Assembly (NCBI GenBank): GCA_040757335.1
Contig: JBFLXB010000006.1
Coordinates: forward strand, 1 to 64,000
Direction: 5' to 3'
From: Nitrospirota bacterium
GTDB taxonomy: Bacteria; Nitrospirota; Nitrospiria; 2-01-FULL-66-17
Length of the DNA: 64,000 nt
Shown here: positions 1 through 64,000 of the stretch, in pieces
Layout of the letters: the number at the start of each line of letters is the position of its first letter
Position numbering within the stretch: position 1 is the stretch's first letter
Position numbers and translations under genes: made by a program
Notes under the pieces: generated by a model
What the model was told of the DNA's origin: nothing
The model's database searches: none
What the model saw: the letters and a program-made list of their open reading frames with translations, nothing else

Positions 1-290
1 CCCCCTCCGGATCGTCCGCCGCCAGGGCGGCCACCCCCGCCCCGGTCTTCGCGGGGACGCGCCTCATTGACGTTGATGGCCCTGCCCTTTAGGTCTTTCC
101 CGTTCATTCCACTGATCGCGGCCTGCGCTTCCGCACCGGCGGGCATTTCCACGAAGCCGAAGCCTCGTGACTCTCCCGTAAACTTGTCCTTGACCACTGT
201 AGCCGAGTCCACGCTGCCGAACGACTCGAATGCCGCCATCAAGTCCTGGTCACTGACGTCACGGGACAAATTGCCGACGAAAATTCTCAT
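1..290 (-). CDS. RRM-domain RNA-binding protein (C-terminus off the left edge)
   Basis: Read from the ATG at 290 leftwards, the product begins MRIFVGNLSRDVSDQDL and is a single RNA-recognition motif. RNP2 (IFVGNL) is at residues 3-8 and RNP1 (RGFGFVEM) at 42-49. From about residue 82 a Gly/Arg-rich tail starts and runs off the window. This is the layout of small bacterial glycine-rich RNA-binding proteins, which bind single-stranded RNA and are often cold- or stress-linked. A GGAGA ribosome binding site lies 5 bases before the ATG. The plus-strand reading frame over the same bases is only its shadow. The stop codon lies outside the window. Confidence 0.93.
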   Translation of the reverse strand, partial: MRIFVGNLSRDVSDQDLMAAFESFGSVDSATVVKDKFTGESRGFGFVEMPAGAEAQAAISGMNGKDLKGRAINVNEARPREDRGGGGRPGGGRSGG

Positions 291-491
291 ACGCGTCTCC
301 TTACCTCTGATGTGTGGACTCTCGTCCGCGCCGAACCTCCCGCAGGCGAGTCGTCCGCTCGTGAAAACGTTTAGAGTTGTAACAGAATCGTCCCGTGGAT
401 TCCAGTTTCCCCGGCTTTCAGTGTTTCTGATAACGGTGAACGTATAACGGTGAACACCCCAGCTCGGTTCAGCCATGGGCACGGCATCGTC

Positions 492-1085
492 TTAGAACCA
501 GTATTTCAGCCCGATCCCGATCTTCAGGTAATCGAGTTTCACCTGATCGCTGACCGAGACGCCGGACGACAGGCTCCGCGACGTCGCGTCCGCTTCGCCG
601 GATGCCGACCGGACATCAATCGTCAACGTGAGTTGATCGTCGACGGGCACGTCAAACCCTGCGGCGAAGTGAACCACCACGGCGTTGTCAACCGTCAATT
701 CACAGTCACAGAGGGTCGTGCCCTCGCTCGTCTGATCGTACGACATGAGGTAATAACCCGCGCCGAATCCAAGGTAGGGATTCCACTCGAATTGCGGCCG
801 AATCTGCGCGGTGACCAGCAGCGGCGTTTCGCGGACTTTGCCTGTTACGACCCCGAGACCGGGGTCGCGGTCGTCGAACGTGTAGCGTTCAACCCCGAAC
901 TCCACAGACAGGAGGGTCGCGATCACGTGGGTCAGCGTGACTCCCATACCGACCCCTTGCTCCAGGTCTTTTGGCGTGACGTACGAAGCCGATGCGCCGA
1001 CGGCGTTGGCGGGCTCGTCCTGGGCACGCGCGGGGACAACGGTCAGCGCCAGGACCGCTATCAACAGCCACAACAAAAGTCTCAC
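492..1085 (-). CDS. Outer-membrane beta-barrel protein, unknown function
   Basis: The product has a hydrophobic signal peptide ending Ala-Arg-Ala, then alternating short beta-rich segments and a C-terminal aromatic (ends KYWF), which is the hallmark of a small OmpW/opacity-like outer-membrane barrel. I chose the GTG at 1085 because it puts the signal peptide at the N-terminus and has a purine-rich GAAGGGACGAG stretch upstream. An upstream ATG at 1187 is possible but lacks a ribosome site and adds 34 residues ahead of the signal peptide. Two cysteines occur close together in one loop (Cys-Asp-Cys). No substrate can be inferred. About 200 bases between it and the RRM gene hold no gene, only two 11-base direct repeats (431-441, 445-455). 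Confidence 0.8.
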   Translation of the reverse strand: MRLLLWLLIAVLALTVVPARAQDEPANAVGASASYVTPKDLEQGVGMGVTLTHVIATLLSVEFGVERYTFDDRDPGLGVVTGKVRETPLLVTAQIRPQFEWNPYLGFGAGYYLMSYDQTSEGTTLCDCELTVDNAVVVHFAAGFDVPVDDQLTLTIDVRSASGEADATSRSLSSGVSVSDQVKLDYLKIGIGLKYWF

Positions 1086-1291
1086 CGTCCCACTCGTCCC
1101 TTCGGCAACCCAGACACCGCCAATTCGCAGCAAGCCCCGCGAGGATAAACGCAGGCCGATCCGCGGGTCAAGGTCGGGGCATCCCACACGGCGAAGCAGC
1201 CCATGTCCCAGTGCGAGACTTTTGGATCGTTAGAGGCGTATCGTAATGACGCGTGGCGCGGCTGATCGCCTGCGCTGAGGGGATGGGATCA

Positions 1292-2149
1292 GTGGCCAAA
1301 AGGACCACGGTGCCACAGCGCACCTCGGCCGAGGATCGAGACGAGTTTGGATTGACCCCGCCGGAGCCGCGAGCCCCCGAGTGGAACCTGCGCACGATGC
1401 TCAGGCGGCGGGGGCTGGAGCCGTTTCGGCTCGTCGGGCGCAGAGCCGTTATCCGACCGCGGGAACCGACGCAGATCGAAGCGTATTTCCAACGCCTCAA
1501 GCGATACTCGTTTCGCCTGGTCCTGCGCGATCTCATTGCCAGGCCCGGGACCGAGCCCGACCGGCTCACGCGGTTCTGCTCGCCGGCGACGATCAGGAGC
1601 CACCTCGCGTTTCTGTCCGAGGTCGGGCTGATCGAGCCCTGGGAGCACGGTCAGCGTCTCCTGTTCTCCCCCCGCAGCTTCGGCGAAACCCTGGAGTGGT
1701 TCGTCGCCAAGCTGTTTGAAGAGGAGTTCTCGTGCGAAACCTTGTGGGGTGTGCGGGTCAAGGGCCGGGAACCCGGGGGTGATTACGACTTGCTGGCGCG
1801 GGTCGAGCACGAGTTGGTTTACGTGGAGATGACCGCGTCCCCGCCCAAACACATCTATCAGCACGACGTGGCCGCGTTCTTCAATCGCGTCCGTCAGGTG
1901 GCCCCGCACCTGGCCGTGTACTTCGTGGACACCGAGCTGCGCATGACCGACAAGCTCGCGCCGCTGTTCGAGGCCGAGCTACGCGCCCACCACGGTGCGC
2001 GTGGTCGCACCCGCTTTCCCGTCACGCGGCTGCGCCGCGAGTTGTACCACGTCAACCATCGAATTTTTCTCGTCAACAGCAAGCGAAGCCTCCCTGATAA
2101 CTTCAAGTTGTGCTTGAAGGATTACTGGGGGAGCCTTATCGGCGTCTAG
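1292..2149 (+). CDS. Unknown protein: winged-helix-like N-half plus PD-(D/E)XK-like C-half
   Basis: I do not recognise a named family. The first ~140 residues contain a helix-rich section (LRDLIARPG...SPATIRSHLAFLSEVGLIEPWEHG) that reads like a winged helix-turn-helix. The second half contains GGDYDLLARVEHELVYVEMTAS, in which an Asp, a hydrophobic strand and Glu-x-Thr are spaced like the D...ExK core of restriction-endonuclease-fold proteins, with Thr in place of Lys. I chose the GTG at 1292 because GAGGGG (1277-1282) sits 9 bases upstream; in-frame alternatives are 1253 (GTG) and 1283 (ATG). It stands alone, 29 bases before a methyltransferase gene on the same strand. Confidence 0.7.
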   Translation: MAKRTTVPQRTSAEDRDEFGLTPPEPRAPEWNLRTMLRRRGLEPFRLVGRRAVIRPREPTQIEAYFQRLKRYSFRLVLRDLIARPGTEPDRLTRFCSPATIRSHLAFLSEVGLIEPWEHGQRLLFSPRSFGETLEWFVAKLFEEEFSCETLWGVRVKGREPGGDYDLLARVEHELVYVEMTASPPKHIYQHDVAAFFNRVRQVAPHLAVYFVDTELRMTDKLAPLFEAELRAHHGARGRTRFPVTRLRRELYHVNHRIFLVNSKRSLPDNFKLCLKDYWGSLIGV

Positions 2150-2178
2150 ACTCCGCGATTGTGCTATTGTAGGCGGCA

Positions 2179-3183
2179 ATGGACCCCGGGCGCTCGCGTC
2201 CGCCGATGACCGACACGCAGACGCCGGCTAAGCGCGTCCCCTGCGCCGCGTGCGGGCACACCGCCGACCGGCTGCTCTACGTTGGCACGGACTACATCAG
2301 CCGCCGATCGTTTCCGGTCGTCGAATGCGACCGGTGCGGCCTGGTCCAGACCGCGGTGTCACCGGGCGACGCCTCAGAGGCCTATTCCGAATACTACGGC
2401 CAGCGCCAGAGCGCATTTGAACCCATCACCAACTGGTTGCGTCGACGTCGCGTGTTGCGCCTCCTGCGCACCGACAAGCCGGGGGCGATCCTCGACGTGG
2501 GATGCGGGCGCGGCGGATTCCTTGCGGCCATGCGCGCCGCAGGATGGCGGGTGGCGGGAGTAGAGCGGCCGGTTCCGGGCTACCAGCAACTGTGGGCCGG
2601 GGCCCGTCTCGACGTGTCGACGTGCGATTGGGAGCAGACCGATTACCCGGACGCGTCGTTCGACGTGGTGACGTTCTGGCACGTATTCGAACATCTGCCC
2701 GCTCCGCACGAGGCGTTGCAGCGTGCGTCACGCGTCTTGACCACGGGCGGCACCCTGGTCATCGCGGTCCCCAACATCGCGGGCGCCCAGGCTCGGATCT
2801 TCAAGGCGCGCTGGTTTCACTTGGACGTCCCGCGTCACCTTATCCACTATTCCTTCGACTCGTTGCACCCCCTCTTGCGGCAACACGGCTTCACGATCGC
2901 GTGGGTCGGACACTACTCGTTCGAATACGACGCCTTTGGCGCCGTACAGAGCGCGCTCAATGTCGGCTGTCGGAACCAGAACCTGCTCTTCGACCTGCTG
3001 ATGCGCCGCCGATCGATCGGTTCGATCCTAAGACGGGCCGACACCCGCGACCTGCTTGATCTGGCCCTCACCGCGGTTCTGACCATCCCGTTGACCCTCT
3101 GGGCGGTCCCGTTCTGTTGGGTGACGTCGTGGGTCAAACGAGGCGCGACGATCGAGGTCTACGCAAGAAAAACCGGACCCTAG
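2179..3183 (+). CDS. Class I SAM-dependent methyltransferase with N-terminal zinc ribbon and C-terminal membrane segment
   Basis: The N-terminus has a CxxC...CxxC zinc ribbon (Cys22, Cys25, Cys50, Cys53), followed by a Rossmann methyltransferase domain with the SAM motif I LDVGCGRGG at 105-113 and the late motif FWHVFEHL. The last ~60 residues contain a long hydrophobic stretch ending in basic residues, which suggests attachment to the inner membrane. This architecture is common in methyltransferases of glycan or lipid modification loci, but the substrate cannot be told here. The gene converges on the TMTC/TPR gene, with 9 bases between the two stop codons. Confidence 0.85.
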   Translation: MDPGRSRPPMTDTQTPAKRVPCAACGHTADRLLYVGTDYISRRSFPVVECDRCGLVQTAVSPGDASEAYSEYYGQRQSAFEPITNWLRRRRVLRLLRTDKPGAILDVGCGRGGFLAAMRAAGWRVAGVERPVPGYQQLWAGARLDVSTCDWEQTDYPDASFDVVTFWHVFEHLPAPHEALQRASRVLTTGGTLVIAVPNIAGAQARIFKARWFHLDVPRHLIHYSFDSLHPLLRQHGFTIAWVGHYSFEYDAFGAVQSALNVGCRNQNLLFDLLMRRRSIGSILRRADTRDLLDLALTAVLTIPLTLWAVPFCWVTSWVKRGATIEVYARKTGP

Positions 3184-3192
3184 GTCCCTCCG

Positions 3193-5064
3193 TTACGGGG
3201 GCGTCCGGACCACCCGATACGGCTGGCGTGTTTGATACAACCTGATGCGTCCACCGATGTCCGCGGCGAACCGCTGATCTCCGGCTCCGAGCGCGGCGCT
3301 TAGGGCTCGTTGCGCCGTCTCCGCCGCTTCCTCGTATCGCCCGGCTGCGGCGTAGGCCGCAGCCAGCGTGTCCAGAACCCTGGGGTGCGAGCGCCCGGTC
3401 CGGCGATTGGCCCCCTCGGCCAACACGATGGCCTCGTCGGACCTTCGTACCGCTGCGTCGGCGTCGGTCGCCAGGATCCACGCCAGGTTCATCGCCACGT
3501 CCCACCCAAGGGGGTCGAGCCGCACCGCGTCGCGATAATGTTCAACCGCCTCTGACACAGCCCCCATCTGCCGAAGCGCGCGGGCTAGATTGGCGTGAAG
3601 GCGCACATCGTTCGGACTGATGTTCAGCGCAGCCCGAAACGACGCCGCGGCGTCATCGGGCCTGCCCGCCTGCGCCAGCACGATCCCGAGGTTGTTGTTG
3701 GCCTCCACCGAATTCGCCTTGATCGCCAGCGCCGCCCGGTACTGCGCCGCCGCATCGTCATACCGACCCTGCCGGGCGTACGCGGCGCCGAGTTGAAGGT
3801 GCGCGACACGATTGCTGCCGGTCACCCGCACCGCGTGTTCGAACAACGTCACCGTGTCTCGCCAGTACCCGACTTGGGTCCAGGTGACGACGGAGGCCAT
3901 TGCCAAAACGCCGGCGCCGACCACACCCAGTGCCCGGCGACGCCACGGCTCGGCTCCGACCAGATCCGAAAGACCCCACACCGCGGCGATGAACAATCCG
4001 ATGAGGGGGATATACGTATACCGGTCAGCTATTCCCTGCTGGCCGATCTGGACCATACCGATCACCGGGACCAACGTTCCGAGAAACCACAACCAGCCCA
4101 CGAGCAGGTATCGCCGGCGCACAGCCTCCCGGAGGACCAGACCGCTGATCGCGAGCACGACCGCCACGGCAATCGACACCTCCCACCAGGAGAGTCCGCC
4201 CGGCGTGGTCGCGGGATGCGGATAAAACGCGGCAAGACCGCGAGGCCAGAGCGTTTTTTCAAGATAGGCGAGGTACGCGACGAACGTGTTGGACACTCGC
4301 GTGGCCAGGGAGAGATGCTCCACGTCCGCCACGTTTCCTCCGGCGCGCTGAGCGTAAAGCGTCGCCGCGCTAACCGTGAGCGCCAACGCGAACAACGGGA
4401 TCTTTTCCCAGATCAACGGGCGAACCGTCGCCCATGAAATGGACGAGCGGCCGAGTCGCTCAAGCGGCCAATAGTCGAGTAAGAGCAGGACAAACGGCAG
4501 GGTAACGACCATGGGTTTGGCCAACAATCCAAGGAGCAAGGCCAGCGCCACCAAGGCGTACCGAGCCGCTCGGGGATCACGGACGTACCGCACGTAGGCA
4601 GCCATCGCCAACATCCAAAACAGGGCGCTGAGCACGTCCTTTCGCTCCGCGACCCACGCCACGGACTCCACGTGCAGCGGGTGCAGCGCGAACAACGCCG
4701 CAACCGCGGCGCTGCGCCAGAACGCGCCGGTCATCGTTCGGAGCACCACAAACAGCAGCAGCGTGTTGACGAGGTGCAGGACCACGTTCATCGCGTGGTG
4801 CCACCTCGGAACCATCCCGAAGAGCTGGACGTCCGCCATGTGCGACAGCCAGGTGAGGGGATGCCAGTTGCCGGTGAATGTCGTGGTAAAGGCCCACCGC
4901 ACGCCCTGCCAGGTCAAGCCGGCCCCCACCACCGCGTTCTCGGTGACATAGCTCGTGTCGTCGAACAGAATGAACTGGTGGCTCAACACCGGCGAGAACA
5001 CCGCCGACGTGACGGTAATCAGGATTGCGGCCACGGCCAGATCGGCTCGCTGATCCCGCCTCAT
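3193..5064 (-). CDS. TMTC-like membrane glycosyltransferase-type protein with C-terminal TPR repeats
   Basis: The N-terminal ~400 residues are polytopic membrane helices with the GT-C fold signature: an Asp-Asp pair (35-36, in FDDTSY) in the first periplasmic loop and the conserved HPLHVESVAWVAERKD sequence. The C-terminal ~210 residues carry about five tetratricopeptide repeats (for example AHLQLGAAYARQGRYDDAAAQYR). This matches the TMTC family, which in eukaryotes are protein O-mannosyltransferases; bacterial homologues are mostly untested. The ATG at 5064 overlaps the hrpB stop (ATGA), fixing the start and implying translational coupling. An upstream extension of the frame lies within hrpB and is not real. 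Confidence 0.85.
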   Translation of the reverse strand: MRRDQRADLAVAAILITVTSAVFSPVLSHQFILFDDTSYVTENAVVGAGLTWQGVRWAFTTTFTGNWHPLTWLSHMADVQLFGMVPRWHHAMNVVLHLVNTLLLFVVLRTMTGAFWRSAAVAALFALHPLHVESVAWVAERKDVLSALFWMLAMAAYVRYVRDPRAARYALVALALLLGLLAKPMVVTLPFVLLLLDYWPLERLGRSSISWATVRPLIWEKIPLFALALTVSAATLYAQRAGGNVADVEHLSLATRVSNTFVAYLAYLEKTLWPRGLAAFYPHPATTPGGLSWWEVSIAVAVVLAISGLVLREAVRRRYLLVGWLWFLGTLVPVIGMVQIGQQGIADRYTYIPLIGLFIAAVWGLSDLVGAEPWRRRALGVVGAGVLAMASVVTWTQVGYWRDTVTLFEHAVRVTGSNRVAHLQLGAAYARQGRYDDAAAQYRAALAIKANSVEANNNLGIVLAQAGRPDDAAASFRAALNISPNDVRLHANLARALRQMGAVSEAVEHYRDAVRLDPLGWDVAMNLAWILATDADAAVRRSDEAIVLAEGANRRTGRSHPRVLDTLAAAYAAAGRYEEAAETAQRALSAALGAGDQRFAADIGGRIRLYQTRQPYRVVRTPP

Positions 5065-7598
5065 CGTGCGTCCCTTCGCTTGACGCGGGCGGTGGGCACG
5101 GCGTTCCACGGATCGTCCGGCCAGGGATGTTTGGGGTACCGGCCTCTCAATTCCTTCTTCACCTCGGCGTAGGTCCGCTCCCAAAAACCGCGAAGATCCT
5201 GCGTGACCTGGATGGGCCGACGCGCCGGCGACAGGAGATGGAGCGTGATCGGCACTCGGCCCCACGCCACGCGTGGGGTATCCGCCAAACCGAACATCTC
5301 TTGGAGTTTGACGGCGAGGACCGGGGATTCGCCGGGCCGGTACGCCAATCGCAGGCGAGATCCGCTCGGGGCCGTGACGTGGGTGGGCGCGCCCTCCTCC
5401 AACCGTTGCCGGTGCTTCCAATCAAGGCGCGCATTCAGCGCGGCGAGCAGGTCGATACGATCCAGGTGTTCACGGCGCGTCAATCCGTCAAGGTACGGCC
5501 CCAGCCACTCCTCGAGCGTGTCTTGCAGCGCGGCATCGGACACGTCGGGCCAGGCCTCGTCCGGATACCAATGCCGCAGGGACAATACCCGCGCCTGCCA
5601 GTCCCGTGTCTCGGCCGTCCACGGCAGCGCAGCCACTCCCAGATCCCGTATGCCTTCCAGCATCGCGCGACGCAGGCGGTCGGGATCAGGGGCGGTCAAG
5701 GGCGCGCTCTCGATGACCAACTCCCCCAACCGCACGTCGCGACGGGCCACGACCCGTTGCAGCCGAGCATCCCAGCGGATGACGTCCGTGGTCTGAAGCC
5801 GCGAGGCCATTGCGAACCGGATCGCATCGAGGTCCATCGCCGCGGCCAGATAAATCGTGCCCTCGATCTCACCCGCGTCCAGGCTCGCGGCGACCAGGTA
5901 GGGAGGCCGCAGGCGGTGCTCGGAGGCCGGCAAGCGGGCGGCGCGGCCCGAGGCCAGGACGTATCGGATGTCTCCAGGCGTGCGCTGCTGCGCGACCCGA
6001 TCCGGGTAAGCGAACGCGAGGAGCTCTCCGACCGCGTTTGGGTCGACCTCCTCACTTGTCTCGACCCGCAACAGCCGGCGGAACTGGCTCGCGACTTGCT
6101 CAACCCGCCGGCACGCGTCCGGCTCAGCCTTGGACCCCGCCCTCCCGCCTCGTCCCTTGCCGCGGAATGCACGTAACGCGTCCCAACGCTCCACCAGATC
6201 ACACGACCGCTGCGCGTCACCTCGCAGCACGTCGCGTTCCGACACGAGGGCCGCCAGATCACACGCCAAACCGCCCCGGCCCCGGACATCGGCCTCGGCG
6301 ATCATATGGGCCAGGCGTGGATGCACCGGGAACGCGGCCATGGCTCGACCGGCAGCAGTGATGACGCCCCGTTCATCCAGAGCCCCGAGTTGTGTGAGCA
6401 TCTCCCTTGCCTGCGCCAGCGCGCCGCCCGGCGGCGGATCCAACCAAGAGAGTTTCGCGGGGTCGCGCACGCCCCAGAGCGCCAGTTCCAGCGCCAGCGG
6501 CGCGAGATCCGCGACCCGGATCTCCGGGATCGGCCGGATCGCGAGTCCGCGCTGGGTCGCTTCGGTCCACAGGCGGTAACACACGCCGGGACCGAGTCGA
6601 CCCGCGCGGCCCGCGCGCTGCTCGGCTGATGCCCGCGAGACGCGTTTGGTGGTCAGGCGCGTCAACCCTGTGCGCGCATCGAACTCGGGAACGCGCACGA
6701 AACCCGAATCGATCACCACGCCGACGCCTTCGATGGTCAGACTGGTCTCGGCGATGGGTGTGGCCAGCACCGCCCTGCGCCGCCCGCCTTTGGTGGGCCG
6801 TATCGCCAGGTGCTGCGCTTCCCAGGGAAGATCGCCGTAGAGCGGACACACGTCCACGGACCGGCCCTTCACCGCCGACTCCAGGAGGTGCTGCGTGCGC
6901 CGGATTTCCCACGCGCCGGGCAGGAACGCCAGCACATCACCCCGGTCGTGTTCCAGCGCGCGGAGTGTCGCCTGCGACACCACGTCGGGCACATGACCGT
7001 CGGGATCGGAAGCGGCGTATCGGACGTCCACCGGGAATTGTCGTCCGCGTGCGGTGATGAGGGGCGCCCCGCCCAACAGCCCTGCCACGGCGTCGCTGTC
7101 CAACGTGGCGGACATCACCAGGAGCCGAAGATCCTCGCGCACGGTTCGCTGGCTGTCCAGACACAACGCCAGCGCCAGGTCCGCGTGCAGGTGGCGTTCA
7201 TGGAACTCATCGAAGATCACCAGCCCCACGCCCTCGAGCCCGGGATCGGTTTGAAGCCGGCGCGTCAGGATTCCTTCGGTCAGCACCTCCACCCGGGTGG
7301 AGGTCGACACCTTGGCCTCGAAGCGAATGCGGTACCCCACGGTCTGCCCCACGACCTCGCCCAAAAGTTGCGCCATGCGGATGGCGGCGGCCCGAGCGGC
7401 CAACCGACGAGGCTCCAACATCAGGATGGACCGTGTCCTGAGCCACGGAGCATCCAGGAGGGCCAATGGAACGTGGGTGGTCTTTCCGGCGCCCGGCGGG
7501 GCTTGCAGGACCGCGACGGTCCCGCTGCCGAGCGCGTCCTGCAGCGCGGGGAGGACTTCAGAGATGGGCAACGCGTCCCGTTCCCCGGACAGGCTCAC
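5061..7598 (-). CDS. hrpB: ATP-dependent RNA helicase HrpB
   Basis: This is a DEAH-type helicase of the HrpB family, ~845 residues, the usual length. The Walker A motif APPGAGKTT is at 33-41, the Walker B box DEFH at 130-133, SATLD follows, and the helicase C-terminal motif QRAGRAGR is present. The family's C-terminal extension (lysine/arginine-rich YPKHPWPDDP segment) is also seen. The GTG at 7598 overlaps the ALDH stop (GTGA), which gives the typical N-terminus LPISEVLP a few residues in; the longer frame up to 7655 runs inside ALDH. The biological role of HrpB is poorly defined in most bacteria. Confidence 0.95.
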   Translation of the reverse strand: MSLSGERDALPISEVLPALQDALGSGTVAVLQAPPGAGKTTHVPLALLDAPWLRTRSILMLEPRRLAARAAAIRMAQLLGEVVGQTVGYRIRFEAKVSTSTRVEVLTEGILTRRLQTDPGLEGVGLVIFDEFHERHLHADLALALCLDSQRTVREDLRLLVMSATLDSDAVAGLLGGAPLITARGRQFPVDVRYAASDPDGHVPDVVSQATLRALEHDRGDVLAFLPGAWEIRRTQHLLESAVKGRSVDVCPLYGDLPWEAQHLAIRPTKGGRRRAVLATPIAETSLTIEGVGVVIDSGFVRVPEFDARTGLTRLTTKRVSRASAEQRAGRAGRLGPGVCYRLWTEATQRGLAIRPIPEIRVADLAPLALELALWGVRDPAKLSWLDPPPGGALAQAREMLTQLGALDERGVITAAGRAMAAFPVHPRLAHMIAEADVRGRGGLACDLAALVSERDVLRGDAQRSCDLVERWDALRAFRGKGRGGRAGSKAEPDACRRVEQVASQFRRLLRVETSEEVDPNAVGELLAFAYPDRVAQQRTPGDIRYVLASGRAARLPASEHRLRPPYLVAASLDAGEIEGTIYLAAAMDLDAIRFAMASRLQTTDVIRWDARLQRVVARRDVRLGELVIESAPLTAPDPDRLRRAMLEGIRDLGVAALPWTAETRDWQARVLSLRHWYPDEAWPDVSDAALQDTLEEWLGPYLDGLTRREHLDRIDLLAALNARLDWKHRQRLEEGAPTHVTAPSGSRLRLAYRPGESPVLAVKLQEMFGLADTPRVAWGRVPITLHLLSPARRPIQVTQDLRGFWERTYAEVKKELRGRYPKHPWPDDPWNAVPTARVKRRDAR

Positions 7599-9085
7599 GT
7601 ATCGATCTGCGCCTTTTGCAGCTTGCCGGAGTAGTCTCGATAAATCACCTTCCACTTGGTGTAGAGTTCCAACGCGCCGCCCCGACCGCCGGCTTCACGC
7701 GGGCCGAGGCCGGTTCTTTTCGTCCCCCCGAAGGGCAACTGAATCTCGGCCCCGATGGTGGAGGCGTTGATGTACACGATGCCGGTATCCAGATCGCGCT
7801 CCGCAATCGCGCTGTTGTTCACGTCTCGGGTGTAGATCGCGCTGGACAGACCGTAGGCCACTCCGTTGGCGATCTCGATCGCGTGCCCGAGGTCTCGCGC
7901 CTTGATCACGGAGACGACGGGACCGAAGATCTCCTCCTGCGCGATCCGCATGGTGGGCGTCACCTCGCCGAATATCGTCGGCGCGATGAAGTGCCCCCTC
8001 GCCAGCGGCCCGTCGGTTGCGGCGTGGCCGCCGCACAGCAGCTTCGCCCCTTCCTTCTTGCCGATCTCGATGTACTCCAGCACGGTGCGTTGTTGCGCCG
8101 CGTTGATCACGGGCCCCACGTCGGTCTGCGTATCGAGCCCCGGGCCCAGTCGCAGCCGCTTGGCCGCCTGCACGAATCGCGACAGAAACGCGTCGTACAC
8201 CCTCTGGTGGACGATCACGCGGCTCGCCGCGGTGCAGCGTTGGCCGCTGGTCCCGAACCCGCCCCAGATCGCACCTTCGATCGCCAGATCCAGATCCGCG
8301 TCGTCCATCACGATCAGGGGATTCTTGCCGCCGGTCTCGGTGCAGACCGGACGGTGCAGTCGGCCGCAGACCGCCTCCACCTTCTCTCCGACCGCCGACG
8401 AGCCGGTGAACGAGACGACCGCCACGTCGGGATGCCCGACCAACGCGTCGCCCACGCCCTCGCCGTGGCCGTGCACCAGGTTCAAGACGCCGGGAGGCAA
8501 CCCGGCGTTCTGGAGGATCTCGACGAACCGCGTCGCGCACAAGGGTGTGAAGACCGAGGGTTTGAGGACCACGGTATTCCCGGCCACCAGCGCGGGGGTG
8601 ATCTTCCACGACGGGATCGCCACCGGAAAGTTCCAGGGGGTGATCAGGCCGCAGACGCCCAACGGCACGCGTATGCTCTTGGCGTCCTTGTCGGGCAACT
8701 CGGACGGCACGGTCTCGCCCGCAAGTCGACGCCCCTCGCCCGCCATGTAGTACGTCATGTCGATGGCCTCTTGGACGTCTCCCCTGGCTTCGGCGAGGAC
8801 TTTCCCCATCTCGCGGGTGACGATCTGCGCGAGGGCCTCCTTCTCGACCGCCAGCCGCTCGGCGGCGCGAAACAGGAGTTCCCCACGTTTGGGCGCGGGC
8901 ACGGCACGCCACCGCGGAAACGCGGCCTTGGCGGCCGCCACCGCGGCGTCCACGTCCGCAACCGATGACGCGGGAGCCACGGCAACGACTTCTTGGTTGT
9001 CCGCGGGATTGCGACTCTCCAAGGTCTCTCCGGATACCGCGGGCCGCCATTGCCCGCCGATGAGATTTGCGATCCGTTCGCTCAT
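7595..9085 (-). CDS. NAD(P)-dependent aldehyde dehydrogenase, ketoglutarate-semialdehyde-dehydrogenase-like
   Basis: A 496-residue member of the ALDH superfamily. The catalytic cysteine is Cys284 (SGQRCTAAS) and the general base Glu250 (CTETGGKN); the cofactor-loop FTGSSAVG is at 227-234. The C-terminal YRDYSGKLQKAQID resembles alpha-ketoglutaric-semialdehyde dehydrogenases, but the substrate is not certain. The ATG at 9085 has GGAGG upstream; the frame continues upstream without a better start. It is first in a coupled operon ALDH-hrpB-TMTC/TPR, an odd mix with no obvious shared pathway. Its promoter region is shared divergently with recJ. Confidence 0.92.
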   Translation of the reverse strand: MSERIANLIGGQWRPAVSGETLESRNPADNQEVVAVAPASSVADVDAAVAAAKAAFPRWRAVPAPKRGELLFRAAERLAVEKEALAQIVTREMGKVLAEARGDVQEAIDMTYYMAGEGRRLAGETVPSELPDKDAKSIRVPLGVCGLITPWNFPVAIPSWKITPALVAGNTVVLKPSVFTPLCATRFVEILQNAGLPPGVLNLVHGHGEGVGDALVGHPDVAVVSFTGSSAVGEKVEAVCGRLHRPVCTETGGKNPLIVMDDADLDLAIEGAIWGGFGTSGQRCTAASRVIVHQRVYDAFLSRFVQAAKRLRLGPGLDTQTDVGPVINAAQQRTVLEYIEIGKKEGAKLLCGGHAATDGPLARGHFIAPTIFGEVTPTMRIAQEEIFGPVVSVIKARDLGHAIEIANGVAYGLSSAIYTRDVNNSAIAERDLDTGIVYINASTIGAEIQLPFGGTKRTGLGPREAGGRGGALELYTKWKVIYRDYSGKLQKAQIDT

Positions 9086-9122
9086 GGCTGCCTCCTGCTC
9101 GGTGTCGCGTTCGACATCCGAC

Positions 9123-9151
9123 ATTATAATCGGCGCGCGCGGCGTTGACAG
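9123..9151 (-). promoter_or_regulatory. Predicted sigma70 promoter for the ALDH operon
   Basis: On the minus strand a perfect -10 TATAAT (9128-9123) is preceded, 17 bases away, by CTGTCA (9151-9146), a 4/6 match to the -35 consensus. Transcription would start near 9116, giving a short leader before the ATG at 9085. The overlap with the recJ promoter suggests the two divergent units compete for polymerase. Confidence 0.5.
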
Positions 9152-9174
9152 CACCGCCCCTGCACGCGTATGGT
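9145..9174 (+). promoter_or_regulatory. Predicted sigma70 promoter for recJ
   Basis: A perfect -35 TTGACA (9145-9150), an 18-base spacer and TATGGT (9169-9174) stand 30 bases before the recJ ATG. Confidence 0.5.
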
Positions 9175-9203
9175 GACGCCAACGCGAGTCAGGGACGGAC
9201 CGC

Positions 9204-10919
9204 ATGAGAAAGCGCTGGCAGCAGCGCCCCCACAACCCGGACGTGGTCGCCGCCCTCGCGCGCGGCCTTGGCATCCGACGCACCACGGCCCGCATTCTCG
9301 CGAATCGTCAGATCGATACGGTCGAGGCTGCGCGGCGCTTTCTGGCCCCCTCTGCCGCCGACCTGCACGATCCTTATCTGCTCACGGACATGGACCGCGC
9401 GATCCACCGTATCGAACGCGCCGTCGGCTCGCGCGAGCGAATCATGATCGCCGGGGACTACGACGTCGACGGCGTCACGGCCACGGCGCTCTACCTGGAG
9501 CTGTTCTCCTGGCTTGGAGCGTCGGTGAGCTACCGCATTCCCCACCGCCTCACCGAAGGCTACGGCCTCACCGAAGCCGGGGTGCGGGCCGCGCGCGAGC
9601 AAGGCGTCTCCCTGCTGATCACGGCGGACTGCGGCACCACGGCGCACGCTCCGATCGAGTTGGCCAACGGTTTCGGCATCGACGTCATCGTGACCGACCA
9701 CCACGAGCCGCAGGATCGCATTCCTCCCGCGTATGCCCTCCTCAACCCCCACCTCCCTGGTTCGTCGTACCCGGAAAAGGTATTGTGCGCGGCCGGGATT
9801 GCGTTCAAGGTCGCGCAGGCCTTGCTGGGCCGTCGACGCAGCCTGCCGAGCGTCGACGCGCGACTCGAGTCCGTGCTGGACCTGGTGGCGCTGGGAACCG
9901 TCGCGGACGTGGCGCCGCTGCGGGGCGAGAACCGGTACCTGGTGGTGGAGGGATTGCGCGCGCTCTCCTCGGGGCGCCGCGTGGGGGTGGCCGCGCTCAA
10001 GGAAGTCTGCGGCATCTCGCGCAGATCGGTGGACGCGGGCACCGTGGGCTTTCAGTTGGGTCCGCGGATCAACGCCGCTGGACGGCTGGCGGCGGCGCAT
10101 CCCGGGGTGATCCTGCTGACGACCACGGACGCGGACACTGCGATGAAGGCGGCCCGAGAGCTGGACGCGGCCAACCAGGAACGACGGCGCATCGAGGAAA
10201 CCATGCTCGATGGCGCCGTCGCCAAGGTGGAACGCGAAATTTCCCTGGACCGCGCGCGCTCGATCGTGATCGCGGACGAGGCCTGGCACCCCGGCGTGAT
10301 CGGCATCATCGCCTCCAGGGTGGTCGATCGCTGGCATCGTCCCACCATCGTGATCGCGATCGCCCCGGACGGCCGCGCCAAGGGGTCGGGCCGGAGCATC
10401 CCCGGGTTCCACCTCACCCAGGCGCTGGAGGAGTGCCGATCCTTGTTCGAGGGCTTCGGCGGACACGCCGCCGCGGCGGGGCTCACGATCCGCGTGGAGC
10501 GAATTCCCGAGTTTCGTGAGCGGTTCGAAGCCGTGGTCGCCGCGAGACTCGCTCCGGAGGCGGCGCAGCCGACTCTTGCGCTGGACGACGAAATCGGGTT
10601 GGCCGACGTCACTTTTCCCCTGGTTGGCGAGCTCGCCACGCTCGCGCCGTTCGGCATGGGCAACCCCGAGCCGCTCCTCACCACCATAGGCTGCGCGCCG
10701 CGCGGCGCCCGCATCGTGGGGAACAACCACCTCAAACTGCTGGTCCGCCATTCGACCGCCGCGACCTTCGACGCCATCGGCTTCGGCCTGGGACACTTGC
10801 TGCCGGCCGATCCGAGTCCCATCGACCTGGCGTACTCCGCACGCATCGAGACCTGGCAAGGTCAGGACCGCATCCAGCTCCGCCTGAAGGACCTGCGCCC
10901 CAGCGATCCACGCGTCTAA
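9204..10919 (+). CDS. recJ: Single-stranded-DNA-specific exonuclease RecJ
   Basis: A 571-residue DHH-family phosphoesterase. The metal-binding motifs are visible in order: DYDVDG (85-90), ADCGTT (141-146), DHHE (165-168), then the DHHA1-type motif SGRSIPGFHL and GGHAAAAG. RecJ degrades single-stranded DNA 5' to 3' in recombination and mismatch repair. The length is normal. The ATG at 9204 has no strong Shine-Dalgarno. It is transcribed away from the ALDH operon and followed 87 bases later by rel. Confidence 0.96.
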   Translation: MRKRWQQRPHNPDVVAALARGLGIRRTTARILANRQIDTVEAARRFLAPSAADLHDPYLLTDMDRAIHRIERAVGSRERIMIAGDYDVDGVTATALYLELFSWLGASVSYRIPHRLTEGYGLTEAGVRAAREQGVSLLITADCGTTAHAPIELANGFGIDVIVTDHHEPQDRIPPAYALLNPHLPGSSYPEKVLCAAGIAFKVAQALLGRRRSLPSVDARLESVLDLVALGTVADVAPLRGENRYLVVEGLRALSSGRRVGVAALKEVCGISRRSVDAGTVGFQLGPRINAAGRLAAAHPGVILLTTTDADTAMKAARELDAANQERRRIEETMLDGAVAKVEREISLDRARSIVIADEAWHPGVIGIIASRVVDRWHRPTIVIAIAPDGRAKGSGRSIPGFHLTQALEECRSLFEGFGGHAAAAGLTIRVERIPEFRERFEAVVAARLAPEAAQPTLALDDEIGLADVTFPLVGELATLAPFGMGNPEPLLTTIGCAPRGARIVGNNHLKLLVRHSTAATFDAIGFGLGHLLPADPSPIDLAYSARIETWQGQDRIQLRLKDLRPSDPRV

Positions 10920-10970
10920 CGTCCGTTTTCGCCCCAGGGCGACGTCCCGGCGATCCGCTGAGGTGCCTGG

Positions 10971-11000
10971 TTCGACTCCACCCCGCGCGATCTATATAAT
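10971..11000 (+). promoter_or_regulatory. Predicted promoter directly abutting the rel start codon
   Basis: TTCGAC (10971-10976), an 18-base spacer and a perfect TATAAT (10995-11000). The ATG of rel begins only 7 bases after the -10 box, so a transcript from here would be leaderless or nearly so; GGAAG just before the ATG could also serve as a weak ribosome site for a longer transcript. Confidence 0.4.
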
Positions 11001-11006
11001 GGAAGT

Positions 11007-13190
11007 ATGATTCCTGAGCCCGGGCTGCTTTCCCAGCCGGTCGAACCGACCAAGGTCTCGATCGAGGACATCGTCGCCAAGGTCAAGGCTTACAATCCGC
11101 AAGCCTCGATTGATGTGCTGGTGCGCGCGTACCATGCCTCGGCCAAGGCCCACGAGGGGCAAACCCGCAAATCCGGCGAACCGTACGTGTTTCACCCGCT
11201 CGCGGTCGCGGAAATTCTCACCGCGTTGAAGATGGATGTTCCCTCCATCGTGGCGGGACTCTTGCACGATACGATCGAGGACACGCTCCTCCCGCGCGAG
11301 ACCATCGAGCAGGAGTTCGGCGCGGACGTGCTGCGGCTCGTGGACGGGGTCACCAAGATCGGGAAGATCCGCTTCAAGAGCCACGAGGAAAAACAGGCGG
11401 AAAACTTCCGCAAGATGGTCCTCTCCATGGCGGAGGACATCCGGGTGATCCTGATCAAACTGGCCGATCGCCTCCACAATATGCGGACGTTGGGAGTGTT
11501 GCGGCCGGACAAACAACAGCGCATTGCGCGCGAAACGCTGGAAATCTACGCGCCCCTGGCCAATCGCCTCGGGATCGGGTGGATGAAGAACGAACTCGAA
11601 GACCTCTGCTTCCGGTACCTGCGACCGGAAGCGTACCAAACGCTCGCCTCCAAGGTGGCCAAACAAATCGTCGAGCGGCAACGCTACGTGGACACGGTGA
11701 TCGCAAAGGTCAAAGCGGCGATGGCGGAATACGGATTCACCGGCGAGGTGTTCGGACGCCCCAAACATTTCTACGGGATCTACTCCAAGATGGAGCGCCG
11801 CGAAATCCCGTTCGAGGAGGTCTACGATCTCATCGGTATCCGGATCGTCACCGACACCAAAATCGCCTGCTACGGTATCCTGGGAATGATCCACTCCCTC
11901 TGGAAGCCGGTCCCCGGGCGGTTCAAAGACTACATCGGCGTCCCCAAGTCCAACCTCTATCAATCGCTGCATACCACCGTGATCGGCCCACAGGGCGAGC
12001 ACGTGGAGTTCCAGATCCGCACCGAGGAGATGCACCGGATCGCGGAAGAAGGGATCGCGGCGCACTGGCGGTACAAGGACCAGGGACAAATCGACGAGAA
12101 GGACAACCGGTTGTTCGCCTGGCTGCGGCAGCTGGTGGAATGGCAGCAGGACCTGACCGACAATCGGCAGTTCCTCAACTCGATCAAGATGGACCTCTTT
12201 TCGGACGAAATCTACGTCTTCACTCCGAAGGGAGACGTGATCGAGTTGGTCAAAGGCGCCACCCCGATCGACTTGGCCTACGCGGTCCACACCGAGGTGG
12301 GCCACCGCTGCACCGGCGCCAAGGTCAACGGCAAGCTTGCTCCGCTCAAGACCGTGCTCAAGAGCGGGGACACGGTGGAAGTTCTGACCTCCCCGAATCA
12401 AGTTCCGTCCAAAGACTGGCTCAAGATCGCCAAGACGCCCAAGGCCAAAACGCGCATCAAGCACTGGATCAAGGTCGAAGAACGGAAACAGAGTCTGGAG
12501 ATCGGCCGACGCCTGCTCGAGCGCGAACTGCGGCGAAGTCACCTGAGCCCGGTCGAAGTATTCAAATCCGAGGTCCTCAACAAAGTCGCGAGCGACAGCG
12601 GGTTGGCCTCGGTCGACGATCTGCTGGTCGCGCTGAGTTACGGCCGCGTGTCGCTCAACCACGTCATCAACCGCCTCCTCCCGGAGCCGGCTCTCAAGGA
12701 AGGGCTGAAAGACAAACTCCTGACATCGATCGGAAAACAGGGACGCGGCGTCACGATCAAAGGCGTCAACGACATCATGATTAACCTCGCCAAGTGCTGC
12801 AATCCGGTGCCGGGGGATAAGATCCTGGGATTCATCACCCGCGGGCGCGGGCTCTCGATCCACACCGCGGACTGTCCCAACGTGGACGAGCTGGATTACG
12901 ACCGCGATCGGTTGGTCGAGGTCGACTGGGACGTGAAAGACGTCGCCACCCATCCCGTGAAGATCTCCGTGATTACGCAGGACCGTCCCGGCATGTTGGC
13001 CAAGATTTCTTCCGCCATCACCGCCGCCGACGCAAACATCAGCCACGCCGAAGTGACCACGACCGATGAAAAGAAGGCCGTGTTTCAATTCGTCGTCGAG
13101 GTGCGAGACACCGCTCACCTCGCCAAGGTTTTTCAGAACATCGAGGGCGTGGACGGGGTCATCCAGTGTCGGCGCAGCCGTCGCGGCTAG
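11007..13190 (+). CDS. rel: Bifunctional (p)ppGpp synthetase/hydrolase (Rel/SpoT type)
   Basis: A full-length RelA/SpoT homologue of 727 residues. The HD hydrolase domain is intact (His63, His87-Asp88, Glu91-Asp92 in LLHDTIEDT), which argues for a bifunctional Rel rather than a synthetase-only RelA. The synthetase domain follows (RPKHFYGIYSKM, YQSLHTTVIGP), then TGS (~390-460, VFTPKGDVIELVKGATPIDLAY) and a C-terminal ACT domain (~650-727). It controls the stringent response in the cytosol. Its TAG stop is the first three bases of a perfect 21-base inverted repeat (see 13188-13489). Confidence 0.96.
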   Translation: MIPEPGLLSQPVEPTKVSIEDIVAKVKAYNPQASIDVLVRAYHASAKAHEGQTRKSGEPYVFHPLAVAEILTALKMDVPSIVAGLLHDTIEDTLLPRETIEQEFGADVLRLVDGVTKIGKIRFKSHEEKQAENFRKMVLSMAEDIRVILIKLADRLHNMRTLGVLRPDKQQRIARETLEIYAPLANRLGIGWMKNELEDLCFRYLRPEAYQTLASKVAKQIVERQRYVDTVIAKVKAAMAEYGFTGEVFGRPKHFYGIYSKMERREIPFEEVYDLIGIRIVTDTKIACYGILGMIHSLWKPVPGRFKDYIGVPKSNLYQSLHTTVIGPQGEHVEFQIRTEEMHRIAEEGIAAHWRYKDQGQIDEKDNRLFAWLRQLVEWQQDLTDNRQFLNSIKMDLFSDEIYVFTPKGDVIELVKGATPIDLAYAVHTEVGHRCTGAKVNGKLAPLKTVLKSGDTVEVLTSPNQVPSKDWLKIAKTPKAKTRIKHWIKVEERKQSLEIGRRLLERELRRSHLSPVEVFKSEVLNKVASDSGLASVDDLLVALSYGRVSLNHVINRLLPEPALKEGLKDKLLTSIGKQGRGVTIKGVNDIMINLAKCCNPVPGDKILGFITRGRGLSIHTADCPNVDELDYDRDRLVEVDWDVKDVATHPVKISVITQDRPGMLAKISSAITAADANISHAEVTTTDEKKAVFQFVVEVRDTAHLAKVFQNIEGVDGVIQCRRSRRG

Positions 13191-13489
13191 CCCGGACTAT
13201 TCCTGAACGTTCGTTACGAACCCGCGCAGACGCCAGCGAAATGTGCTTGCGCCGCAGGCGCAGGCAACGGACTATTGGGCACCCTACACATGGCGTAGCA
13301 ACGGGCGCTTGGAGTCGGGAAGAAGGGAGGCGTACTCGGTTCAGTACGTTGACCGACTGAGCGACGAGAATGTGCATGCGCCGTCAGGCGCGTGCGATGG
13401 GCGGTTGGCTCCTTGCACATGGCGTAGCACCGCCCGTTGCAGCGGCGTATCCGCGGGTGCAGTAGAAGGTTCAGGAATAGTCCGGGCTA
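13188..13489. repeat. 302-bp palindromic element behind rel, perfect 21-base ends and internal direct repeats
   Basis: The ends 13188-13208 and 13469-13489 are perfect reverse complements (21/21); the left arm contains the rel stop codon. Inside, two ~61-base direct repeats (13239-13300 and 13369-13429, both starting AATGTGC and ending GGCGTAGCA) flank a core with GCGTACT...GTACGT. This architecture is the same as the element at 15463-15702. No protein is encoded. As RNA it could form a long hairpin and act as a terminator or 3' stabiliser for rel. Confidence 0.75.
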
Positions 13490-13548
13490 AGGCCTTGCCG
13501 CAGCCCGAAATCCTGTGTTAGGCTCGCCGAGTCTAGGGGCTGCAAACG

Positions 13549-13902
13549 ATGCAATCCGAAGAACCATCCCCGAAAATCTTTAGTTACGACCAAGCGCTGG
13601 AGCTGTTTCCCGAAGTCCGCAGGCTCACCGAGCGAGCCGTAACCGACGCCGCGATCGTGGAGGCCCAGCTGCTCGCCATCAAGGGCGACACCCCCAGACG
13701 GCAAGAGCTTGAGGGGGAATACGCCGGTGTGGTGCGGGAGTGGGCCAGAAAAGTCATAGAGCTCGGCTGCGAGGTCAAAGGCCTCTGGCTCGTCGATTTC
13801 GACAACGGCGAGGGGTACTATTGCTGGAAGTATCCGGAGCCAGAAATCGCCTACTTCCACGACTACACGTCGGGTTTCGCCGGCCGCACCAAGATCCGCT
13901 AG
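13549..13902 (+). CDS. DUF2203 family protein
   Basis: A 117-residue protein with the DUF2203 pattern: an N-terminal helical section (FSYDQALELFPEVRRL) and the C-terminal signature KGLWLVDFDNGEGYYCWKYPEPE followed by FHDYTSGFAGR. The family is widespread in bacteria and of unknown function. It stands alone between two palindromic elements, the second of which starts at the base after its stop codon. Confidence 0.85.
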   Translation: MQSEEPSPKIFSYDQALELFPEVRRLTERAVTDAAIVEAQLLAIKGDTPRRQELEGEYAGVVREWARKVIELGCEVKGLWLVDFDNGEGYYCWKYPEPEIAYFHDYTSGFAGRTKIR

Positions 13903-14082
13903 CGACTGTCCAGGAAGGTCATCTGCGGCGTTGCCGCTCTTCGGTTCCACGGCCGCCTCACCGACTCGGCGGCGCTCGTGGCTTGGCGCCACTTCTTCGT
14001 GGCGCCACTCGCCTCACGTACGAACCGGTACGCTGCGGTGCGGTTCTCCCGGCGCCTTGCATCTGACCTTCCTGAACAGTCG
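13903..14082. repeat. 180-bp palindromic element behind the DUF2203 gene
   Basis: Left arm 13903-13921 and right arm 14064-14082 pair 18 of 19 bases. Read on the minus strand it contains the family core (GATGCAAGGCG..., GCGTAC...GTACGTGAGG, GGCAACGCCGCAGATG). It also holds a nested hairpin TGGCGCCAC/GTGGCGCCA which is shared, with its surroundings, by the element at 32913-33096. The element starts one base after the DUF2203 stop. Confidence 0.8.
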
Positions 14083-14135
14083 TTACCCTCCTGCCAACCA
14101 CTCCGGTGACAGGAAAGCATCTTCACCGGAACCAT

Positions 14136-15413
14136 CTATCCTGCGCCGTGGTCGGACGTCGTGCACGACGCCATGTCTGTTGCCTGTGCGACCTGAGGCA
14201 CGGTTTCGCCGGCTCGTAGCGGCACGGTCTGCTCGTACAGCGTGAACGCGTACGTCTTGTCGACGTCGAGACCGTATTTGGTCTTCAGGCGCTGATACTG
14301 CCGATCCGTCATAAAGCGGTACGACACCCGGGCCGTAATCGTCAGTCCCTCGTCCGCTTTCGGCACGGTATAGTCCAGCGTCAGGTCACGGGACGCCAGC
14401 GGAGGAATCCGCGTATCGCGGTACTCGTAGATCACCGGCCACCAGATGATCCACCGCCGAATGGTGTGGCTGCGTGAGGCCACCACACGACCCGTCCGAT
14501 CGCGGACCTCGATTTCGGTCAGAAAATAACGATCCGGATCGCCGGTGGGCAACATGTGCCCCGCGCCGCTGTTGGTCATACTGAGCGTCCACCGCGTCCG
14601 CTGGCCTCCCTGCAGGCGCGGCGTATCAGCGGTCAGCGCTGCGGTGAAAGCCCGCTTGAGCTGCTCAGGATCGTGCCCGCCCCGCCAGAGGTGACGCCTC
14701 CCCTTGCGCACCGGACCGCCGTCCGCCATGACCCGCTCGACCTCGGGCATGTGGCAGTCTTGACAGATGTAGCCCTTGGCCTTGTACGGCCCCGCCTCGT
14801 ACTCCATAAACGTGGCGCAGGGGCCTCCATTGTAGAACTGGAAGCGATCCGACGGCACCGCGTGGCAGGTATAGCAAATGTCCGTGCTGCGGTAGCGGGG
14901 GTCGTACTTGGTCGGATGGGGCGCCACCGCGTCGTCGAACGGCCCCATCATGACGCCTTCGCGCACGTGGCAAACGGCACAGGTGATCCCCTCGTGCTGG
15001 AGGGACTCGTCATAGTTCGGATTGACGTGCTCTTCGGGCCGATTGATGCGCCCGTAGCGGAGCCCCGTGACCACCGTGGGTTGTTGGTTTTGCAACGGCG
15101 CGTGGCAGTTCAGACACACCCAAATGTGCCGATCCTTGCGCCAGTAGGCTTGAAAAAAGGGGTCGGTGAATGCCTGCGCGTGAATCGAGGTTTTCCACTC
15201 CTCGTAGATCTCGCGGTGGCACGCCCCGCACTCCTCGGCGGAAAGGCCACCCACGCCCGATGGAACGGTCTGATGCGGAATCGCCCGCTTCATGTCCTCC
15301 CGCAGACCAAAGATCACCGGCGACTTGAGCAACGTGAGCGTGAGTAGGATTCCTGCGACAAGCCCTGCCGCGACCAGCGCAACGCGCGTCGTTCTGGATA
15401 GGGACCTCAGCAT
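14136..15413 (-). CDS. Membrane-anchored pentahaem cytochrome c
   Basis: An N-terminal transmembrane helix (residues ~11-30) anchors a periplasmic domain with five CxxCH haem sites at 62-66, 100-104, 145-149, 180-184 and 217-221. The C-terminal ~190 residues are beta-rich and haem-free. The haem arrangement resembles the cytochrome c554/hydroxylamine-oxidoreductase-related group, which move electrons in the periplasm; the donor and acceptor are unknown. It is monocistronic as far as can be seen, flanked on both sides by palindromic repeats. Confidence 0.9.
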   Translation of the reverse strand: MLRSLSRTTRVALVAAGLVAGILLTLTLLKSPVIFGLREDMKRAIPHQTVPSGVGGLSAEECGACHREIYEEWKTSIHAQAFTDPFFQAYWRKDRHIWVCLNCHAPLQNQQPTVVTGLRYGRINRPEEHVNPNYDESLQHEGITCAVCHVREGVMMGPFDDAVAPHPTKYDPRYRSTDICYTCHAVPSDRFQFYNGGPCATFMEYEAGPYKAKGYICQDCHMPEVERVMADGGPVRKGRRHLWRGGHDPEQLKRAFTAALTADTPRLQGGQRTRWTLSMTNSGAGHMLPTGDPDRYFLTEIEVRDRTGRVVASRSHTIRRWIIWWPVIYEYRDTRIPPLASRDLTLDYTVPKADEGLTITARVSYRFMTDRQYQRLKTKYGLDVDKTYAFTLYEQTVPLRAGETVPQVAQATDMASCTTSDHGAG

Positions 15414-15462
15414 GACGTGAGGTTGTGGGTGCTACCAGTTCGTCCGAATGTAGTCGGACAGA

Positions 15463-15702
15463 AGCCGGTTCGGGATCGGCGAGATGCAAGGCGGAGCGAG
15501 AACCGGACCGCAGCGTAAAGCGCTTCGCGCCGTCCTCTGGCGCTGTCGATGCCGTACTCCTCTCGCTTGGCGAAGCACTGGGTCGTACGTGAGGACCGGA
15601 AAGCGCTTCGCGCCGCTTTGCGGCGCTGTCAGAGGCCCATTCCTCTCGCTTGGCGAAGCAAGCGCAGCGACAACGCAGCAGATGGCCGATCCCGAACCGG
15701 CT
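15463..15702. repeat. 240-bp palindromic element behind ispH with internal 61-base direct repeats
   Basis: Arms 15463-15480 and 15685-15702 are perfect 18-base inverted repeats. Two 61-base direct repeats (15517-15577, 15600-15660; AAGCGCTTCGCGCC...TTGGCGAAGCA) flank the family core GGTCGTACGTGAGGACCGG. The right end stops one base from the ispH stop codon (15704-15706). A small GTCCGA/TCGGAC hairpin (15442-15459) lies just to the left. Confidence 0.8.
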
Positions 15703-15703
15703 G

Positions 15704-16549
15704 CTACAGCGCCTCGATGGCTTCCACCACCTGGTCCACGACCCATTGCGGAGTAGAGGCTCCCGCCGTGACGCCGACTTTGTTGACGCCGGAGAACCAC
15801 GCGGGGTTCAGTTCCTCCGCGGTCTCGACGTGCCGAGCCTGCGTATGGCTCTCGCACAATTCCATCAGGCGACGGGTGTTGCCGCTGTTTTTGCCGCCGA
15901 TGACGATCATGATGTCCACCCGTCTGGCGAGCTCGTCGGCGGAGTACTGATTGCTCTTGGTCGCGCCGCAGATCGTGTTCTTGATCTTCCACGGCAGCTT
16001 TCGCTCCTTGATGTGCCGCTCCAGGAGCTTGTACTTGGCGTAGTCGTGCGTGGTCTGGAACACCACCGCCGCCCGTTCGGGATTCCGAGCGAGAATCTCC
16101 TCCACCTGCTCGACGACATGAATCTCCGCGTCCGGGTACGCCCGTTTCGCGTGCCCCAGGATGCCGATGATCTCAGGGTGGCGCGGTTCTCCCACCACGT
16201 ACAACGGGTAGCCCTTCCGGCAATAGTCGACCGCCGCATTTTGGACGTCGGTGACGAACCGACACGTGGCGTCGACGACGGTGAGGTCCTGCGCCGCCGC
16301 GCGATCGAAGTACTCGGGCGGCACGCCGTGGGCCCGGATGACCACGTTCGCGTCGGTCAGTCCGTCGAGCGAATCGATGCGCTCGATTCCGTACTCACGA
16401 TTGAGCCGGTCGATTTCCTGCGGGTTGTGGATCAATGGGCCCAGGGTCACGGTGGGCCGGTCCGATCCTTCGGCGGTTTCGGTGGCGAGCTTGATCGCCT
16501 CCTTGACCCCGTAACAGAATCCCGAATGGTGGGCTACCTCAACCTCCAC
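15704..16549 (-). CDS. ispH: 4-hydroxy-3-methylbut-2-enyl diphosphate reductase
   Basis: IspH catalyses the last step of the non-mevalonate isoprenoid pathway using a 4Fe-4S cluster. The three cluster cysteines are seen in GFCYGVKEA, DATCRFV and NTICGATKSNQ. The GTG at 16549 gives a normal-length protein of 281 residues with the cluster motif near the N-terminus and GCGAGG upstream; a TTG at 16612 would add 21 residues. It follows the quinone oxidoreductase gene on the same strand. Confidence 0.95.
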   Translation of the reverse strand: MEVEVAHHSGFCYGVKEAIKLATETAEGSDRPTVTLGPLIHNPQEIDRLNREYGIERIDSLDGLTDANVVIRAHGVPPEYFDRAAAQDLTVVDATCRFVTDVQNAAVDYCRKGYPLYVVGEPRHPEIIGILGHAKRAYPDAEIHVVEQVEEILARNPERAAVVFQTTHDYAKYKLLERHIKERKLPWKIKNTICGATKSNQYSADELARRVDIMIVIGGKNSGNTRRLMELCESHTQARHVETAEELNPAWFSGVNKVGVTAGASTPQWVVDQVVEAIEAL

Positions 16550-16627
16550 GGTGCAGGCCTCGCGGTGTCGAAAATCGCTGGCCAGTATATCGGCGGGGGT
16601 CTCTGAAAGCAAGCCCGCCGGCCGGGT

Positions 16628-17605
16628 TCACGGGATGAGCACCGTTGATCCCACCGTGCGGCGCGCTTCCAGGTCCGCGTGCGCCCGCGCGGCGTCGCGC
16701 AATGGGTACGTCTGTCCGACCGTAATGCGCACCGCGCCCTTCAGAACCGCGTCAAACAACGCGGCGGCGCTGGTTTGGAGCTCCGCCCGCGTGGCCGTGT
16801 AGTGGAAGAGGGTGGGACGGGTGAGATACAGCGAGCCTTTGGCGGACAACACCGTGATGTCCAACGGCGGCACCATGCCCGAGGCCTGACCAAAGCTCAC
16901 CATCATCCCGCGAGGGGCCAGACAGTCGAGCGATCGCATCAGGGTGTCCTTGCCGACCGAGTCGTAGACGACCGGAACGCCCCGCCCGCGGGTGATCGTC
17001 TTGACCCGTTCGACGAAATCCTCGCGGGACGTCACGATCGGGTGGTCGCACCCGTGTTCGGCGGCGAGCTTGGCCTTCTCCTCGGTTCCCACCGTACCGA
17101 TCACGGTGGCACCGAGAGCTTTGGCCCACTGGCACGCAATCACCCCGACCCCTCCGGCCGCGGCGTGAATGAGCACCGTTTGGCCGGGCTCCACTCGAAA
17201 CGTCCGCCGCAACAAGTACTCGGCGGTCATGCCCTTGAGCATCATCGCCGCAGCGCGTTGATCGTCGATTGCGTCCGGCAGTTTGATGAGTCGCTCAGCG
17301 GGGAGCACGCGCGCTTCGCTGTACGCGCCGGTCGGGCCACCCGCGTAGACCACACGGTCCCCGACCGCTGGCTCGCTGACCTCGGCTCCAACGGCCTCGA
17401 CCCTGCCCGCCGCCTCCACCCCCAACACGGTGGGAAAGGACGGTAACGGGTAGAGGCCGCGGCGATGGTAGACGTCGATAAAGTTCAGGCCGACCGCGCT
17501 GTGTCGTACCCGCACCTCGCCCGGTCCCGGTTCCGGTACAGGAACCTCACGCCAGACCAAGACCTCCGGCCCGCCCGTGTGCGCGACGACGACGGCGTGC
17601 ATCAT
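16628..17605 (-). CDS. qor: Zinc-independent quinone oxidoreductase (MDR superfamily)
   Basis: A 325-residue medium-chain dehydrogenase/reductase. The N-terminal GroES-like part carries GPGEVRVRHSAVGLNFIDVYHRRGLYP, a typical NADPH:quinone reductase signature, and the Rossmann dinucleotide motif is AAAGGVGVIACQWAKALGA. The zinc-binding cysteines of alcohol dehydrogenases are absent. It likely reduces quinones or enones with NADPH in the cytosol. The gene lies 9 bases downstream of the four-helix membrane protein gene and probably shares its transcript. Confidence 0.92.
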   Translation of the reverse strand: MMHAVVVAHTGGPEVLVWREVPVPEPGPGEVRVRHSAVGLNFIDVYHRRGLYPLPSFPTVLGVEAAGRVEAVGAEVSEPAVGDRVVYAGGPTGAYSEARVLPAERLIKLPDAIDDQRAAAMMLKGMTAEYLLRRTFRVEPGQTVLIHAAAGGVGVIACQWAKALGATVIGTVGTEEKAKLAAEHGCDHPIVTSREDFVERVKTITRGRGVPVVYDSVGKDTLMRSLDCLAPRGMMVSFGQASGMVPPLDITVLSAKGSLYLTRPTLFHYTATRAELQTSAAALFDAVLKGAVRITVGQTYPLRDAARAHADLEARRTVGSTVLIP

Positions 17606-17614
17606 GCTTCGCGT

Positions 17615-18148
17615 TCAGCGCGCTCCCTGCGCCTCAAACCCCTTGAGGCTCGCGACACCGGCCAACAACAGGCCGGCCAAGAGCATCAGCGGGCCGGCGG
17701 CGGTGTTGAGGACGGCCCACGCCCATCCTTGGCCCAAAACGGTTCCGAGATACAGCATGCCGGAGTGAAAAACGGCTCCGCCGATGAAGAGCCAACTAAT
17801 GATCTCTTTGAAGACGGATCCCACGACCAGGAAGCCAAGAACGATCCCCACCGCGATGTTCAGCAAGGCCTCGAGGTTCCCGTGCGCGTGCGGCCCGCCC
17901 TTGATCGCCTCGATTGGTTCGCCGGCCTGAAGTTTTCGGTTGAGCGCCAAGATCGCGTCGGTCTGCGCCTGGGCCACCTGCCCATCGATCCCGGCCTCGA
18001 CCGACCGGTTCAGCTCACCGACGGCGGCGGCGTTGGCCTGCGCGGCCAGTTGCTGCGGCTCCGTGTAGGTCACGATCATGTACGGTCCGAGCAGCGCCGT
18101 GAGAACCAGGTAAAAGAACCCGAACACCACGTTCTTCTTTCCGGCCAT
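17615..18148 (-). CDS. Predicted inner-membrane protein, unknown
   Basis: The 177-residue product has about four hydrophobic helices: one near the N-terminus (GFFYLVLTALLGPYMIV) and three in the second half, separated by a ~75-residue Ala/Gln-rich loop. No known domain is recognised. A strong GAGGAGGG ribosome site precedes the ATG at 18148. It heads a short unit with qor and possibly ispH. The 146 bases upstream hold no gene. Confidence 0.75.
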   Translation of the reverse strand: MAGKKNVVFGFFYLVLTALLGPYMIVTYTEPQQLAAQANAAAVGELNRSVEAGIDGQVAQAQTDAILALNRKLQAGEPIEAIKGGPHAHGNLEALLNIAVGIVLGFLVVGSVFKEIISWLFIGGAVFHSGMLYLGTVLGQGWAWAVLNTAAGPLMLLAGLLLAGVASLKGFEAQGAR

Positions 18149-18294
18149 CGCATCCCTCCTCGGTGAAGACCTGCGGGTGCCTCCCGGGTGCCTCCAATGT
18201 CCCGCGCCGCACTCTACCCGGTCGGCGCAGCGTGTGTCCAGGGTCGACCGGCGTGACCAGTCTCCCCCAGCCTCCCCATGTCCACACGGTGGGC

Positions 18295-18486
18295 TTACGC
18301 CGCAAACGCGCGCTTGCGCAAAGGTCTCTTGGGCGCGGGCCGGTGTTGGCGGTTAGCCACGATCACCGGATCAGTAATGTTTCCGCACGCCAGACACCGC
18401 CATCCGCCGAATTCCGCCTCGCCGCTCTCCACCAGATCGACGAAACGATCCGGCACCATCAATCCCTGGCACCGAACGCATTCCAT
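18295..18486 (-). CDS. 63-residue zinc-ribbon protein
   Basis: A small protein starting MECVRCQGLMVPDRF with a CxxC pair at residues 3-6 and a second at about 32-35 (CLACGN), followed by a basic C-terminal tail. The ATG at 18486 has an excellent AAGGAGGT ribosome site 8-9 bases upstream, which selects this start over the longer open frame. This is the pattern of a zinc-ribbon or rubredoxin-like regulator or metal carrier; the partner is unknown. Confidence 0.8.
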   Translation of the reverse strand: MECVRCQGLMVPDRFVDLVESGEAEFGGWRCLACGNITDPVIVANRQHRPAPKRPLRKRAFAA

Positions 18487-18587
18487 ATCTCTCACCTCCT
18501 TCCCGCCTTTGCTGAGCAGTGCCGTGCAAACCGGCGCGCGACACCGCGATCTTTCGCTTCTGTCATTCCCGCCTGCTGATACGTGTT

Positions 18588-19190
18588 CTACGCCCTCAGG
18601 CTCCCCAGCAGACGCTCCACCATAGCGGTGCACGCCTTCAGGGCAGCCACGTTTCGTTTCACCTTGGCGAGCAGGATCCCGCCCTCCAACGTCGCCACCA
18701 GGAACCGGGCCGTGGCTTTCGGATCGAGATCGGGAGTCAGAACGCCGTCCCGAACGCCGGACTCCAATACGGTCGCGACGCGCTCTTCCCACGCGGAAAA
18801 CGCTCGATCCAGCTTCCGGCGCAGCCCGTCATGCAGATCCGAGACCTCCAAAGCCAAGTTGCCGAACAGACACCCGCCCTTGCACCGCTCCTCAGCCAAT
18901 GCTCGCTCGGAGCGGTGAAACATGGCGATAATTTGCCGCACCGGGTCGCCGTCGGTCGGCACCGGCCCGGCCTCAAACTGTTCCGCGATCGTCTCGTCCA
19001 CCACCGCGTGCCCAAGGGCTTCCTTACTCGAAAAATAGTAGTAGAGGTTGCCTTTGGTTACGCGGGACTTCCTCACGATGTCGTCCATGCTGGTATTGGT
19101 GTATCCACGGGCGTGGAACAGTACGCGAGCGGTATCGATGATTCGCCGCCGCGTGCGCTCACCTTTCTCGCTGATGTCCGTCCTGATCAT
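18588..19190 (-). CDS. TetR/AcrR family transcriptional repressor
   Basis: The N-terminal helix-turn-helix is typical (RRRIIDTARVLFHARGYTNTSMDDIVRKSRVTKGNLYYYFSSKEAL). The ligand-binding C-terminal domain includes CKGGCLFGNLALEVSD, a feature of TetR proteins related to fatty-acid or xenobiotic regulators. Its own upstream region holds an inverted repeat directly after the -10 box, suggesting autorepression. The divergent FIST gene is a candidate second target. Confidence 0.93.
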   Translation of the reverse strand: MIRTDISEKGERTRRRIIDTARVLFHARGYTNTSMDDIVRKSRVTKGNLYYYFSSKEALGHAVVDETIAEQFEAGPVPTDGDPVRQIIAMFHRSERALAEERCKGGCLFGNLALEVSDLHDGLRRKLDRAFSAWEERVATVLESGVRDGVLTPDLDPKATARFLVATLEGGILLAKVKRNVAALKACTAMVERLLGSLRA

Positions 19191-19211
19191 CGCACGACAG
19201 GATATAAAACC

Positions 19212-19223
19212 GACTGGTCAGTC
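19212..19223. promoter_or_regulatory. Inverted-repeat operator for the TetR repressor
   Basis: GACTGGTCAGTC, a 5-base inverted repeat around GT and part of CCGACTGGTCAGTC, resembles known TetR-family operators. It lies 22 bases upstream of the repressor start and just downstream of the predicted -10 box. Confidence 0.55.
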
Positions 19224-19224
19224 T

Positions 19225-19253
19225 ATTTACCAGAAACGCCTCCGTCCTGTCAA
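19225..19253 (-). promoter_or_regulatory. Predicted promoter of the TetR gene
   Basis: On the minus strand a perfect TTGACA (19253-19248) stands 17 bases from GTAAAT (19230-19225), a weak -10 box. The operator covers the expected start site. Confidence 0.4.
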
Positions 19254-19290
19254 CTGGGCGCGGCGAGCGAGCACCACCGGGCGGGTCGCG

Positions 19291-19320
19291 TTGCCAGACT
19301 CGAATCCGACCTGCTAGGAT
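19291..19320 (+). promoter_or_regulatory. Predicted promoter of the FIST-deacylase pair
   Basis: TTGCCA (19291-19296), 18-base spacer, TAGGAT (19315-19320); a transcript would start near 19327, 17 bases before the ATG. Confidence 0.4.
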
Positions 19321-19343
19321 AGGGCTTTCCGTCCCGGACCGTA

Positions 19344-20525
19344 ATGCTCAAAGCTGGCGTCGGCGCCTCGATCGACAAGTCCACCATCTCCGCGGCCACC
19401 GCCGCGGCGCGAGAAGCCATGGCCCGAGCCGGTCTGTTCCAGGCCGACTTCGCGCTCGTTTTTGCCACGATCCCCCACGCCGCCCTCTATCCTCGGATGC
19501 TCGAACGCATCGCGGAAATCACCCGCACGCGTCACGTGGTCGGGTGCAGCGCCATGGGGATCGTGACGTCCGACGGCGAAGTGGAGGATGAGCCCGCGAT
19601 CGCGGTCTTGGTTCTCGCCTCGGACACGGTGATGGCGACCCCGTTCCTGATCCGCTCGCTTCGCCAACAGGGAGGGCTCGCCGCCAGGCGGATGTCGGGC
19701 ATGTTGGCCAACACCAGGTCCTCGCGTGACCTCCTGATGCTGTTCCCCGACACCCTCACGCTGCAGGCCGGCCCGTTTCTCGACGGGCTTCGCCGGACGT
19801 GGCCCGGCGTGGCGGCCGTGGGTGGTGGGGCTTCTGAGAACGGCACGCACATGCATACCTACCAGTGGTGCGGCACCGAGGTGGCTTCGGACTCGGTTTG
19901 CGGCGCGCTCTTTTCCGGAGGGGTGAGCCGTGCGATCGGGCACACGATCGCCTGTCATCCGGTCGCGGACCCGCTGCTCGTCACGCGCGCCGAAGGCAAC
20001 GTGATCTATGAGCTGGGCGGGCGCCCCGCCTACGAAGTCTTTACTTACCTCCTTCGCGAATGGGCCATCACGGACCTACGCACCGCGGCAAGCATGATCC
20101 TGCTGGGATTCCCGTGCGACCCGAGTCAGACGTGTTTGCTCCCCGGAGAGTACTACGTCCGCAACATCCACGGGGTGGACCCGCACGAGGGCTCTCTGCT
20201 CGCGGGCTCGCCGGTACGAGAAGGTCAGGTGGTTTCCTTCACGGTCCGCGACGCGGCCAACGCCCGTCGCGACATGGAGAATATGGTGGAGGAGCTGTCC
20301 AGGGTGTGCTCGGGACGGCCACCTGGCTTCGGGGTGTATTTCAACTGCTGCGGCCGCGGAACGGCTCTGTACGGACACGCCAACGTCGATCTGGAGATCA
20401 TTCGCCGCCAGTTCGCGGATCTTCCGGTCATTGGCTTCTTTACCTACGCCGAAATCGGGCCCACCGCCGACGGCTCGTGCCTGCACAACTACACCGGCGT
20501 GCTCACCCTGATCGGCGAGGCGTGA
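19344..20525 (+). CDS. FIST sensor-domain protein (FIST_N + FIST_C)
   Basis: A 393-residue protein made of a FIST N domain (VGCSAMGIVTSDGE, AVGGGASENG) and a FIST C domain (CCGRGTALYGHANVDLE, GFFTYAEIGP). FIST domains are thought to bind small ligands such as amino acids, and are usually attached to signalling modules; here no kinase, cyclase or methyl-accepting part is present. The stop overlaps the GTG of an M14-family deacylase (GTGA), suggesting the two proteins work together. Confidence 0.88.
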   Translation: MLKAGVGASIDKSTISAATAAAREAMARAGLFQADFALVFATIPHAALYPRMLERIAEITRTRHVVGCSAMGIVTSDGEVEDEPAIAVLVLASDTVMATPFLIRSLRQQGGLAARRMSGMLANTRSSRDLLMLFPDTLTLQAGPFLDGLRRTWPGVAAVGGGASENGTHMHTYQWCGTEVASDSVCGALFSGGVSRAIGHTIACHPVADPLLVTRAEGNVIYELGGRPAYEVFTYLLREWAITDLRTAASMILLGFPCDPSQTCLLPGEYYVRNIHGVDPHEGSLLAGSPVREGQVVSFTVRDAANARRDMENMVEELSRVCSGRPPGFGVYFNCCGRGTALYGHANVDLEIIRRQFADLPVIGFFTYAEIGPTADGSCLHNYTGVLTLIGEA

Positions 20526-21355
20526 ACGAACCCGCGCCGGATGCTCACGCGGCGCGGTCCTATGACGCGTGGCACACCCGATGGCTGGATGCGGCGTCCC
20601 GGTGGCCGGGCCTCTTGATCGAGGTGCTCGGCTCGGTCGGGCCACCCCCCGCACCGCTGCCCTTACTCTCGGTCCGGATCTCATCCACCGACCCTGATCG
20701 AACGCCCCGCCGGGTGGCCATTACCGCCGGTATCCACGGCGACGAACCCGCCGGGGTAGAAGCGGTCACGCAGTTGCTCGAAACTCCCCGGGAGTGGGCG
20801 CCTCTCCTGGCACCGTTTGACGTCACCATCTTCCCGTGCGCGAACCCGACGGGGTTCACCCGAAATCACCGCACGAACGGCGACGGCATCGACCTCAACC
20901 GGACGTTCGATCAGGTCCATCCGCCGTCGGAGACGGCGTGGATCAAGGCCCGCATCGCGCCGGACGGCGTGCACGGGGCATTTGATGCCGCGATCGAGCT
21001 CCACGAAGACAGCGATGGGGAGGGGTTCTACCTCTACGAGCTCGCCGAGGGGCCGCCGTACGTCGGAGACCACGTGGTCGAGGCGGTCACGTCGTTCGTC
21101 GCCATCGACCCGCGCCCGCTCATCGAAGGGTTCCCGGCCAAGCGCGGCGTCATCAGATTCGATCCCGGCACGCTGCCGGCCGCGCCTTCTGACGGCTGGC
21201 CGCAGGCACTCTACAGTTTTCGCGCCGGGATCGCGACGTGCCTCACCCTGGAGACCCCGTCGACGAGGTTGCCGATCGAGCGGCGGGCCGACATTCTCCT
21301 CGCCGCGCTCAAGGCCGCCCTCGCAAACCACGGGCGCTGGTCGGCGGCGCGGTAA
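20522..21355 (+). CDS. M14-family metallo-deacylase/carboxypeptidase
   Basis: A 277-residue member of the succinylglutamate desuccinylase/aspartoacylase-type M14 peptidases. The zinc motif is GIHGDEPAG (HxxE), the substrate-binding motif is DGIDLNRTF, and the ELHED segment supplies the third zinc ligand region. The GTG at 20522 overlaps the FIST stop. Activity is likely hydrolysis of an amide bond on a small acylated amino acid or peptide. It converges on lptD with 11 bases between stops. Confidence 0.85.
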   Translation: MNEPAPDAHAARSYDAWHTRWLDAASRWPGLLIEVLGSVGPPPAPLPLLSVRISSTDPDRTPRRVAITAGIHGDEPAGVEAVTQLLETPREWAPLLAPFDVTIFPCANPTGFTRNHRTNGDGIDLNRTFDQVHPPSETAWIKARIAPDGVHGAFDAAIELHEDSDGEGFYLYELAEGPPYVGDHVVEAVTSFVAIDPRPLIEGFPAKRGVIRFDPGTLPAAPSDGWPQALYSFRAGIATCLTLETPSTRLPIERRADILLAALKAALANHGRWSAAR

Positions 21356-21366
21356 ACCCCGACGGA

Positions 21367-23565
21367 TCAGCGCGTGGGTTGAGGGCCGAACAGGTCAGAC
21401 ATGACGTTGGAGGTGACGCTGGTCGCTCCGAGCAGGGTCACCGTGACGGAAAATTCATTTTTGTCGGGAAAATCCTGGTAGGTGAACGTGATACTCCAAC
21501 ACTGCGCCCGGTATTGAAGCCCATAGGCGATTTCAGTGTACTTCCCGGTCTGGCGGTTGTAGTACGTCTTGTTGGCGATCTCAAAACCCAGCGGGAGGTA
21601 GGCGCGGGCCGAGATGGTGTAGTAGTCGATCTCGGGATGGGGGTCGGTGACGAGGCCTCCCAGCGCGAGGGGATCCAGGATGTCCCCTTTCTGGGCCAGC
21701 GGAACGTCGGGCCGCGTCGAGCGATGGCCCACGGCAATATCGCCGTAGCGCGGATCGCGAGCGTGGAGCTCGGTGTCAAAGACCGTCAACGTCTTCAACG
21801 CGTGGTCGAAGAAGGCGTCGATGTCGAGCTGAAAGACCCGCCGCGAGCGGAACGCGGCCTCGCCGCGTAACGCCGACCAGGCCTCCCCCGCTGGTCGGTA
21901 TGCCAGGCGATAGGTCTGCGTGAATCGCACCCAGAGGGGTTCCCAATCGTCCTCCGACGCCCCGCGACCCGGTGCGACCAGTCGGTTCGTGAGCGTCGCG
22001 GTCACCAGATTCTGCTCTTGGATCGAATCGATTTCGTCGAACTGAGGGTACGGGACCGCGTGCGGATTTCCGATATAGGTGTACAACAACGCCGGTTCCA
22101 GCGTGTGAACCAACGCTGCGGCCCGATCCGGAGCGAACACGCGGCGCAGTTGCGACGCCGCACCGAGCCCGGCGATGCCGAGGGTGCGGGTGACGTCTCC
22201 CCCCAGAGACTCGTCCTGCTGTCGATATGCGGTCTCGCGGACTCCCACACGCGGCGTGAGCACCACCCCCAGGGGGACGTCCTGCCGCCAGACGGCCACG
22301 GAGAACGCGTCGTACCGCTGGGTGGTTCCCTCGCCGTTTTCGAAGTACCTCCAGAAGTTGGTGTAAGAACCCTCCGCAGAGACAAAGAGCGGGGCGCGCG
22401 CGACACGGAGACTCGGCAACCGATAGACGATCTGGGGTAGAAGCTGCGTTTCATCGGCGGTAGGATTCGCCAAGTCCCTCGTGAAACGCACCAGCCCGGT
22501 TGCTGATTGGATGGCGTCGCGGTAGCTCAGGAACAGGTTGGACTCCACGAATTGCTTCGTGCGATCAGCGGTGTCCGATGCCAGGTCCCTCAGGATGGTG
22601 TCGTCGCTCAGATACTCACCGGCCAGCCGGAGCTCCAAGCGTTCATTGAACTGGATCACCTGGGACATCGCCACGCGACGGCGAGCCAGGTCCAACTCGT
22701 CGTCGCGAAAAAAATCGACCTCCACCACACCTTGGGAGCGTCTGCTGAGTTTGTAGCGGTACTCCAGTTCCACTCCGGTTCCGCGCTGCGTCCGCTCGTC
22801 GAGCGTCACTGTCAGGTCCTGGCTGTGACCCAGGGTGATATAGAGCGGCTGGCGGATCTTCACCCCTTCGGCAGTGCTGTACCCCAAGCTTGGAGCCAGC
22901 AGCCCGGACTGGCGCTCGGTCTTGACCGGCCACAGAATGTACGGGAGGTAGATCACCGGCACGTCGAACACGCTGAACACCACGTCGCGCGCCGTGAGAT
23001 ACTGCTCGGGTTCGACCCGAAGCTTTCGCGCCTTGATTTTCCACGGCGTCCGACCGCCGGGTTCGGAGGAGTCATCGCAGGACGTGATGGTGGCGGTTTC
23101 CAACACATAACTCTCGTCCGCCCGTCGTTCGATCCTGGTTCCGGTAATAAAGTAGTGGTCGCGAGCGAGGAAGAACCGGCCGTTGGTCATGACCCCGCTC
23201 CTCGTCGTCAGATCGAGATCAAGAGAATCAGCCTGGAAGGTGTCGTCTCCGTCGCGCGCACGGAGAGATCCGGTTGCCGTCACGCGCCCGGTCCGACGGT
23301 ATAACAGGGCGCGATCGGCTTCGAGCGACAGCGTCCCTTGGCTGAGGCGGACGTGGCCCTCCCCGGTGACGACGTCCTGCTCGCGCGAATAGGACATCTC
23401 GTCGGCCGAAATTTCAACGGCAACCCCACGGGTCTGGAAGGACTCCTGCAGCCGTTTGAGCTCGCCGAGCTCCGGGACTTGCGCCGCCGACGGCAGAGGG
23501 ACGAGGGTGAGCAGTAAAAAGCTGGTGGCGACGAGGATCGCCCGACGCGCAGCGCGCAACCTCAC
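21367..23565 (-). CDS. lptD: LPS-assembly protein LptD
   Basis: Outer-membrane component that inserts lipopolysaccharide at the cell surface. A signal peptide (ILVATSFLLLTLVPLPSAA) is followed by the OstA/LptA-like N-terminal domain (ISADEMSYSREQDVVTGEGHVRLSQG). The conserved SCDD...W.IKA segment and a C-terminal barrel with a late cysteine (YRAQCWSITFTY) complete it. I chose the GTG at 23565 because it starts directly before the signal peptide; an ATG at 23643 is in frame but lies in a repeat element. The gene is evidence for an LPS-containing outer membrane. Confidence 0.93.
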   Translation of the reverse strand: MRLRAARRAILVATSFLLLTLVPLPSAAQVPELGELKRLQESFQTRGVAVEISADEMSYSREQDVVTGEGHVRLSQGTLSLEADRALLYRRTGRVTATGSLRARDGDDTFQADSLDLDLTTRSGVMTNGRFFLARDHYFITGTRIERRADESYVLETATITSCDDSSEPGGRTPWKIKARKLRVEPEQYLTARDVVFSVFDVPVIYLPYILWPVKTERQSGLLAPSLGYSTAEGVKIRQPLYITLGHSQDLTVTLDERTQRGTGVELEYRYKLSRRSQGVVEVDFFRDDELDLARRRVAMSQVIQFNERLELRLAGEYLSDDTILRDLASDTADRTKQFVESNLFLSYRDAIQSATGLVRFTRDLANPTADETQLLPQIVYRLPSLRVARAPLFVSAEGSYTNFWRYFENGEGTTQRYDAFSVAVWRQDVPLGVVLTPRVGVRETAYRQQDESLGGDVTRTLGIAGLGAASQLRRVFAPDRAAALVHTLEPALLYTYIGNPHAVPYPQFDEIDSIQEQNLVTATLTNRLVAPGRGASEDDWEPLWVRFTQTYRLAYRPAGEAWSALRGEAAFRSRRVFQLDIDAFFDHALKTLTVFDTELHARDPRYGDIAVGHRSTRPDVPLAQKGDILDPLALGGLVTDPHPEIDYYTISARAYLPLGFEIANKTYYNRQTGKYTEIAYGLQYRAQCWSITFTYQDFPDKNEFSVTVTLLGATSVTSNVMSDLFGPQPTR

Positions 23566-23593
23566 CAGAAAACGGTCCGAGTATTCCGGGTTT

Positions 23594-23764
23594 GGAGCCT
23601 GTTCAGGAGCGCGCCATATGCCCCCTTCGGGGACTTCCAGCATTGTAGTCCTCGAAGGTAGGTCGCAAGGCGCCGGCGAGCACCGGACCGGAGCGTACTG
23701 TGTCGTACGTGAGGACCGGAGCACAGCCGGCAACGCCGCAGATGGCCGCTCATGGACAGGCTCC
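23594..23764. repeat. 171-bp palindromic element between folC and lptD
   Basis: Left arm 23594-23616 pairs with right arm 23743-23764 with a few mismatches. The interior has the family core GGAGCGTACTGTGTCGTACGTGAGGACCGG and CAACGCCGCAGATGG. The right end overlaps the first base of the folC stop. It separates folC from lptD in what would otherwise be one operon. Confidence 0.8.
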
Positions 23765-25062
23765 TACCCGCGCAGCACCGAGAGCTGGCCTCGCCCCTGG
23801 TAAATCGCCTTCACTTCCCCCACCGTGTACAGCGACCCGGTAACCACGCACCAGTCGTCGGGTGCCAAGCGCGCCTCAACCACCTCCAACGCGCTCGCCA
23901 CGCTGGGCGCCACGCGAACGGGCGCGGCAAGGGAGGACGCCGCCTCGAGCAGAGTTTCCACCGGAGCCGCGCGGTGGTACGCGGGTTCGGTCAGCACGAC
24001 CTCGTCGGCTAGCGAGCCCACCGGCTCGATGATCGCGTGCAGATCCTTATCAGCCAGGATGCCGAATACCACCACGAGGCGACGGATCCGTCCGGCCGCG
24101 CGTTCTCCCTCCAGGAACTGGGCCAGTGCCGCGGCTCCGGCGGCGTTGTGGGCCCCGTCCACCACGATCCGCGGAGAGGATTTGATCACCTCCAGCCGCC
24201 CTTCCCACCGAACGCCGGCCAGTCCACGCCGGATCGCTTCCACCTGAATGCGCACACCCCGCGCCCTTGCGTGCTCCACCGCCGCCAGCGCCGAGGCTGC
24301 GTTGGTCAGTTGATGACGCCCCAAGAGCGAACAGGCGAGACCGTCGACGCGGGTGGTCAGACCGTGGTATGCGAACGCGGCCGGCGAGGCCCCCTCCGCC
24401 CGCACGTGGCGGCCGATCACGGTCAAGGGCGAACGACGTTCCGCGGCGCGTGCGGACAATACCGCAAGCGCCTCATCATGCACGGTCGCCGTGACCAGCG
24501 GAACGCCGGGCTTGATGATGCCGGCCTTCTCTTCCGCAATGGCACCGACCGTGTCGCCTAGATACCGCTCGTGGTCCAAGTCGACGTTGGTGATGACCGA
24601 CACGACGGGCCGGACCACGTTGGTCGCGTCCAGCCGCCCCCCCATCCCGACTTCGATCACCGCGATGTCGACGCGAGCCTCGGCAAAAGCCAGAAACGCC
24701 ATGGCGGTCGTGAACTCAAAAAACGTCGGATCCACATCATGGGGCATCCCAGCCCGCAGCACCTCGGCGAGCGCCACCACGTCCGAGGCATCGATGGGAC
24801 GCCCATTGATCCTGATCCGCTCGGTGAAGTCCACCAGATGCGGCGAGGTGTACAGCCCCACCGAGTACCCGGCCTCCCGCAGGATCGACGCCAGCATGGC
24901 CGCCGTAGATCCCTTTCCGTTCGTGCCCCCCACGTGCACGACGGCGAAACGCTCGTGGGGCCGCCCCACCGCATCGAGCAGCCGCGAGACCGGCGTCAGA
25001 TCCATCCGCATCCCATGCCACTGCAGTTGATAGAGGAACTCGATCGTGTCAGCGTAACTCAT
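23764..25062 (-). CDS. folC: Bifunctional folylpolyglutamate/dihydrofolate synthase
   Basis: A 432-residue Mur-ligase-fold enzyme that adds glutamate to folates. The P-loop GGTNGKGST is at ~45-53, the folate-binding segment LYTSPHLVDFTERI follows, and DNV-type metal and ATP motifs (ITNVDLDHERYLG, VDGAHN) are present. The gene sits between accD and lptD, a conserved neighbourhood in several phyla. The start ATG at 25062 is the only good option. Confidence 0.94.
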   Translation of the reverse strand: MSYADTIEFLYQLQWHGMRMDLTPVSRLLDAVGRPHERFAVVHVGGTNGKGSTAAMLASILREAGYSVGLYTSPHLVDFTERIRINGRPIDASDVVALAEVLRAGMPHDVDPTFFEFTTAMAFLAFAEARVDIAVIEVGMGGRLDATNVVRPVVSVITNVDLDHERYLGDTVGAIAEEKAGIIKPGVPLVTATVHDEALAVLSARAAERRSPLTVIGRHVRAEGASPAAFAYHGLTTRVDGLACSLLGRHQLTNAASALAAVEHARARGVRIQVEAIRRGLAGVRWEGRLEVIKSSPRIVVDGAHNAAGAAALAQFLEGERAAGRIRRLVVVFGILADKDLHAIIEPVGSLADEVVLTEPAYHRAAPVETLLEAASSLAAPVRVAPSVASALEVVEARLAPDDWCVVTGSLYTVGEVKAIYQGRGQLSVLRG

Positions 25063-25090
25063 GCGGTCAGATGTCCTAGATTCTGCAAAC

Positions 25091-25213
25091 GAGCCCGTTC
25101 AGGAACGCGCCAGATGCAAGGCGCCGCGAGAACCGGAGCGCAGCGTACTGTGTGCGTACGTGAGCACCGGAAGCGCAGCGGCAACGCAGCAGATGGCCGT
25201 TCATGGACGGGCT
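25091..25213. repeat. 123-bp palindromic element behind accD (shortest complete copy)
   Basis: Arms 25091-25112 and 25194-25213 pair with few mismatches. The interior is the minimal family consensus: GATGCAAGGCGCCGCGAGAACCGG, then GCAGCGTACTGTG/CGTACGTGAG, then GGCAACGCAGCAGATGG. It ends three bases from the accD stop. Confidence 0.85.
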
Positions 25214-25216
25214 GCT

Positions 25217-26068
25217 CTACAGGCAGGAGAGGAGCGAGGCGAGCGTCGCCTTCATCTTCTTGCGCTCGACGATCCGGTCGATCATCCCGTGATCGAGGAG
25301 AAACTCCGCGCGCTGGAAGCCGGCGGGCAACTGTTGTTTGATGGTTTGCTCGATGACCCGCGGCCCCGCAAACCCGATCAGCGCCTTGGGTTCGGCCAGG
25401 ATGATGTCCCCCAGCGTCGCGACGCTGGCCGATACGCCCCCGTAGGTGGGATCGGTCAAGATGGAAATATAGGGCAGTCCGGCGCGCTGCAGCCGGCCGA
25501 CTGCGGCCGACGTCTTGGCCATCTGCATCAGCGACAGGATCCCCTCCTGCATGCGCGCCCCGCCAGAGGCCGTGACCACGATAAGGGCGAGCCGGCTCCC
25601 TTCCGCGCGCTCCGCCGCTCGGACGATCCGCTCGCCCACGACCGAGCCCATGCTGCCTCCCATAAACCCGAAGTGAAAGACGCAGAGGGCAACGGTCTGA
25701 CCTTCGATGGTCCCGGTCCCGCTGATCAGGGCATCGCGGCGCCCGGTTTGTTCCTGCGCCGCCTTCAGCCGATCGCGGTACTTCTGGGTGTCGCGGAACC
25801 CGAGCGGGTCGGTCGGAGCGAGGTCCCCGTCCCATTCTTTGAAGCTGCCTTCGTCCAGCAGGAGGGCAATACGCTCATCGACCGTGATCGGAAAGTGGTA
25901 GTCACATTTGGGACAGACCCGCAGGTTTCGCTCGAGCTCCTTGCGGTAAATGATCTCCCGGCAATGATTGCACTTGACCCACAGACCTTCCGCCGAGGGT
26001 TTGCCCCGCTTGTCGCCCTCGCCGTCGTCGTCCGCCTCGCGCTTGTCCTTTTTCTGAAACCAGGCCAC
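25217..26068 (-). CDS. accD: Acetyl-CoA carboxylase carboxyltransferase subunit beta
   Basis: A 283-residue AccD. The N-terminal zinc ribbon is CxxC (CNHC, ~33-36) and CxxC (CPKC, ~52-55). The carboxyltransferase core has [18 protein letters not shown] and [12 protein letters not shown], with [11 protein letters not shown]. It forms the alpha2-beta2 carboxyltransferase with AccA, encoded 4.6 kb away behind dnaE, and makes malonyl-CoA for fatty acids. Confidence 0.95.
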
Positions 26069-26137
26069 GGATTCCCTCAGTGGACCGCACTCACGGTATC
26101 ACACCCCCGTCCGGCGCGGCAAGAAGCCGGACCCGTG

Positions 26138-26641
26138 TCACGGCCCGGTTGGCACCCTGGCGGCACCGCGGTCGAGGGTGGAGCCGGCGCGGTCGATCCA
26201 TTCCAAAATCTGGCGCTCGGAGGCCCGTGTCACGCCGGGAAGACTCCGCAGCAGATGCGAGGCAGCCAGTCCCCGCAGTTCGTCGATCGCCCCGCGTCGG
26301 CGGTACGCATCGACCAACAGCGCCACCTCGGGCGGCAGGCCGTCCTGGATCAACGCCTGCACCTCGGGGTCGGCCTGGCGGACCTGCGCCTCGTACGTCG
26401 CGAACGTGCCGGTCTCGAGGATCTCGTTGATCTTAGAGGCCAGCTCAGGACCAATGCCGGCAAGCGACTGGAGTCGCCCCTGCGAAGCCACTCGCTCGAT
26501 CGGTTCGTGGCAGGCCCACACCGAGCCGGCGCCGCGACGATACGCCCGCACACGATAGGGGTTGTCGCCCTGGCGCTCGAGCAACTGGGCCATACGGATG
26601 AACGCACGAGCCACCGCACGATTGGTCTCACACGGGGTCAC
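26138..26641 (-). CDS. Stand-alone helix-hairpin-helix protein resembling the N-terminus of family-X DNA polymerase
   Basis: The sequence NRAVARAFIRMAQLLERQGDNPYRVRAYRRGA is characteristic of the DNA polymerase X/beta 8-kDa domain, followed by an HhH (SLAGIGPELASKINEIL) and a second HhH-like part (LRSLPGVTRASERQILEWI). There is no polymerase palm or PHP domain; the protein ends after ~167 residues. It probably binds DNA. The GTG at 26641 is a tentative start; an upstream ATG at 26731 lies inside a hairpin and is unlikely. Confidence 0.7.
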   Translation of the reverse strand: MTPCETNRAVARAFIRMAQLLERQGDNPYRVRAYRRGAGSVWACHEPIERVASQGRLQSLAGIGPELASKINEILETGTFATYEAQVRQADPEVQALIQDGLPPEVALLVDAYRRRGAIDELRGLAASHLLRSLPGVTRASERQILEWIDRAGSTLDRGAARVPTGP

Positions 26642-26714
26642 GGCGGGGGACGATAACACAGGCGGTCGGACAGGGCAAGTTACACGCCCCTTCCCCGGGG
26701 TGGTCCTCCGATGG

Positions 26715-26739
26715 GGTGAGAAGCCCTCCACTTCTCACC
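26715..26739. other. Perfect 9-base-stem hairpin in a gene-free stretch (26642-27014)
   Basis: GGTGAGAAG and CTTCTCACC pair around a 7-base loop. A second hairpin TCCGAA/TTCGGA is at 26772-26790. The stretch between the HhH gene and dnaE is AT-richer than its surroundings, with an 8-base T run at about 26950. It has no recognised gene apart from one weak small frame. Confidence 0.5.
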
Positions 26740-26806
26740 GGATCGACAGACCCCCCCGGGGATCATGGGTGTCCGAAACATTTCTTCGGATCGGGGGAGT
26801 TTAAAA

Positions 26807-26977
26807 ATGCAACAGCCGTACCACCCTCCAAATCTGATTCGGCAAAAACTCGGTACCGAGATGCATGAATTTCAAAGAAGATTGGTTGTTAAGAAGCGAC
26901 CTGGCCATCGGAATCTCCTCCAGGACTCGGCTTCAGGGCGAAATTCGGTATTTTTTTTCCATTTTGCTCGCATATGA
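26807..26977 (+). CDS. Doubtful 56-residue small reading frame
   Basis: ATG at 26807 follows GGGGGAG by about 8 bases and the frame runs 56 codons to a TGA, encoding a basic peptide starting MQQPYHPPNLIRQKLG. No family is recognised and the composition is unlike the flanking genes, so this may be a decayed gene rather than a working one. Confidence 0.2.
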   Translation: MQQPYHPPNLIRQKLGTEMHEFQRRLVVKKRPGHRNLLQDSASGRNSVFFFHFARI

Positions 26978-27014
26978 CGGGAACCAGCGCCCTCTGTCGC
27001 GTTCGGTTCTCAGG

Positions 27015-27043
27015 TTGACCTCTCCGGCACGACCCGATACAAT
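27015..27043 (+). promoter_or_regulatory. Strong predicted sigma70 promoter for dnaE-accA
   Basis: TTGACC (27015-27020), exactly 17 bases, TACAAT (27038-27043): five of six matches in each box at ideal spacing, with the expected start ~20 bases before the dnaE GTG. Confidence 0.65.
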
Positions 27044-27070
27044 AACGACCCGTCAACGCTTGAGGACCGC

Positions 27071-30636
<3,566 letters not shown>

Positions 30637-30640
<4 letters not shown>

Positions 30641-31584
30641 GCGAGTATCTGGATTTCGAGCGTCCGCTCGCCGAGATCGAGGAGAAAATCGAGCGCCTCA
30701 AGGGGTTGTCGAAAGACCAGCCGAAATCCCAGGAGGAGATCCAGAAGCTGCACAAGCGAGCCCAGCAACTTCGGCGCGACATCTACGGGCGGCTGACCCC
30801 GATGCAGACGCTTCAGATCGCGCGCCACGCCAACCGTCCCACCACCCTCGACTACCTCGGGTTTCTCATCCAGGATTTCGTCGAGCTGCACGGCGACCGG
30901 TTGTTCGCCGACGACGCCGCCGTGGTGGGCGGTGTGGGGCGTCTCGACGGCTCGCCGGTCATCGTCATCGGCCACCAGAAGGGCCGGAACGTCCGGGAGC
31001 GCATCAAACGGAATTTCGGAATGCCGCACCCGGAGGGGTATCGCAAAGCGCAGCGATTGATGCGGCTCGCCGAGCGCTTCAAGCGCCCCGTCATCACCTT
31101 CATCGACACGCCCGGCGCCTACCCCGGGGTCGGCGCCGAAGAGCGCGGACAATCCGAGGCCATTGCCGCCAGCCTGCGGCTGATGGCGGAGCTGCGAACA
31201 CCCATCATCGCGGTCGTGATCGGCGAGGGAGGGAGCGGCGGTGCGCTCGCGCTCGGTGTGGCCGACCGCATCCTCATGCTTGAGTATTCGATTTACTCGG
31301 TCATCAGCCCTGAGGGTTGCGCCGCGATTCTGTGGAAGAGTCCGGAGAAGGCGGCCGAGGCAGCCGAAGCGCTCAAGATGACGGCCAAAGACCTGATGAC
31401 CATGGGCGTCATCGACGAGATTGTCTCAGAACCGGCCGGCTGCGCTCACCGCCAGCCAGCGGAGACCGCGGCCGCCATCAAGCGTTCGCTCACCCGTCAC
31501 TTGACCGAACTGTCCGATCGCTCCGCCGACGAGTTGCTGCTCGCCCGCTACGAAAAGTTCCGCAAGATGGGGGCCTTCCAGTAA
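30637..31584 (+). CDS. accA: Acetyl-CoA carboxylase carboxyltransferase subunit alpha
   Basis: A 315-residue AccA: N-terminal coiled coil (DFERPLAEIEEKIERLK), then the crotonase-fold carboxyltransferase with FIDTPGAYPGVGAEERGQSEAIA and GEGGSGGALALGVADR. The start overlaps the dnaE stop. Partner of AccD. Downstream, 31585-31698 has no gene and no clear terminator. Confidence 0.96.
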
Positions 31585-31698
31585 CCCCACCCGGGCGTTT
31601 GAACGCGCCTGACTCGGGGTGTATGACTCACCGGGTCGGAGGCTGGTAGATGCCCGCCAGCCCGTCGACGGCCGGCAGGACCCTGAACTATCGACCGG

Positions 31699-32160
31699 TC
31701 ACAGCTTCTCGTCGCACTCGCTGGGAGCACGGCCCGATTCGGAGGGGTCGCTCTCCAGAACGGCGTCCGCATCGATGAAGAACTCATACGGACGTCCGGC
31801 CTGTTTGCCTTGGCGATGGTAGACCCCTTGAACCAAGGCGGGTTGGCACTGTCTGACCCTCGGCATGGTCAGGCTGATCACCTTCACGGCATACGCGGTC
31901 GGCGGACCGATCGTTACGGTTTCCTCCAGCATGATGACCGCGTACTCGCTCCCTCGCCGCCCCTGCTCGAACGCGATGGAACTGACCACTCCGGTCACCA
32001 CCACGCGCTTGCCGTCGTAGCGATCGGGATCCGCCACCAGATCGTGGATGGCGACGTTCGCCGGAACCTCTCGGGGCTGCGGCGTTGCCCCGGCGACTCC
32101 GAACGGCACGGCAAACAGCGCGATCCCGACGAACAATCCCCGGCAGAGTCTGCGCACCAT
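31699..32160 (-). CDS. Secreted protein with OB-fold-like domain, unknown
   Basis: The product has a clean signal peptide (MVRRLCRGLFVGIALFAVPFGVAGA) and a mature part of ~128 residues that starts with VAIHDLVADPDRYDGKRVVVTGVVSS, a pattern seen in OB-fold proteins of the tRNA-anti-like/periplasmic group. The ATG at 32160 is preferred because GGAGAG lies 7 bases upstream; the frame also opens at 32184 (GTG). Function unknown. It is divergent from the gene at 32272. Confidence 0.7.
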   Translation of the reverse strand: MVRRLCRGLFVGIALFAVPFGVAGATPQPREVPANVAIHDLVADPDRYDGKRVVVTGVVSSIAFEQGRRGSEYAVIMLEETVTIGPPTAYAVKVISLTMPRVRQCQPALVQGVYHRQGKQAGRPYEFFIDADAVLESDPSESGRAPSECDEKL

Positions 32161-32207
32161 CGGCTGGCTCTCCATCAAGGTCACACGAACACCTTACCAC
32201 GCGCCGC

Positions 32208-32237
32208 TTCTCAAGACAAAAAACCGGGTGGTATAAT
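32208..32237 (+). promoter_or_regulatory. Predicted promoter of the 32272 gene
   Basis: A perfect TATAAT (32232-32237) with a weak -35 (TTCTCA, 32208-32213, 18-base spacing), 34 bases before the ATG. Confidence 0.4.
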
Positions 32238-32271
32238 GCCGCACGGCTATTTCCTGGGACAGGGAGGGAAC

Positions 32272-32802
32272 ATGGGTCGGAACGGTCGCGTCACGCCGCT
32301 CGTCGCCATAGTGGGGTTGGTGTCCGCTCTGGGAGGCTATGACCGCGCGCTCAGCGAGGGCACGACCGCCCAACCCGACGCTGCTCCGAAAGGGATCCTG
32401 GTCGAAGTCTTCCTGTCCCCCGACCACCGTGACGACATCCCCGCGATCAAACGGGATTTCGAGGCCCTGTCCGTCACGCGCCTAAGAACGCAAGTCTTCC
32501 GGTTGGGACATCCGCCGAAGAATATCGCGATCGGTCGTGACGTCCCAGCGCCCGTCGCCCAGCTCGCGATCCGCCTCGCCGTGGCCTACAACGGCGGCGT
32601 CGAATTCCTCCTCCCCCAATACCGGTTTTTCCCGAGCCACGTGGCGATCGGGACCTCGGCGTTCGACGAGGCGTCCCAGATCCCGATCAGCCCGGAAGGA
32701 CTTGAACAGCTCAGAGATCCGACGCTCACGACCGAGGCGTTTCACGAGTTGTACCGCCGTCTCACCGGCGAAGCCCAGCGCCGGCCGACCTACCTCGAGT
32801 GA
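32272..32802 (+). CDS. Exported protein of unknown function
   Basis: A 176-residue protein with a moderately hydrophobic N-terminus (VTPLVAIVGLVSALGGYDRAL) that may be a signal peptide. The mature part (ILVEVFLSPDHRDDIPAIKRDFEALSVTRLRTQVFRLGHPPKNIAIGRDVPA) is not recognised. GGGAGGG precedes the ATG at 32272 by 5 bases, so the longer frame upstream is rejected. Confidence 0.7.
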   Translation: MGRNGRVTPLVAIVGLVSALGGYDRALSEGTTAQPDAAPKGILVEVFLSPDHRDDIPAIKRDFEALSVTRLRTQVFRLGHPPKNIAIGRDVPAPVAQLAIRLAVAYNGGVEFLLPQYRFFPSHVAIGTSAFDEASQIPISPEGLEQLRDPTLTTEAFHELYRRLTGEAQRRPTYLE

Positions 32803-32823
32803 GATCAGCGACAAGCAGGAGCG

Positions 32824-32874
32824 TGTCCGAGTCTTCGGACAGTTGAGCCGTTCAGATGGCCTTTCTTGGACGGC
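32824..32874. repeat. Two small hairpins, one a shrunken copy of the palindromic repeat
   Basis: TGTCCGA/TCGGACA (32824-32841) is a 7-base stem. GAGCCGTTCAGATGGCC...TGGACGGC (32844-32874) looks like fused outer arms of the repeat family without its core. They lie 20-70 bases behind the stop of the 32272 gene. Confidence 0.5.
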
Positions 32875-32912
32875 GCCTCGCAGGATACTGAAAAACGGAA
32901 GAGGGAGGGCAG

Positions 32913-33096
32913 CCGGCTGCTCAAAAAGTTCCGGCTGCAAAGCCGCAAGGGAGGAGGAAACCGGAGCGTACTGGGTCGTACGTGAGGCGAGTGGCGCCAC
33001 GAAGAAGTGGCGCCAAGTTACGAGCGCCGCCGAGACGGTGAGGCGGCCGAGGCTCCCTCAGATTTAACGCAGCAGACGGACTTTTTCAGCAGCCGG
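32913..33096. repeat. 184-bp palindromic element behind the cupredoxin gene at 33097
   Basis: Arms 32913-32933 (CCGGCTGCTCAAAAAGTTCCG) and 33077-33096 pair with two differences. The interior has GGAGCGTACTGGGTCGTACGTGAGG and the nested TGGCGCCAC/GTGGCGCCA hairpin shared with 13903-14082. Its right end is the base before the TAA stop of the minus-strand cupredoxin gene. Confidence 0.85.
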
Positions 33097-33972
33097 TTAG
33101 GGCGTCTGAAGTTCGACGGATGGCGGGACCAAGTGATGCGGTTGGAGCGCGGTCTGGAGCCGGTATGACGTTTGGAGATCGTGGAGAGGGATGTTCACCT
33201 CCGCCACATCGAACCGAAAATCCACACCGACACCGCCTGAGGGCGGGACGGCCACTTGTTGCGCCTGGACTTTCATGTGGGGATGCCACGCCACGACGTC
33301 GTAGACGCCGGGAGGAACATCCGAGATCTTGAAGCGACCATCCGCGGTCGTCACGGCGAAATACGGATTGCCCACGGCTATTCCCCAGGACTGCATGAAG
33401 TCGTGCACTCCGCACTGGGTTTTGAACAGGTAATGGCCTTTTCGCATCCGGATCTTCTTCTCCGCCGTGCTCTCCGGGACCGTCGGCTTGTTGAACATCG
33501 CAAAGGTGTATTCGTCGGCCATGGAATACGCTTGAACGTCGTGGGTGATCGGATCCTCGTTCCGAATCACGATCGGATGGGCGTTGCGAACCGGCGTTAC
33601 AAACGGCCCGATGCGACAATTCCTCAACCGCAGTTCAGGGGTGTAGTCGAACCGCTTCCCTTTGGCCACGCCGACCACCGCAACGACCACGCCCTCGAAT
33701 CCTCCTTCGCCGTCAACGTGGAATTCCTTGAGCAGGCGGTTGCCCTTCCCGTCCGAGATCGAGCGACAGAGCTCGATGTTTGGCGAGAAGATCAGGTGGA
33801 AAATCCGCGCGGGCGGAGCTTGGCCGTCGAGGAACACCCGCCCTTCAATGACGCCTCCGTCCGTGACCTCGATCTCTTGATAGGCCCTCACCTCGACGGC
33901 AGGGGCGACCATCGCCAGCACCGACAACAACGTCGCGGCGACGCCTGGTCCCAACCATCCTTTGATCGTCAT
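33097..33972 (-). CDS. Periplasmic cupredoxin with C-terminal carboxypeptidase-regulatory-like domain (paralogue 1)
   Basis: A 291-residue secreted protein (signal peptide ~1-30). A plastocyanin-type type-1 copper site is complete: His144 (DPITHDVQ), then Cys187, His190 and Met193 (QCGVHDFMQ). A transthyretin-like carboxypeptidase-regulatory domain follows (FKISDVPPGVYDVVAWHPH). It is the most diverged of three paralogues and lacks the C-terminal cysteine pair of the others. Such proteins are often labelled methylamine-utilization-like, but no mau genes are present. Last gene of the copper cluster, 11 bases after its paralogue. Confidence 0.85.
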   Translation of the reverse strand: MTIKGWLGPGVAATLLSVLAMVAPAVEVRAYQEIEVTDGGVIEGRVFLDGQAPPARIFHLIFSPNIELCRSISDGKGNRLLKEFHVDGEGGFEGVVVAVVGVAKGKRFDYTPELRLRNCRIGPFVTPVRNAHPIVIRNEDPITHDVQAYSMADEYTFAMFNKPTVPESTAEKKIRMRKGHYLFKTQCGVHDFMQSWGIAVGNPYFAVTTADGRFKISDVPPGVYDVVAWHPHMKVQAQQVAVPPSGGVGVDFRFDVAEVNIPLHDLQTSYRLQTALQPHHLVPPSVELQTP

Positions 33973-33983
33973 GGAAATACTCC

Positions 33984-34937
33984 TCAGCGCCGGACACCAC
34001 TCACCGGGTCGCAGTACGGAGGTTCACACTGCTCGAGGTGATCGTGGGGTCTCGCTTCGGGGCCGATTCGAAACTTCTCCTGGCGCTCGTACAGCGGTCG
34101 TATCACTTCGCGACCGTCGAATTCAAACGTGAGCGCGATCGACTCCCCTTCCCTGATCGTGATCTCACGCTCAATGGGCTTGAGATGGGGGTGCCAGGCA
34201 GTGACGCGGTAGGTCCCGGGCGGTAATTGGTCGATCGAGAACTCTCCCCCTCTCCGGGTCTTGGCATAATAGGGATTGTCGACCACGTAGCCCCAACTCT
34301 GCATGAACTCGTGCATCCCGCAAATCATCTGCGCGATCCGCTTCCCTTTCTCCAGATGCACGATCCCCCCGCGCGGTTCGGTGGAGACGGGCAGCGGGAA
34401 GTTCAACACGATGTTCCCCCGTTCGCTCTGGAAGATCTGGCTGTTGTGGATGATCGGATCCCGATTGACGACCGTGATGGGCTGGTCGTTTTGCATCACG
34501 GTCACCAGCGGGTGTTCGTGACGCAGCCTCCCTTCTTTCCCAACCGCGAACTGCTCGTCGTCCTGGACGTCGGCGGGATGGAACATACAATCCACCACGA
34601 CGTAATCGTTCTTGATCGGCGCGAACGGTTTTCCCCTTGTGACTCCCTGGACCGCGACCACGGCATCTTGGAGTCCTCCGTCCGACGCGACTAGAAACTC
34701 CTCGAGGAGGATGTGGCCTCGCCCGTCCGAAATCTTTCGACAAAAGGGACCGAACGGATACAACACGAGCGGAAACACTCTGGGCTCGGGAACCTCGCCC
34801 TTCAACACCACCTTCCCCGTGATCGCCCCACCGGTGACGACGGGAAGTGGCTCGTAACCAAACGCCTGGGGCAATCCCACGAACACGCCAAGGAGCGCGA
34901 CCACGCCTGCCAGTTGCTTTAGTGAGATGTTCACCAC
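33984..34937 (-). CDS. Periplasmic cupredoxin (paralogue 2)
   Basis: 317 residues, close in sequence to the 40339 gene. Copper ligands: His164 (DPIIHNSQ), Cys206, His209, Met212 (ICGMHEFMQSW), with the same 42-residue His-Cys spacing as paralogue 3. An N-terminal section has PFCRKISDG and DCMFHPADV, adding conserved cysteines; the C-terminus ends with a CxxxxC pair (CEPPYC). It starts at GTG 34937 with an AAGGG-type ribosome site. Likely electron carrier to or from the multicopper oxidase directly upstream. Confidence 0.85.
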   Translation of the reverse strand: MVNISLKQLAGVVALLGVFVGLPQAFGYEPLPVVTGGAITGKVVLKGEVPEPRVFPLVLYPFGPFCRKISDGRGHILLEEFLVASDGGLQDAVVAVQGVTRGKPFAPIKNDYVVVDCMFHPADVQDDEQFAVGKEGRLRHEHPLVTVMQNDQPITVVNRDPIIHNSQIFQSERGNIVLNFPLPVSTEPRGGIVHLEKGKRIAQMICGMHEFMQSWGYVVDNPYYAKTRRGGEFSIDQLPPGTYRVTAWHPHLKPIEREITIREGESIALTFEFDGREVIRPLYERQEKFRIGPEARPHDHLEQCEPPYCDPVSGVRR

Positions 34938-34975
34938 AACACCCTTTGTCAGATCCGACCAGGGACCAGATAGAC

Positions 34976-35017
34976 GAAGATCGGGGCAGGTGCCAAGGGC
35001 ATCCTGCCCCGATCTTC
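34976..35017. terminator. Very stable 15-base-stem hairpin between the multicopper oxidase and cupredoxin genes
   Basis: GAAGATCGGGGCAGG (34976-34990) pairs perfectly with 35003-35017 around a 12-base loop. There is no T-run after it on the transcribed strand, so it may be a partial terminator, an mRNA-processing or stabilising hairpin that uncouples expression of the oxidase from the two cupredoxins downstream. Confidence 0.6.
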
Positions 35018-35042
35018 ACGTTCCCCTACCAAACTGCCACGG

Positions 35043-38000
35043 TCACTTCCGAAGCATCGAGACCGGTCCAGTGGGCTCCGGTTTCACTTCGGACAACTCT
35101 TCGGGCTGATCAATCGCCGGGACCTCGGCGGTCTGCCCGCCGGTTCCGCCGCTGTTCAACGACAGAATCCTCTTGTCGCCGACCGGCAGTACGCTGAGAT
35201 ATCCCCATTGCCCGGCCTGGGCGTACGGCATCCGATGATTCTGCCAGACATACACGCCGGGAATGGCGAACGGCCCACCGGCGCCTTCTTTCAAATACAC
35301 GTCGAGGTACTCGGACCCTCCGAACTGCAGGCTGCTGAGCATGTCCGCGCCGGGCATGTCCGGCTTGAACGGCCACTCGTGGCCCTCCAGGCTGAAGATC
35401 TGGTTCTGTTCGTTGAACGCGCCGAACACCCGGATGCGAACCGGATCCCCTGCGTGCGCTCGGATGGTCGGCGTGGCCGGTTCCGTTTCGTCGGCCACGC
35501 AGGCGGTGAACATGTTGCCGTACTCGCAGCCGTTTTCCTCGCGGTACGCCCACGGCTCCACCCGGTAATTGACCCCGGTCAACCCTGCGATCTGCTGAAT
35601 GTAGGGCATGAACGAGGTGCCGATGATGTTGTCTTCATCCTGGAAGAACAACGACGCGTCGCGATAGTCGGACCGCCCCTTGTTCTCGGGAAGGGACCGA
35701 TCGACGAGCACGTCCACCTGCCAGGCGTTCTTGAGCGTGACGTCTTCCCCGGTCTTGGAGTCGCGGTACTTCGAACCACGCGGGCCGACCACGATGGCGC
35801 CGAACAGGCCGTCCCGAACGTTGTTCACGAAATTCCCCCAATCCCACACCAGGGCGGCCGTCTCCCCATACTGGGGATGCGCGTAAAACGTATAGGTGCG
35901 GCTCTGACCGGGTCCCACGGTTTGGTCGCCGGGGTTGTTCCCGACGTTGGCGCCGTGAGAATCCTTGGGATCGAACGCCAGCATGTCCGCGCTGAACGAC
36001 GCGCGGCTGCCCTTCATCTCGTTCTTGAGTTTGACCTTCACGCAATCCCCGACGTTGACGTGCAGGGTCAACGGCATGGGCTGCTCGCCGCCGGTCGCCA
36101 CCTTCGTCTTTTCACCCTCGAGCATATAGATCTTGCCTTGCGGGTTGGCGACTTGCAGTTTCCGGTCGAAGTCCACCTCGATCACGTCGGCGGCCTTGGG
36201 GTTGAACTTCAAGGCCCGGTCCGCCGCGATCACGTTGAAGGTCTTGACCGGAGCGTCCGCCGGACAGACAGACTTCGCAGACTCGGGGATGTCGGAGCGG
36301 CCGGGCAGCTTTTGCAGGTCAGGAGTCGCCTTATCCAAGACCCGGATGATGCCCCAGCTCCCTTCCGACAAATGCGACGCGCGCCCGTTGTAGTGCAGGT
36401 AATCGCCCGCGATCTGTTGAGCCCCGCCGGCCTTCGTGACGAGGTCATACCGCTCCGCAATCCCAACGTGGTGGGCGTTTCGCAGGTCCGATTTCTCCGC
36501 GTATCGCTCGGTGCGGAACGCGTGACCCGCCAAGTGCCACGTGTGGCTTTCGTTCATCAGGGTGTGGAGCAACCGAAACACCATGGTGTCGCCCAGGTAC
36601 GCGCGCAGCATGGGCGTGCTCGGGTCTTGGTGGGCCTTGCTCGAAAAGATCAACGACGGGTCAGGGTTGTTCTTGAGCCGCCGCGCCACGGACTCGGCTC
36701 GGAAATTGAATCCGCCTCCGGTGGTGTGCGTGCCGCCGTTCAACTTGACCGCTGCGACGGGGTCCAAGTCGTACGGCATCTGGAACGACAGCGTCTGGCC
36801 GGCGTCGATCGCCACCTGTAACGTCTGGCCGGGCGGGTTGCCTTCCGAGACCACCTGAGCCGTGGTGGGAACCGTGTCGTGCGGCATGACCACCAGTTCG
36901 CGGAAGCTCCCGTTCACGCCGTATCCGATGGGTTCGGTCGAACGGATGTCCGCGACCGGGCCGCTGCGAATGGGCTCCCCGGTCTTGGGATCGTGGTACG
37001 TCGCGCCCACCGGCTCCACGATCATCGCCCCCACGCCGCCGTGCGGCCAGGTCGTGGCGCCGAACGCGTGGTCGTGCCAGAACACGGTTCCGATGTCCGC
37101 GTCGACCCACATCCGATACCGGACGAATTCCACCGTCGCGATCTCGTTCTTCTTGTGGTCGAATCGCAACGGTTCGGTGAACGTGACCGTATCGCCCTTG
37201 ATGTCCTTGACCCAGAGGATCTCCGAGGTCTTGACTTCGTCCGCCCCGATCATCAAGTCGCTGCCGACGTGGAACGGCGTGGCCCCATCCGCCATCTTGA
37301 TCTTGATGCTGGTGGCCCCGGCTTTGACGTCCTCGGTCAGCACCGCGTTCATGGGCGTCGGGAGGCCCTTGTGCTTCTCCTTCTTCATCTGCGTGAACGG
37401 ACGGACCGCCTGCTCGTACGAGAAGCCGGTAATCACGCCGTCCGAGGCTTGGTTGTCGAACTGAATGAAGTGCGGGTGGATGTTGATCTTCGACATCTGG
37501 AAGTTCGTGGTGTCGTTGTCCTGCCACTCGCTCTTCAGGATGACGTCCACGCAGTCGTACACGCTCGCGCGGTACACCAGCGGAATCGTCTTGTCCCCGG
37601 CGGGGTTGGCCCGCACCGCGGCCTCCTCCTCGTGAAGGACGTAGAGCAGGCCGTTGGGATCCACCACCGGCTTCTGCTTACCGATTCCTTTGCTGAGTTG
37701 AATCGGCGTCTGGATGAAGTGGATCGTGTACTGCTTGCGTCCCGCGTTCTCGGGACAGAGGCTCCACCGGCCGTGTTCTCCGGGTTTGGCCGGCTGGTTG
37801 GTTTCCTCGCCGACCGCGCCTTTGCCGCCGGGATCGGTCGACAGCGCGCCGTTCTCCTTGGCCATGTGGATTGGTTCGAGCCACGGGGCCGGGCCATGAT
37901 GGCGCGCAAACGGCACGCGTTTGCCGAAGTGGGGTTTGAAGTGCGGCCAGGCCAGTTTGCCGGTCTTTTCCTCGAACAGAATGGGCGGCCGCTTCCCAGG

Positions 38001-39974
38001 CATCGGCGACTTGTACTTCGGGAAATCGAACGTCCCGGTCGCCTCGGGTTCGCCCAGCGCCTTGTTCCCGTCCCACGTCCAATCCCAGACGGTCGCGTCG
38101 TAGGCCGTGATTTGCCCCTTCTCGTCAGCGGTATGCCCGGGCTGACCGGCCGGAGGGACCATCATCTTCACCCAGTCCTTGACCGACACGTCCGGCGTCG
38201 GCTTGGACCAGTCCGTCTTGGCAGCGGTGATATTCCACTTCTTGTCGTACCAATCCGCGGTCTTGCCCACCAATTTGTCCGACGTCACGGGTAACTTCAT
38301 GCGCCCCTTGCGATCCGGAAGTTCTTGCAAGGGAGGCATGATGTCCGTGCTGACGTTGGGATAGTTGCCGGTCTGCAAGGTGTTGTACACCCGCCAATAC
38401 CCCCACATCCCGGCGACATAGTGGTGCGCCACGTGGCAGTGGAACAGAAAGTCTCCGGCCAGTTGCTGGCACAGGCCAGACCCGCACTCGGTCTGCAGAT
38501 CGAGCACCTCGGACGGACCGATCACCTGCACGTCCACGCGGTCCGAGGTCGTCCTGACTTCGGGATACTTCACCGGACCGTCTTGCGCGGCCGTGAGCAA
38601 GAACGACTCCTTTCCGTCGGCTTTGGGCTGTCGGAGCCAACGGATCGTGCCGCCGTGAGGGTGGTGGGAGTGAAACACCTCGCCGCCGCCGTGCACCAGG
38701 CGGAACTTGACCGGATCGCCCATATACGACCGCGGAATCGTCGTGGGAACGTCTCCGAAGGTGTACGAACTATAGGACAGCGACTCGTCCTCATGATGGA
38801 AGTACTTCTCTTGCAGCGCGAGGTTGTTCACCCCGAACGGTTCGCTGCGGTAGTTGATCGCGCGCGCCGACGGACGGTACGCGTCGGTGTTGGGATCGCG
38901 TTGCGGAATCGTCTCGCCGCTGCGATTGAGCGGACGGAACGACTCGTCGCCGATTTCGTGATAGATGATGACGAATTCACGGAAGTCCGGCCCCTTGGGG
39001 TCGTCGATCATGACCTGCCACCCGCTCTTCGTCTCTTTCCCGGTGAGCGGGTCGAGGTAGCGGGAACCCATCGGCTCCACCATGAAGGTGCCGATCATCC
39101 CGAGGCTTGCCTGGTCACGCCCGACGTGACTGTGAAAGGCGTGCGCTCCCTCTTGCTCGGTCGGACGGACGTACCATTCGAACACCTGGCTCTCACCCTC
39201 TTTGACCGTTGAGTCGGGATTGGCGATGGTGGCCGCTGCGCCGGTCGCCTTCACGATGGTGCTGGACCCGTGGATATGAAGGCTCACGTCCTCGCCGTCC
39301 AGCTTGTTTCGCAAGGTGATGCGCACGCAGTCGCCCTGATTGGCTCGGATGTTCAACGGCTGGATCAAGTCGGTCTGCAGTCCGGCCGACACCGCGCCCG
39401 GATCATACCCGGCCTTTTCCCGAGCCGCTTGATTGGTCTTTTCCTCCTGGCGGACCTTGTCCACGTTCTCGGTGAGCACGTACATGTACCCGGGATGGTA
39501 GTCCAGCCACTGGTTCAGCGTGATTTCCACGTTGATGGCGGAAATGTCGTAGTCCTTCACCGGGGCCTCTTTCGGGCACGCGCCCCCGCTGGTCACGCTT
39601 TCGCTGACAGCGGTGGGCCCCAGAAAGAAGCTCCGGTCCATCTGCTGCATCATGCTCATGCCGCCGAACGCTCCGTCACCGCCGCTGTGCTGGGCATGGC
39701 CTTCGCTGCCCTTGGCGATCTCTTCCATGAGCTTTTTCATGGCGGCGTCGACCCGATCGCGGTGCCCGGCCCGTCCCTCGGCCGCGTCCTCGCGCTCGAT
39801 CTGGGCCCTCAACTTCTCCTCCCACCCCGCATTTGCCGGCTCCGCCACGGCAGCGGCGTCGTGGTCGTGATGGGCACCCTCGACATCCGAACCCGCCAGC
39901 AACCCGGCCGGTTGACCGACCAGCAAAACCACCCCCAAACCCAACGCCCAGAGAACTCGCCCTAACCTGTCCAT
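35043..39974 (-). CDS. Giant six-domain multicopper oxidase, MofA/McoA-like size class
   Basis: About 1,643 residues with a signal peptide (VLWALGLGVVLLVGQPAGLLA) and a His/Glu-rich linker. Three successive two-domain cupredoxin modules can be seen. Module 1 has the full set of copper motifs: LHIHG (~231), FHSH (~278), HxxHxH (FHSHHPHGG, ~432) and the type-1 motif HCHVAHHYVAGM (~511). Module 2 keeps partial sites (HPHFIQFD ~829, FWHDHAFG ~962, HTWHLAGH ~1142, HYNGRASHL ~1192, Cys lost). Module 3 (~1374-1598) has almost none. Size and layout match Mn(II)-oxidising oxidases such as Leptothrix MofA and Pseudomonas McoA, but substrate is not proven. GGGGAGGT precedes the ATG at 39974. Confidence 0.93.
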   Translation of the reverse strand: MDRLGRVLWALGLGVVLLVGQPAGLLAGSDVEGAHHDHDAAAVAEPANAGWEEKLRAQIEREDAAEGRAGHRDRVDAAMKKLMEEIAKGSEGHAQHSGGDGAFGGMSMMQQMDRSFFLGPTAVSESVTSGGACPKEAPVKDYDISAINVEITLNQWLDYHPGYMYVLTENVDKVRQEEKTNQAAREKAGYDPGAVSAGLQTDLIQPLNIRANQGDCVRITLRNKLDGEDVSLHIHGSSTIVKATGAAATIANPDSTVKEGESQVFEWYVRPTEQEGAHAFHSHVGRDQASLGMIGTFMVEPMGSRYLDPLTGKETKSGWQVMIDDPKGPDFREFVIIYHEIGDESFRPLNRSGETIPQRDPNTDAYRPSARAINYRSEPFGVNNLALQEKYFHHEDESLSYSSYTFGDVPTTIPRSYMGDPVKFRLVHGGGEVFHSHHPHGGTIRWLRQPKADGKESFLLTAAQDGPVKYPEVRTTSDRVDVQVIGPSEVLDLQTECGSGLCQQLAGDFLFHCHVAHHYVAGMWGYWRVYNTLQTGNYPNVSTDIMPPLQELPDRKGRMKLPVTSDKLVGKTADWYDKKWNITAAKTDWSKPTPDVSVKDWVKMMVPPAGQPGHTADEKGQITAYDATVWDWTWDGNKALGEPEATGTFDFPKYKSPMPGKRPPILFEEKTGKLAWPHFKPHFGKRVPFARHHGPAPWLEPIHMAKENGALSTDPGGKGAVGEETNQPAKPGEHGRWSLCPENAGRKQYTIHFIQTPIQLSKGIGKQKPVVDPNGLLYVLHEEEAAVRANPAGDKTIPLVYRASVYDCVDVILKSEWQDNDTTNFQMSKINIHPHFIQFDNQASDGVITGFSYEQAVRPFTQMKKEKHKGLPTPMNAVLTEDVKAGATSIKIKMADGATPFHVGSDLMIGADEVKTSEILWVKDIKGDTVTFTEPLRFDHKKNEIATVEFVRYRMWVDADIGTVFWHDHAFGATTWPHGGVGAMIVEPVGATYHDPKTGEPIRSGPVADIRSTEPIGYGVNGSFRELVVMPHDTVPTTAQVVSEGNPPGQTLQVAIDAGQTLSFQMPYDLDPVAAVKLNGGTHTTGGGFNFRAESVARRLKNNPDPSLIFSSKAHQDPSTPMLRAYLGDTMVFRLLHTLMNESHTWHLAGHAFRTERYAEKSDLRNAHHVGIAERYDLVTKAGGAQQIAGDYLHYNGRASHLSEGSWGIIRVLDKATPDLQKLPGRSDIPESAKSVCPADAPVKTFNVIAADRALKFNPKAADVIEVDFDRKLQVANPQGKIYMLEGEKTKVATGGEQPMPLTLHVNVGDCVKVKLKNEMKGSRASFSADMLAFDPKDSHGANVGNNPGDQTVGPGQSRTYTFYAHPQYGETAALVWDWGNFVNNVRDGLFGAIVVGPRGSKYRDSKTGEDVTLKNAWQVDVLVDRSLPENKGRSDYRDASLFFQDEDNIIGTSFMPYIQQIAGLTGVNYRVEPWAYREENGCEYGNMFTACVADETEPATPTIRAHAGDPVRIRVFGAFNEQNQIFSLEGHEWPFKPDMPGADMLSSLQFGGSEYLDVYLKEGAGGPFAIPGVYVWQNHRMPYAQAGQWGYLSVLPVGDKRILSLNSGGTGGQTAEVPAIDQPEELSEVKPEPTGPVSMLRK

Positions 39975-40159
39975 ACCAGACCTCCCCTTTTCCCAGTTCT
40001 TGCACCGGTCAAACATCGTAGCTACTCGCCATGGCTCGGAGTGCAGTACACAAGCCGGAAGTCCCTCTCGAAACCCTGTGAAAGACGCGCCGCGGAAGAG
40101 TTCTCACACCGTGACCTGCTGATGACGGGATTACTTCAAAAGAAGGGAGGGGGATGGGC

Positions 40160-40288
40160 ATGAAACTACGCTTACGGGTGACGGCAGCCTTTGTTCCTCA
40201 GGGTCAGCCGAAAGGCTTACTTCTTTCGACGGAGGTAAAAGCGCTTCCTTATACTTGGATTCACCAGCGGCTGTCAAGCAAAAAGTGA
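40160..40288 (+). CDS. Doubtful 42-residue reading frame on the opposite strand
   Basis: ATG at 40160 has GGAGG 9 bases upstream and the frame runs 42 codons to TGA. The peptide is basic and matches no family. It overlaps a region that looks like a structured RNA, so coding is uncertain. Confidence 0.12.
   Translation: MKLRLRVTAAFVPQGQPKGLLLSTEVKALPYTWIHQRLSSKK
40169..40243 (-). promoter_or_regulatory. Possible structured leader RNA upstream of the multicopper oxidase
   Basis: The 322 bases between the oxidase and the third cupredoxin gene have no convincing gene. On the minus strand CGCTTTTAC and GTAAGCG form a closing stem around 75 bases that include an AGCC-TTTC-GGCT hairpin and a possible CCTC/GAGG pairing, a riboswitch-like multibranched layout ~200-270 bases before the oxidase ATG. 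I could not match it to a known riboswitch class. Confidence 0.3.
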
Positions 40289-40338
40289 CGGGTGGGAACG
40301 ATTGGCGGCTTGGATCTGACGAACCCAGGCCGCGGGCG

Positions 40339-41301
40339 TTATTCGCCGTGGTGCGCGTGCGGCCTGCGGACGCAGTAGGGTCCCTCGCAGCCCTGGAGGT
40401 CGACGTTGGGATCTCGTTCCGGCGGGATTCGGAACTGGGCTTGGGTTTCGTAGATCGGACGCACCACCTGGGCCGCATCCAGCTCAAAGTCGAGGGCGAC
40501 GGTCCCGTTGGCCGGCACCGTGACTTGTTTGACGAGCGGATCCATGTGCGGATGCCAGGCCGCGACCAAGTACGTCCCGGGCGACAGATTCTCGATGGCG
40601 AACGTCCCATCCTTGCGCGCCTTGGCGAAGTACGGGTTCTCGGCCACCCACGCCCAGGTCTGCATGTACTCGTGCATGCCGCAGATGATCTGGACAATCC
40701 GCTTGCCGCGCTCGAGGTCCACGTAGCCGCTGTGAGCCTTGTACGAAACCGGGATGGGAAAACTCAGCACCCGGTTGCCCTTTTCCGCCTGATACACCTG
40801 CGCCGCGTGCATGATCGGATCGCGGTTCGTCACCGACAACCACGAGTCGTCCCGCATGACCGTGACCAGCGGATGGACGTGCGTCAACCGGCCGTCGTGG
40901 AGTTCAAACTGCTCGCTCTCCGGCACATCGGCCGGGTGAAACATACAGTTCACGGTCAATAGCTCCGTGTCGCGCGACTTGAACGGCTTCCCGCGCTGGA
41001 CGTTCAGGACCGCCACCACCGCGTCCTGGAGGCCCCCGCCGGAATCCACGTTGAACTCCTTGAGCACCACGTGGCCCTCGCCGTCCGAGATCTTCTTGCA
41101 AAAATCCCCGAACGGGTAGAGCACCATCGGAAATACGCGGGGCTCGGGCACATCCCCCCGCAACCTGACGGTTCCGGTGATCGTGCCCCCGTTCGCGACG
41201 TCGGCCATTTCATACGACCACGCAACGGCTGCCCCTGCGGTCCACCCCACCGCCAGCGCGGCGAGAGCCGCCCCTGCAACCTTCTTTGTCATGCTGGTCA
41301 T
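40339..41301 (-). CDS. Periplasmic cupredoxin (paralogue 3)
   Basis: 320 residues with signal peptide. Copper ligands His165 (DPIMHAAQ), Cys207, His210 and Met213 (ICGMHEYMQTW). The C-terminal regulatory-like domain is FAIENLSPGTYLVAAWHPHMD, and the protein ends with CxxxxC (CEGPYC) and a His-rich tail. Sequence is close to paralogue 2, so the oxidase is bracketed by near-duplicate carriers. The ATG at 41301 has GAGGAA upstream; the open frame to 41403 is not part of the gene. Confidence 0.86.
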   Translation of the reverse strand: MTSMTKKVAGAALAALAVGWTAGAAVAWSYEMADVANGGTITGTVRLRGDVPEPRVFPMVLYPFGDFCKKISDGEGHVVLKEFNVDSGGGLQDAVVAVLNVQRGKPFKSRDTELLTVNCMFHPADVPESEQFELHDGRLTHVHPLVTVMRDDSWLSVTNRDPIMHAAQVYQAEKGNRVLSFPIPVSYKAHSGYVDLERGKRIVQIICGMHEYMQTWAWVAENPYFAKARKDGTFAIENLSPGTYLVAAWHPHMDPLVKQVTVPANGTVALDFELDAAQVVRPIYETQAQFRIPPERDPNVDLQGCEGPYCVRRPHAHHGE

Positions 41302-41384
41302 GTGATTCCTCATGCGTCGTCTCAACGGTAAAAATAACCCGAGGAAAAGCGAATAGCAACCCAATGCCACACCCCCATGCGCGC

Positions 41385-41416
41385 CAACGCAGCAGATGAC
41401 CACTCATGGACGGGCT
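41385..41416. repeat. Solitary right end of the palindromic repeat at a stop codon
   Basis: CAACGCAGCAGATGACC...CATGGACGGGCT matches the right end of the complete copies, but the left arm and core are missing. It covers the stop and last four codons of the SUMF1-like gene, so those codons (Gly-Ala-Arg-Pro) may derive from the repeat. Confidence 0.6.
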
Positions 41417-42285
41417 CCCAGAGAGGCGGCGCAGCGAAAGCCGATGGTGTCCCGGCGTGCGTCCGGGCTCGCCGCGCTTCGCGTTGCGGTTCTGAGCATC
41501 ACCGGATCGCTTCGCCACGACCCGCCCCGGACCACTTTGTAGCGTCCAACGGGCGGGCCCTGGGGGTTTCGATCCGGCATGCCGCGATACCAGTCGATCC
41601 CGTTCCAATCCGCAACCCACTCGGCCGCGTTGCCGGCCATGTGGAGCACACCGTAGGGACTTTGCCCGGCCTCAAACGTCGCGGTCGCGGCCATCGGCGG
41701 CTTGGGCGGGCTCACCGCTCGAGCGTACACCGCGCGGATGTGATCCGGCGGATCGTCGCCCCACGGGAACAACCGGCCATCGTCTCCCCGTGCGGCTTTC
41801 TCCCACTCGGCTTCAGTGGGCAGCCGCGCTCCGCGCGAGCGACAATACTCGTTCGCCTCATACCACGTGACGGAGACAACCGGAAGCGCGCCGGCGTCGG
41901 TTACCCCATTACCAGCGGTGGCGCCGTCGAGCCACTGGAGATCCGCGGGCTGTCCCCCGAGATCATCGAGGACCCACCGCAGGTAGTTCGCCACGCTGAC
42001 CTCCTCGCGGTCGATCACGTAGCGGTCGAGCCAGATCCGGCGTTGCGGGATTTCGGTGTTGTCGTATGGGGTTCGCAAACCCGACGTCGGCGGCAGTTGC
42101 GGGGATCCCATGAGAAACCATCCCGCTTCGATCGCGATGACCGGAGACGGACGGGCCGTTTCCATCATGGCGCGGAGCCGGCCCATGGTCTCGTCCCCCG
42201 TTGGGGATTCCGCGGGCGGGGGCGAGACGGCTGAACACGCGACCAGCCCCATGACCATCCACCCGGGAAATCGGACACCCATCAA
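41404..42285 (-). CDS. SUMF1/formylglycine-generating-enzyme-fold lipoprotein, probably not a true FGE
   Basis: 293 residues. A lipobox LVAC (Cys17) marks it as a lipoprotein. The SUMF1 (FGE-sulfatase/PvdO) fold is clear: EAGWFLMGS, LPTEAEWEKAARG, NAAEWVADW, RGGSWRSDP and a final GFRCA. The two cysteines that bind copper in catalytic FGEs (in the GGS...C....C segment) are replaced (SDPVMLRTATR), so oxidation of sulfatase cysteines is unlikely; a structural or ligand-binding role is more plausible. It is the last gene of the propeller operon, 12 bases after the previous stop. Confidence 0.87.
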   Translation of the reverse strand: MMGVRFPGWMVMGLVACSAVSPPPAESPTGDETMGRLRAMMETARPSPVIAIEAGWFLMGSPQLPPTSGLRTPYDNTEIPQRRIWLDRYVIDREEVSVANYLRWVLDDLGGQPADLQWLDGATAGNGVTDAGALPVVSVTWYEANEYCRSRGARLPTEAEWEKAARGDDGRLFPWGDDPPDHIRAVYARAVSPPKPPMAATATFEAGQSPYGVLHMAGNAAEWVADWNGIDWYRGMPDRNPQGPPVGRYKVVRGGSWRSDPVMLRTATRSAASPDARRDTIGFRCAASLGARP

Positions 42286-42297
42286 CGCGACGGCGGC

Positions 42298-43581
42298 CTA
42301 GCGCGGAAGAGTGGTGTAACGCGTCAGGAACTCAACGACTTCTCGCTGTTCGTCCGGCGTCAGGCCGGCGCCTGGGGCCATCCGAGCGACCGTGGGCGCC
42401 CAGTCCCGCTGATTCGGAGCTACCCGCCAGTAGGTCGGTTTCCGGCTCAGCAGCGGATCGGTCCACCCGTGACACCCCGCACACTTCTGGAACGCAGGCG
42501 GTGGCGCTGGGGTGGAAGCCGGGTCCCGGCGCACGGGTCGATCGACCAACGAGGCGATGATATTCGCCACGGGCTCCTGCGAGACACGCTCGGGAGGCTG
42601 AAACCGGAGCCCGCCGTCGAGCGACAAGAACAACCCGTGGTCGTGCGTCCCCGCGTACAGCCGGTCAGGATCGGTCGGGGCAACCGCCAAGGCTTCGACG
42701 TCATCTTTCGGCGGGATTCCGTCCCCCACCTTCATCCAGGTCGCCCCGTTGTCGTTGCTGCGAAACAAACCCCGGCGCAACACGCTGACCCACAACCGTT
42801 TCGTGCCCGCGGGCCCGGCCAACACCAGCCGCACCCACCCCCGTTCAAACTCCTTGCCGAGCGGCGCCCAGCTACGGCCTCGATCATCCGACCGAAACAG
42901 TCCTTGGCGGCGCGTGCCGGCGTAGAAACGTCCTTGCGCGTCCTCGACCAGCGCCGAGATCGCCGCGTGGCTGAGATCCTGTCCAGTCGCCCGCCACGCC
43001 GCATCCCGCCCAGTGCGCGCAAAGAGCGTGCCCTGTCCCAACCAGGCCGTGCCCGAACGAACCAACAATGCGGCCAAGACCTCCCCTTCCATGGCGGGCA
43101 ATCCCTCCCCGTACGGGGTCCAACGGCCGCCGCCGTCCACGGTCTGGAAGACGTCGCCGGTGGACGTGGACGCGACCAAACGTTCGGGCTGCGAGGAATC
43201 GAGGGCCAAGGCGTGAATATTGGTGTTCCCGAGCCCGTGGCTCACCGCGTCCCACGATCGTCCGCCGTTTCGCGTGCGAAAGACGCCGCCGCCGAACGTG
43301 CCGACATAAGCCACGTCGGCGTCTTTCGGATGGATCACCACGTGGTACGCACTGGTGTTGAGGATGCCGTCGCGCGCAGGTAGCCAGGTGCGGCCCCGGT
43401 CCGTGCTCTTCAGGATGCCGACGGGACGGCCCGCGGCATAGAGCACCGACGGGGTCGACGGCGCCACCGCGATCTGATTGATCAGCAGCGGTTCGGCGGA
43501 GGCGACCTCGACCAGGATCGTCGCCGCACCCAGTGCGGCCGCCACGGACGCCCAGATTCGGGCCACCGGATGTGCGGTCAT
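42298..43581 (-). CDS. Secreted BNR beta-propeller with C-terminal monohaem cytochrome c
   Basis: 427 residues. A type-I signal peptide (VEVASA-EP) leads into Asp-box/BNR repeats of the sialidase/Ycf48 type (STDRGRTW, TRNGGRSW, SDDRGRSW, SNDNGATW). The C-terminal ~75 residues are a c-type haem domain: CAGCH at 367-371 and a likely axial Met in DWAPTVARMAPGAGL. The ATG overlaps the upstream stop (TAATG). Three genes in this operon share this propeller-cytochrome fusion. Function unknown; probably periplasmic electron transfer on a protein scaffold. Confidence 0.88.
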   Translation of the reverse strand: MTAHPVARIWASVAAALGAATILVEVASAEPLLINQIAVAPSTPSVLYAAGRPVGILKSTDRGRTWLPARDGILNTSAYHVVIHPKDADVAYVGTFGGGVFRTRNGGRSWDAVSHGLGNTNIHALALDSSQPERLVASTSTGDVFQTVDGGGRWTPYGEGLPAMEGEVLAALLVRSGTAWLGQGTLFARTGRDAAWRATGQDLSHAAISALVEDAQGRFYAGTRRQGLFRSDDRGRSWAPLGKEFERGWVRLVLAGPAGTKRLWVSVLRRGLFRSNDNGATWMKVGDGIPPKDDVEALAVAPTDPDRLYAGTHDHGLFLSLDGGLRFQPPERVSQEPVANIIASLVDRPVRRDPASTPAPPPAFQKCAGCHGWTDPLLSRKPTYWRVAPNQRDWAPTVARMAPGAGLTPDEQREVVEFLTRYTTLPR

Positions 43582-44831
43582 TACCGAAGCTCGATGAGCC
43601 GGGCCAGAGATTCGGCGCGTCCCGTCCGGTAGTCCTTCCAGGCCACGAGATAGCCAGCACCGCCAGCCGCCACGGTGGTAAAGTGGTTGCCCTTTGAATC
43701 CGGGACCACGGTGAAGGCGAGCGGCTTCCGGCCGCGCGCCCACCGCAACGCCCGCACGTCCCGTATCACGTCGGTGATCCTGGTCGTGGCGACGCTCGAC
43801 GACGGGTGCCCTTCTTCCCACACCACCAGGCAATCGTCGGTCCGGCACGACACCGCGGGAAACATGTGGAACCGAGGCGCGGAGGACAGGGGTATGCCGC
43901 CTGGCTCTGTAACCTCCCCATCCCGGGTCAGCGTGGTTCCGTAGAGGGCAAAGGTGTCCCCGGCTCGTTTGTCGACCCACACCACCAGGCTGTCGCCGGA
44001 TCCACGGAGTCCGCCCACCGCCGGATACCCCTGTTCCCCGTCGGCGAGCGAGACCGCGATGCGTTCAGGGTCCAACACACGCCCCTCGTCATCCACCCGC
44101 GCGGCGGAGATGTCGGTTTCACCGCGCCGCGCGTCCATCCACGCCACCACGAAGGCGCGGCCGTTCCACGCTACGGCAGGACGCGTCTGATCCCGGTCTC
44201 CCCCGCCCACCACCAGCCCCTCGGGGTCGAGCACCCGACCGTCCGGCGCGATCCGCGCCGCCACGATGTCCCAACCGGCCCCTGATCGCTCCTGCATCCA
44301 GACCGCCAGAAACACCCGGCCGCTCCACGCCACGCGCGGATGGCGGCGATTGCCCGATCCGACGCCGATCGCCAACCCGTCGGGGTCAAGGACGGTCCCG
44401 TCGGCCCGGACGCGCGTGCCGTAGATCTCCCAGTTGCGCCGGCTGCGCAGGTCTTGCCACAGGACGAGGTGGACGTCGCCGCCCCACGTCACGTCGGGAA
44501 ATAGCGTGTCGGACGGCCCTTGCCCGATCGGAAACCCGTCGCGCGGCGCAACGGTGTGATCGGGACTCACCCACGTGCCGTACACGTCGCTCGGCCCCCG
44601 GCGCGTGGTCTGCCACACCACGAGAAAGCGTTGTCCGTTCCACGACGGCACCGGGTCCTCCTCCTCGTCGGCGGCCCGCGACGACAGCACCAGCTCCGAC
44701 CCGATCCGCAGCGCGTCTTCACCGTCCCCGGGTTTCCCCCCCGGGCCGAGTCCGGCGCAGCCGACGAGGCTTGCCAGCGCGAGCAAGGGCCAGGGCAGCG
44801 CCCGGGCGATGGCGTCAACGCGGGGCAACAA
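43581..44831 (-). CDS. Beta-propeller lipoprotein with ~50-residue repeats, no haem
   Basis: 416 residues. Lipobox LVGC (Cys25). The mature protein is a tandem series of repeats of the type PAVAWNGRAFVVAWMDARRG...ISAARVDDEGRVLDP, seven or so copies, a propeller built from WNG/VVW blades. No CxxCH. The start appears to be TTG (44831 or 44828), overlapping the previous stop by ~15 bases, since no ATG or GTG precedes the signal sequence. Encoded between the YVTN and BNR-cytochrome genes. Confidence 0.8.
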   Translation of the reverse strand: MLPRVDAIARALPWPLLALASLVGCAGLGPGGKPGDGEDALRIGSELVLSSRAADEEEDPVPSWNGQRFLVVWQTTRRGPSDVYGTWVSPDHTVAPRDGFPIGQGPSDTLFPDVTWGGDVHLVLWQDLRSRRNWEIYGTRVRADGTVLDPDGLAIGVGSGNRRHPRVAWSGRVFLAVWMQERSGAGWDIVAARIAPDGRVLDPEGLVVGGGDRDQTRPAVAWNGRAFVVAWMDARRGETDISAARVDDEGRVLDPERIAVSLADGEQGYPAVGGLRGSGDSLVVWVDKRAGDTFALYGTTLTRDGEVTEPGGIPLSSAPRFHMFPAVSCRTDDCLVVWEEGHPSSSVATTRITDVIRDVRALRWARGRKPLAFTVVPDSKGNHFTTVAAGGAGYLVAWKDYRTGRAESLARLIELR

Positions 44832-45786
44832 CGATCCCCATCAAACCCTCGGCGGCGCCCGTCTCCAGCCACGCCACGACCTGACGCGATTCGGAGTCGA
44901 TCACGGCGATGCGGTCCGTTTCGCGATGGGTGACGTACACGCGGCGACCGTCGGGCGCCACGCTGACGCGCCACGGCGACGGTCCCACCGGAACCACCGC
45001 CTCCTCGCGATCGGTCGCGGTCGAGACGACCGACACCGTGTCGGCCCCGCTGTTCGCCACATACACGGTGCCTCCGTCCGGCGCCGACGCGATCCCGACC
45101 GGGTTGAGGCCGACCGCCACCGTGGCCACGACGGTGTCGCGCGCCACGTCGATCACCGAAACCGCTCCCGGCCTCTGGTTCGTGACGTACGCAAAGCGCC
45201 CGTCCGTGGACAGCGCGATGTCGACGGGAAACATGCCGACCGGAATCGTTGCAACGACCAGATACGAGGCGGTGGAGACCACCGAGACGGTCCCCGAGAA
45301 ATAGTTCACGACGTAGACCGCGGGCCGGCGGGGAATCGCAGCCACCGCGATCGGCAACGCACCGACACGGGCCCGCGCCAGTAAGGCGCCGGTCTTGACG
45401 GAGATGACCGACAGCGTCTTATCTTTGGCGTTCGCGACGAACAGGGCCCTCCCGTCCGGGGACACGTCCACGGCCTGCGGCACCGCACCCGCCTCCAGCC
45501 GATCCAGGTTGCGCCCGGGCAAGCGGATCGCCGTCACCATTCGACCTTCTCCGCCGACATAGACGGTTCCCCCGTCCGGCGACACCGTCAGGTCCGCCGG
45601 ACGCGGGATGTCGGGGATCCGAGCGAGCACTTTCCGAGTCTCGGGGTCGACCACCACCACGCTGTCCGCCTGGCGGTCCGCGACGTACAACACGGGCGTG
45701 TGGGCCGCACACGCGGAGAGCAACACCGCCCCCGCCCACCCGGCGAGCATCCACGTCCTGCTCGGCACTGACGCCACGCGGGTCAC
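44815..45786 (-). CDS. YVTN-type beta-propeller lipoprotein
   Basis: 323 residues, lipobox LSAC (Cys26), followed by seven-bladed YVTN repeats (DLTVSPDGGTVYVGG, ALSTDGRFAYVTNQRPG, SVAPDGRRVYVTHRETD, with VSVVSTAT and VSVIDVAR blades). Such proteins are common surface scaffolds. GTG at 45786 overlaps the previous stop (GTGA). Confidence 0.88.
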   Translation of the reverse strand: MTRVASVPSRTWMLAGWAGAVLLSACAAHTPVLYVADRQADSVVVVDPETRKVLARIPDIPRPADLTVSPDGGTVYVGGEGRMVTAIRLPGRNLDRLEAGAVPQAVDVSPDGRALFVANAKDKTLSVISVKTGALLARARVGALPIAVAAIPRRPAVYVVNYFSGTVSVVSTASYLVVATIPVGMFPVDIALSTDGRFAYVTNQRPGAVSVIDVARDTVVATVAVGLNPVGIASAPDGGTVYVANSGADTVSVVSTATDREEAVVPVGPSPWRVSVAPDGRRVYVTHRETDRIAVIDSESRQVVAWLETGAAEGLMGIVVAPR

Positions 45787-47180
45787 GGTTGTCTCTGCGA
45801 CGAATAGGCGTTCAGGAACTCCTCCACTTCGTCTTCCTCGCTGGGTGAGAGACCCGCAATCGGCGCCATGCGGTGCACGGTCGGTCCCCAGTCCCGCCGG
45901 TTCGCGGGCACGAGCCAGAAGCTTCGCGGCGCCTGATTCAGCTCGGGGTCCGTCCAGCCATGACAGCCGTTACACTTCGAAAACGCCGGAGGAGGAATCA
46001 ACCCCACCGCTCGGCGCGTCGGATCAGGGGCCTTCAGCGCCGCAATGATCGTATCCGCGTCCAGCGTCGGAACCCGGTCGAGCGGCCGCCAGCCGGCGCC
46101 TCCGTCCTGGGAGACGAAGACCCCGCTCCCATAGGTGCCGGCGTACACCCGCTGGGGCCGGTGAACATCCACCGCCAACGCACGCACGTCGGGCGTCGCG
46201 AGCCCGTGGCTGCGTCGCTCCCACGTCCGCCCGCCGTCCGTACTGCGCAGCACACCCGACGTCGAGGTGGCCGCATACGCCAACCGCCCCCCGGGATCGA
46301 ACCACACCTGCCGAACCCACTCGAGCGAGAGCCGCTCGTCTTGATCCCACCGGGTCCACGTGGCCCCGGCATCCTCGCTCACGAACAGGCCGCCGCCCTG
46401 CAGCGTTTTCCCGTCGCGCAGCGCGGCCGCGAAGACCCGGCGGCCGTCGGGATGTCGCGTCAGCACGGTGATGGCTCGCCCCGTCAGGTCGCTGGAAGCC
46501 GGCGCCCACGCGGGTTCGGTAGCGCGCCGTCTCCACACGCCGCGACCGGACGCCAGCAATGCCGTCTCGCGATCACCGGGAAGAATGACCAGGTCCTGGA
46601 ACTGCTGGCTCTGCGTAAAGTCGTCCCCCTGATTCCACGCCGTCCACGTGTTCGCCCCGTCCCGGCTGATGAACACGCCGGTCGAGGTCACGACGTACAC
46701 CTGATCGGGATGCTCCGGATGCAGGACGATCGACCCGACATTGGTGTTGGCCAGCCCGTCGTTCTTTTCCACGAAGGATCGCGCTCCGTCCACGCTTTTG
46801 TAGAGCCCGCCTCCCCCCGCCCCCACGTACACCACATCGGGATTGCGCGGATCGAGCACCAGCCGGTAGAGCGAGTAGCTCCGTATGCCGCGATTGGCCG
46901 TCTCCCAATGCCGCCCCGCGTCCTCGCTCTTGAGCAGGCCCACGCTGAAGTTCGTGAGCGCGAGCACCGTGTCCGGCCTCTCCGCGTGCAGCGCAACCTG
47001 CGTCACCACGATGGCCCGGCGCGTGGGCGCTTCGCGCGAGGCGCCGGGTTGCAGGGTCACGCCCGAACACGCGGTGAGCCACGCCGCGAGTCCTATTGCG
47101 GAGGTGAAGAAGCACGATCTCCGTTTTGCTCGCTCACCCCGCCGCAAGCCGCGAGGAGTACGCTCGCAATGCACTTTCAT
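45783..47180 (-). CDS. BNR beta-propeller lipoprotein with C-terminal monohaem cytochrome c
   Basis: 465 residues. A lipobox LTAC (Cys38) follows a basic leader. BNR repeats (SEDAGRHW, SVDGARSF, SRDGANTW, SEDAGATW, STDGGRTW, SQDGGAGW) form the propeller. The C-terminal haem domain has CNGCH at 403-407, GWTDPELNQAPRSFW and RMAPIAGL. The ATG at 47180 overlaps the upstream stop (ATGA), so the frame extending to 47594 is not used. Paralogue of the 42298 and 48400 products. Confidence 0.88.
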   Translation of the reverse strand: MKVHCERTPRGLRRGERAKRRSCFFTSAIGLAAWLTACSGVTLQPGASREAPTRRAIVVTQVALHAERPDTVLALTNFSVGLLKSEDAGRHWETANRGIRSYSLYRLVLDPRNPDVVYVGAGGGGLYKSVDGARSFVEKNDGLANTNVGSIVLHPEHPDQVYVVTSTGVFISRDGANTWTAWNQGDDFTQSQQFQDLVILPGDRETALLASGRGVWRRRATEPAWAPASSDLTGRAITVLTRHPDGRRVFAAALRDGKTLQGGGLFVSEDAGATWTRWDQDERLSLEWVRQVWFDPGGRLAYAATSTSGVLRSTDGGRTWERRSHGLATPDVRALAVDVHRPQRVYAGTYGSGVFVSQDGGAGWRPLDRVPTLDADTIIAALKAPDPTRRAVGLIPPPAFSKCNGCHGWTDPELNQAPRSFWLVPANRRDWGPTVHRMAPIAGLSPSEEDEVEEFLNAYSSQRQP

Positions 47181-48403
47181 CGCGGCGCGCCGGGCCCGGA
47201 GCGTTCGGCCGGAGCGGACAGGGGACTGCGGTACACCCAGGCGCGCGGAGGCAGCGCGGTTCCCGCGTAGAGCGCGCCGCCGAACTCCTGCATCGCTTCC
47301 ACCGTAAACGGCGTGAGCTCTCCGACCTCGTGCCACGACGACCCGTCGGAGCTGCGTTGCACCCGTCCGTTCACCGCCGCGTAGAGGACGCCTGCGGCCT
47401 CGACGAGCGAGGCCACGTACTCCCCGCGTACACCCGATGACTCGCCCGCCGCCAACACCCGCTCCCACGTCTCGCCGTCGCGTGTGCGCCACACGGCTCC
47501 ACCGGTCGTGGTCCCCACGTAGAGAAACGCGCCCGCCGCAACCGCGGCTCGCACCCCGACTCGCGGTTCGGACGGGAACCGCACCATCTCCCAAGCGGCG
47601 CCGTCAGGGCTCCGAAACACCCCGGCCCCTTCGACCCCGGCGTACAGACTCCCCTCAAACGGGATGAGAAACCGCACCCAGTTCGGGAACTGGTTGTCCG
47701 CGCCCGACAGCAACGCGCCTGCCGGGGACCAGGCCCGGCCGTCGGTGGTCCGGTACACGCGACCGCGCGTGGTGCCCGCGTACAACGCGTCGCCGAACAC
47801 CCCGAGCGCGATGACGCCGCGTTCCTCCGCCGGCAGGGTTGCCTCGTGCGACCACTGCGCGCCGTCCGCGCTGCTCCACACCTCGGCTCGCGGTTGATTC
47901 GTGCCGGCAAAGAGGCGATCGCGAAACGACACCAACCCATACACGGTGTACGCCTCGGTCGTCAAGACGGGACGCCAGGATCGGCCTTCCAATCGGAGCG
48001 CGGTGCCGGCTCCCTCGATGCCGGCGTACAGCCGATCCCGAAACGGTTTGAGCGCCACCACGTTCCACCCCGCGGGCACCGGCTCCAACGGTTCCCACTC
48101 CATGGTCGAGACCTTGGGGTAACGGCTCATCAAGTACTCTTCGAGCGAGGCGCGTTCCGACGCGCTGAGCGGGCAGCCCATGGCCTGCATCCAACTCAGC
48201 ACCAGCGTCCACGGTCTGGGTTCAATGGCATGGCTGCGGCCCGCGCAGTCCCCGGCCACGCAGCGGGCATCCAGGGTCACGCCGTGGCAGGCGCCGCAGC
48301 GCGACGTGATGATCGACCGGGCGGTCGTGTCCGACACCGGAGCGCTCGCGCAGCCCGCCAGGATCGCGACGGTGACGACCACCGGCCACCGAACCGCGGT
48401 CAC
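47177..48403 (-). CDS. Lipoprotein with N-terminal monohaem cytochrome c and C-terminal beta-propeller
   Basis: 408 residues with reversed domain order compared with its neighbours. Lipobox LAGC (Cys18) and a haem site CGACH at 36-40 lie at the N-terminus, with extra cysteines (CVAGDC) in the haem domain. Then comes a propeller with blades such as FRDRLYAGIEGAG, FGDALYAGTTRGRVYRTTDG and FEGSLYAGVEGAGVFRSPDG. The GTG at 48403 overlaps the previous stop (GTGA). Confidence 0.87.
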   Translation of the reverse strand: MTAVRWPVVVTVAILAGCASAPVSDTTARSIITSRCGACHGVTLDARCVAGDCAGRSHAIEPRPWTLVLSWMQAMGCPLSASERASLEEYLMSRYPKVSTMEWEPLEPVPAGWNVVALKPFRDRLYAGIEGAGTALRLEGRSWRPVLTTEAYTVYGLVSFRDRLFAGTNQPRAEVWSSADGAQWSHEATLPAEERGVIALGVFGDALYAGTTRGRVYRTTDGRAWSPAGALLSGADNQFPNWVRFLIPFEGSLYAGVEGAGVFRSPDGAAWEMVRFPSEPRVGVRAAVAAGAFLYVGTTTGGAVWRTRDGETWERVLAAGESSGVRGEYVASLVEAAGVLYAAVNGRVQRSSDGSSWHEVGELTPFTVEAMQEFGGALYAGTALPPRAWVYRSPLSAPAERSGPGAPR

Positions 48404-49704
48404 GGCGCGGCCGCTCCGCTGTATGCGGTCAGGAAACGGGTGAGGTCCATGCGTTCTTCGCCCGTCAACTCCGCGCGAGCGGCCATGCGGTCCACCGTGG
48501 GTCCCCAGTTGCGGACGTTCGGCGGCACGCGCCAATACGTGTGTTTCGCGTTGAGTCGCCCGTCGGTCCAGCCGTGACAGCGATTGCACTTCGCAAAGGC
48601 CGCTGGAACCGGCGGGGCGTCGGGACGAGGCGCGGCCGGCGTGAGCATCGCGATCATCTGCGACATGGTAAGGCGTTGGACGCGGCCGGCGGCGCGCCAT
48701 GACGCCCCGCCGTCGTGGGAATAGTAGATCCCGGACGCGGTCGTGCCCGCCGCCAGCCGGGAGGGTTTCGCGGGGTGGACCGCGAGACTTCGCACGTCCG
48801 CGTCGGCCAGGCCCTTGCCCAACGTGGCCCAGACGGCTCCCGCGTCGTCCGACACGAAGACCCCCGCGCCGCGGGTCGCCGCGTAGACGCGCGACGCGGC
48901 CCGGGGATGAACCACGATGCGACTCACGAACCATCCGGGGTCGCCGACGCGCTGCCAGCCGCGGCCCGAGCCCACGTAGATCCCTTGTTTGATGGTGCCC
49001 ACGTAGACCCGGCTGTTCCGCGGGTCGTGCACCACGGTGGTGACGCGCGCGGACCCCAGATCAGGGTCCGCAGCCCACCGGGACGCGCCGAGGCCCCGTC
49101 GAAACAGCCCGCCCTCGGTGCCCAGCCAGATGCGTCCGCTGGGTCGCGGTTCGACGGCGAGCGATTTGTATCCCACGGCTTCGGACAACGGAGGAAGCCC
49201 CTCGCTGAACGGCTCCCAGTGCCCGCCCCCGTCCGCGGATCGAAACACCCCGGTGGACGTGGCCGCGAACCACTGCGAGGCGTCCGACGGATCCACCGCC
49301 AGCGCGTCCACCGCGGTGTTGGCCAGATCGCCGGTCACCTCGTTCCACGTCGCAGCGCGGTCTCGGCTGATCGAGACGCCCCCTCCCCAGCCCCCTGCGA
49401 GCAGGATCGGCTGGCCGGCTTGCGTTGGCAGGACCGCGATCAGCGCGTGGTGGGTGAAGCTGCGCAGCCCGCGGTTCGCGTGGGACCATTGGCGGCCGCC
49501 GTCGCGGCTGGTGAGCACGCCCATGTTGCTGGTGATGGCGTAGAACCGGTCGGGATCAACCGGGTCAGGCGCGATCTGGTGAATGATGAGCGGCGCCTCA
49601 GCGATCTCGGCCGCGCGCGCGAGCGAGCCCCCGGCCCACACCAGGACCGCGCACGCAAAACACGCCGTGAGCCCGCCTCCGCCCTTGACGCAGACCGGCC
49701 GCAC
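48400..49704 (-). CDS. Secreted BNR beta-propeller with C-terminal monohaem cytochrome c (first propeller gene)
   Basis: 434 residues, type-I signal peptide (LARA-AE). BNR repeats (TSRDGGRQW, SRDRAATW, SADGGGHW, SDDAGAVW, SHDGGASW). Haem site CNRCH at 373-377 and axial Met candidate in WGPTVDRMAARAEL. The mature N-terminus (PLIIHQIAPDP) resembles that of the 42298 product (PLLINQIAVAP), showing duplication. The GTG at 49704 is 7 bases behind rmlD, so the propeller genes appear to be transcribed with the rhamnose genes. Confidence 0.87.
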   Translation of the reverse strand: MRPVCVKGGGGLTACFACAVLVWAGGSLARAAEIAEAPLIIHQIAPDPVDPDRFYAITSNMGVLTSRDGGRQWSHANRGLRSFTHHALIAVLPTQAGQPILLAGGWGGGVSISRDRAATWNEVTGDLANTAVDALAVDPSDASQWFAATSTGVFRSADGGGHWEPFSEGLPPLSEAVGYKSLAVEPRPSGRIWLGTEGGLFRRGLGASRWAADPDLGSARVTTVVHDPRNSRVYVGTIKQGIYVGSGRGWQRVGDPGWFVSRIVVHPRAASRVYAATRGAGVFVSDDAGAVWATLGKGLADADVRSLAVHPAKPSRLAAGTTASGIYYSHDGGASWRAAGRVQRLTMSQMIAMLTPAAPRPDAPPVPAAFAKCNRCHGWTDGRLNAKHTYWRVPPNVRNWGPTVDRMAARAELTGEERMDLTRFLTAYSGAAAP

Positions 49705-49711
49705 CGTTGGC

Positions 49712-50548
49712 TCACGCGCCGGACGGTTGGGCGCGCAGGTAGTCCGCGAGCGCCGCTTGCCACGGGCGCAAGCGAATCCCCAGCCTGGCCAGCTTGGTGC
49801 AATCGAGGATCGAATAGGCCGGCCGCGGCGCAGGCCGTGCCAGCTCGGTGCTCGCAATGGGCACGACCCGGCGGTTGTACCCCGCCAAATCCAGAATCGT
49901 GACCGCGAACTCGTGCCAAGAGCACGAGCCGCTATTGACCGCGTGATAGATGCCGGCAGCCCGAGTGTCGAGCAACGACCGGATGGCCGCAGCGAGGTCG
50001 TCGGCCGCAGTGGGCGAGCCGACCTGATCGCTCACTACGCGCAGTTCGTCCCGCTCGGATGCGAGCCTGAGGATCGTGCGCACGAAGTTCTTGCCCTCGC
50101 CGTACAGCCACGCGGTGCGCAGGATCACGGCGTCGGGTTTGGCGAGCAGCGCTTCGCGCTCGCCCGCCAGTTTGCTCGCGCCGTACGCGGAGCGCGGCGC
50201 CACCGGGTCCTCCTCACGGTAGGGCGTGGTCTTGGTCCCGTCGTACACGTAGTCGGTCGAGATCGCCACCAGGCGCGCCCCGACCTTGGCTGCGCCCTGC
50301 GCCACGTTGCGGGTCCCGTCGGCGTTGACCGCGTAGGCCCGATCGGGATTCGATTCAGCGCCGTCCACATCGGTGTACGCCGCGGCGTGGATCACGACCT
50401 CGGGCCGCGCATCCGCGATCCGCGCGACGATCGACGCGTCGGTGATGTCCGCTTCGGCCTCGGACGGCGCAACCAGATCCTGGTCGCGCAACACGTGTCG
50501 GAGAGCGATCCCCAACTGGCCCGTCGCGCCGGTGAGAAAAATCCTCAT
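49712..50548 (-). CDS. rmlD: dTDP-4-dehydrorhamnose reductase
   Basis: 278 residues, SDR fold with MRIFLTGATGQLG at the N-terminus, the YxxxK catalytic pair in SAYGASKLAGE and the STDYVYDG motif. It makes dTDP-L-rhamnose in the last step. In this window rmlC is missing and rmlB is only a remnant directly upstream. Confidence 0.94.
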   Translation of the reverse strand: MRIFLTGATGQLGIALRHVLRDQDLVAPSEAEADITDASIVARIADARPEVVIHAAAYTDVDGAESNPDRAYAVNADGTRNVAQGAAKVGARLVAISTDYVYDGTKTTPYREEDPVAPRSAYGASKLAGEREALLAKPDAVILRTAWLYGEGKNFVRTILRLASERDELRVVSDQVGSPTAADDLAAAIRSLLDTRAAGIYHAVNSGSCSWHEFAVTILDLAGYNRRVVPIASTELARPAPRPAYSILDCTKLARLGIRLRPWQAALADYLRAQPSGA

Positions 50549-50550
50549 GT

Positions 50551-50665
50551 CCGCTCTAAGTCAGCGCGTCGAACTTGACGACCGGATCGGCCGGCGCGCG
50601 GAGGATATTCCCGATGAATTGGCCGCCGATGAATCCGCACCCGCGGCCCTGGCAAGTAGCCTCAC
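50551..50665 (-). pseudogene. rmlB: Remnant of rmlB (dTDP-glucose 4,6-dehydratase) N-terminus
   Basis: Read on the minus strand from a GTG that overlaps the rmlA stop (GTGA), the bases encode VRLLARA and, after a frameshift, GCGFIGGQFIGNIL followed by VVKFDALT and TAG. Intact RmlB starts with an MRxLVTGGAGFIGSNF-type Rossmann motif and continues to DALTYSGN: the stop lies exactly where the Tyr would be and the next codons read Ser-Gly. The remaining ~300 codons are gone and rmlD begins 3 bases later. The operon once read rmlA-rmlB-rmlD. Confidence 0.75.
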
Positions 50666-51741
50666 GTGAGCTCGATGCGGCTCTGATCGCCGACGATGAA
50701 TTTCTGGGTCATCGGTTTGGTGACGCACCGCAGGAGCTCGACCTCGCGGCCCAACAGGCTGCGTTCGATCCGGGTGTGGACGTCGACGATGCGACACCGC
50801 TCCAACACGATGCTGTACTCGACTTCGCTGTTGCGCAGCACACAGTCCGCACCGATCGACGTGAACGGCCCGACGTAGGAATTCTCGATCACGGTGCCCG
50901 GCCCGATGACCGCGGGGCCGCGAATCTGGCTGGCGATCACGGTCGCGCCGGGCTCCAGGATCACCTTGCCCGCGATGTCGGACTTGGCGTCCACCTGGCC
51001 GGGCCGGAAGGCCTCAGGCTGCTCGCGGATCTTGTCGAGCGCGAGCCGATTCGCCTCCAGGAGATCCTCGGGCTTTCCGGTATCCTTCCACCACCCCGTG
51101 ATCTCGGAGTACCCGACTCGGTACCCGCGTTCCAGCAGGTATTGGTGGGCATCCGAAATCTCCAGTTCGCCGCGCGCGCTCGGGGTGATCGCGTTGACGG
51201 CCTCGAAGATATGGCGATCGTACAGGTAAATCCCGGTGACCGCGAAGTCGCTCTTGGGTTGAGCGGGCTTCTCTTGGACGCCGACCAGTTTCCCGTTGCG
51301 CAATTCCGGCACGCCGAACCGCTCCGGGTCCCGCACGCGGGCGAACACGAGCCGGCAGTGGTCCCCCGCGCGCGAAAACTCTTCGATGAACTGCCGGATC
51401 CCGCCCACGATCACGTTGTCGCCCAAGTAGAACACGAAGGGGTCGTTGCCGATGAAGTCCTGCGCCACGCGCACCACGTGCGCCAGCCCGCGCGGCGCGT
51501 CCTGCATCACGTATGTCAGCTTGAGCCCCCATCCTTCGCCCCCGCCGAGCGCCTGCCGGATCTCCTCGCCGGTGTCGGGGTTGATGACGATGCCCACCTC
51601 CCGGATGCCAGCGTCCGCCACCGCTTCCAGGGCGTACGCGATCATCGGCTTGTTGGCAATCGGGATGAGGTGTTTGTTGGAGGTGTGCGTGATGGGACGC
51701 AGGCGCGTCCCTTTGCCGCCTGCGGTGATGAGTGCTTTCAC
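50662..51741 (-). CDS. rmlA: Glucose-1-phosphate thymidylyltransferase, long form
   Basis: 359 residues. Nucleotidyltransferase motif LITAGGKGTRLRPITHTSNKHLIPIANKPM at the N-terminus and EKPAQPKSDFAVTGIYLYD in the core. The ~100-residue C-terminal left-handed beta-helix (GPAVIGPGTVIENSYVGPFTSIG) marks the long RmlA/StrD-type. It makes dTDP-glucose, which here has no intact 4,6-dehydratase next to it. Confidence 0.92.
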   Translation of the reverse strand: MKALITAGGKGTRLRPITHTSNKHLIPIANKPMIAYALEAVADAGIREVGIVINPDTGEEIRQALGGGEGWGLKLTYVMQDAPRGLAHVVRVAQDFIGNDPFVFYLGDNVIVGGIRQFIEEFSRAGDHCRLVFARVRDPERFGVPELRNGKLVGVQEKPAQPKSDFAVTGIYLYDRHIFEAVNAITPSARGELEISDAHQYLLERGYRVGYSEITGWWKDTGKPEDLLEANRLALDKIREQPEAFRPGQVDAKSDIAGKVILEPGATVIASQIRGPAVIGPGTVIENSYVGPFTSIGADCVLRNSEVEYSIVLERCRIVDVHTRIERSLLGREVELLRCVTKPMTQKFIVGDQSRIELT

Positions 51742-51799
51742 AATGGAAGTCTCCCGTCCGGTCGCGTTCGAGCCATCATAGAAACCCGCTGGACACCTG

Positions 51800-52435
51800 T
51801 CAATCTGCCCGGCGCTTCGCCACGACCAAATGGTGGAGGCTGATGGGCCAAAACCGAAAAGGGAGGCTCTCCTCCGCCACCACCGTAAACCCGGCTGCCG
51901 CGAGGGCGCGCCGCATCTCGCGTGGCGTCCACTGCTTGACGTGCCCCGGATCGTAGAGGGCTTCCCGCCACTTGCCGGTGGCGAGCCGAGCCAGGGCGAA
52001 TACCAGATCGTTGGGAAACAGGACCAACAGTAAGCCGCCGACCTTCAGCACGCGGGCGAATTCCCGGAGCGCTGCCTCGGGATGGTCGAGGTGCTCGATC
52101 ACCTCCAGAAAGAGACACGCGTCCACGCTGTTGCTCCGGATGCCCAGCTCGAACACGCTCCCCCCGATCACCGGAAGCCCGTGGCGCACGCAGATCTGCC
52201 GGTTTTCTTCGGATCGGTCCACGCCAAGGAGGCGGCGTTCCCCGCGCTCTCGAACCAAGCGCTCCAGCGTGATTCCCTCCCCGCACCCCGCGTCGAGGAT
52301 TAGCCCGCAGCGGGGCAGATGCCGCAGGATGCGCGCGTCCCGGTAGTCCCAGTAGCGCCGGCCCACCCCGCCTTTCGCGTACTGATCCCGCTGATAGATC
52401 ATTCCCTCGGCGGGAAGGTCGTAGTCAACCGGCAT
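51800..52435 (-). CDS. SAM-dependent methyltransferase of a glycan locus
   Basis: 211 residues. SAM motif LILDAGCGEGITLERL and the later LEVIEHLDHP segment define a class I methyltransferase; no zinc ribbon or membrane segment. The start at 52435 lies 18 bases from the transaldolase stop. It probably methylates a sugar or lipid-linked intermediate; the target is unknown. Confidence 0.87.
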   Translation of the reverse strand: MPVDYDLPAEGMIYQRDQYAKGGVGRRYWDYRDARILRHLPRCGLILDAGCGEGITLERLVRERGERRLLGVDRSEENRQICVRHGLPVIGGSVFELGIRSNSVDACLFLEVIEHLDHPEAALREFARVLKVGGLLLVLFPNDLVFALARLATGKWREALYDPGHVKQWTPREMRRALAAAGFTVVAEESLPFRFWPISLHHLVVAKRRAD

Positions 52436-52453
52436 GGTCGGAGCCCGCTGCGG

Positions 52454-53170
52454 TTACAGACGGAACCCGGCCTGCTGAGCGTCTTGATAGAACATCTTGA
52501 CCGTGTCGAGCGAAAAGTCCCTCAGATCGTGCCCCACCAACGACAGCTTCTTCAAAATATCGTTGGTCACCGTGATGATGTGGCAACCGATGGCATCGGC
52601 CTGGAAAATATTCAGCAACTCACGAGGACTCGCCCAGATCAACTCGGCGTCGGGAATCGGTTTGAGCAATTCCACCGCCGCGGCCATCAGCGGCACCGGG
52701 TCGCGTCCCGTGTCCGCCACGCGCCCCGCGAAGACGGAGATGCAGGAAGGCGTGCCCGGCGCCATCTGCGCCGCCACATCACGAACCTGATCCAAGGTCA
52801 TCAGCGCGGTGACGTTCAGCTTCACGCCTGAGCGGGAGAGGCGCCCAATCAGGGGATAGGCAGACTCGCGCCGAGTATTTGTCACCGGGATCTTGACGTA
52901 GACCGATTTTCCCCACCCGGCGATTTCCATCGCCTGCCGTTCCATCTCGGCGAACTCATCTGAAAAGACCTCGAATGAAATCGGCCGATCTGGAATTGCC
53001 TGCAAGATGTCCTTCGCGAAGGCGCGGTAGTCGGAGATCCCGGCCTTACGCATCAACGTGGGGTTGGTGGTGAATCCCTGGATGTAAGGCTTGGCGTACA
53101 TATCGAGCATGCCGGCCTTGTCCGCGCCGTCGGCGAAGATCTTGACCCGTAGATCACCAATCGCTTTCAT
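52454..53170 (-). CDS. Transaldolase-family protein, small (FSA-like) type
   Basis: 238 residues, the length of small transaldolases/fructose-6-phosphate aldolases. The catalytic Lys is Lys93 (YVKIPVT), with FADGAD and GFTTNPTLM at the N-terminus. The ATG at 53170 overlaps the gmhB-type stop (ATGA) and has GGGAGG upstream. Coupling to heptose genes suggests it supplies or consumes sedoheptulose 7-phosphate, the substrate of GmhA; this is inference. Confidence 0.85.
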   Translation of the reverse strand: MKAIGDLRVKIFADGADKAGMLDMYAKPYIQGFTTNPTLMRKAGISDYRAFAKDILQAIPDRPISFEVFSDEFAEMERQAMEIAGWGKSVYVKIPVTNTRRESAYPLIGRLSRSGVKLNVTALMTLDQVRDVAAQMAPGTPSCISVFAGRVADTGRDPVPLMAAAVELLKPIPDAELIWASPRELLNIFQADAIGCHIITVTNDILKKLSLVGHDLRDFSLDTVKMFYQDAQQAGFRL

Positions 53171-53715
53171 GGAACCTCCCTCAGTGAGGATGCCGTCCGT
53201 ATCCACTCCGACGCTTCGGCCAAGGATGCAACGCGGACGTGAAAGTCTTTTGGTCGCGGCTCCGCGTACCCGTGATCGACGAAGACGTTGGTGCATCCTG
53301 CGCGCCGACCAGCTTCAATATCGCGCCACCGATCACCCACCATGAAGCACGACGCCAAGCTCAGTCCCAAGTCGCGGGCGGCTTCGAGCAACAACCCCGG
53401 CGCCGGCTTCCGACACTCGCACTGGTCGGCGTCGTCGTGGTAACAGACCAGAACCCGATCGAGCGGGAGCCTCGCACGAAGCGCGGCGTGAAGCAGCTCG
53501 ACCGTTTCTCGCGTCTGCGTTCCGCGGGCGACGTCGGGCTGGTTGGTCACCACCACGAGTTGAAATCCCTCCGCGCGGAGCAGCGCGAGAGCTTCGGGCA
53601 CGCCCGGCAAGATCTCCAACTCTGCGAGCGAGGATGGGGGATACGGTTTCCCGTTTCGCACGAAGGCACGGTTAAGCACCCCGTCACGATCCAGGAACAC
53701 GGCCCGATGGCTCAT
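53167..53715 (-). CDS. gmhB: D-glycero-D-manno-heptose 1,7-bisphosphate phosphatase-type HAD enzyme
   Basis: 182 residues. HAD motif I FLDRDGVLN, motif II VVTNQPDVARG, motif IV VGDRWRDIEAGRRAG. The zinc-binding loop of GmhB (CYHDDADQCECRKPAPG) is present. It removes the 7-phosphate in heptose nucleotide synthesis. ATG 53715 overlaps the gmhA stop (ATGA). Confidence 0.92.
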   Translation of the reverse strand: MSHRAVFLDRDGVLNRAFVRNGKPYPPSSLAELEILPGVPEALALLRAEGFQLVVVTNQPDVARGTQTRETVELLHAALRARLPLDRVLVCYHDDADQCECRKPAPGLLLEAARDLGLSLASCFMVGDRWRDIEAGRRAGCTNVFVDHGYAEPRPKDFHVRVASLAEASEWIRTASSLREVP

Positions 53716-54311
53716 CGGGCCGTGGATTCCCATTTGGTTTGGGTCGCCTTGAGGGCGGGGTGGGACACCAGCAAATGCCAAATGACCGCCTGGAACGCCT
53801 CGGAGTGCGGGGTGACGGTCTCGGGATTGACGGTCGGGATGATGACGCAGGCATCGGCCACCTTTGCAGTATACCCGCCATCCCGCCCGACCACACCCAC
53901 CACGCGAGCGCCGACCTGCTTGGCGTACTGCAAGGCCGTCACCAGATTCGGACTGATGTTCTTCTCAAGATTGCCCCCGCCGACGGACAAGACAAAGAGC
54001 ATATCCTTGGCCTGCAGGCGGCTCACCTTCAGCCATTCGACGAAGACGCTCGCCCATCCGTCGTCGTTGGTGCGAGCCGTCAACTCCGACACGTTGTCGG
54101 TTGGCGTATAGGCCTCGATGCCGACGATCTTGCGGAAGTCGTTGACCGCGTGGGATGCATTTCCCGCGCTCCCCCCCACGCCGAGGAAGAACAGCCGGCC
54201 GTTGTGATCGCGCAGGTCGGCCAGAAGATCGGCCATTCGCTCGATCGCGGCGACATCCAGCATCGTGATGATCTTGCCCGCTTCGGTCAGGTGGTGTTGC
54301 GCGTACGTCAT
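53712..54311 (-). CDS. gmhA: Sedoheptulose-7-phosphate isomerase
   Basis: 199 residues, SIS domain with GVGGSAGNASHAVNDF and VVGVVGRDGGYTA. It converts sedoheptulose 7-phosphate to D-glycero-D-manno-heptose 7-phosphate. Its start overlaps the hddC stop (ATGA). Confidence 0.9.
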   Translation of the reverse strand: MTYAQHHLTEAGKIITMLDVAAIERMADLLADLRDHNGRLFFLGVGGSAGNASHAVNDFRKIVGIEAYTPTDNVSELTARTNDDGWASVFVEWLKVSRLQAKDMLFVLSVGGGNLEKNISPNLVTALQYAKQVGARVVGVVGRDGGYTAKVADACVIIPTVNPETVTPHSEAFQAVIWHLLVSHPALKATQTKWESTAR

Positions 54312-55015
54312 CGCGGTCGCTCCCTGGCTGATAGGTAGCGCCGGGTCTCCTCGAGACCGGACGGCGATCCGACCTCATAGAAACGTTGCGTCGCCTCGAA
54401 ACCCGCCAGCTCATTACGGGCGATCAACCCTTCGTAGATTGCCGACAGGTCGATTGCGCCCGCAGGAAAGGCGTCGAAGGCCTTGGCCTGCAATGCTCCC
54501 AGGCCGTAATCGATGTACGACATGTCCGGGGCAGGGTTCCGCTTGTCGTGACGCACGATGCGGCCATCTCGAAAAACGACGTTGCTGCGATCCCATCGAT
54601 CGGCGTTCCGAAACACGGTCATCAAGCCCAGTTTTCCGCTCGCGATGAACGCGGCCTCAACGGCGGCGTAGTCGCAGTCCAGATAAGAGTCGCCGTACAG
54701 CACCAGGAACCTCTCGCCCAGCAGCGGCAACGCCTGGCGCAGGGCTCCCCCCGTTCCCAACGGCCTCTCCCCGTCGTACGCATACCGCACAGTGATTCCC
54801 CATCGGCTCCCGTCTCCCACGGCGGCTTCCACCATCTCACCGAGATGACCGACGCACAGAACCACGCGATTCACGCCGTGCCGCCGCAGCAGATCCAACT
54901 GATGCTCGACGAAGGGCTTGCCCGCCACATCCACCAATGCTTTGGGGATGCGCTCGGTCAGGGGTCTCAGGCGAGTCGCCAGTCCTCCAGCCAAGACGGC
55001 AACGGGGAGGGTCAC
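54308..55015 (-). CDS. hddC: D-glycero-D-manno-heptose 1-phosphate guanylyltransferase-type nucleotidyltransferase
   Basis: 235 residues. The nucleotidyltransferase signature is LAGGLATRLRPLTERIPKALVDVAGKPF, with LYGDSYLDCDY following. Between HddA and GmhA its most likely product is GDP-D-glycero-alpha-D-manno-heptose. GTG 55015 overlaps the hddA stop (GTGA); the upstream frame is inside hddA. Confidence 0.88.
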   Translation of the reverse strand: MTLPVAVLAGGLATRLRPLTERIPKALVDVAGKPFVEHQLDLLRRHGVNRVVLCVGHLGEMVEAAVGDGSRWGITVRYAYDGERPLGTGGALRQALPLLGERFLVLYGDSYLDCDYAAVEAAFIASGKLGLMTVFRNADRWDRSNVVFRDGRIVRHDKRNPAPDMSYIDYGLGALQAKAFDAFPAGAIDLSAIYEGLIARNELAGFEATQRFYEVGSPSGLEETRRYLSARERPR

Positions 55016-55992
55016 GCCAGGATGACCTTCGTCCCTTCGAAATCGAAGCGAAAACGCACTTCGTCCAGTCCCGCACGCGCCATCGCGTGGCGCAGCCGAT
55101 TGCGGTCCTCGGCGTAGAACATGAGAAACCCACCGCCACCTGCACCGACCAGTTTCCCACCGATGGCGCCGTTGGCACGGCCAAGCTGGTACCACTCGTC
55201 GATCTGCGGGTTGCTCATCCCGCCGGAGCGTCTCTTCTTGTGCTCCCAATGCTCGTGCATCAGTTCGCCGAAGAGCGCGGGCTTGCCGCTCTCGAGCGCG
55301 TCCTTGCTGCGCAGCCCGAGTTCCTTCACGTAGTGAAGATTCGCGAGCATATCCTGGTCGGATTGCTTTGTGCGTTCGTGTTGATCCTTCAGAATGCTTC
55401 CCGCGCTGCGTGAGAAACCGGTAAAGAACAGCAGGAGGTTATCTTCCAGATCGAAGAGCGTCTCGGAACCAATGCGCAGCGGTTCGGCCACCACCGTTTC
55501 GTCGGGCTGGAACGTGAAGCAGGTAACCCCTCCGTACGCCGCGATGTATTGATCCTGCTTGCCGACCGGTTCCTGGAGTCGATTGATCTCAATCTCGCAC
55601 GCCAGTCGGGCCAACTCGCTGGGATGCACCAGCCCGCGACGATGGGCGTACAGCGCCTTCAGCAGCGCGGTGGTGAAGCTCCCCGACGACCCTAAGCCGG
55701 TGCCGGCCGGAATGTCAGCGAGTGTCGTGATCTCCAATTGCAGCGGCTCGAAGCCCAACATCCGGATCGCCTCACGAATAGTGGGGTGTTGTATCTCCTC
55801 CAGGTGCTCGACGTGTTCAAGCTTCGAATACTTCAGGAAGACACCGGGGTTGAACGGTCGCGTAACCGTAACATAAACGTATTTGTCAATCGCCGCAGCG
55901 ATCAAGAATCCGCCGTGTTGGTGGTAATATGACGGTAAATCGGTACCGCCCCCACCCAGAGTAATGCGTAGGGGGCTACGGGTGATAATCAT
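55012..55992 (-). CDS. hddA: D-glycero-alpha-D-manno-heptose 7-phosphate 1-kinase (GHMP family)
   Basis: 326 residues. GHMP kinase motifs: SPLRITLGGGGTDLP at the N-terminus, PAGTGLGSSGSFTTALL around residue 105, and GAGGGGFLMFY near the C-terminus. It starts the GDP-heptose set. Its ATG at 55992 marks the upstream end of this operon. Confidence 0.92.
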   Translation of the reverse strand: MIITRSPLRITLGGGGTDLPSYYHQHGGFLIAAAIDKYVYVTVTRPFNPGVFLKYSKLEHVEHLEEIQHPTIREAIRMLGFEPLQLEITTLADIPAGTGLGSSGSFTTALLKALYAHRRGLVHPSELARLACEIEINRLQEPVGKQDQYIAAYGGVTCFTFQPDETVVAEPLRIGSETLFDLEDNLLLFFTGFSRSAGSILKDQHERTKQSDQDMLANLHYVKELGLRSKDALESGKPALFGELMHEHWEHKKRRSGGMSNPQIDEWYQLGRANGAIGGKLVGAGGGGFLMFYAEDRNRLRHAMARAGLDEVRFRFDFEGTKVILA

Positions 55993-56345
55993 CTTGAGAA
56001 CCTCACAACCGAACGCCTACCGCGAAACTTCCTGCAAGTCGCCTTACCCCGCTGACACGGTACTAACCTGGCAAAGGTCATAGAGAGACTACTCCCCCCA
56101 GTCCGCGAGCCGTCAGCCCTCGACCGTTGCCAAACGAATGGTTTTTGAAGGTCCAATTCAGAGGCCCCTGATTGCAAGACAATCTATCGATCCCATAGCT
56201 TCCCAGTAGTCCTCAACAGCAAGTCTTTATAGACATCCCACCAAAGGCTTCGACTCGCGCCAATTCGCTCTCAGGCCACCCAGGCCGTTATATCGGATCC
56301 TCGAAGACGATCTCGGCTCCATAGATTAACAACAAATCCTGACCG
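55993..56345. other. 353-base gene-free spacer at an operon and composition boundary
   Basis: No reading frame with a ribosome site or recognisable family is seen on either strand, and there is no tRNA-like fold or repeat copy. It probably carries the hddA promoter, but no clear -35/-10 pair was found. From here to about 60.8 kb the sequence is visibly richer in A+T. Confidence 0.6.
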
Positions 56346-57083
56346 TCACTTTGCGTATGGTCTCAAAACAAGGCCGACGCACAGATTGAGGTGAATCGAT
56401 GGCAACTGGACCGGGTACCAGGAGATTTTCTCAACAGAAAACGTTCCACGCAACTCGTGAAGAACCTCGCGCGCGCTATTGACATGCTCCGCCTCGATGA
56501 AGGGTCTATACGACCGGTTGTATCGTTTTTCGAACATCCTCTGCGAGGTGACCCGCCTCCCAAGTGAATAGCCCAAGCCACCTTCGCAAGGAATCACCAC
56601 GAGGAGCTGCCCGTAAGGTCTGTCTAGAAGACGATCAGCTTCAGCGAGAAACGCAGGGAGGTTCGGGAGGTGCTCCAGAACATGAATGGCCAGAATCCGG
56701 TCGAAGTGGCCATCAGGGTACGGAAGCCGCTCCTGGCAATCAGCAATGATCGTCTTCGCTTTTGGCCATCGCCGCTGCAACACACCAGCCATGCTCTTGC
56801 GTAGCTCAACGGACACATATTGCTCCATCTGCTTCTCATCCAATTCCTCATATGCAAGCTGATCCCCAAGACCTGCTCCGATTTCCAGCGTCCGCACGAA
56901 ACCTGGGCGACTATTCCGAGCGACAAACTTGTGGCCGAAGTCAATCACCCCCGAAAATCTGTTCTTGTTAACTTGAAAGAAATATTCCATCCAGTCATCC
57001 GCGATCCTGGATTGCTCGGGCGTGAGAACCGGAACCTGCTTTGGCCATTGTCCCCCACCGCTCCTCTCCAGTCGCTTAGACAT
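56346..57083 (-). CDS. Class I SAM-dependent methyltransferase
   Basis: 245 residues. SAM motif VRTLEIGAGLGDQLAYEEL, then IHVLEHLPNLPAFLAEADRLL. The ATG at 57083 has GGGAGAAG upstream, preferred over the longer frame to 57149. The second of three methyltransferases in this polysaccharide block; target unknown. Confidence 0.85.
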   Translation of the reverse strand: MSKRLERSGGGQWPKQVPVLTPEQSRIADDWMEYFFQVNKNRFSGVIDFGHKFVARNSRPGFVRTLEIGAGLGDQLAYEELDEKQMEQYVSVELRKSMAGVLQRRWPKAKTIIADCQERLPYPDGHFDRILAIHVLEHLPNLPAFLAEADRLLDRPYGQLLVVIPCEGGLGYSLGRRVTSQRMFEKRYNRSYRPFIEAEHVNSAREVLHELRGTFSVEKISWYPVQLPSIHLNLCVGLVLRPYAK

Positions 57084-57178
57084 TTTGAAACTTCTCCCAC
57101 GCACGCTCTGACGATGATTCCGGAGCGCCCCATTTACGCCGGGCACCACCAGTACCGCTCCAAATTATCGCAGGGGAC

Positions 57179-57832
57179 TCATCTCGATTCCGCAACGATC
57201 TCATCGCCCTGAAGGTTCCGCGGCGGTTTCCTGACAACCGCGAACAAATTGAGTCCGAACTTGTGGTACCGCAGAACAATGTCACTAGGCCTGAATCCAG
57301 CCCTTACCAACAATGGCCATAGGTCTCTTTTGTCGTAGTACATTTTGTGATCGTCCATTTCAGCCTTTGGACTCGTGCCCAACTTAAATGCGGAGACTTC
57401 GAGAAAGACCTTCCCGCGCCAGGTTGGGACATTTACCAGAAGTACACCTCCCGGTCTCATGACGCGCTGGCATTCACCGAGGACCTGCACCGGTTCCCAC
57501 ACATGCTCTAGTGCCGAAATGAAAAGGACGAGGTCAAACGACTCAGCCTCCAGTTTGACAATTCCCTGTTCAACCGATCCCTCCAGAAAGCTAAACCGGG
57601 AATCGCCTTTAAGTTCTGGACAGATCTGAAAATCTATCCCGACGAGTCTTCCGCGAATATCCCGGAGCGAGGTCAAGTGGCTCGCTCTATAGCCACATCC
57701 CAAGTCCAGTATGTCCAACTCATGAGCTCTGGGCATGTGCTTAAGGATCGCGCGCCGCGAAAGGAACACTCCGACACGGTCTACCCATGTAAGACCGTGT
57801 CGGCCGTATGGGTCTCGCTTTGCCATCTCCAT
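57179..57832 (-). CDS. Class I SAM-dependent methyltransferase
   Basis: 217 residues. SAM motif LDILDLGCGYRASHL, followed by FISALEHVWEPVQVLGECQRVMRPGG. Start ATG 57832 (a GTG at 57838 overlapping the glycosyltransferase stop is the alternative). Coupled with the upstream glycosyltransferase, so it may modify the product of that enzyme. Confidence 0.85.
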   Translation of the reverse strand: MEMAKRDPYGRHGLTWVDRVGVFLSRRAILKHMPRAHELDILDLGCGYRASHLTSLRDIRGRLVGIDFQICPELKGDSRFSFLEGSVEQGIVKLEAESFDLVLFISALEHVWEPVQVLGECQRVMRPGGVLLVNVPTWRGKVFLEVSAFKLGTSPKAEMDDHKMYYDKRDLWPLLVRAGFRPSDIVLRYHKFGLNLFAVVRKPPRNLQGDEIVAESR

Positions 57833-57837
57833 AACCA

Positions 57838-59058
57838 CTATGTTTTCGACGACACGCGCCTTACCATCTCGATCAGCAGCGTGAAACAAAAGGTTTGAAA
57901 ACCGATGATGATCAGCAGTAATCCGAAGATCCCCTGGTAGGACATTTCTGTAAGGCGCAATCCATGAGCAAGATATTGCTGAATCAAGGCACGGTTGAGC
58001 CCCACCCCGGAGAGCGCAAGAATTGCTGATATGGCAATCCCCAGATCGTAGGGCCAAAATCTCTTGACTCGCGAACCCAAGACTGGTCGAAGGTTGTGTA
58101 TCATCCTCGCAAGAAGACCGATTTGAACGCAGCTATATCCCAGAGTCGCGCAGGTCACTCCTAGAAGCATCCAGTGTAGATTGAACCCTATTGCTCCGAC
58201 ACTATATGGCCCGCCAACGAGACTAAAACTAAGAAGAGTCCCGAGGACGAACAGGACAAATCCAGGCTTCAGGAGGAACGAGTCCGGCGAGTAGACCAAC
58301 ATGACTTTGAGATTGATCCATCCGGCAATCCATGGGGAGAAGATACTCGATCGCCGGTGATGGCTGACACGGCCCTCACGGTCCTTGTAGAACTTGACCG
58401 GAACCTCGGTCAAATTCAGTTTGAGACGTGCGGCTTTCAGAACCATCTCCGACGCGTATTCCCAGGACTGGGATTGAAGGTTGATGCGGGCGAAGGCTTC
58501 GCGCGTAGCTCCACGCATCCCACAATGAATATCAGAAAACTTGCTGCCATAGATTCGGTTCAAAATCCATGTTGTCAATGGAGTGCCGAAATAGCGATGC
58601 AGCTTGGGCATCGCCCCCTTTTCGATTGTTCCCTTGAATCGCGATCCCATGATAAACTCATAACCACTTCGGAACTTCTCCACGAACAGATCCATTTCTC
58701 GAAAGTCATACGTAAGGTCTGCATCACCCATCAGGATGTATCGCCCTCGAATGAATGGAATCGCGTCGATATATGCTCTTCCCAAACCGCGTTTCGGGAC
58801 CTTTAAGACTTCCGCCCCGTGAGCGAGCGCGATCTCGGTCGTTCTGTCCGTCGAGCTGTCCACGATCAAGATTTGGCCCACGACACCCGCCTTCTTGAGC
58901 CCCTCCTTGCACCAGTCGACAAACTCCCCCACCGTGAGCTCTTCATTAAGGGCAGGCACAACCACGCTAATCTCTGGAGACTCCGGAGGGATATAGCCAT
59001 CTGCCGTCAACAGCTTGCCCCTGTCACCGTCGCCCATCGTTTGAAGAATAGCCTCCAT
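57838..59058 (-). CDS. Family 2 glycosyltransferase with C-terminal membrane helices (DPM1-like)
   Basis: 406 residues. GT-A catalytic domain: ISVVVPALNEELTVGEFV, the DxD-type site MGDADLTYDF, and GSRFKGTIEKGAMP. Four or so C-terminal transmembrane helices follow (~235-400). This resembles polyprenyl-phosphate sugar transferases that make lipid-linked sugar donors at the inner membrane. ATG 59058 overlaps the previous stop (TGATG). Confidence 0.9.
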   Translation of the reverse strand: MEAILQTMGDGDRGKLLTADGYIPPESPEISVVVPALNEELTVGEFVDWCKEGLKKAGVVGQILIVDSSTDRTTEIALAHGAEVLKVPKRGLGRAYIDAIPFIRGRYILMGDADLTYDFREMDLFVEKFRSGYEFIMGSRFKGTIEKGAMPKLHRYFGTPLTTWILNRIYGSKFSDIHCGMRGATREAFARINLQSQSWEYASEMVLKAARLKLNLTEVPVKFYKDREGRVSHHRRSSIFSPWIAGWINLKVMLVYSPDSFLLKPGFVLFVLGTLLSFSLVGGPYSVGAIGFNLHWMLLGVTCATLGYSCVQIGLLARMIHNLRPVLGSRVKRFWPYDLGIAISAILALSGVGLNRALIQQYLAHGLRLTEMSYQGIFGLLLIIIGFQTFCFTLLIEMVRRVSSKT

Positions 59059-59768
59059 CACATACCCTGACTGGCACTCACAGACGGTTTCCTGGCGAAT
59101 ACGCAATATTGCGCTCCGAGTGGCACAAACGCCATGCCGGATTCAAGCCCTCGGAGGATCTGAAGCGCCCGGGGGAAGAAAAATGCAAAATCCGTATACA
59201 AAACTTTGAACCCCACGGATCGCAGTAAGCGCTGGGCCGCGCGTGGATTGATCGGTACGGCATTCCGATCAATGGCGGCGTGCGCCATGGCGAAACGAAC
59301 AATGGGATTCCAAGGATTGTTTTCCCAGAAGGCAAGCACCCCACCATCGCGGAGGGCCCGGTATAGGTAAGTAGCCGCGCCCTCCCGTTCACTGGGCGGA
59401 ATATGATGAAATGCACAGCTCGTATGAATGAGGTCGAGTGTCCCTTGCGGCTCGTAGTTGTCGACATGAAGAAACGTTCCACGAGTTGGATGTGTTGCCC
59501 GCGCAACGTCCAGAGACGCGGGCGACACATCGACTCCCACGACGCTCTCCGATCCCAGCAAGTCGAATAGGGGCGCCACGCTTCCGCCGGTACCGCATCC
59601 AAAATCCATCACAAGCCTGGGGGTCACTCCCAACGCCGCGAGTGCCCTTGAAAGCCACTGAACCCGTCCCGACGCGTAATAGTCCTTATTCTCTCCGGTC
59701 AGCCGAAGCCAACTGAGATGGCGATCATAGTCCTTCGCAAATTGATCAAACTCGGCATGGGGTTTCAT
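59058..59768 (-). CDS. SAM-dependent methyltransferase
   Basis: 236 residues. SAM motif VMDFGCGTGGSVAPLFDLL and SCAFHHIPPSEREGAATYLYRAL. Start overlaps the epimerase stop (ATGA). Third methyltransferase of the block. Confidence 0.87.
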   Translation of the reverse strand: MKPHAEFDQFAKDYDRHLSWLRLTGENKDYYASGRVQWLSRALAALGVTPRLVMDFGCGTGGSVAPLFDLLGSESVVGVDVSPASLDVARATHPTRGTFLHVDNYEPQGTLDLIHTSCAFHHIPPSEREGAATYLYRALRDGGVLAFWENNPWNPIVRFAMAHAAIDRNAVPINPRAAQRLLRSVGFKVLYTDFAFFFPRALQILRGLESGMAFVPLGAQYCVFARKPSVSASQGM

Positions 59769-60721
59769 GCTGGCTCCTGAAGCTGCGCATTAATCGCACG
59801 ACGTAACGCCTCACGAGAGGAATAGCGCGCGTGCCACCCGAGCCGATGGATCTTTGCGAGGTCAAAACGCACAATTGGGACGTCGCCCTTCCATCCCCGA
59901 TCGCCCCCTGTAAACTCGTATCGCACTTGGTCAGGAGCGAACCCCATCTCCCGCACCACCAGGTCCGCAATATCCCTTACGGTTATATAGTCATCCGTTG
60001 CGATGTTGAAACAATCGTAAGCAGTTCCTGTCGAGTGCAGGTTCTGGAGGAATACCGCGTCGAGAACATCATCCACATGGATGTATGATTTGCTTTGCGA
60101 TCCGTCGCCAAGGATTCGCAGCAAAGTCGGATCCTGGCGCAGTCGACGAATAAAATCGTAGACGACTCCGTGCGTTTGCCTCGGCCCAACAACGTTGGCG
60201 AATCGAAATGCTCGTGCGTGCATGTCGAACATATGGCAGTAGCTACAGATCAAGGCTTCCCCGGCGAGCTTACTGGCGGCATATGTTGAAATCGGCAGGA
60301 GCGGCCCATAGTCCTCAGCGACCGGGACCGAGCCAACTTCTCCATACACCCCGCTTCCCGATGTGTACAGGAGCCTCTTAATACCATTGACACGCATCGC
60401 TTCAAGAATGTTCTGCGTCAGATAGGTTCCCTCCCAAAAATCGATGTCGGGACGAGTTATCGCCTTCGAGATGTCGGGATTCGAGGCGAGGTGAAATACC
60501 ACATCGGACCCGGTCATCGCCTCCGTTAGCTTCGCCAAATCTTTGATATCAGCGTTGACAACCGTCATAGCCGGATGACCGACAAGATTTCCCAAGTGCC
60601 ACATTTTTCCGGAAGAAAAGTTATCGTAGATGGTCACCTGTGCGCAGGATTCTAGGCTCAGCAATCTCGCAACAAGGTGGCTCCCGATGAAACCCGCCCC
60701 ACCAGACACAAACGCGTTCAT
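59765..60721 (-). CDS. NAD-dependent sugar epimerase/dehydratase (SDR)
   Basis: 318 residues. Extended SDR: FVSGGAGFIGSHLVARLL, the catalytic Tyr-x-x-x-Lys in TYAASKLAGE, and SGSGVYGEVG. It resembles UDP-glucose 4-epimerase-like enzymes; exact sugar unknown. ATG 60721 is preferred to the TTG at 60727. A C/G-rich hairpin (CTTCCGCACCC...GGGTGCGAAG, ~60764-60801) lies in the 98-base gap upstream. Confidence 0.88.
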   Translation of the reverse strand: MNAFVSGGAGFIGSHLVARLLSLESCAQVTIYDNFSSGKMWHLGNLVGHPAMTVVNADIKDLAKLTEAMTGSDVVFHLASNPDISKAITRPDIDFWEGTYLTQNILEAMRVNGIKRLLYTSGSGVYGEVGSVPVAEDYGPLLPISTYAASKLAGEALICSYCHMFDMHARAFRFANVVGPRQTHGVVYDFIRRLRQDPTLLRILGDGSQSKSYIHVDDVLDAVFLQNLHSTGTAYDCFNIATDDYITVRDIADLVVREMGFAPDQVRYEFTGGDRGWKGDVPIVRFDLAKIHRLGWHARYSSREALRRAINAQLQEPA

Positions 60722-60819
60722 AAACAAGTACTCATGAGGAAATCATTGTTCCCACGATGCCTTCCTTCCGCACCCCCCAACCCCGGGTGCGAAGAAGTCA
60801 TTCCTCAGCAGATGGACCG

Positions 60820-63303
60820 CTAGGAATCCCTGGCGGACCTGCTGCGCCAGATGACCAAAATAGTAAGCAAAGCAATACCCGCTCCGGACATCCAGAGCGA
60901 CTCTGTCAGTTTGTCGGGCCAATAGCTGAACCTGACGGTGTATGTCCCAGGTCGATCCACCAACACGCCCTTAAAGGCATGATTCACTCGAAAGTAGCGG
61001 ACGGCCTTGCCGTTTAGCGTGGCTTCGAAGTCGTCCTTCCAATATCCTTCGTGAAGGACCACTATCCCCTTGGTCGGGGCGTCGATCGTGAATTCGGTCG
61101 TATTGGGCGTCAAGCGATATTCGCCCGCAGGAACCACCTGAGCCGGAGCGCCTAACAGCGCGTCCCATTCAGGGCTGGCTTGACGGTCCGCGTCTTGAAT
61201 TGCCGCAAACGGCGTCCCGTCGGCCTTCCTGACGAGATCGGGAAACTCCGAGGCAATCGCGTACCGGAGCAGGCGGGTGGTGAAGAACGCGCGCGGCCAT
61301 ACCGCATCGCTCCGGTAGACTCTGAGATCCAACGTTCCCGAAGGCGAATTCGCTGGTGGGAGGGGCCCCAAGTAGTATTTGACGTTGAGGAAGTCGTACA
61401 GCGGCTTCAACCGATCGAGCGTCTCACCACGGACAACCAGCTGCCAATCCCAGATTTCTTCCATCCCCGACGCATGGATGAATTCCCGGTAATAGGGGTT
61501 GATCAGGGGGTCGGCACCGTAAATGCTCTCTAGGCCGATGGCGCCCTGATAGCCGGAATAGAGGGTTGGCCACAATCCCACGACCCTAAACGGCTGACTC
61601 CGGTCCGCGGCGATCAAGTCCACGGCTGGCGACCGCGCCTGGAGGTCCACACGAACCTGAGGGTTCATCACGTGGTCGTCGATTGAAGTCATCCCGGTGC
61701 TCAGGTGCATACCGTGCCGCCAATGCACGGCGACCAGAACGACTATCGCCGCCAGCACCGCGGCCACGGATGCCGCGCTGCCGAGCGCGATCATCCTCGC
61801 GAGAAGGGGGAGCACGATGACCGCCGCCGCGAGCGACGCGCTGTAGCCGTAAAACCAGGTGCTCTTCGGCACCCTGGAGGAAGCCCCGAAGAACACCCCG
61901 AGAAGCACTCCGACGATCAAGAGACTCGCCATCCAATCTCGCCACCAGCCTTCACGCTTGAGACGGTCCTCCAGGGCGACCAGGCCGAAACCGGCGAGCA
62001 CGAACAGATGGATGATCAGGATGCAGGAAAAGGTGTTGCCGACGTGTGTCACGTTGGCTAAGAACGGCACGCTTACGATGACCCCTGGCGGTACCAGACC
62101 AAATGCAAGGGCAAAGGAGATCAGTGCGCTTGCCCCGACGGCGAGGTAGGTCCGCTCCCGGCGGAGGTCGCTGAACCGGACCAACGACCAAACCATCCCG
62201 AGCAAAACGAAGAAATTGGCCGACGGATTGAATTGCATGAGCTCACGGTAGAAGACGTTGTCGAAGAGGCCGACGATGAGGCCCGGGGAAATCTGTCGCA
62301 CCGACGGCGCGTTGTAGCTCGTGTAGGACTGGGCGAGCAAATCCAAGAACGTCAACCACATGGGCGCGCTGATCAGGACAAACAACGCGCCCACACAGGC
62401 AATCTGGAAACCCTGCTTCACCTTTATACGACGATCGCTTTCCGCGAAAAACCAGATGAGAACTCCACAGAGATTTAAGAACACAAACAGCATGTATGCC
62501 TCTTTGACTGTGCCGCTAGCGATCTCCATCCAATTTGCCACTACGAGACCGCAGAGCCATCGCATGCTGGAGCGGTTTGATGAGGCGTGCGCAATCTCGA
62601 GCCAACAATAGAGAATCCAGGGCGCGTAACAGAGACTAAAAAAGGCGGGGTGGTTGAAGCGGTAGGCAAAGAAACCGATAAACACCGCCGAGAACGCCAT
62701 CAGCAGGGACGCCCCCACATGGCGCGTGGCCGCAAACACCATCAGACCCACACCTAAGGCAAACAGGTACTTGGCGACCACGAACTTGAGATCCCACGCC
62801 CAAGCCGCTCCGCCAGCCGACAGCACGATGAGGTGCAACGGGTCACCGAGCATTGAGATACCCTGGCCTAGTAGCGGGGTTCCCGACGAGTTGTACCGAT
62901 TCCACAACGGAAATTCGGCATGTTCAAGCAAGGTGCGGCCCTCGATGGCCGAATAAGAGCGAGTCTGCCACATCATGGCTCCGAGATCGGAGCCGCCCGA
63001 GTTGTCCACCTCGGTACTCTGATATCCGGGAAGGGTCGGGAACGTGGGATACAAGAGATAGGTGACAGCCGAATTGTTCGGCGACACGAAGCTCTTGCCA
63101 AAGAACACCACCGGGTAACAGCTCAGAATCGTCGCAAGCAGGGCGACACCGGCAATTCCCGTTCTCGGATGCTCGAGCCACCATGCCCCAGCGCGACCCG
63201 GATCCGGGTGGGTCCGACCGCCTGCAATGCGCGGCGACCGCATCATGAGAGCAACAACGGAGTCGTCCGGACGCGCCCGCCCCGTCCTCCTCGACCTGGT
63301 CAT
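60820..63303 (-). CDS. Large polytopic membrane protein, GT-C/YfhO-like
   Basis: 827 residues with about a dozen hydrophobic helices, then a ~270-residue soluble C-terminal part and a final helix. The long loop after the first helix (FPLWNRYNSSGTPLLGQ) and the overall plan resemble YfhO-type membrane proteins involved in glycan or lipoteichoic-acid-like modification. No catalytic motif can be assigned. ATG 63303 overlaps the stop of the upstream glycosyltransferase (ATGA). A sequence CAGCAGATGG like the repeat's right end sits at its stop codon. Confidence 0.8.
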   Translation of the reverse strand: MTRSRRTGRARPDDSVVALMMRSPRIAGGRTHPDPGRAGAWWLEHPRTGIAGVALLATILSCYPVVFFGKSFVSPNNSAVTYLLYPTFPTLPGYQSTEVDNSGGSDLGAMMWQTRSYSAIEGRTLLEHAEFPLWNRYNSSGTPLLGQGISMLGDPLHLIVLSAGGAAWAWDLKFVVAKYLFALGVGLMVFAATRHVGASLLMAFSAVFIGFFAYRFNHPAFFSLCYAPWILYCWLEIAHASSNRSSMRWLCGLVVANWMEIASGTVKEAYMLFVFLNLCGVLIWFFAESDRRIKVKQGFQIACVGALFVLISAPMWLTFLDLLAQSYTSYNAPSVRQISPGLIVGLFDNVFYRELMQFNPSANFFVLLGMVWSLVRFSDLRRERTYLAVGASALISFALAFGLVPPGVIVSVPFLANVTHVGNTFSCILIIHLFVLAGFGLVALEDRLKREGWWRDWMASLLIVGVLLGVFFGASSRVPKSTWFYGYSASLAAAVIVLPLLARMIALGSAASVAAVLAAIVVLVAVHWRHGMHLSTGMTSIDDHVMNPQVRVDLQARSPAVDLIAADRSQPFRVVGLWPTLYSGYQGAIGLESIYGADPLINPYYREFIHASGMEEIWDWQLVVRGETLDRLKPLYDFLNVKYYLGPLPPANSPSGTLDLRVYRSDAVWPRAFFTTRLLRYAIASEFPDLVRKADGTPFAAIQDADRQASPEWDALLGAPAQVVPAGEYRLTPNTTEFTIDAPTKGIVVLHEGYWKDDFEATLNGKAVRYFRVNHAFKGVLVDRPGTYTVRFSYWPDKLTESLWMSGAGIALLTILVIWRSRSARDS

Positions 63304-64000
63304 TTCGGCGTGGCCTGGATGTCCAGAATCACGCCCTGGAGCAGCAACTCGAATCCTATCAGAAACGGCAGCACGCTCAGCATGACGGTCCCGGTGGTCG
63401 CGATCTCACCAGTGGTGGCGGAGCGCCACCACGTGTAGAGCCCGAATCCCATGCCCCAAAAGAAGAACAGCAATCCCAGGAAAAGAAACACCGCAATCGG
63501 GGAAAAATCCCGCAGCACGTACTTCTCGTATATACGATACCAGTACCGACGAAATAGATACGCCGGGAATGACCAGAGCACGTGTGACACCCTTAGGTGC
63601 GACACCTCGCTGCCGTAGAGCGCGGGAATCGGCACGTCCTTGACGCGGTAGTTGAGGATGTTGAGGTGGATCAGGATGTCGTTCTCGAAAAAGTAGCGCT
63701 TCGCAATCCGCCCGAAGTTCAGCCGGCTGAGCGGCTCCCGCCGAATCGCCAAGTAGCCGTTCTGAGGGTCGAACACGTTCCAGTAGCCGGACGTGAGCTT
63801 GGTCAGGAACGTGAGGACAAAATTCCCGAAGAGCCGGTATCGCGGCATTGACGAGAGCTCTGCCGAATGCAGAAATCGGTTCCCTTTCGCGTAGTCGTAT
63901 CCCTGGACAGTGACCGCGTCCAGCAGCGTGGGGAGGTACGTCGGATCCATCTGCCCGTCCGCGTCCATCTTGACCGCGATTTTGAGCCCCTCGTCCAAAA
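63300..64000 (-). CDS. Family 2 glycosyltransferase (N-terminus off the right edge)
   Basis: The visible ~233 residues include the metal-binding DxD site KMDADGQMDPTYLPTLLDAV, the acceptor part AKGNRFLHS and two C-terminal transmembrane helices (SPIAVFLFLGLLFFFWGMGFG and TGTVMLSVLPFLIGFELLLQG). It resembles polyprenol-phosphate sugar synthases. The start lies beyond the window. Confidence 0.88.
   Translation of the reverse strand, partial: LDEGLKIAVKMDADGQMDPTYLPTLLDAVTVQGYDYAKGNRFLHSAELSSMPRYRLFGNFVLTFLTKLTSGYWNVFDPQNGYLAIRREPLSRLNFGRIAKRYFFENDILIHLNILNYRVKDVPIPALYGSEVSHLRVSHVLWSFPAYLFRRYWYRIYEKYVLRDFSPIAVFLFLGLLFFFWGMGFGLYTWWRSATTGEIATTGTVMLSVLPFLIGFELLLQGVILDIQATPK

Follow-up and report, generated by a model that had tools for sequence, protein, structure and literature searches.

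The class Nitrospiria contains the main nitrite oxidizers together with the comammox bacteria and, to our knowledge, the only known Mn(II) lithoautotrophs. A periplasmic multicopper oxidase (MCO) of Nitrospina and Nitrospira was already reported by Lucker et al. 2013 (PMC3578206), who located the Nitrospina gene within a cluster of NXR, bd-like and cupredoxin genes and proposed that the MCO of the two genera provides a Mn(III)-based defense against ROS; a class-wide cupredoxin partner next to the MCO is not among the points described in the accessible part of that paper. "Two novel MCOs" were then described in Manganitrophaceae by Yu et al. 2022 (PMC9040806). No functional test of a Nitrospiria MCO was found in the literature, and the accessible main text of two Nitrospira expression papers (PMC6606698, PMC8115632) has no word starting with "multicopper".

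The MCO discussed here is encoded in a 64,000 nucleotide stretch of DNA (the window) from a Nitrospirota bacterium (GCA_040757335.1, contig JBFLXB010000006.1, positions 1 to 64,000), whose genome belongs to family f1. The gene occupies positions 35043-40016 of the minus strand and is 1657 codons long. The first-pass annotation had described a secreted protein of about 1,643 residues, a length that fits an inner ATG at codon 15, and the N-terminus is indeed signal-like when judged by eye. The protein matches the Pfam domains Cu-oxidase_3 (E 1.8e-21) and Cu-oxidase_2 (E 1.5e-10), and its closest relative with a solved structure is MnxG (9bxa, E 2e-101), for which the literature search found no structure paper. 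These Pfam domains are generic and would suit an ordinary laccase-like or copper-homeostasis enzyme, acting on organic phenols or Cu(I) and having no special link to cupredoxins, as would its HCHxxxHxxxxM type-1 copper (T1) site, which is common to many laccases. However, CueO/CopA-type models matched one short stretch of the protein and nothing more, and the constant linkage to cupredoxins presented below argues in the same direction, which makes such an assignment very improbable.

The ligands that characterize the multicopper oxidase superfamily, a T1 Cys-His2(-Met) site and eight trinuclear-center His, are present at all twelve positions and are identical in the 71 aligned copies from the class (71/71). 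The HxxHxH motif of domain 2 (residues 449-454; 38655-38672, minus strand), which from the MCO consensus we take to supply a T1 His and two trinuclear-center His, is conserved in 71/71 Nitrospiria rows and in 9/9 outgroup rows. The HCHxxxHxxxxM motif (residues 526-537; 38406-38441) would carry the T1 Cys, His and Met along with two further trinuclear-center His, while HPH (residues 847-849; 37470-37478) and HDH (residues 981-983; 37068-37076), all on the minus strand, would contribute the trinuclear-center His of domain 3; each of these motifs is found in 71/71 Nitrospiria rows. The alignment covers frames of at least 1100 residues from families other than f10, f13, f14 and f15, and proteins sharing identical last 300 residues are represented once, so that L062 (7 differences from L064) has no row of its own. 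Ligand order and homology point to three modules with the trinuclear site between domains 2 and 3; an AF2 model of residues 141-1240, built with 15 sequences, was too poor for judging the surroundings of T1 (pLDDT 33.2).

A further four-His set lies in domain 1 and is made up of HIH (residues 247-249; 39270-39278, minus strand) and HSH (residues 295-297; 39126-39134, minus strand). It occurs in 32 of the 71 Nitrospiria rows: no aligned copy from f2 or f12 has it, and those from the remaining families all do, bar one truncated row. The tree of 27 rows requires at least two state changes for the set, whose distribution follows lineage. Its use as a marker of non-nitrite-oxidizers was considered and weakened by genome G054, which has no NxrA-like match and whose copies (L066 and L067) also lack the set.

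The MCO was found in 212 of 217 Nitrospiria genomes, including 174 of the 176 of high quality, genomes of 1.7-1.8 Mb among them; beyond the class, the 295-genome sample of the phylum gave only 6 weak matches. The window genome itself has two further copies, present as open frames and 77-78% identical to the window copy. The main copies of f2, which holds Nitrospira-type genomes, share 59-63% identity with it over about 1600 residues, and three copies (59-62% identity) occur in genome G027, which we take to be N. defluvii. The window MCO and those of Ca. Nitrospira defluvii and Nitrospina gracilis thus very probably belong to the same family, as judged from protein similarity, the Nitrospina enzyme being likened to it by way of the Nitrospira-type copies and from its description alone. 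The two differ in setting: the Nitrospina gene sits in the NXR cluster, whereas no NxrA-like protein was detected in the window genome, whose highest-scoring candidate (62 bits) is encoded on C48, a contig other than that of the window (C6). Within the class, the MCO occurs in genomes both with NxrA-like proteins, some Nitrospira-type ones included, and without them.

Close relatives, with 81-82% identity along almost the entire protein, are the MCO copies of Ca. Manganitrophus GAC4 (CP114561), which belongs to family f9 and not to f1; the "two novel MCOs" of Yu et al. are probably this protein, a match of gene identity that we infer from the accessible text. The earlier suggestion of a role outside the well-known lineages was therefore misleading, given these relatives in a known Mn(II) lithoautotroph and those in Nitrospira-type genomes. 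The MCO is not an isolated Mn-oxidase-like oddity, and a gene found throughout the class is no indicator of Mn metabolism. Leptospirillum was initially suspected among the f12 genomes and then dropped, as nothing in the analysis supports it; GTDB presumably places this genus in another phylum. Papers on Leptospirillum MCOs include PMC10654088, as far as its accessible text indicates.

MofA of Leptothrix and McoA fall in the same size class as the window MCO, a likeness from which the first-pass annotation had argued and which is true but constitutes weak evidence. The phylogenetic check that it proposed was run in part, with two MnxG reference types, and on the sequence alignment the MCO forms a separate clade that includes neither the Bacillus type nor the P. 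putida type. In this tree, a quick one with long outgroup branches and plasmid-borne homologues as the only references, the 27 Nitrospiria rows form one clade (SH-aLRT 100) that excludes the Bacillus-type L070. The latter, a close MnxG-type relative, has the same order of T1 and trinuclear ligands and is 32% identical to the window MCO in the alignment; Bacillus-type MnxG differs from it in length (1227 versus 1657 residues) as well as in clade. The P. putida-type MnxG shares the superfamily and size range, but against its equivalog model (NF041487) the window MCO scored 129 bits (E 8e-38) with a cut-off of 3100 bits, and L074, the reference nearest to this type (1409 bits, itself below the cut-off), also lies outside the Nitrospiria clade.

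These comparisons bear on a periplasmic defense in which the MCO would use O2 to oxidize Mn(II), Fe(II) or Cu(I), so that Mn(III) scavenges superoxide or the metal is detoxified, and the cupredoxins would be accessory proteins for copper loading or electron buffering. The MnxG relationship and the shared ligand set of MnxG-type proteins favor it, as does the proposal of Lucker et al., and the occurrence of the MCO with and without NxrA-like proteins indicates an independence from energy metabolism that fits a defense function. On the other hand, the MCO clade is separate from both MnxG types, and its equivalog score is far below the cut-off. Furthermore, mnxEFG are all required in Bacillus, according to the accessible text of PMC5622069, and no MnxE/F homologue was detected at E 0.01 by phmmer with Priestia MnxE/F-like proteins in 57 loci, the window included, a search that as a control recovered matches only in the near-identical plasmid L071 and in 0/8 other outgroup loci and that distant homologues could escape. 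SODs and catalases are present in N. marina (PMC8115632, accessible part); as nearly the whole class nevertheless carries the MCO, this enzyme can scarcely be just a replacement for SOD. Likewise, the full T1 site of the cupredoxins suits electron transfer better than copper delivery. The metal-oxidation role put forward by the first-pass annotation has accordingly lost ground; nevertheless, metal oxidation, be it of Mn, Fe or Cu, must still be taken seriously as an alternative, and the defense function is a real, if somewhat doubtful, possibility.

Three cupredoxin genes accompany the MCO on the minus strand. Two lie downstream, at 33984-34937 (317 aa, with a CarboxypepD_reg-like C-terminal match and C-x2-H-x2-M at 34302-34322) and at 33097-33972 (291 aa, C-x2-H-x2-M at 33394-33414). 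The third lies upstream at 40339-41403, a frame of 354 codons with C-x2-H-x2-M at 40663-40683; the end given for it previously, 41301, corresponds to an inner ATG. Like the MCO, all three have hydrophobic N-termini judged by eye, and these signal-like ends suggest that the oxidase and its cupredoxins are periplasmic. Their His-Cys-His-Met sites are complete, as had been claimed, and invariant in 29/29 aligned family members, the window proteins among them. These 29 come from the 38 family matches of a 20-region sample; of the 9 omitted, three are cut or broken pieces that lack the motif and six have C-x2-H-x2-M. The spacing, earlier called identical, is so for C-x2-H-x2-M in all three proteins, but the first His precedes the Cys by 43, 42 and 42 residues. 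An AF2 model of the third cupredoxin from residue 33 on (pLDDT 80.8) places the cupredoxin matches at residues 109-222, within a transthyretin-like fold spanning about residues 36-282, and its similarity to cupredoxins is middling (Z 7.4-8.7 over 83-96 residues). Ligands and fold together predict a type-1 blue copper carrier, and the ligands carry the argument. Amicyanin has the same fold and the same short C-x2-H-x2-M loop; in the modelled window protein, by contrast, the cupredoxin domain appears inserted in a transthyretin-like (CarboxypepD_reg) domain.

The linkage between oxidase and cupredoxin is conserved. A cupredoxin gene adjoins the MCO on one strand in 17 of the 20 regions of the first sample, which include 9 of its 10 regions from other families, the MCO genes that lack one in the first sample being those of L050, L059 and L061. 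In a Nitrospirales-type sample limited to f2 and f12, a member of the family lies within 5 kb downstream, on the same strand, of 20 of 21 MCO genes, the exception being one in L101; by chance, only some 2.5% of MCO genes should have a cupredoxin gene at this distance, given an estimated density of roughly 8 such genes in 3.5 Mb. The downstream cupredoxins are the usual partners of the MCO, and the idea of dedicated one-electron carriers gains real support from this same-strand linkage. The upstream gene was rejected as a conserved partner: in 10/10 regions checked (L131-L140, which hold 10 of its 15 best matches outside the window genome), its relatives lie away from any MCO gene. The oxidase is therefore bracketed by cupredoxins in the window, as first described, but only the downstream placement is conserved, and the earlier interpretation as a whole is partly supported. 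A partnership of this kind was not found in print among the matches listed, nor is the pair described in the accessible parts of PMC12342949, PMC13374858, PMC9797979, PMC11033732 and PMC11812461.

The reading preferred here, if tentatively, is that Nitrospiria share, throughout the class, a periplasmic module for copper-based electron transfer, in which an O2-reducing MCO may be wired to its cupredoxins. The cupredoxins, as one-electron carriers, would supply electrons to the one T1 copper of the three-module MCO, or exchange them with it, and from there electrons would run along the HCH motif to the trinuclear center between domains 2 and 3, where O2 would be reduced to water. Electron transfer from cupredoxin to enzyme is established for related nitrite reductases, and we know of no O2-reducing MCO for which it has been established. 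By analogy, the fact that the best-studied relative, MnxG, oxidizes Mn would count against a cupredoxin-fed MCO; moreover, periplasmic O2 reduction conserves no energy, so that the benefit is hard to see. The net negative charge of both the MCO and the cupredoxins throughout, calculated with assumed cleavage sites, suggests that docking is not a matter of simple electrostatics.

The context of other cupredoxin genes offers a hint about the donor. In 8 of 20 regions around cupredoxins distant from the MCO, one of them in the window genome, the family clusters with genes for FGE-like proteins, for c-type heme proteins and for a bd-like oxidase; such clusters were seen in families f1, f5, f6 and f7, and the other 12 regions have no bd-like gene. 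Because the MCO-linked cupredoxins share their family with those of the bd-like oxidase/cytochrome c clusters, the donor of the cupredoxin-fed module is likely the high-potential periplasmic electron pool, and the module would probably act on that chain as a safety valve or as a side branch that consumes O2.

The same clusters could fit a lithotrophic scheme, in which Mn(II) or Fe(II) would give up electrons to the T1 copper of the MCO, and the cupredoxins would carry these on to the bd-like oxidase complexes, with conservation of energy. The close Ca. Manganitrophus copies and the four-His set outside f2 and f12 are in line with it, as is the view of the mBio 2022 authors that the electrons must reach a periplasmic carrier (PMC9040806, accessible part). 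However, these authors favor Cyc2 and PCC_1 for Mn oxidation, the MCO gene is equally common in nitrite-oxidizer families, and both f9 (Manganitrophaceae) regions around distant cupredoxins (L120 and L122) showed no bd-like gene. Since the trinuclear center is intact in every aligned Nitrospiria copy, O2 reduction is presumably retained, and the lithotrophic scheme seems quite unlikely. A broader proposal can also be made, namely that the pair is a soluble, periplasmic core respiratory cupredoxin:O2 oxidoreductase, sharing its cupredoxin and FGE-like families with the bd-like clusters, to which the domain-1 site adds Mn(II)/Fe(II) uptake in non-Nitrospirales, the Mn(II) lithoautotrophs included; this is speculative and rather unlikely.

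With respect to other terminal oxidases, the window genome gave no match to the COX1 family; of its two bd-like matches, one crosses a stop codon. Among 58 genomes searched, a COX1-family match was obtained in 20 (over the cut-off in 15) and the MCO in 57, so the latter is no simple stand-in for a missing oxidase, and its replacement of a missing heme-copper oxidase finds no support as a general rule. An MCO present in nearly all high-quality genomes, and usually with its own copper carriers, represents a plain gap in the published respiratory models, as far as their accessible text goes.

Directly before the third cupredoxin, at 41404-42285 of the minus strand, lies a gene for an FGE/sulfatase-modifying-factor-like protein (PF03781, E 3.6e-45) with a lipobox-like N-terminus. 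It has 3 Cys, none of them in the segment that contains the catalytic pair of FGE. Besides the window, f2 and f12 genomes also have genes of this family near the MCO (13 of 21 MCO genes have one at a distance of up to 5 kb), but in the regions of other families from the first sample they were found beside it in 0/10.

The giant multicopper oxidase (MCO) of the window is encoded at 35043-40016 (-) by 1657 codons, with a signal-like N-terminus as judged by eye, and matches the Pfam domains Cu-oxidase_3 and Cu-oxidase_2; its best solved-structure match is MnxG (9bxa, E 2e-101). It is flanked by three cupredoxin genes, at 33097-33972 (-), 33984-34937 (-) and 40339-41403 (-), each of which carries a His-Cys-His-Met site, with 43, 42 and 42 residues, respectively, from the first His to the Cys and then C-x2-H-x2-M. 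These four ligands are invariant in the 29 family members aligned, the three window proteins included. A gene for a sulfatase-modifying-factor-like (FGE-like) protein (PF03781), at 41404-42285 (-), abuts the third cupredoxin. The genome itself (3.56 Mb, 99% complete) has two extra open-frame MCO copies with 77-78% identity to that of the window, one with adjacent cupredoxins (region L049) and one without (L050).

Just upstream of the FGE-like gene, a tight run of β-propeller (BNR/Asp-box, YVTN) proteins occupies 42298-49857 (-), and three of them end in a C-terminal single CxxCH heme motif. Homologues in the two other genomes examined (G025:C98 and G006:C18) form multicopy clusters with no MCO gene nearby. 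Five CxxCH motifs also occur in a 425-residue frame at 14136-15413 (-), distant from the MCO locus.

The association with cupredoxins extends well beyond the window. In a first sample of 20 MCO regions picked across families, cupredoxin genes adjoin the MCO in 17, the exceptions being L050, L059 and L061; this amounts to 9/10 regions outside the Nitrospirales-type families f2 and f12 (L049-L058) and 8/10 inside them (L059-L068). A second sample, from other genomes and with long contigs preferred, comprised 20 regions with 21 MCO genes, all of f2 and f12, and here a cupredoxin gene lies on the same strand within 5 kb 3' of 20 MCOs. The sole exception is an MCO in L101 that precedes an FGE-like gene, beyond which lies a second MCO with two cupredoxins. 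Cupredoxin homologues are present in 57/58 genomes, and the chance expectation of one near an MCO is about 2.5% each, on the assumption of an estimated 8 or so cupredoxin genes per 3.5 Mb. FGE-like genes are found within 5 kb of 13 of the 21 MCO genes of the second sample; outside f2/f12, such a neighbor was seen in the window only and in none of the 10 regions of the first sample.

The first-pass annotation had proposed the cupredoxins as one-electron carriers and a role in metal oxidation. The first part is retained in the reading that we tentatively regard as the most likely, namely that the cupredoxins would relay electrons from a high-potential periplasmic pool and hand them over to the MCO, at which O2 would be reduced. 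A metal oxidase serving in defense, put forward in 2013 for the Nitrospina/Nitrospira MCO (PMC3578206), is a close rival, only slightly less likely. Lithotrophic metal oxidation, with electrons exiting via the cupredoxins, appears improbable; in the accessible part of PMC9040806, the 2022 authors named the condition for a lithotrophic MCO route, yet they prefer other proteins.

The MCO is nearly universal in the class Nitrospiria, where it was detected (E ≤ 1e-50; the genome of the window is counted) in 212/217 genomes, 174 of the 176 of high quality and 48 of 49 genera; the genomes lacking a match at this threshold are G005, G314, G339, G370 and G376. A phylum-wide search, again counting the window's genome, gave matches in 128 of 295 genomes, with 122 in the class and six weak ones (E 2e-4 to 9e-14) outside it; among the 167 genomes with no match, the 20 listed are all from outside the class. 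The gene is retained in small genomes of 1.7-1.8 Mb (G169 and G172). An NxrA-like protein (frame of ~1150 aa, 182-215 bits, below the family cutoff in all 11 genomes searched) was found in G169, G172, G047 and G027, the last of which we take to be Ca. N. defluvii, and was not found in the other seven, that of the window among them. Because the MCO is present both with and without this protein, it is not bound to a single energy metabolism. The genomes also include CP114561 (G050, Ca. Manganitrophus GAC4) and SCUR01 (G044, Ca. Manganitrophaceae).

A rapid maximum-likelihood analysis of 35 rows, rooted on the P. putida-type MnxG reference (L074; 1409 bits to NF041487, under its cutoff), places all 27 Nitrospiria rows in a single clade (SH-aLRT 100), which excludes L074 and also L070, the reference for Bacillus-type MnxG (1705 bits against 9bxa). 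The next branch is the Streptomyces plasmid protein WP_266914373.1; the deep branching order is unsure because the outgroup branches are long, as the program warned. The window MCO clusters with other copies from outside f2/f12, including those of Ca. Manganitrophus (15 rows, support 100). Ca. Manganitrophus-type genomes (f9) also carry a tandem second MCO of ~57% identity (L055, L057, L058), and those in the tree (L057 and L058) fall in a separate paralogue clade shared with some f2 copies. The closest non-Nitrospiria homologue found, at L069:7308-12626 on a Streptomyces plasmid (1772 aa, 670 bits, annotated as hypothetical), is followed by a CopC gene.

The copper sites were compared in 71 Nitrospiria and nine plasmid-borne outgroup sequences, no two alike, with f10, f13, f14 and f15 absent. 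Domain 2 contributes HxxHxH and HCHxxxHxxxxM, and domain 3 HxH and HDH, to the twelve type-1 (T1) and trinuclear positions. All twelve are identical in 71/71 Nitrospiria rows and kept in 7/9 outgroup rows, L076 being without several and L073 having Phe in place of Met. The ligand order and the homology to MnxG imply that there would be a single trinuclear center, between domains 2 and 3; no Cys occurs at the module-2/module-3 equivalents of the T1 site in the 21 rows inspected. Of the 71 Nitrospiria rows, 32 have an additional, complete four-His set (HIH plus HSH) in domain 1; it is found in 0/38 rows of f2/f12, and the remaining incomplete row of the 39 is the truncated L042.

The MCO has already been published in PMC3578206, and also in PMC9040806 if its two novel MCOs are these, as far as the portions available of both papers go. 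The word "multicopper" is absent from the main text, as far as accessible, of the 2019 N. moscoviensis transcriptome (PMC6606698) and the 2020 N. marina paper (PMC8115632), and no description of the MCO-cupredoxin partnership was found in the open-licence literature, mostly at the level of title listings. We take to be new the class-wide census, the constancy of this partnership, the lineage-bound four-His set of domain 1, the cupredoxin and FGE-like families common to MCO loci and bd-like clusters, and the predicted inserted-domain architecture of the cupredoxin.

This architecture comes from an AF2 model (pLDDT 80.8; 322 residues, 17 alignment rows) for which initial Foldseek matches were weak (five at E ≤ 0.001). 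Transthyretin-like carboxypeptidase domains match residues 36-282 (~80 aligned residues, maximum Z 12.3) and cupredoxin structures match residues ~109-222 (maximum Z 8.7); since these ranges are nested, we read the modeled protein as a transthyretin-like domain that probably contains an inserted cupredoxin.

The same families recur around terminal-oxidase genes. Among 20 regions (5 + 15, the 2 kb stretch L129 left out) around more distant cupredoxin matches (~29-35% identity), eight combine, within ~10 kb, the cupredoxin with a bd-like oxidase, heme-motif proteins and either one or two FGE-like genes: L085, L090 and L091 (f1), L093 (f5), L121 (f7), and L126, L127 and L128 (f6). No bd-like gene was seen in the other 12, nine of them from f2, f8, f9 and f12, and three from f6 and f3 (L092, L125 and L130, the first two with FGE-like genes). 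A COX1-family match, present in 20/58 genomes and above the cutoff in 15, is absent from the window genome, which has two PF01654 (bd-like) matches, one spanning a stop codon. L085 is contig C3 of this genome, and at L085:8721-19100 a cupredoxin, two FGE-like proteins, a bd-like oxidase and three heme-motif proteins form one run, in which both FGE-like proteins have N-terminal hydrophobic stretches.

Follow-up and report, generated by a model that had tools for sequence, protein, structure and literature searches.

Haem proteins that move electrons across the cell envelope from the outer membrane or surface are known from the MtrABC/OmcA porin-cytochrome conduits and from Cyc2, and a type II secretion system has been implicated in bringing MtrC and OmcA to the surface of Shewanella (PMC1974784). 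Haem c domains also occur together with beta-propellers in enzymes. In quinohaemoprotein amine dehydrogenase, the dihaem alpha subunit (PF09098; 1jju, 1pby) has haem domains of the order CxxCH - W..TV.RM - L..E...I..YL, which occur alongside Ig-like domains and a partner propeller. Hydrazine synthase of anammox bacteria holds propellers with and without haem c in one complex. Depending on the species, its beta and gamma subunits form one fused protein or two separate ones (PMC12758564). Propellers of the Asp-box (BNR) type are found in the Ycf48, sortilin Vps10 and GH74 families, which carry no haem.

Here we describe a locus within a window of 64,000 nucleotides, the whole stretch of DNA analyzed, from a Nitrospirota bacterium. 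Three of its proteins (A, C, and F) have the Asp-box propeller sequence and predicted fold in common with Ycf48, sortilin, and GH74 but carry haem, and neither the two propellers nor the catalytic acids of GH74 were seen. The motif order and domain combination of quinohaemoprotein amine dehydrogenase recur here; however, each haem protein has a single haem, haem is fused directly to BNR propellers, the similarity stays below the Pfam cut-off, and the cysteine tryptophylquinone gamma subunit (PF08992) gave 0 matches in 58 relatives in a search in which no control genome matched either. The similarity being weak and the haem single, membership in that family was ruled out. With hydrazine synthase the locus shares the mixture of haem-bearing and haem-free propellers, here in what would be one complex, but haem domain and propeller types differ, and kinship is confined to the generic YVTN signal of protein D, whose NF052340 score of 115 bits against a cut-off of 560 rules out membership. 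MtrABC/OmcA and Cyc2 would share the functional idea, but the present proteins are monohaem propellers rather than multihaem cytochromes. An MtrB-type conduit was ruled out, since the MtrB/PioB-type barrel (PF11854) was found in 0 of 10 haem-propeller genomes; six other relatives were positive, an exclusion that is not significant (p=0.58).

Results

Six overlapping minus-strand genes, A-B-C-D-E-F, spanning positions 49704-42298, encode exported beta-propellers. An earlier note on this DNA had proposed this arrangement, and both the open reading frames and the junction sequences bore it out (A/B GTGA, B/C ATGA, C/D GTGA, D/E a 17-nt overlap, E/F TAATG). Its haem layout also held, with a C-terminal haem in A, C, and F, a leading one in B, and none in D (YVTN) or E (WNG), the sequences of which lack CxxCH. 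The features are as follows.

Gene A, 48400..49704, minus strand: BNR/sortilin-type beta-propeller with C-terminal monohaem cytochrome c domain, 434 aa, GTG start, exported
Gene B, 47177..48403, minus strand: N-terminal monohaem domain, then DUF6242-type beta-propeller, 408 aa, GTG start, lipoprotein
Gene C, 45783..47180, minus strand: BNR propeller with C-terminal monohaem domain, 465 aa, ATG start, lipoprotein
Gene D, 44815..45786, minus strand: YVTN beta-propeller lipoprotein without haem, 323 aa, GTG start
Gene E, 43581..44831, minus strand: WNG-repeat beta-propeller lipoprotein without haem, 416 aa, TTG start
Gene F, 42298..43581, minus strand: exported BNR propeller with C-terminal monohaem domain, 427 aa, ATG start
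CxxCH haem-attachment site of A (CNRCH), 48574..48588, minus strand: read from the sequence, KCNRCHGW
CxxCH haem-attachment site of B (CGACH), 48284..48298, minus strand: read from the sequence, RCGACHG; invariant in homologues
CxxCH haem-attachment site of C (CNGCH), 45960..45974, minus strand: read from the sequence, KCNGCHGW
CxxCH haem-attachment site of F (CAGCH), 42469..42483, minus strand: read from the sequence, KCAGCHGW

In the present genome and in one relative (G001), the operon comes after the dTDP-rhamnose genes of a surface-glycan region.

A scan of 270 genomes of the class detected the haem-BNR domain in 10, belonging to five families, at 39 places. Loss of CxxCH among orthologues had been named beforehand as an observation that would speak against the idea; the site was intact at all 37 uncut places in the 10 genomes, which excludes chance as the origin of the haem sites. 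In all 28 aligned haem-BNR proteins CxxCH, W422, R429, W431, R437, and M438 were invariant, as were CxxCH, C48, C53, W65, and M72 in 11 homologues of B. Conservation of the haem domain exceeded that of the propeller in every paralogue group (0.60-0.65 versus 0.50-0.54), and also in the most diverged set (0.48 versus 0.37). In hhalign comparisons, the haem domains of B and of a giant protein described below matched the A/C/F domain (94% and 93%, respectively), CxxCH, W, and M falling at corresponding positions, and A, B, C, F, and the giant protein have one CxxCH each. With CxxCH, the downstream axial-ligand candidate M438, and a C-terminal helix, the domain is of a class-I-like monohaem type. 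None of the curated cytochrome c families of Pfam scored above cut-off: F reached 18.0 bits for Cytochrom_C (cut-off 21.3) and 16.2 bits for Dehyd-heme_bind (cut-off 25.2; E=0.008), and C, B, and the giant protein matched neither. Haem would be attached covalently at CxxCH, and the conservation of the methionine makes it the probable second axial ligand.

The propellers are of several types. Among the Pfam families Sortilin-Vps10, BNR, and PSII_BNR matched by A, C, and F, the first two were above cut-off (Sortilin-Vps10 at 5.8e-18 in A, 3.2e-18 in C, and 2.5e-15 in F, with BNR also in A and F), and Asp-box repeats in Pfam together with the propeller fold in AlphaFold2 model and Foldseek comparison place all three in the BNR/sortilin type. 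B matched DUF6242 (7.8e-11), and D matched Lactonase/YNCE in Pfam as well as TIGR02276 (8.4e-54). E had no Pfam match above curated cut-off; seven WNG repeats of ~52 residues were read by eye from its sequence. The model of C (pLDDT 82.8) comprised a propeller at residues 58-366 and haem-domain helices at 400-403, 431-442, and 446-461, and that of B an N-terminal helical domain and a propeller (pLDDT 79.2, the haem part being weaker). Foldseek left the haem domains unplaced, the propeller dominating the structural match. Almost all invariant residues of the BNR propellers were Asp-box or glycine positions, the only acidic one in 28 proteins being the Asp-box aspartate, and none was a candidate catalytic residue. 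This speaks against a GH74 glycosidase or sialidase.

In the phylogenetic tree A, C, C', and F formed ancient paralogue groups kept as a set (clade support 99/97 for A, 100/99 for C, and 100/99 for F), with A orthologues in eight other genomes and 3-6 separate haem genes per genome. The duplication that the earlier note had read from the shared haem domain is therefore old, and recent tandem duplication inside the operon was ruled out. In one genome (G011), B and the giant protein are the only members left, so that the BNR-haem subunits can be dispensed with in that genome. For other phyla, 80 loci were retained from a pattern scan across 84,980 genomes, and only one of them (L059) has the present haem domain. 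A profile search of the 41 genomes behind these loci gave three weak matches, all to dihaem amine-dehydrogenase-like alpha subunits. The pattern scan is insensitive and missed most of the known clusters, so that distant members in other phyla are possible. The propeller set is conserved, old, and real in a rare group of uncultured Nitrospirota.

Single occurrence of the genes had been set beforehand as the second observation that would speak against the idea, and it was not what we saw: A-B adjacency or fusion and E-F adjacency were each present in 8 of 8 genomes in which the contig allows a view, and D orthologues sit in the clusters of G001 and G008. A and B are fused into one protein in G015, where the signal peptide of B is lost, and E, A, and B are fused in G004 behind a single lipobox-bearing signal. 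These fusions, overlooked by the earlier note, place two haem domains in a row within one chain, which implies a single complex in which the propeller proteins would associate physically.

A conserved partner was also identified, a giant monohaem protein of about 1000-1350 aa, likewise overlooked before. Its haem domain occurs in 8 of 10 haem-propeller genomes and in 1 of 48 others (Fisher p=2e-7, uncorrected for kinship), and its gene adjoins the propellers in seven genomes, including a second locus of the present genome that also holds a C paralogue. The protein contains Fn3, propeller or FG-GAP, Ig-like, CARDB, and choice-of-anchor Z repeats and is probably located on the cell surface.

Signal peptides support export. 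Lipoboxes are present in B, C, D, and E of the present genome, matching the four lipoproteins noted earlier, but most orthologues of B and C lack the motif. Lipidation is thus a local trait and was ruled out as a defining one. A gspC-D-E-F-G-J run provides the present genome with a type II secretion system (a possible gspN gene had no match in Pfam), and an extra GspC/PulC-like gene, additional to the ordinary gspC, lies in 3 of 10 clusters (G025, G012, and G008). None of the conserved genes of the clusters was recognized as an outer-membrane barrel. The proteins may leave through the type II system, and they would be located at or outside the outer membrane.

Discussion

The gene set probably encodes a new kind of apparatus for electron movement within or outside the cell envelope; it is not described in the open-access literature searched. 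Of the electron relay proposed earlier, the exported redox set stands as the most economical reading, while the relay itself is inferred from anatomy. Our leading explanation, held tentatively and at somewhat below an even chance, is an exported, propeller-scaffolded cytochrome assembly of several propellers that acts as an electron relay. Each BNR or DUF6242 propeller would be a scaffold for one class-I-like haem c, ligated by the histidine of CxxCH and probably by methionine. The C-terminal haem of A would lie beside the N-terminal haem of B, as in the natural A-B fusion, so that haems of neighboring subunits are brought together and electrons could hop along the assembly. D and E would be haem-free scaffold or docking propellers, and the giant protein would complete the assembly in most genomes. 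The relay is perhaps brought to the surface through the type II secretion system. For transfer to be fast, single haems at the ends of propellers of ~300 residues would have to be packed closely, which counts against it, as do the lack of a recognized outer-membrane barrel in the clusters, the absence of BNR-haem subunits from G011, the restriction of the GspC-like gene to three clusters, and the unconserved lipoboxes. A more far-reaching version is doubtful: an unrecognized extracellular electron-transfer machine of deep-branching Nitrospirota, in which monohaem propellers in propeller-haem-haem-propeller chains and the giant surface protein, exported by the type II route, take the role of multihaem porin-cytochrome conduits.

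The propellers might instead oxidize or reduce an extracellular or periplasmic substrate and pass the electrons on through haem c, as in quinohaemoprotein dehydrogenases or hydrazine synthase. Among recognizable relatives, the dihaem part of the amine dehydrogenase alpha subunit stands nearest to the haem domain (1jju_A, E=0.004), in line with the sub-threshold Dehyd-heme_bind match and the weak matches in other phyla, and the B propeller has the invariant polar residues N114, E130, R244, and E369. D gives weak scores with QH_beta and with the beta subunit of hydrazine synthase, but these lie far below curated cut-offs, as expected of any YVTN propeller. Since no BNR propeller residue looks catalytic, the gamma subunit gave no match in a search in which the control genomes gave none either, and the clusters conserve no quinone- or copper-site protein, we regard such an enzyme complex as rather unlikely.

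Less probable still is a surface apparatus for adhesion, matrix formation, or sensing, in which haem is structural or senses redox state or gas and no electron pathway exists. The repeats of the giant protein are typical of surface proteins, dTDP-rhamnose genes precede the operon in two genomes, and BNR propellers resemble ligand-binding sortilin and Ycf48; however, conservation sits in the haem domain rather than on the propeller faces, and several separate haem genes are kept per genome.

The earlier note had paired the relay with a giant multicopper oxidase, which is exported like the propellers and adjoins them on the same strand in the present genome, F and the following gene being 12 nt apart. 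This association was not supported. The oxidase occurs in 57 of 58 relatives, whether haem-propellers are present or absent, as a separate module with its own cupredoxin-like genes and sometimes a SUMF1-like gene. The present genome is the only one where the oxidase lies on the same contig as a haem-propeller gene, and cluster-bearing contigs of 114 kb (G006) and 132 kb (G012) gave no oxidase match. Class-wide presence and separate synteny led us to reject the partnership and make a relay working with the oxidase very improbable; the oxidase is a misleading local neighbor, and the present analysis corrects that association. It is equally hard to credit that the propellers serve another periplasmic respiratory complex as assembly factors, in the way Ycf48 serves photosystem II, with haem as handle or cargo. 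Ycf48 does rank with the nearest propellers of solved structure (sequence E~1e-11; TM-score ~0.7 on target), but similarity to GH74 xyloglucanases and sortilin is equal, an assembly factor would not be expected as a whole series of different paralogues that all carry a haem, and the clusters have no further complex as a conserved neighbor.

The natural A-B and E-A-B fusions are ready single-chain constructs for biochemistry and structure determination. Whatever the function, the analysis defines a gene system that is conserved and unannotated and has its own specific partner. If the electron relay is true, electron movement outside the inner membrane of these uncultured Nitrospirota would rely on strings of single-haem propellers, a design of which we found no description in the open-access papers searched, and not on multihaem cytochromes.

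Six overlapping propeller genes and their products

Open reading frames on the minus strand confirmed the six consecutive genes (A to F, labelled in transcription order) that an earlier note had described from the sequence alone. The region is organized as follows:

51803–51775, minus strand: sole strong promoter-like match on this strand, before rfbA
49712–51803: dTDP-rhamnose genes rfbA and rfbD, preceding the operon here and in genome G001
49704–42298, minus strand: genes A to F
42500–50000: G+C content of 0.68–0.71 across the operon versus 0.62–0.63 on both sides
41404–42285: SUMF1/FGE-like lipoprotein gene, 12 nt past F

As the only strong promoter-like match precedes rfbA, the propeller genes may be transcribed from there. 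Three of the products (A, C, and F) combine a BNR/sortilin-type propeller with a haem domain of ~70 residues at the C-terminal end; in B the haem domain comes first, followed by a DUF6242-type propeller. The propeller of D is of the YVTN type, and E has a WNG propeller with seven repeats, as judged from sequence. Sec-type signal peptides occur in A and F and, in the window genome, a lipobox in B, C, D, and E, in line with the four lipoproteins proposed earlier. The predicted structures of C (propeller 58–366; haem-domain helices 400–403, 431–442, and 446–461) and B (helices at the N-terminus plus propeller) agree with this layout. In a search of solved structures, the propellers matched GH74 enzymes, Ycf48, and sortilin.

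Distribution and history of the haem domain

With a 69-position profile of the haem domain, the domain was found in 7 of 396 genomes sampled from the phylum and in 10 of the 270 genomes of the class that were scanned, spread over five families; one additional weak match occurred in G026 (E = 7e-5). The window genome (3.56 Mb, 61 contigs; the window is on contig 6) has an extra C-type copy on contig 2. The haem-BNR domain occurs at 39 places in 10 genomes, and the putative haem-attachment site CxxCH is intact at all 37 uncut places; the count leaves out G001:C101 (contig end) and G002:C57 (Ns). At locus L047 of G002 (12871–14208), a run of Ns replaces precisely the CxxCH segment in a BNR-haem protein and so hides its haem site.

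A maximum-likelihood tree resolved group A (9 rows, support 99/97), F (8 rows, 100/99), C (10 rows, 100/99), and a fourth group, C' (4 rows, 100/99), with weak support for the order of the deep branches. As each group spans several families, the tree indicates that the paralogues are older than the families and were retained together as a set. The duplication proposed earlier for the shared haem domain is borne out by the paralogue groups, and the tree places it before the families.

Conservation of the haem domain exceeds that of the propeller in all paralogue groups (haem/propeller: A 0.65/0.50, F 0.60/0.51, C 0.62/0.53, C' 0.64/0.54, G004/G002 set 0.48/0.37), and conserved positions over 28 propellers are almost entirely Asp-box residues and glycines. 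This pattern of selection favours the BNR propeller as a scaffold and argues against an enzyme of BNR type. In B, CxxCH, W65, M72, and cysteines C48 and C53 are invariant among 11 homologues. The haem domains of A/C/F, B, and a giant partner protein can be aligned such that CxxCH, W, and M coincide; hhalign gave 94% for A/C/F versus B, 93% versus the giant, and 8% for B versus the giant directly. The closest known relative is the haem-bearing portion of the quinohaemoprotein amine dehydrogenase alpha subunit, at a similarity below membership level.

Gene neighbourhoods, fusions, and the giant partner

The gene orders observed were:

G001: A-B-C-D-E; a second contig starts with the end of E, then F-giant
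G006: giant-C-C' facing A-B-E-F
G025 (Nitrospirae MAG JACQFA01): giant-C'-C-C'' divergent from A-B-E-F
G008: giant divergent from A-B-PDZ-E-F; C'' and D beyond; C-C' on a separate contig
G012: giant-type gene (rear part only, at contig start)-GspC-like-C-E-F-A-B
G015: giant divergent from (A-B fused)-E-F; C-C' on a separate contig
G004: E-A-B fusion on one contig; giant-B2-dihaem protein-propellers on another
G007: E-F-A on a 3.3-kb contig
G011: B and the giant gene alone remain
Window genome: giant gene immediately upstream of the C copy on contig 2

The neighbourhood is conserved: A and B are adjacent or fused, and E and F adjacent, wherever contigs permit a view. Fusions of neighbouring genes in separate genomes are classical evidence of physical association. 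In G015, A and B form a single 867-codon frame with two consecutive haem domains, and the signal peptide of B is lost, which makes a sequencing artefact less likely. E, A, and B of G004 form a single 1268-codon frame behind one lipobox-bearing signal, and a fusion in G002 joins a BNR-haem protein to an FG-GAP protein, the two being encoded side by side in G004. From these fusions we infer complex formation.

The G002 and G004 clusters also contain a PD40/TolB-like propeller and an extra ~625-aa protein with two CxxCH motifs (L047 7259–9130; L049 6587–8467), for which the G004 copy gave no Pfam match at E 0.001. Similar genes lie beside the locus in G006 (L050 995–7239) and G011 (L198 326–6390); they include a large permease-like gene and a gene that may encode a barrel.

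The giant protein has a signal peptide, a single haem domain (GCTQCHSITIPGGNRNGTDR, with W..TV..M at the C-terminal side of the domain), an Fn3-like domain, FG-GAP, YVTN, or BNR propeller parts, and IPT-like, CARDB, or choice-of-anchor Z repeats. Among 58 relatives, its haem domain was matched in 8 of the 10 that carry haem-propellers and in 1 of the 48 others (Fisher p = 2e-7, uncorrected for kinship). G012 retains just the rear part of such a gene, and G002 is 65% complete.

The window genome encodes a type II secretion run, gspC-D-E-F-G-J (contig 16), and three clusters hold an additional GspC/PulC-like gene separate from the ordinary gspC copy. In Shewanella, type II secretion is implicated in MtrC and OmcA reaching the surface (PMC1974784), and a comparable secretion route and surface location may apply here. 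An MtrB/PioB barrel was found in none of the 10 haem-propeller genomes, an absence that is not significant given just six positives among the 58 relatives.

The multicopper oxidase

The proposed link with the giant multicopper oxidase (1657 aa, 35043–40016) did not hold. The oxidase is present in 57 of 58 relatives, often in two or more copies (55–86% identity over most of its length), and lies on the same contig as a haem-propeller gene only in the window genome, even though the contigs bearing the G006 and G012 clusters span 114 kb and 132 kb. It is apparently a core yet uncharacterised enzyme of the class. Ca. Manganitrophaceae of the same phylum are reported to carry a pair of novel multicopper oxidases in each genome (PMC9040806). 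Cupredoxin-like genes flank the oxidase in most loci examined, and the SUMF1-like gene adjoins it in G001 and G002. Three nearby genes co-travel with it across the class:

40339–41403, 33984–34937, and 33097–33972 (within 33097–41403): CarboxypepD_reg-like C-terminus and motif C-G-M-H-E-Y-M / C-G-V-H-D-F-M in all three

The motif looks like a type-1 copper site, and the three products may be electron donors of the oxidase.

A proposed propeller-haem electron relay

The mechanism with the best support is an exported assembly in which single haems would be held on propeller scaffolds, electrons would hop through these haems, and the giant, putatively surface-located monohaem protein would complete the assembly. 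The data establish the gene set, the haem sites, their co-inheritance, the fusions, and the giant partner; haem attachment, complex formation, electron flow, location, and secretion route are inferred from them. Rival explanations rank as follows: a propeller-haem enzyme first, a surface adhesion or sensing apparatus second, and an assembly factor third. The combination of propeller and cytochrome c is already known elsewhere; the haem-propeller family, its gene set, and its giant partner appear undescribed in the open-access literature searched.
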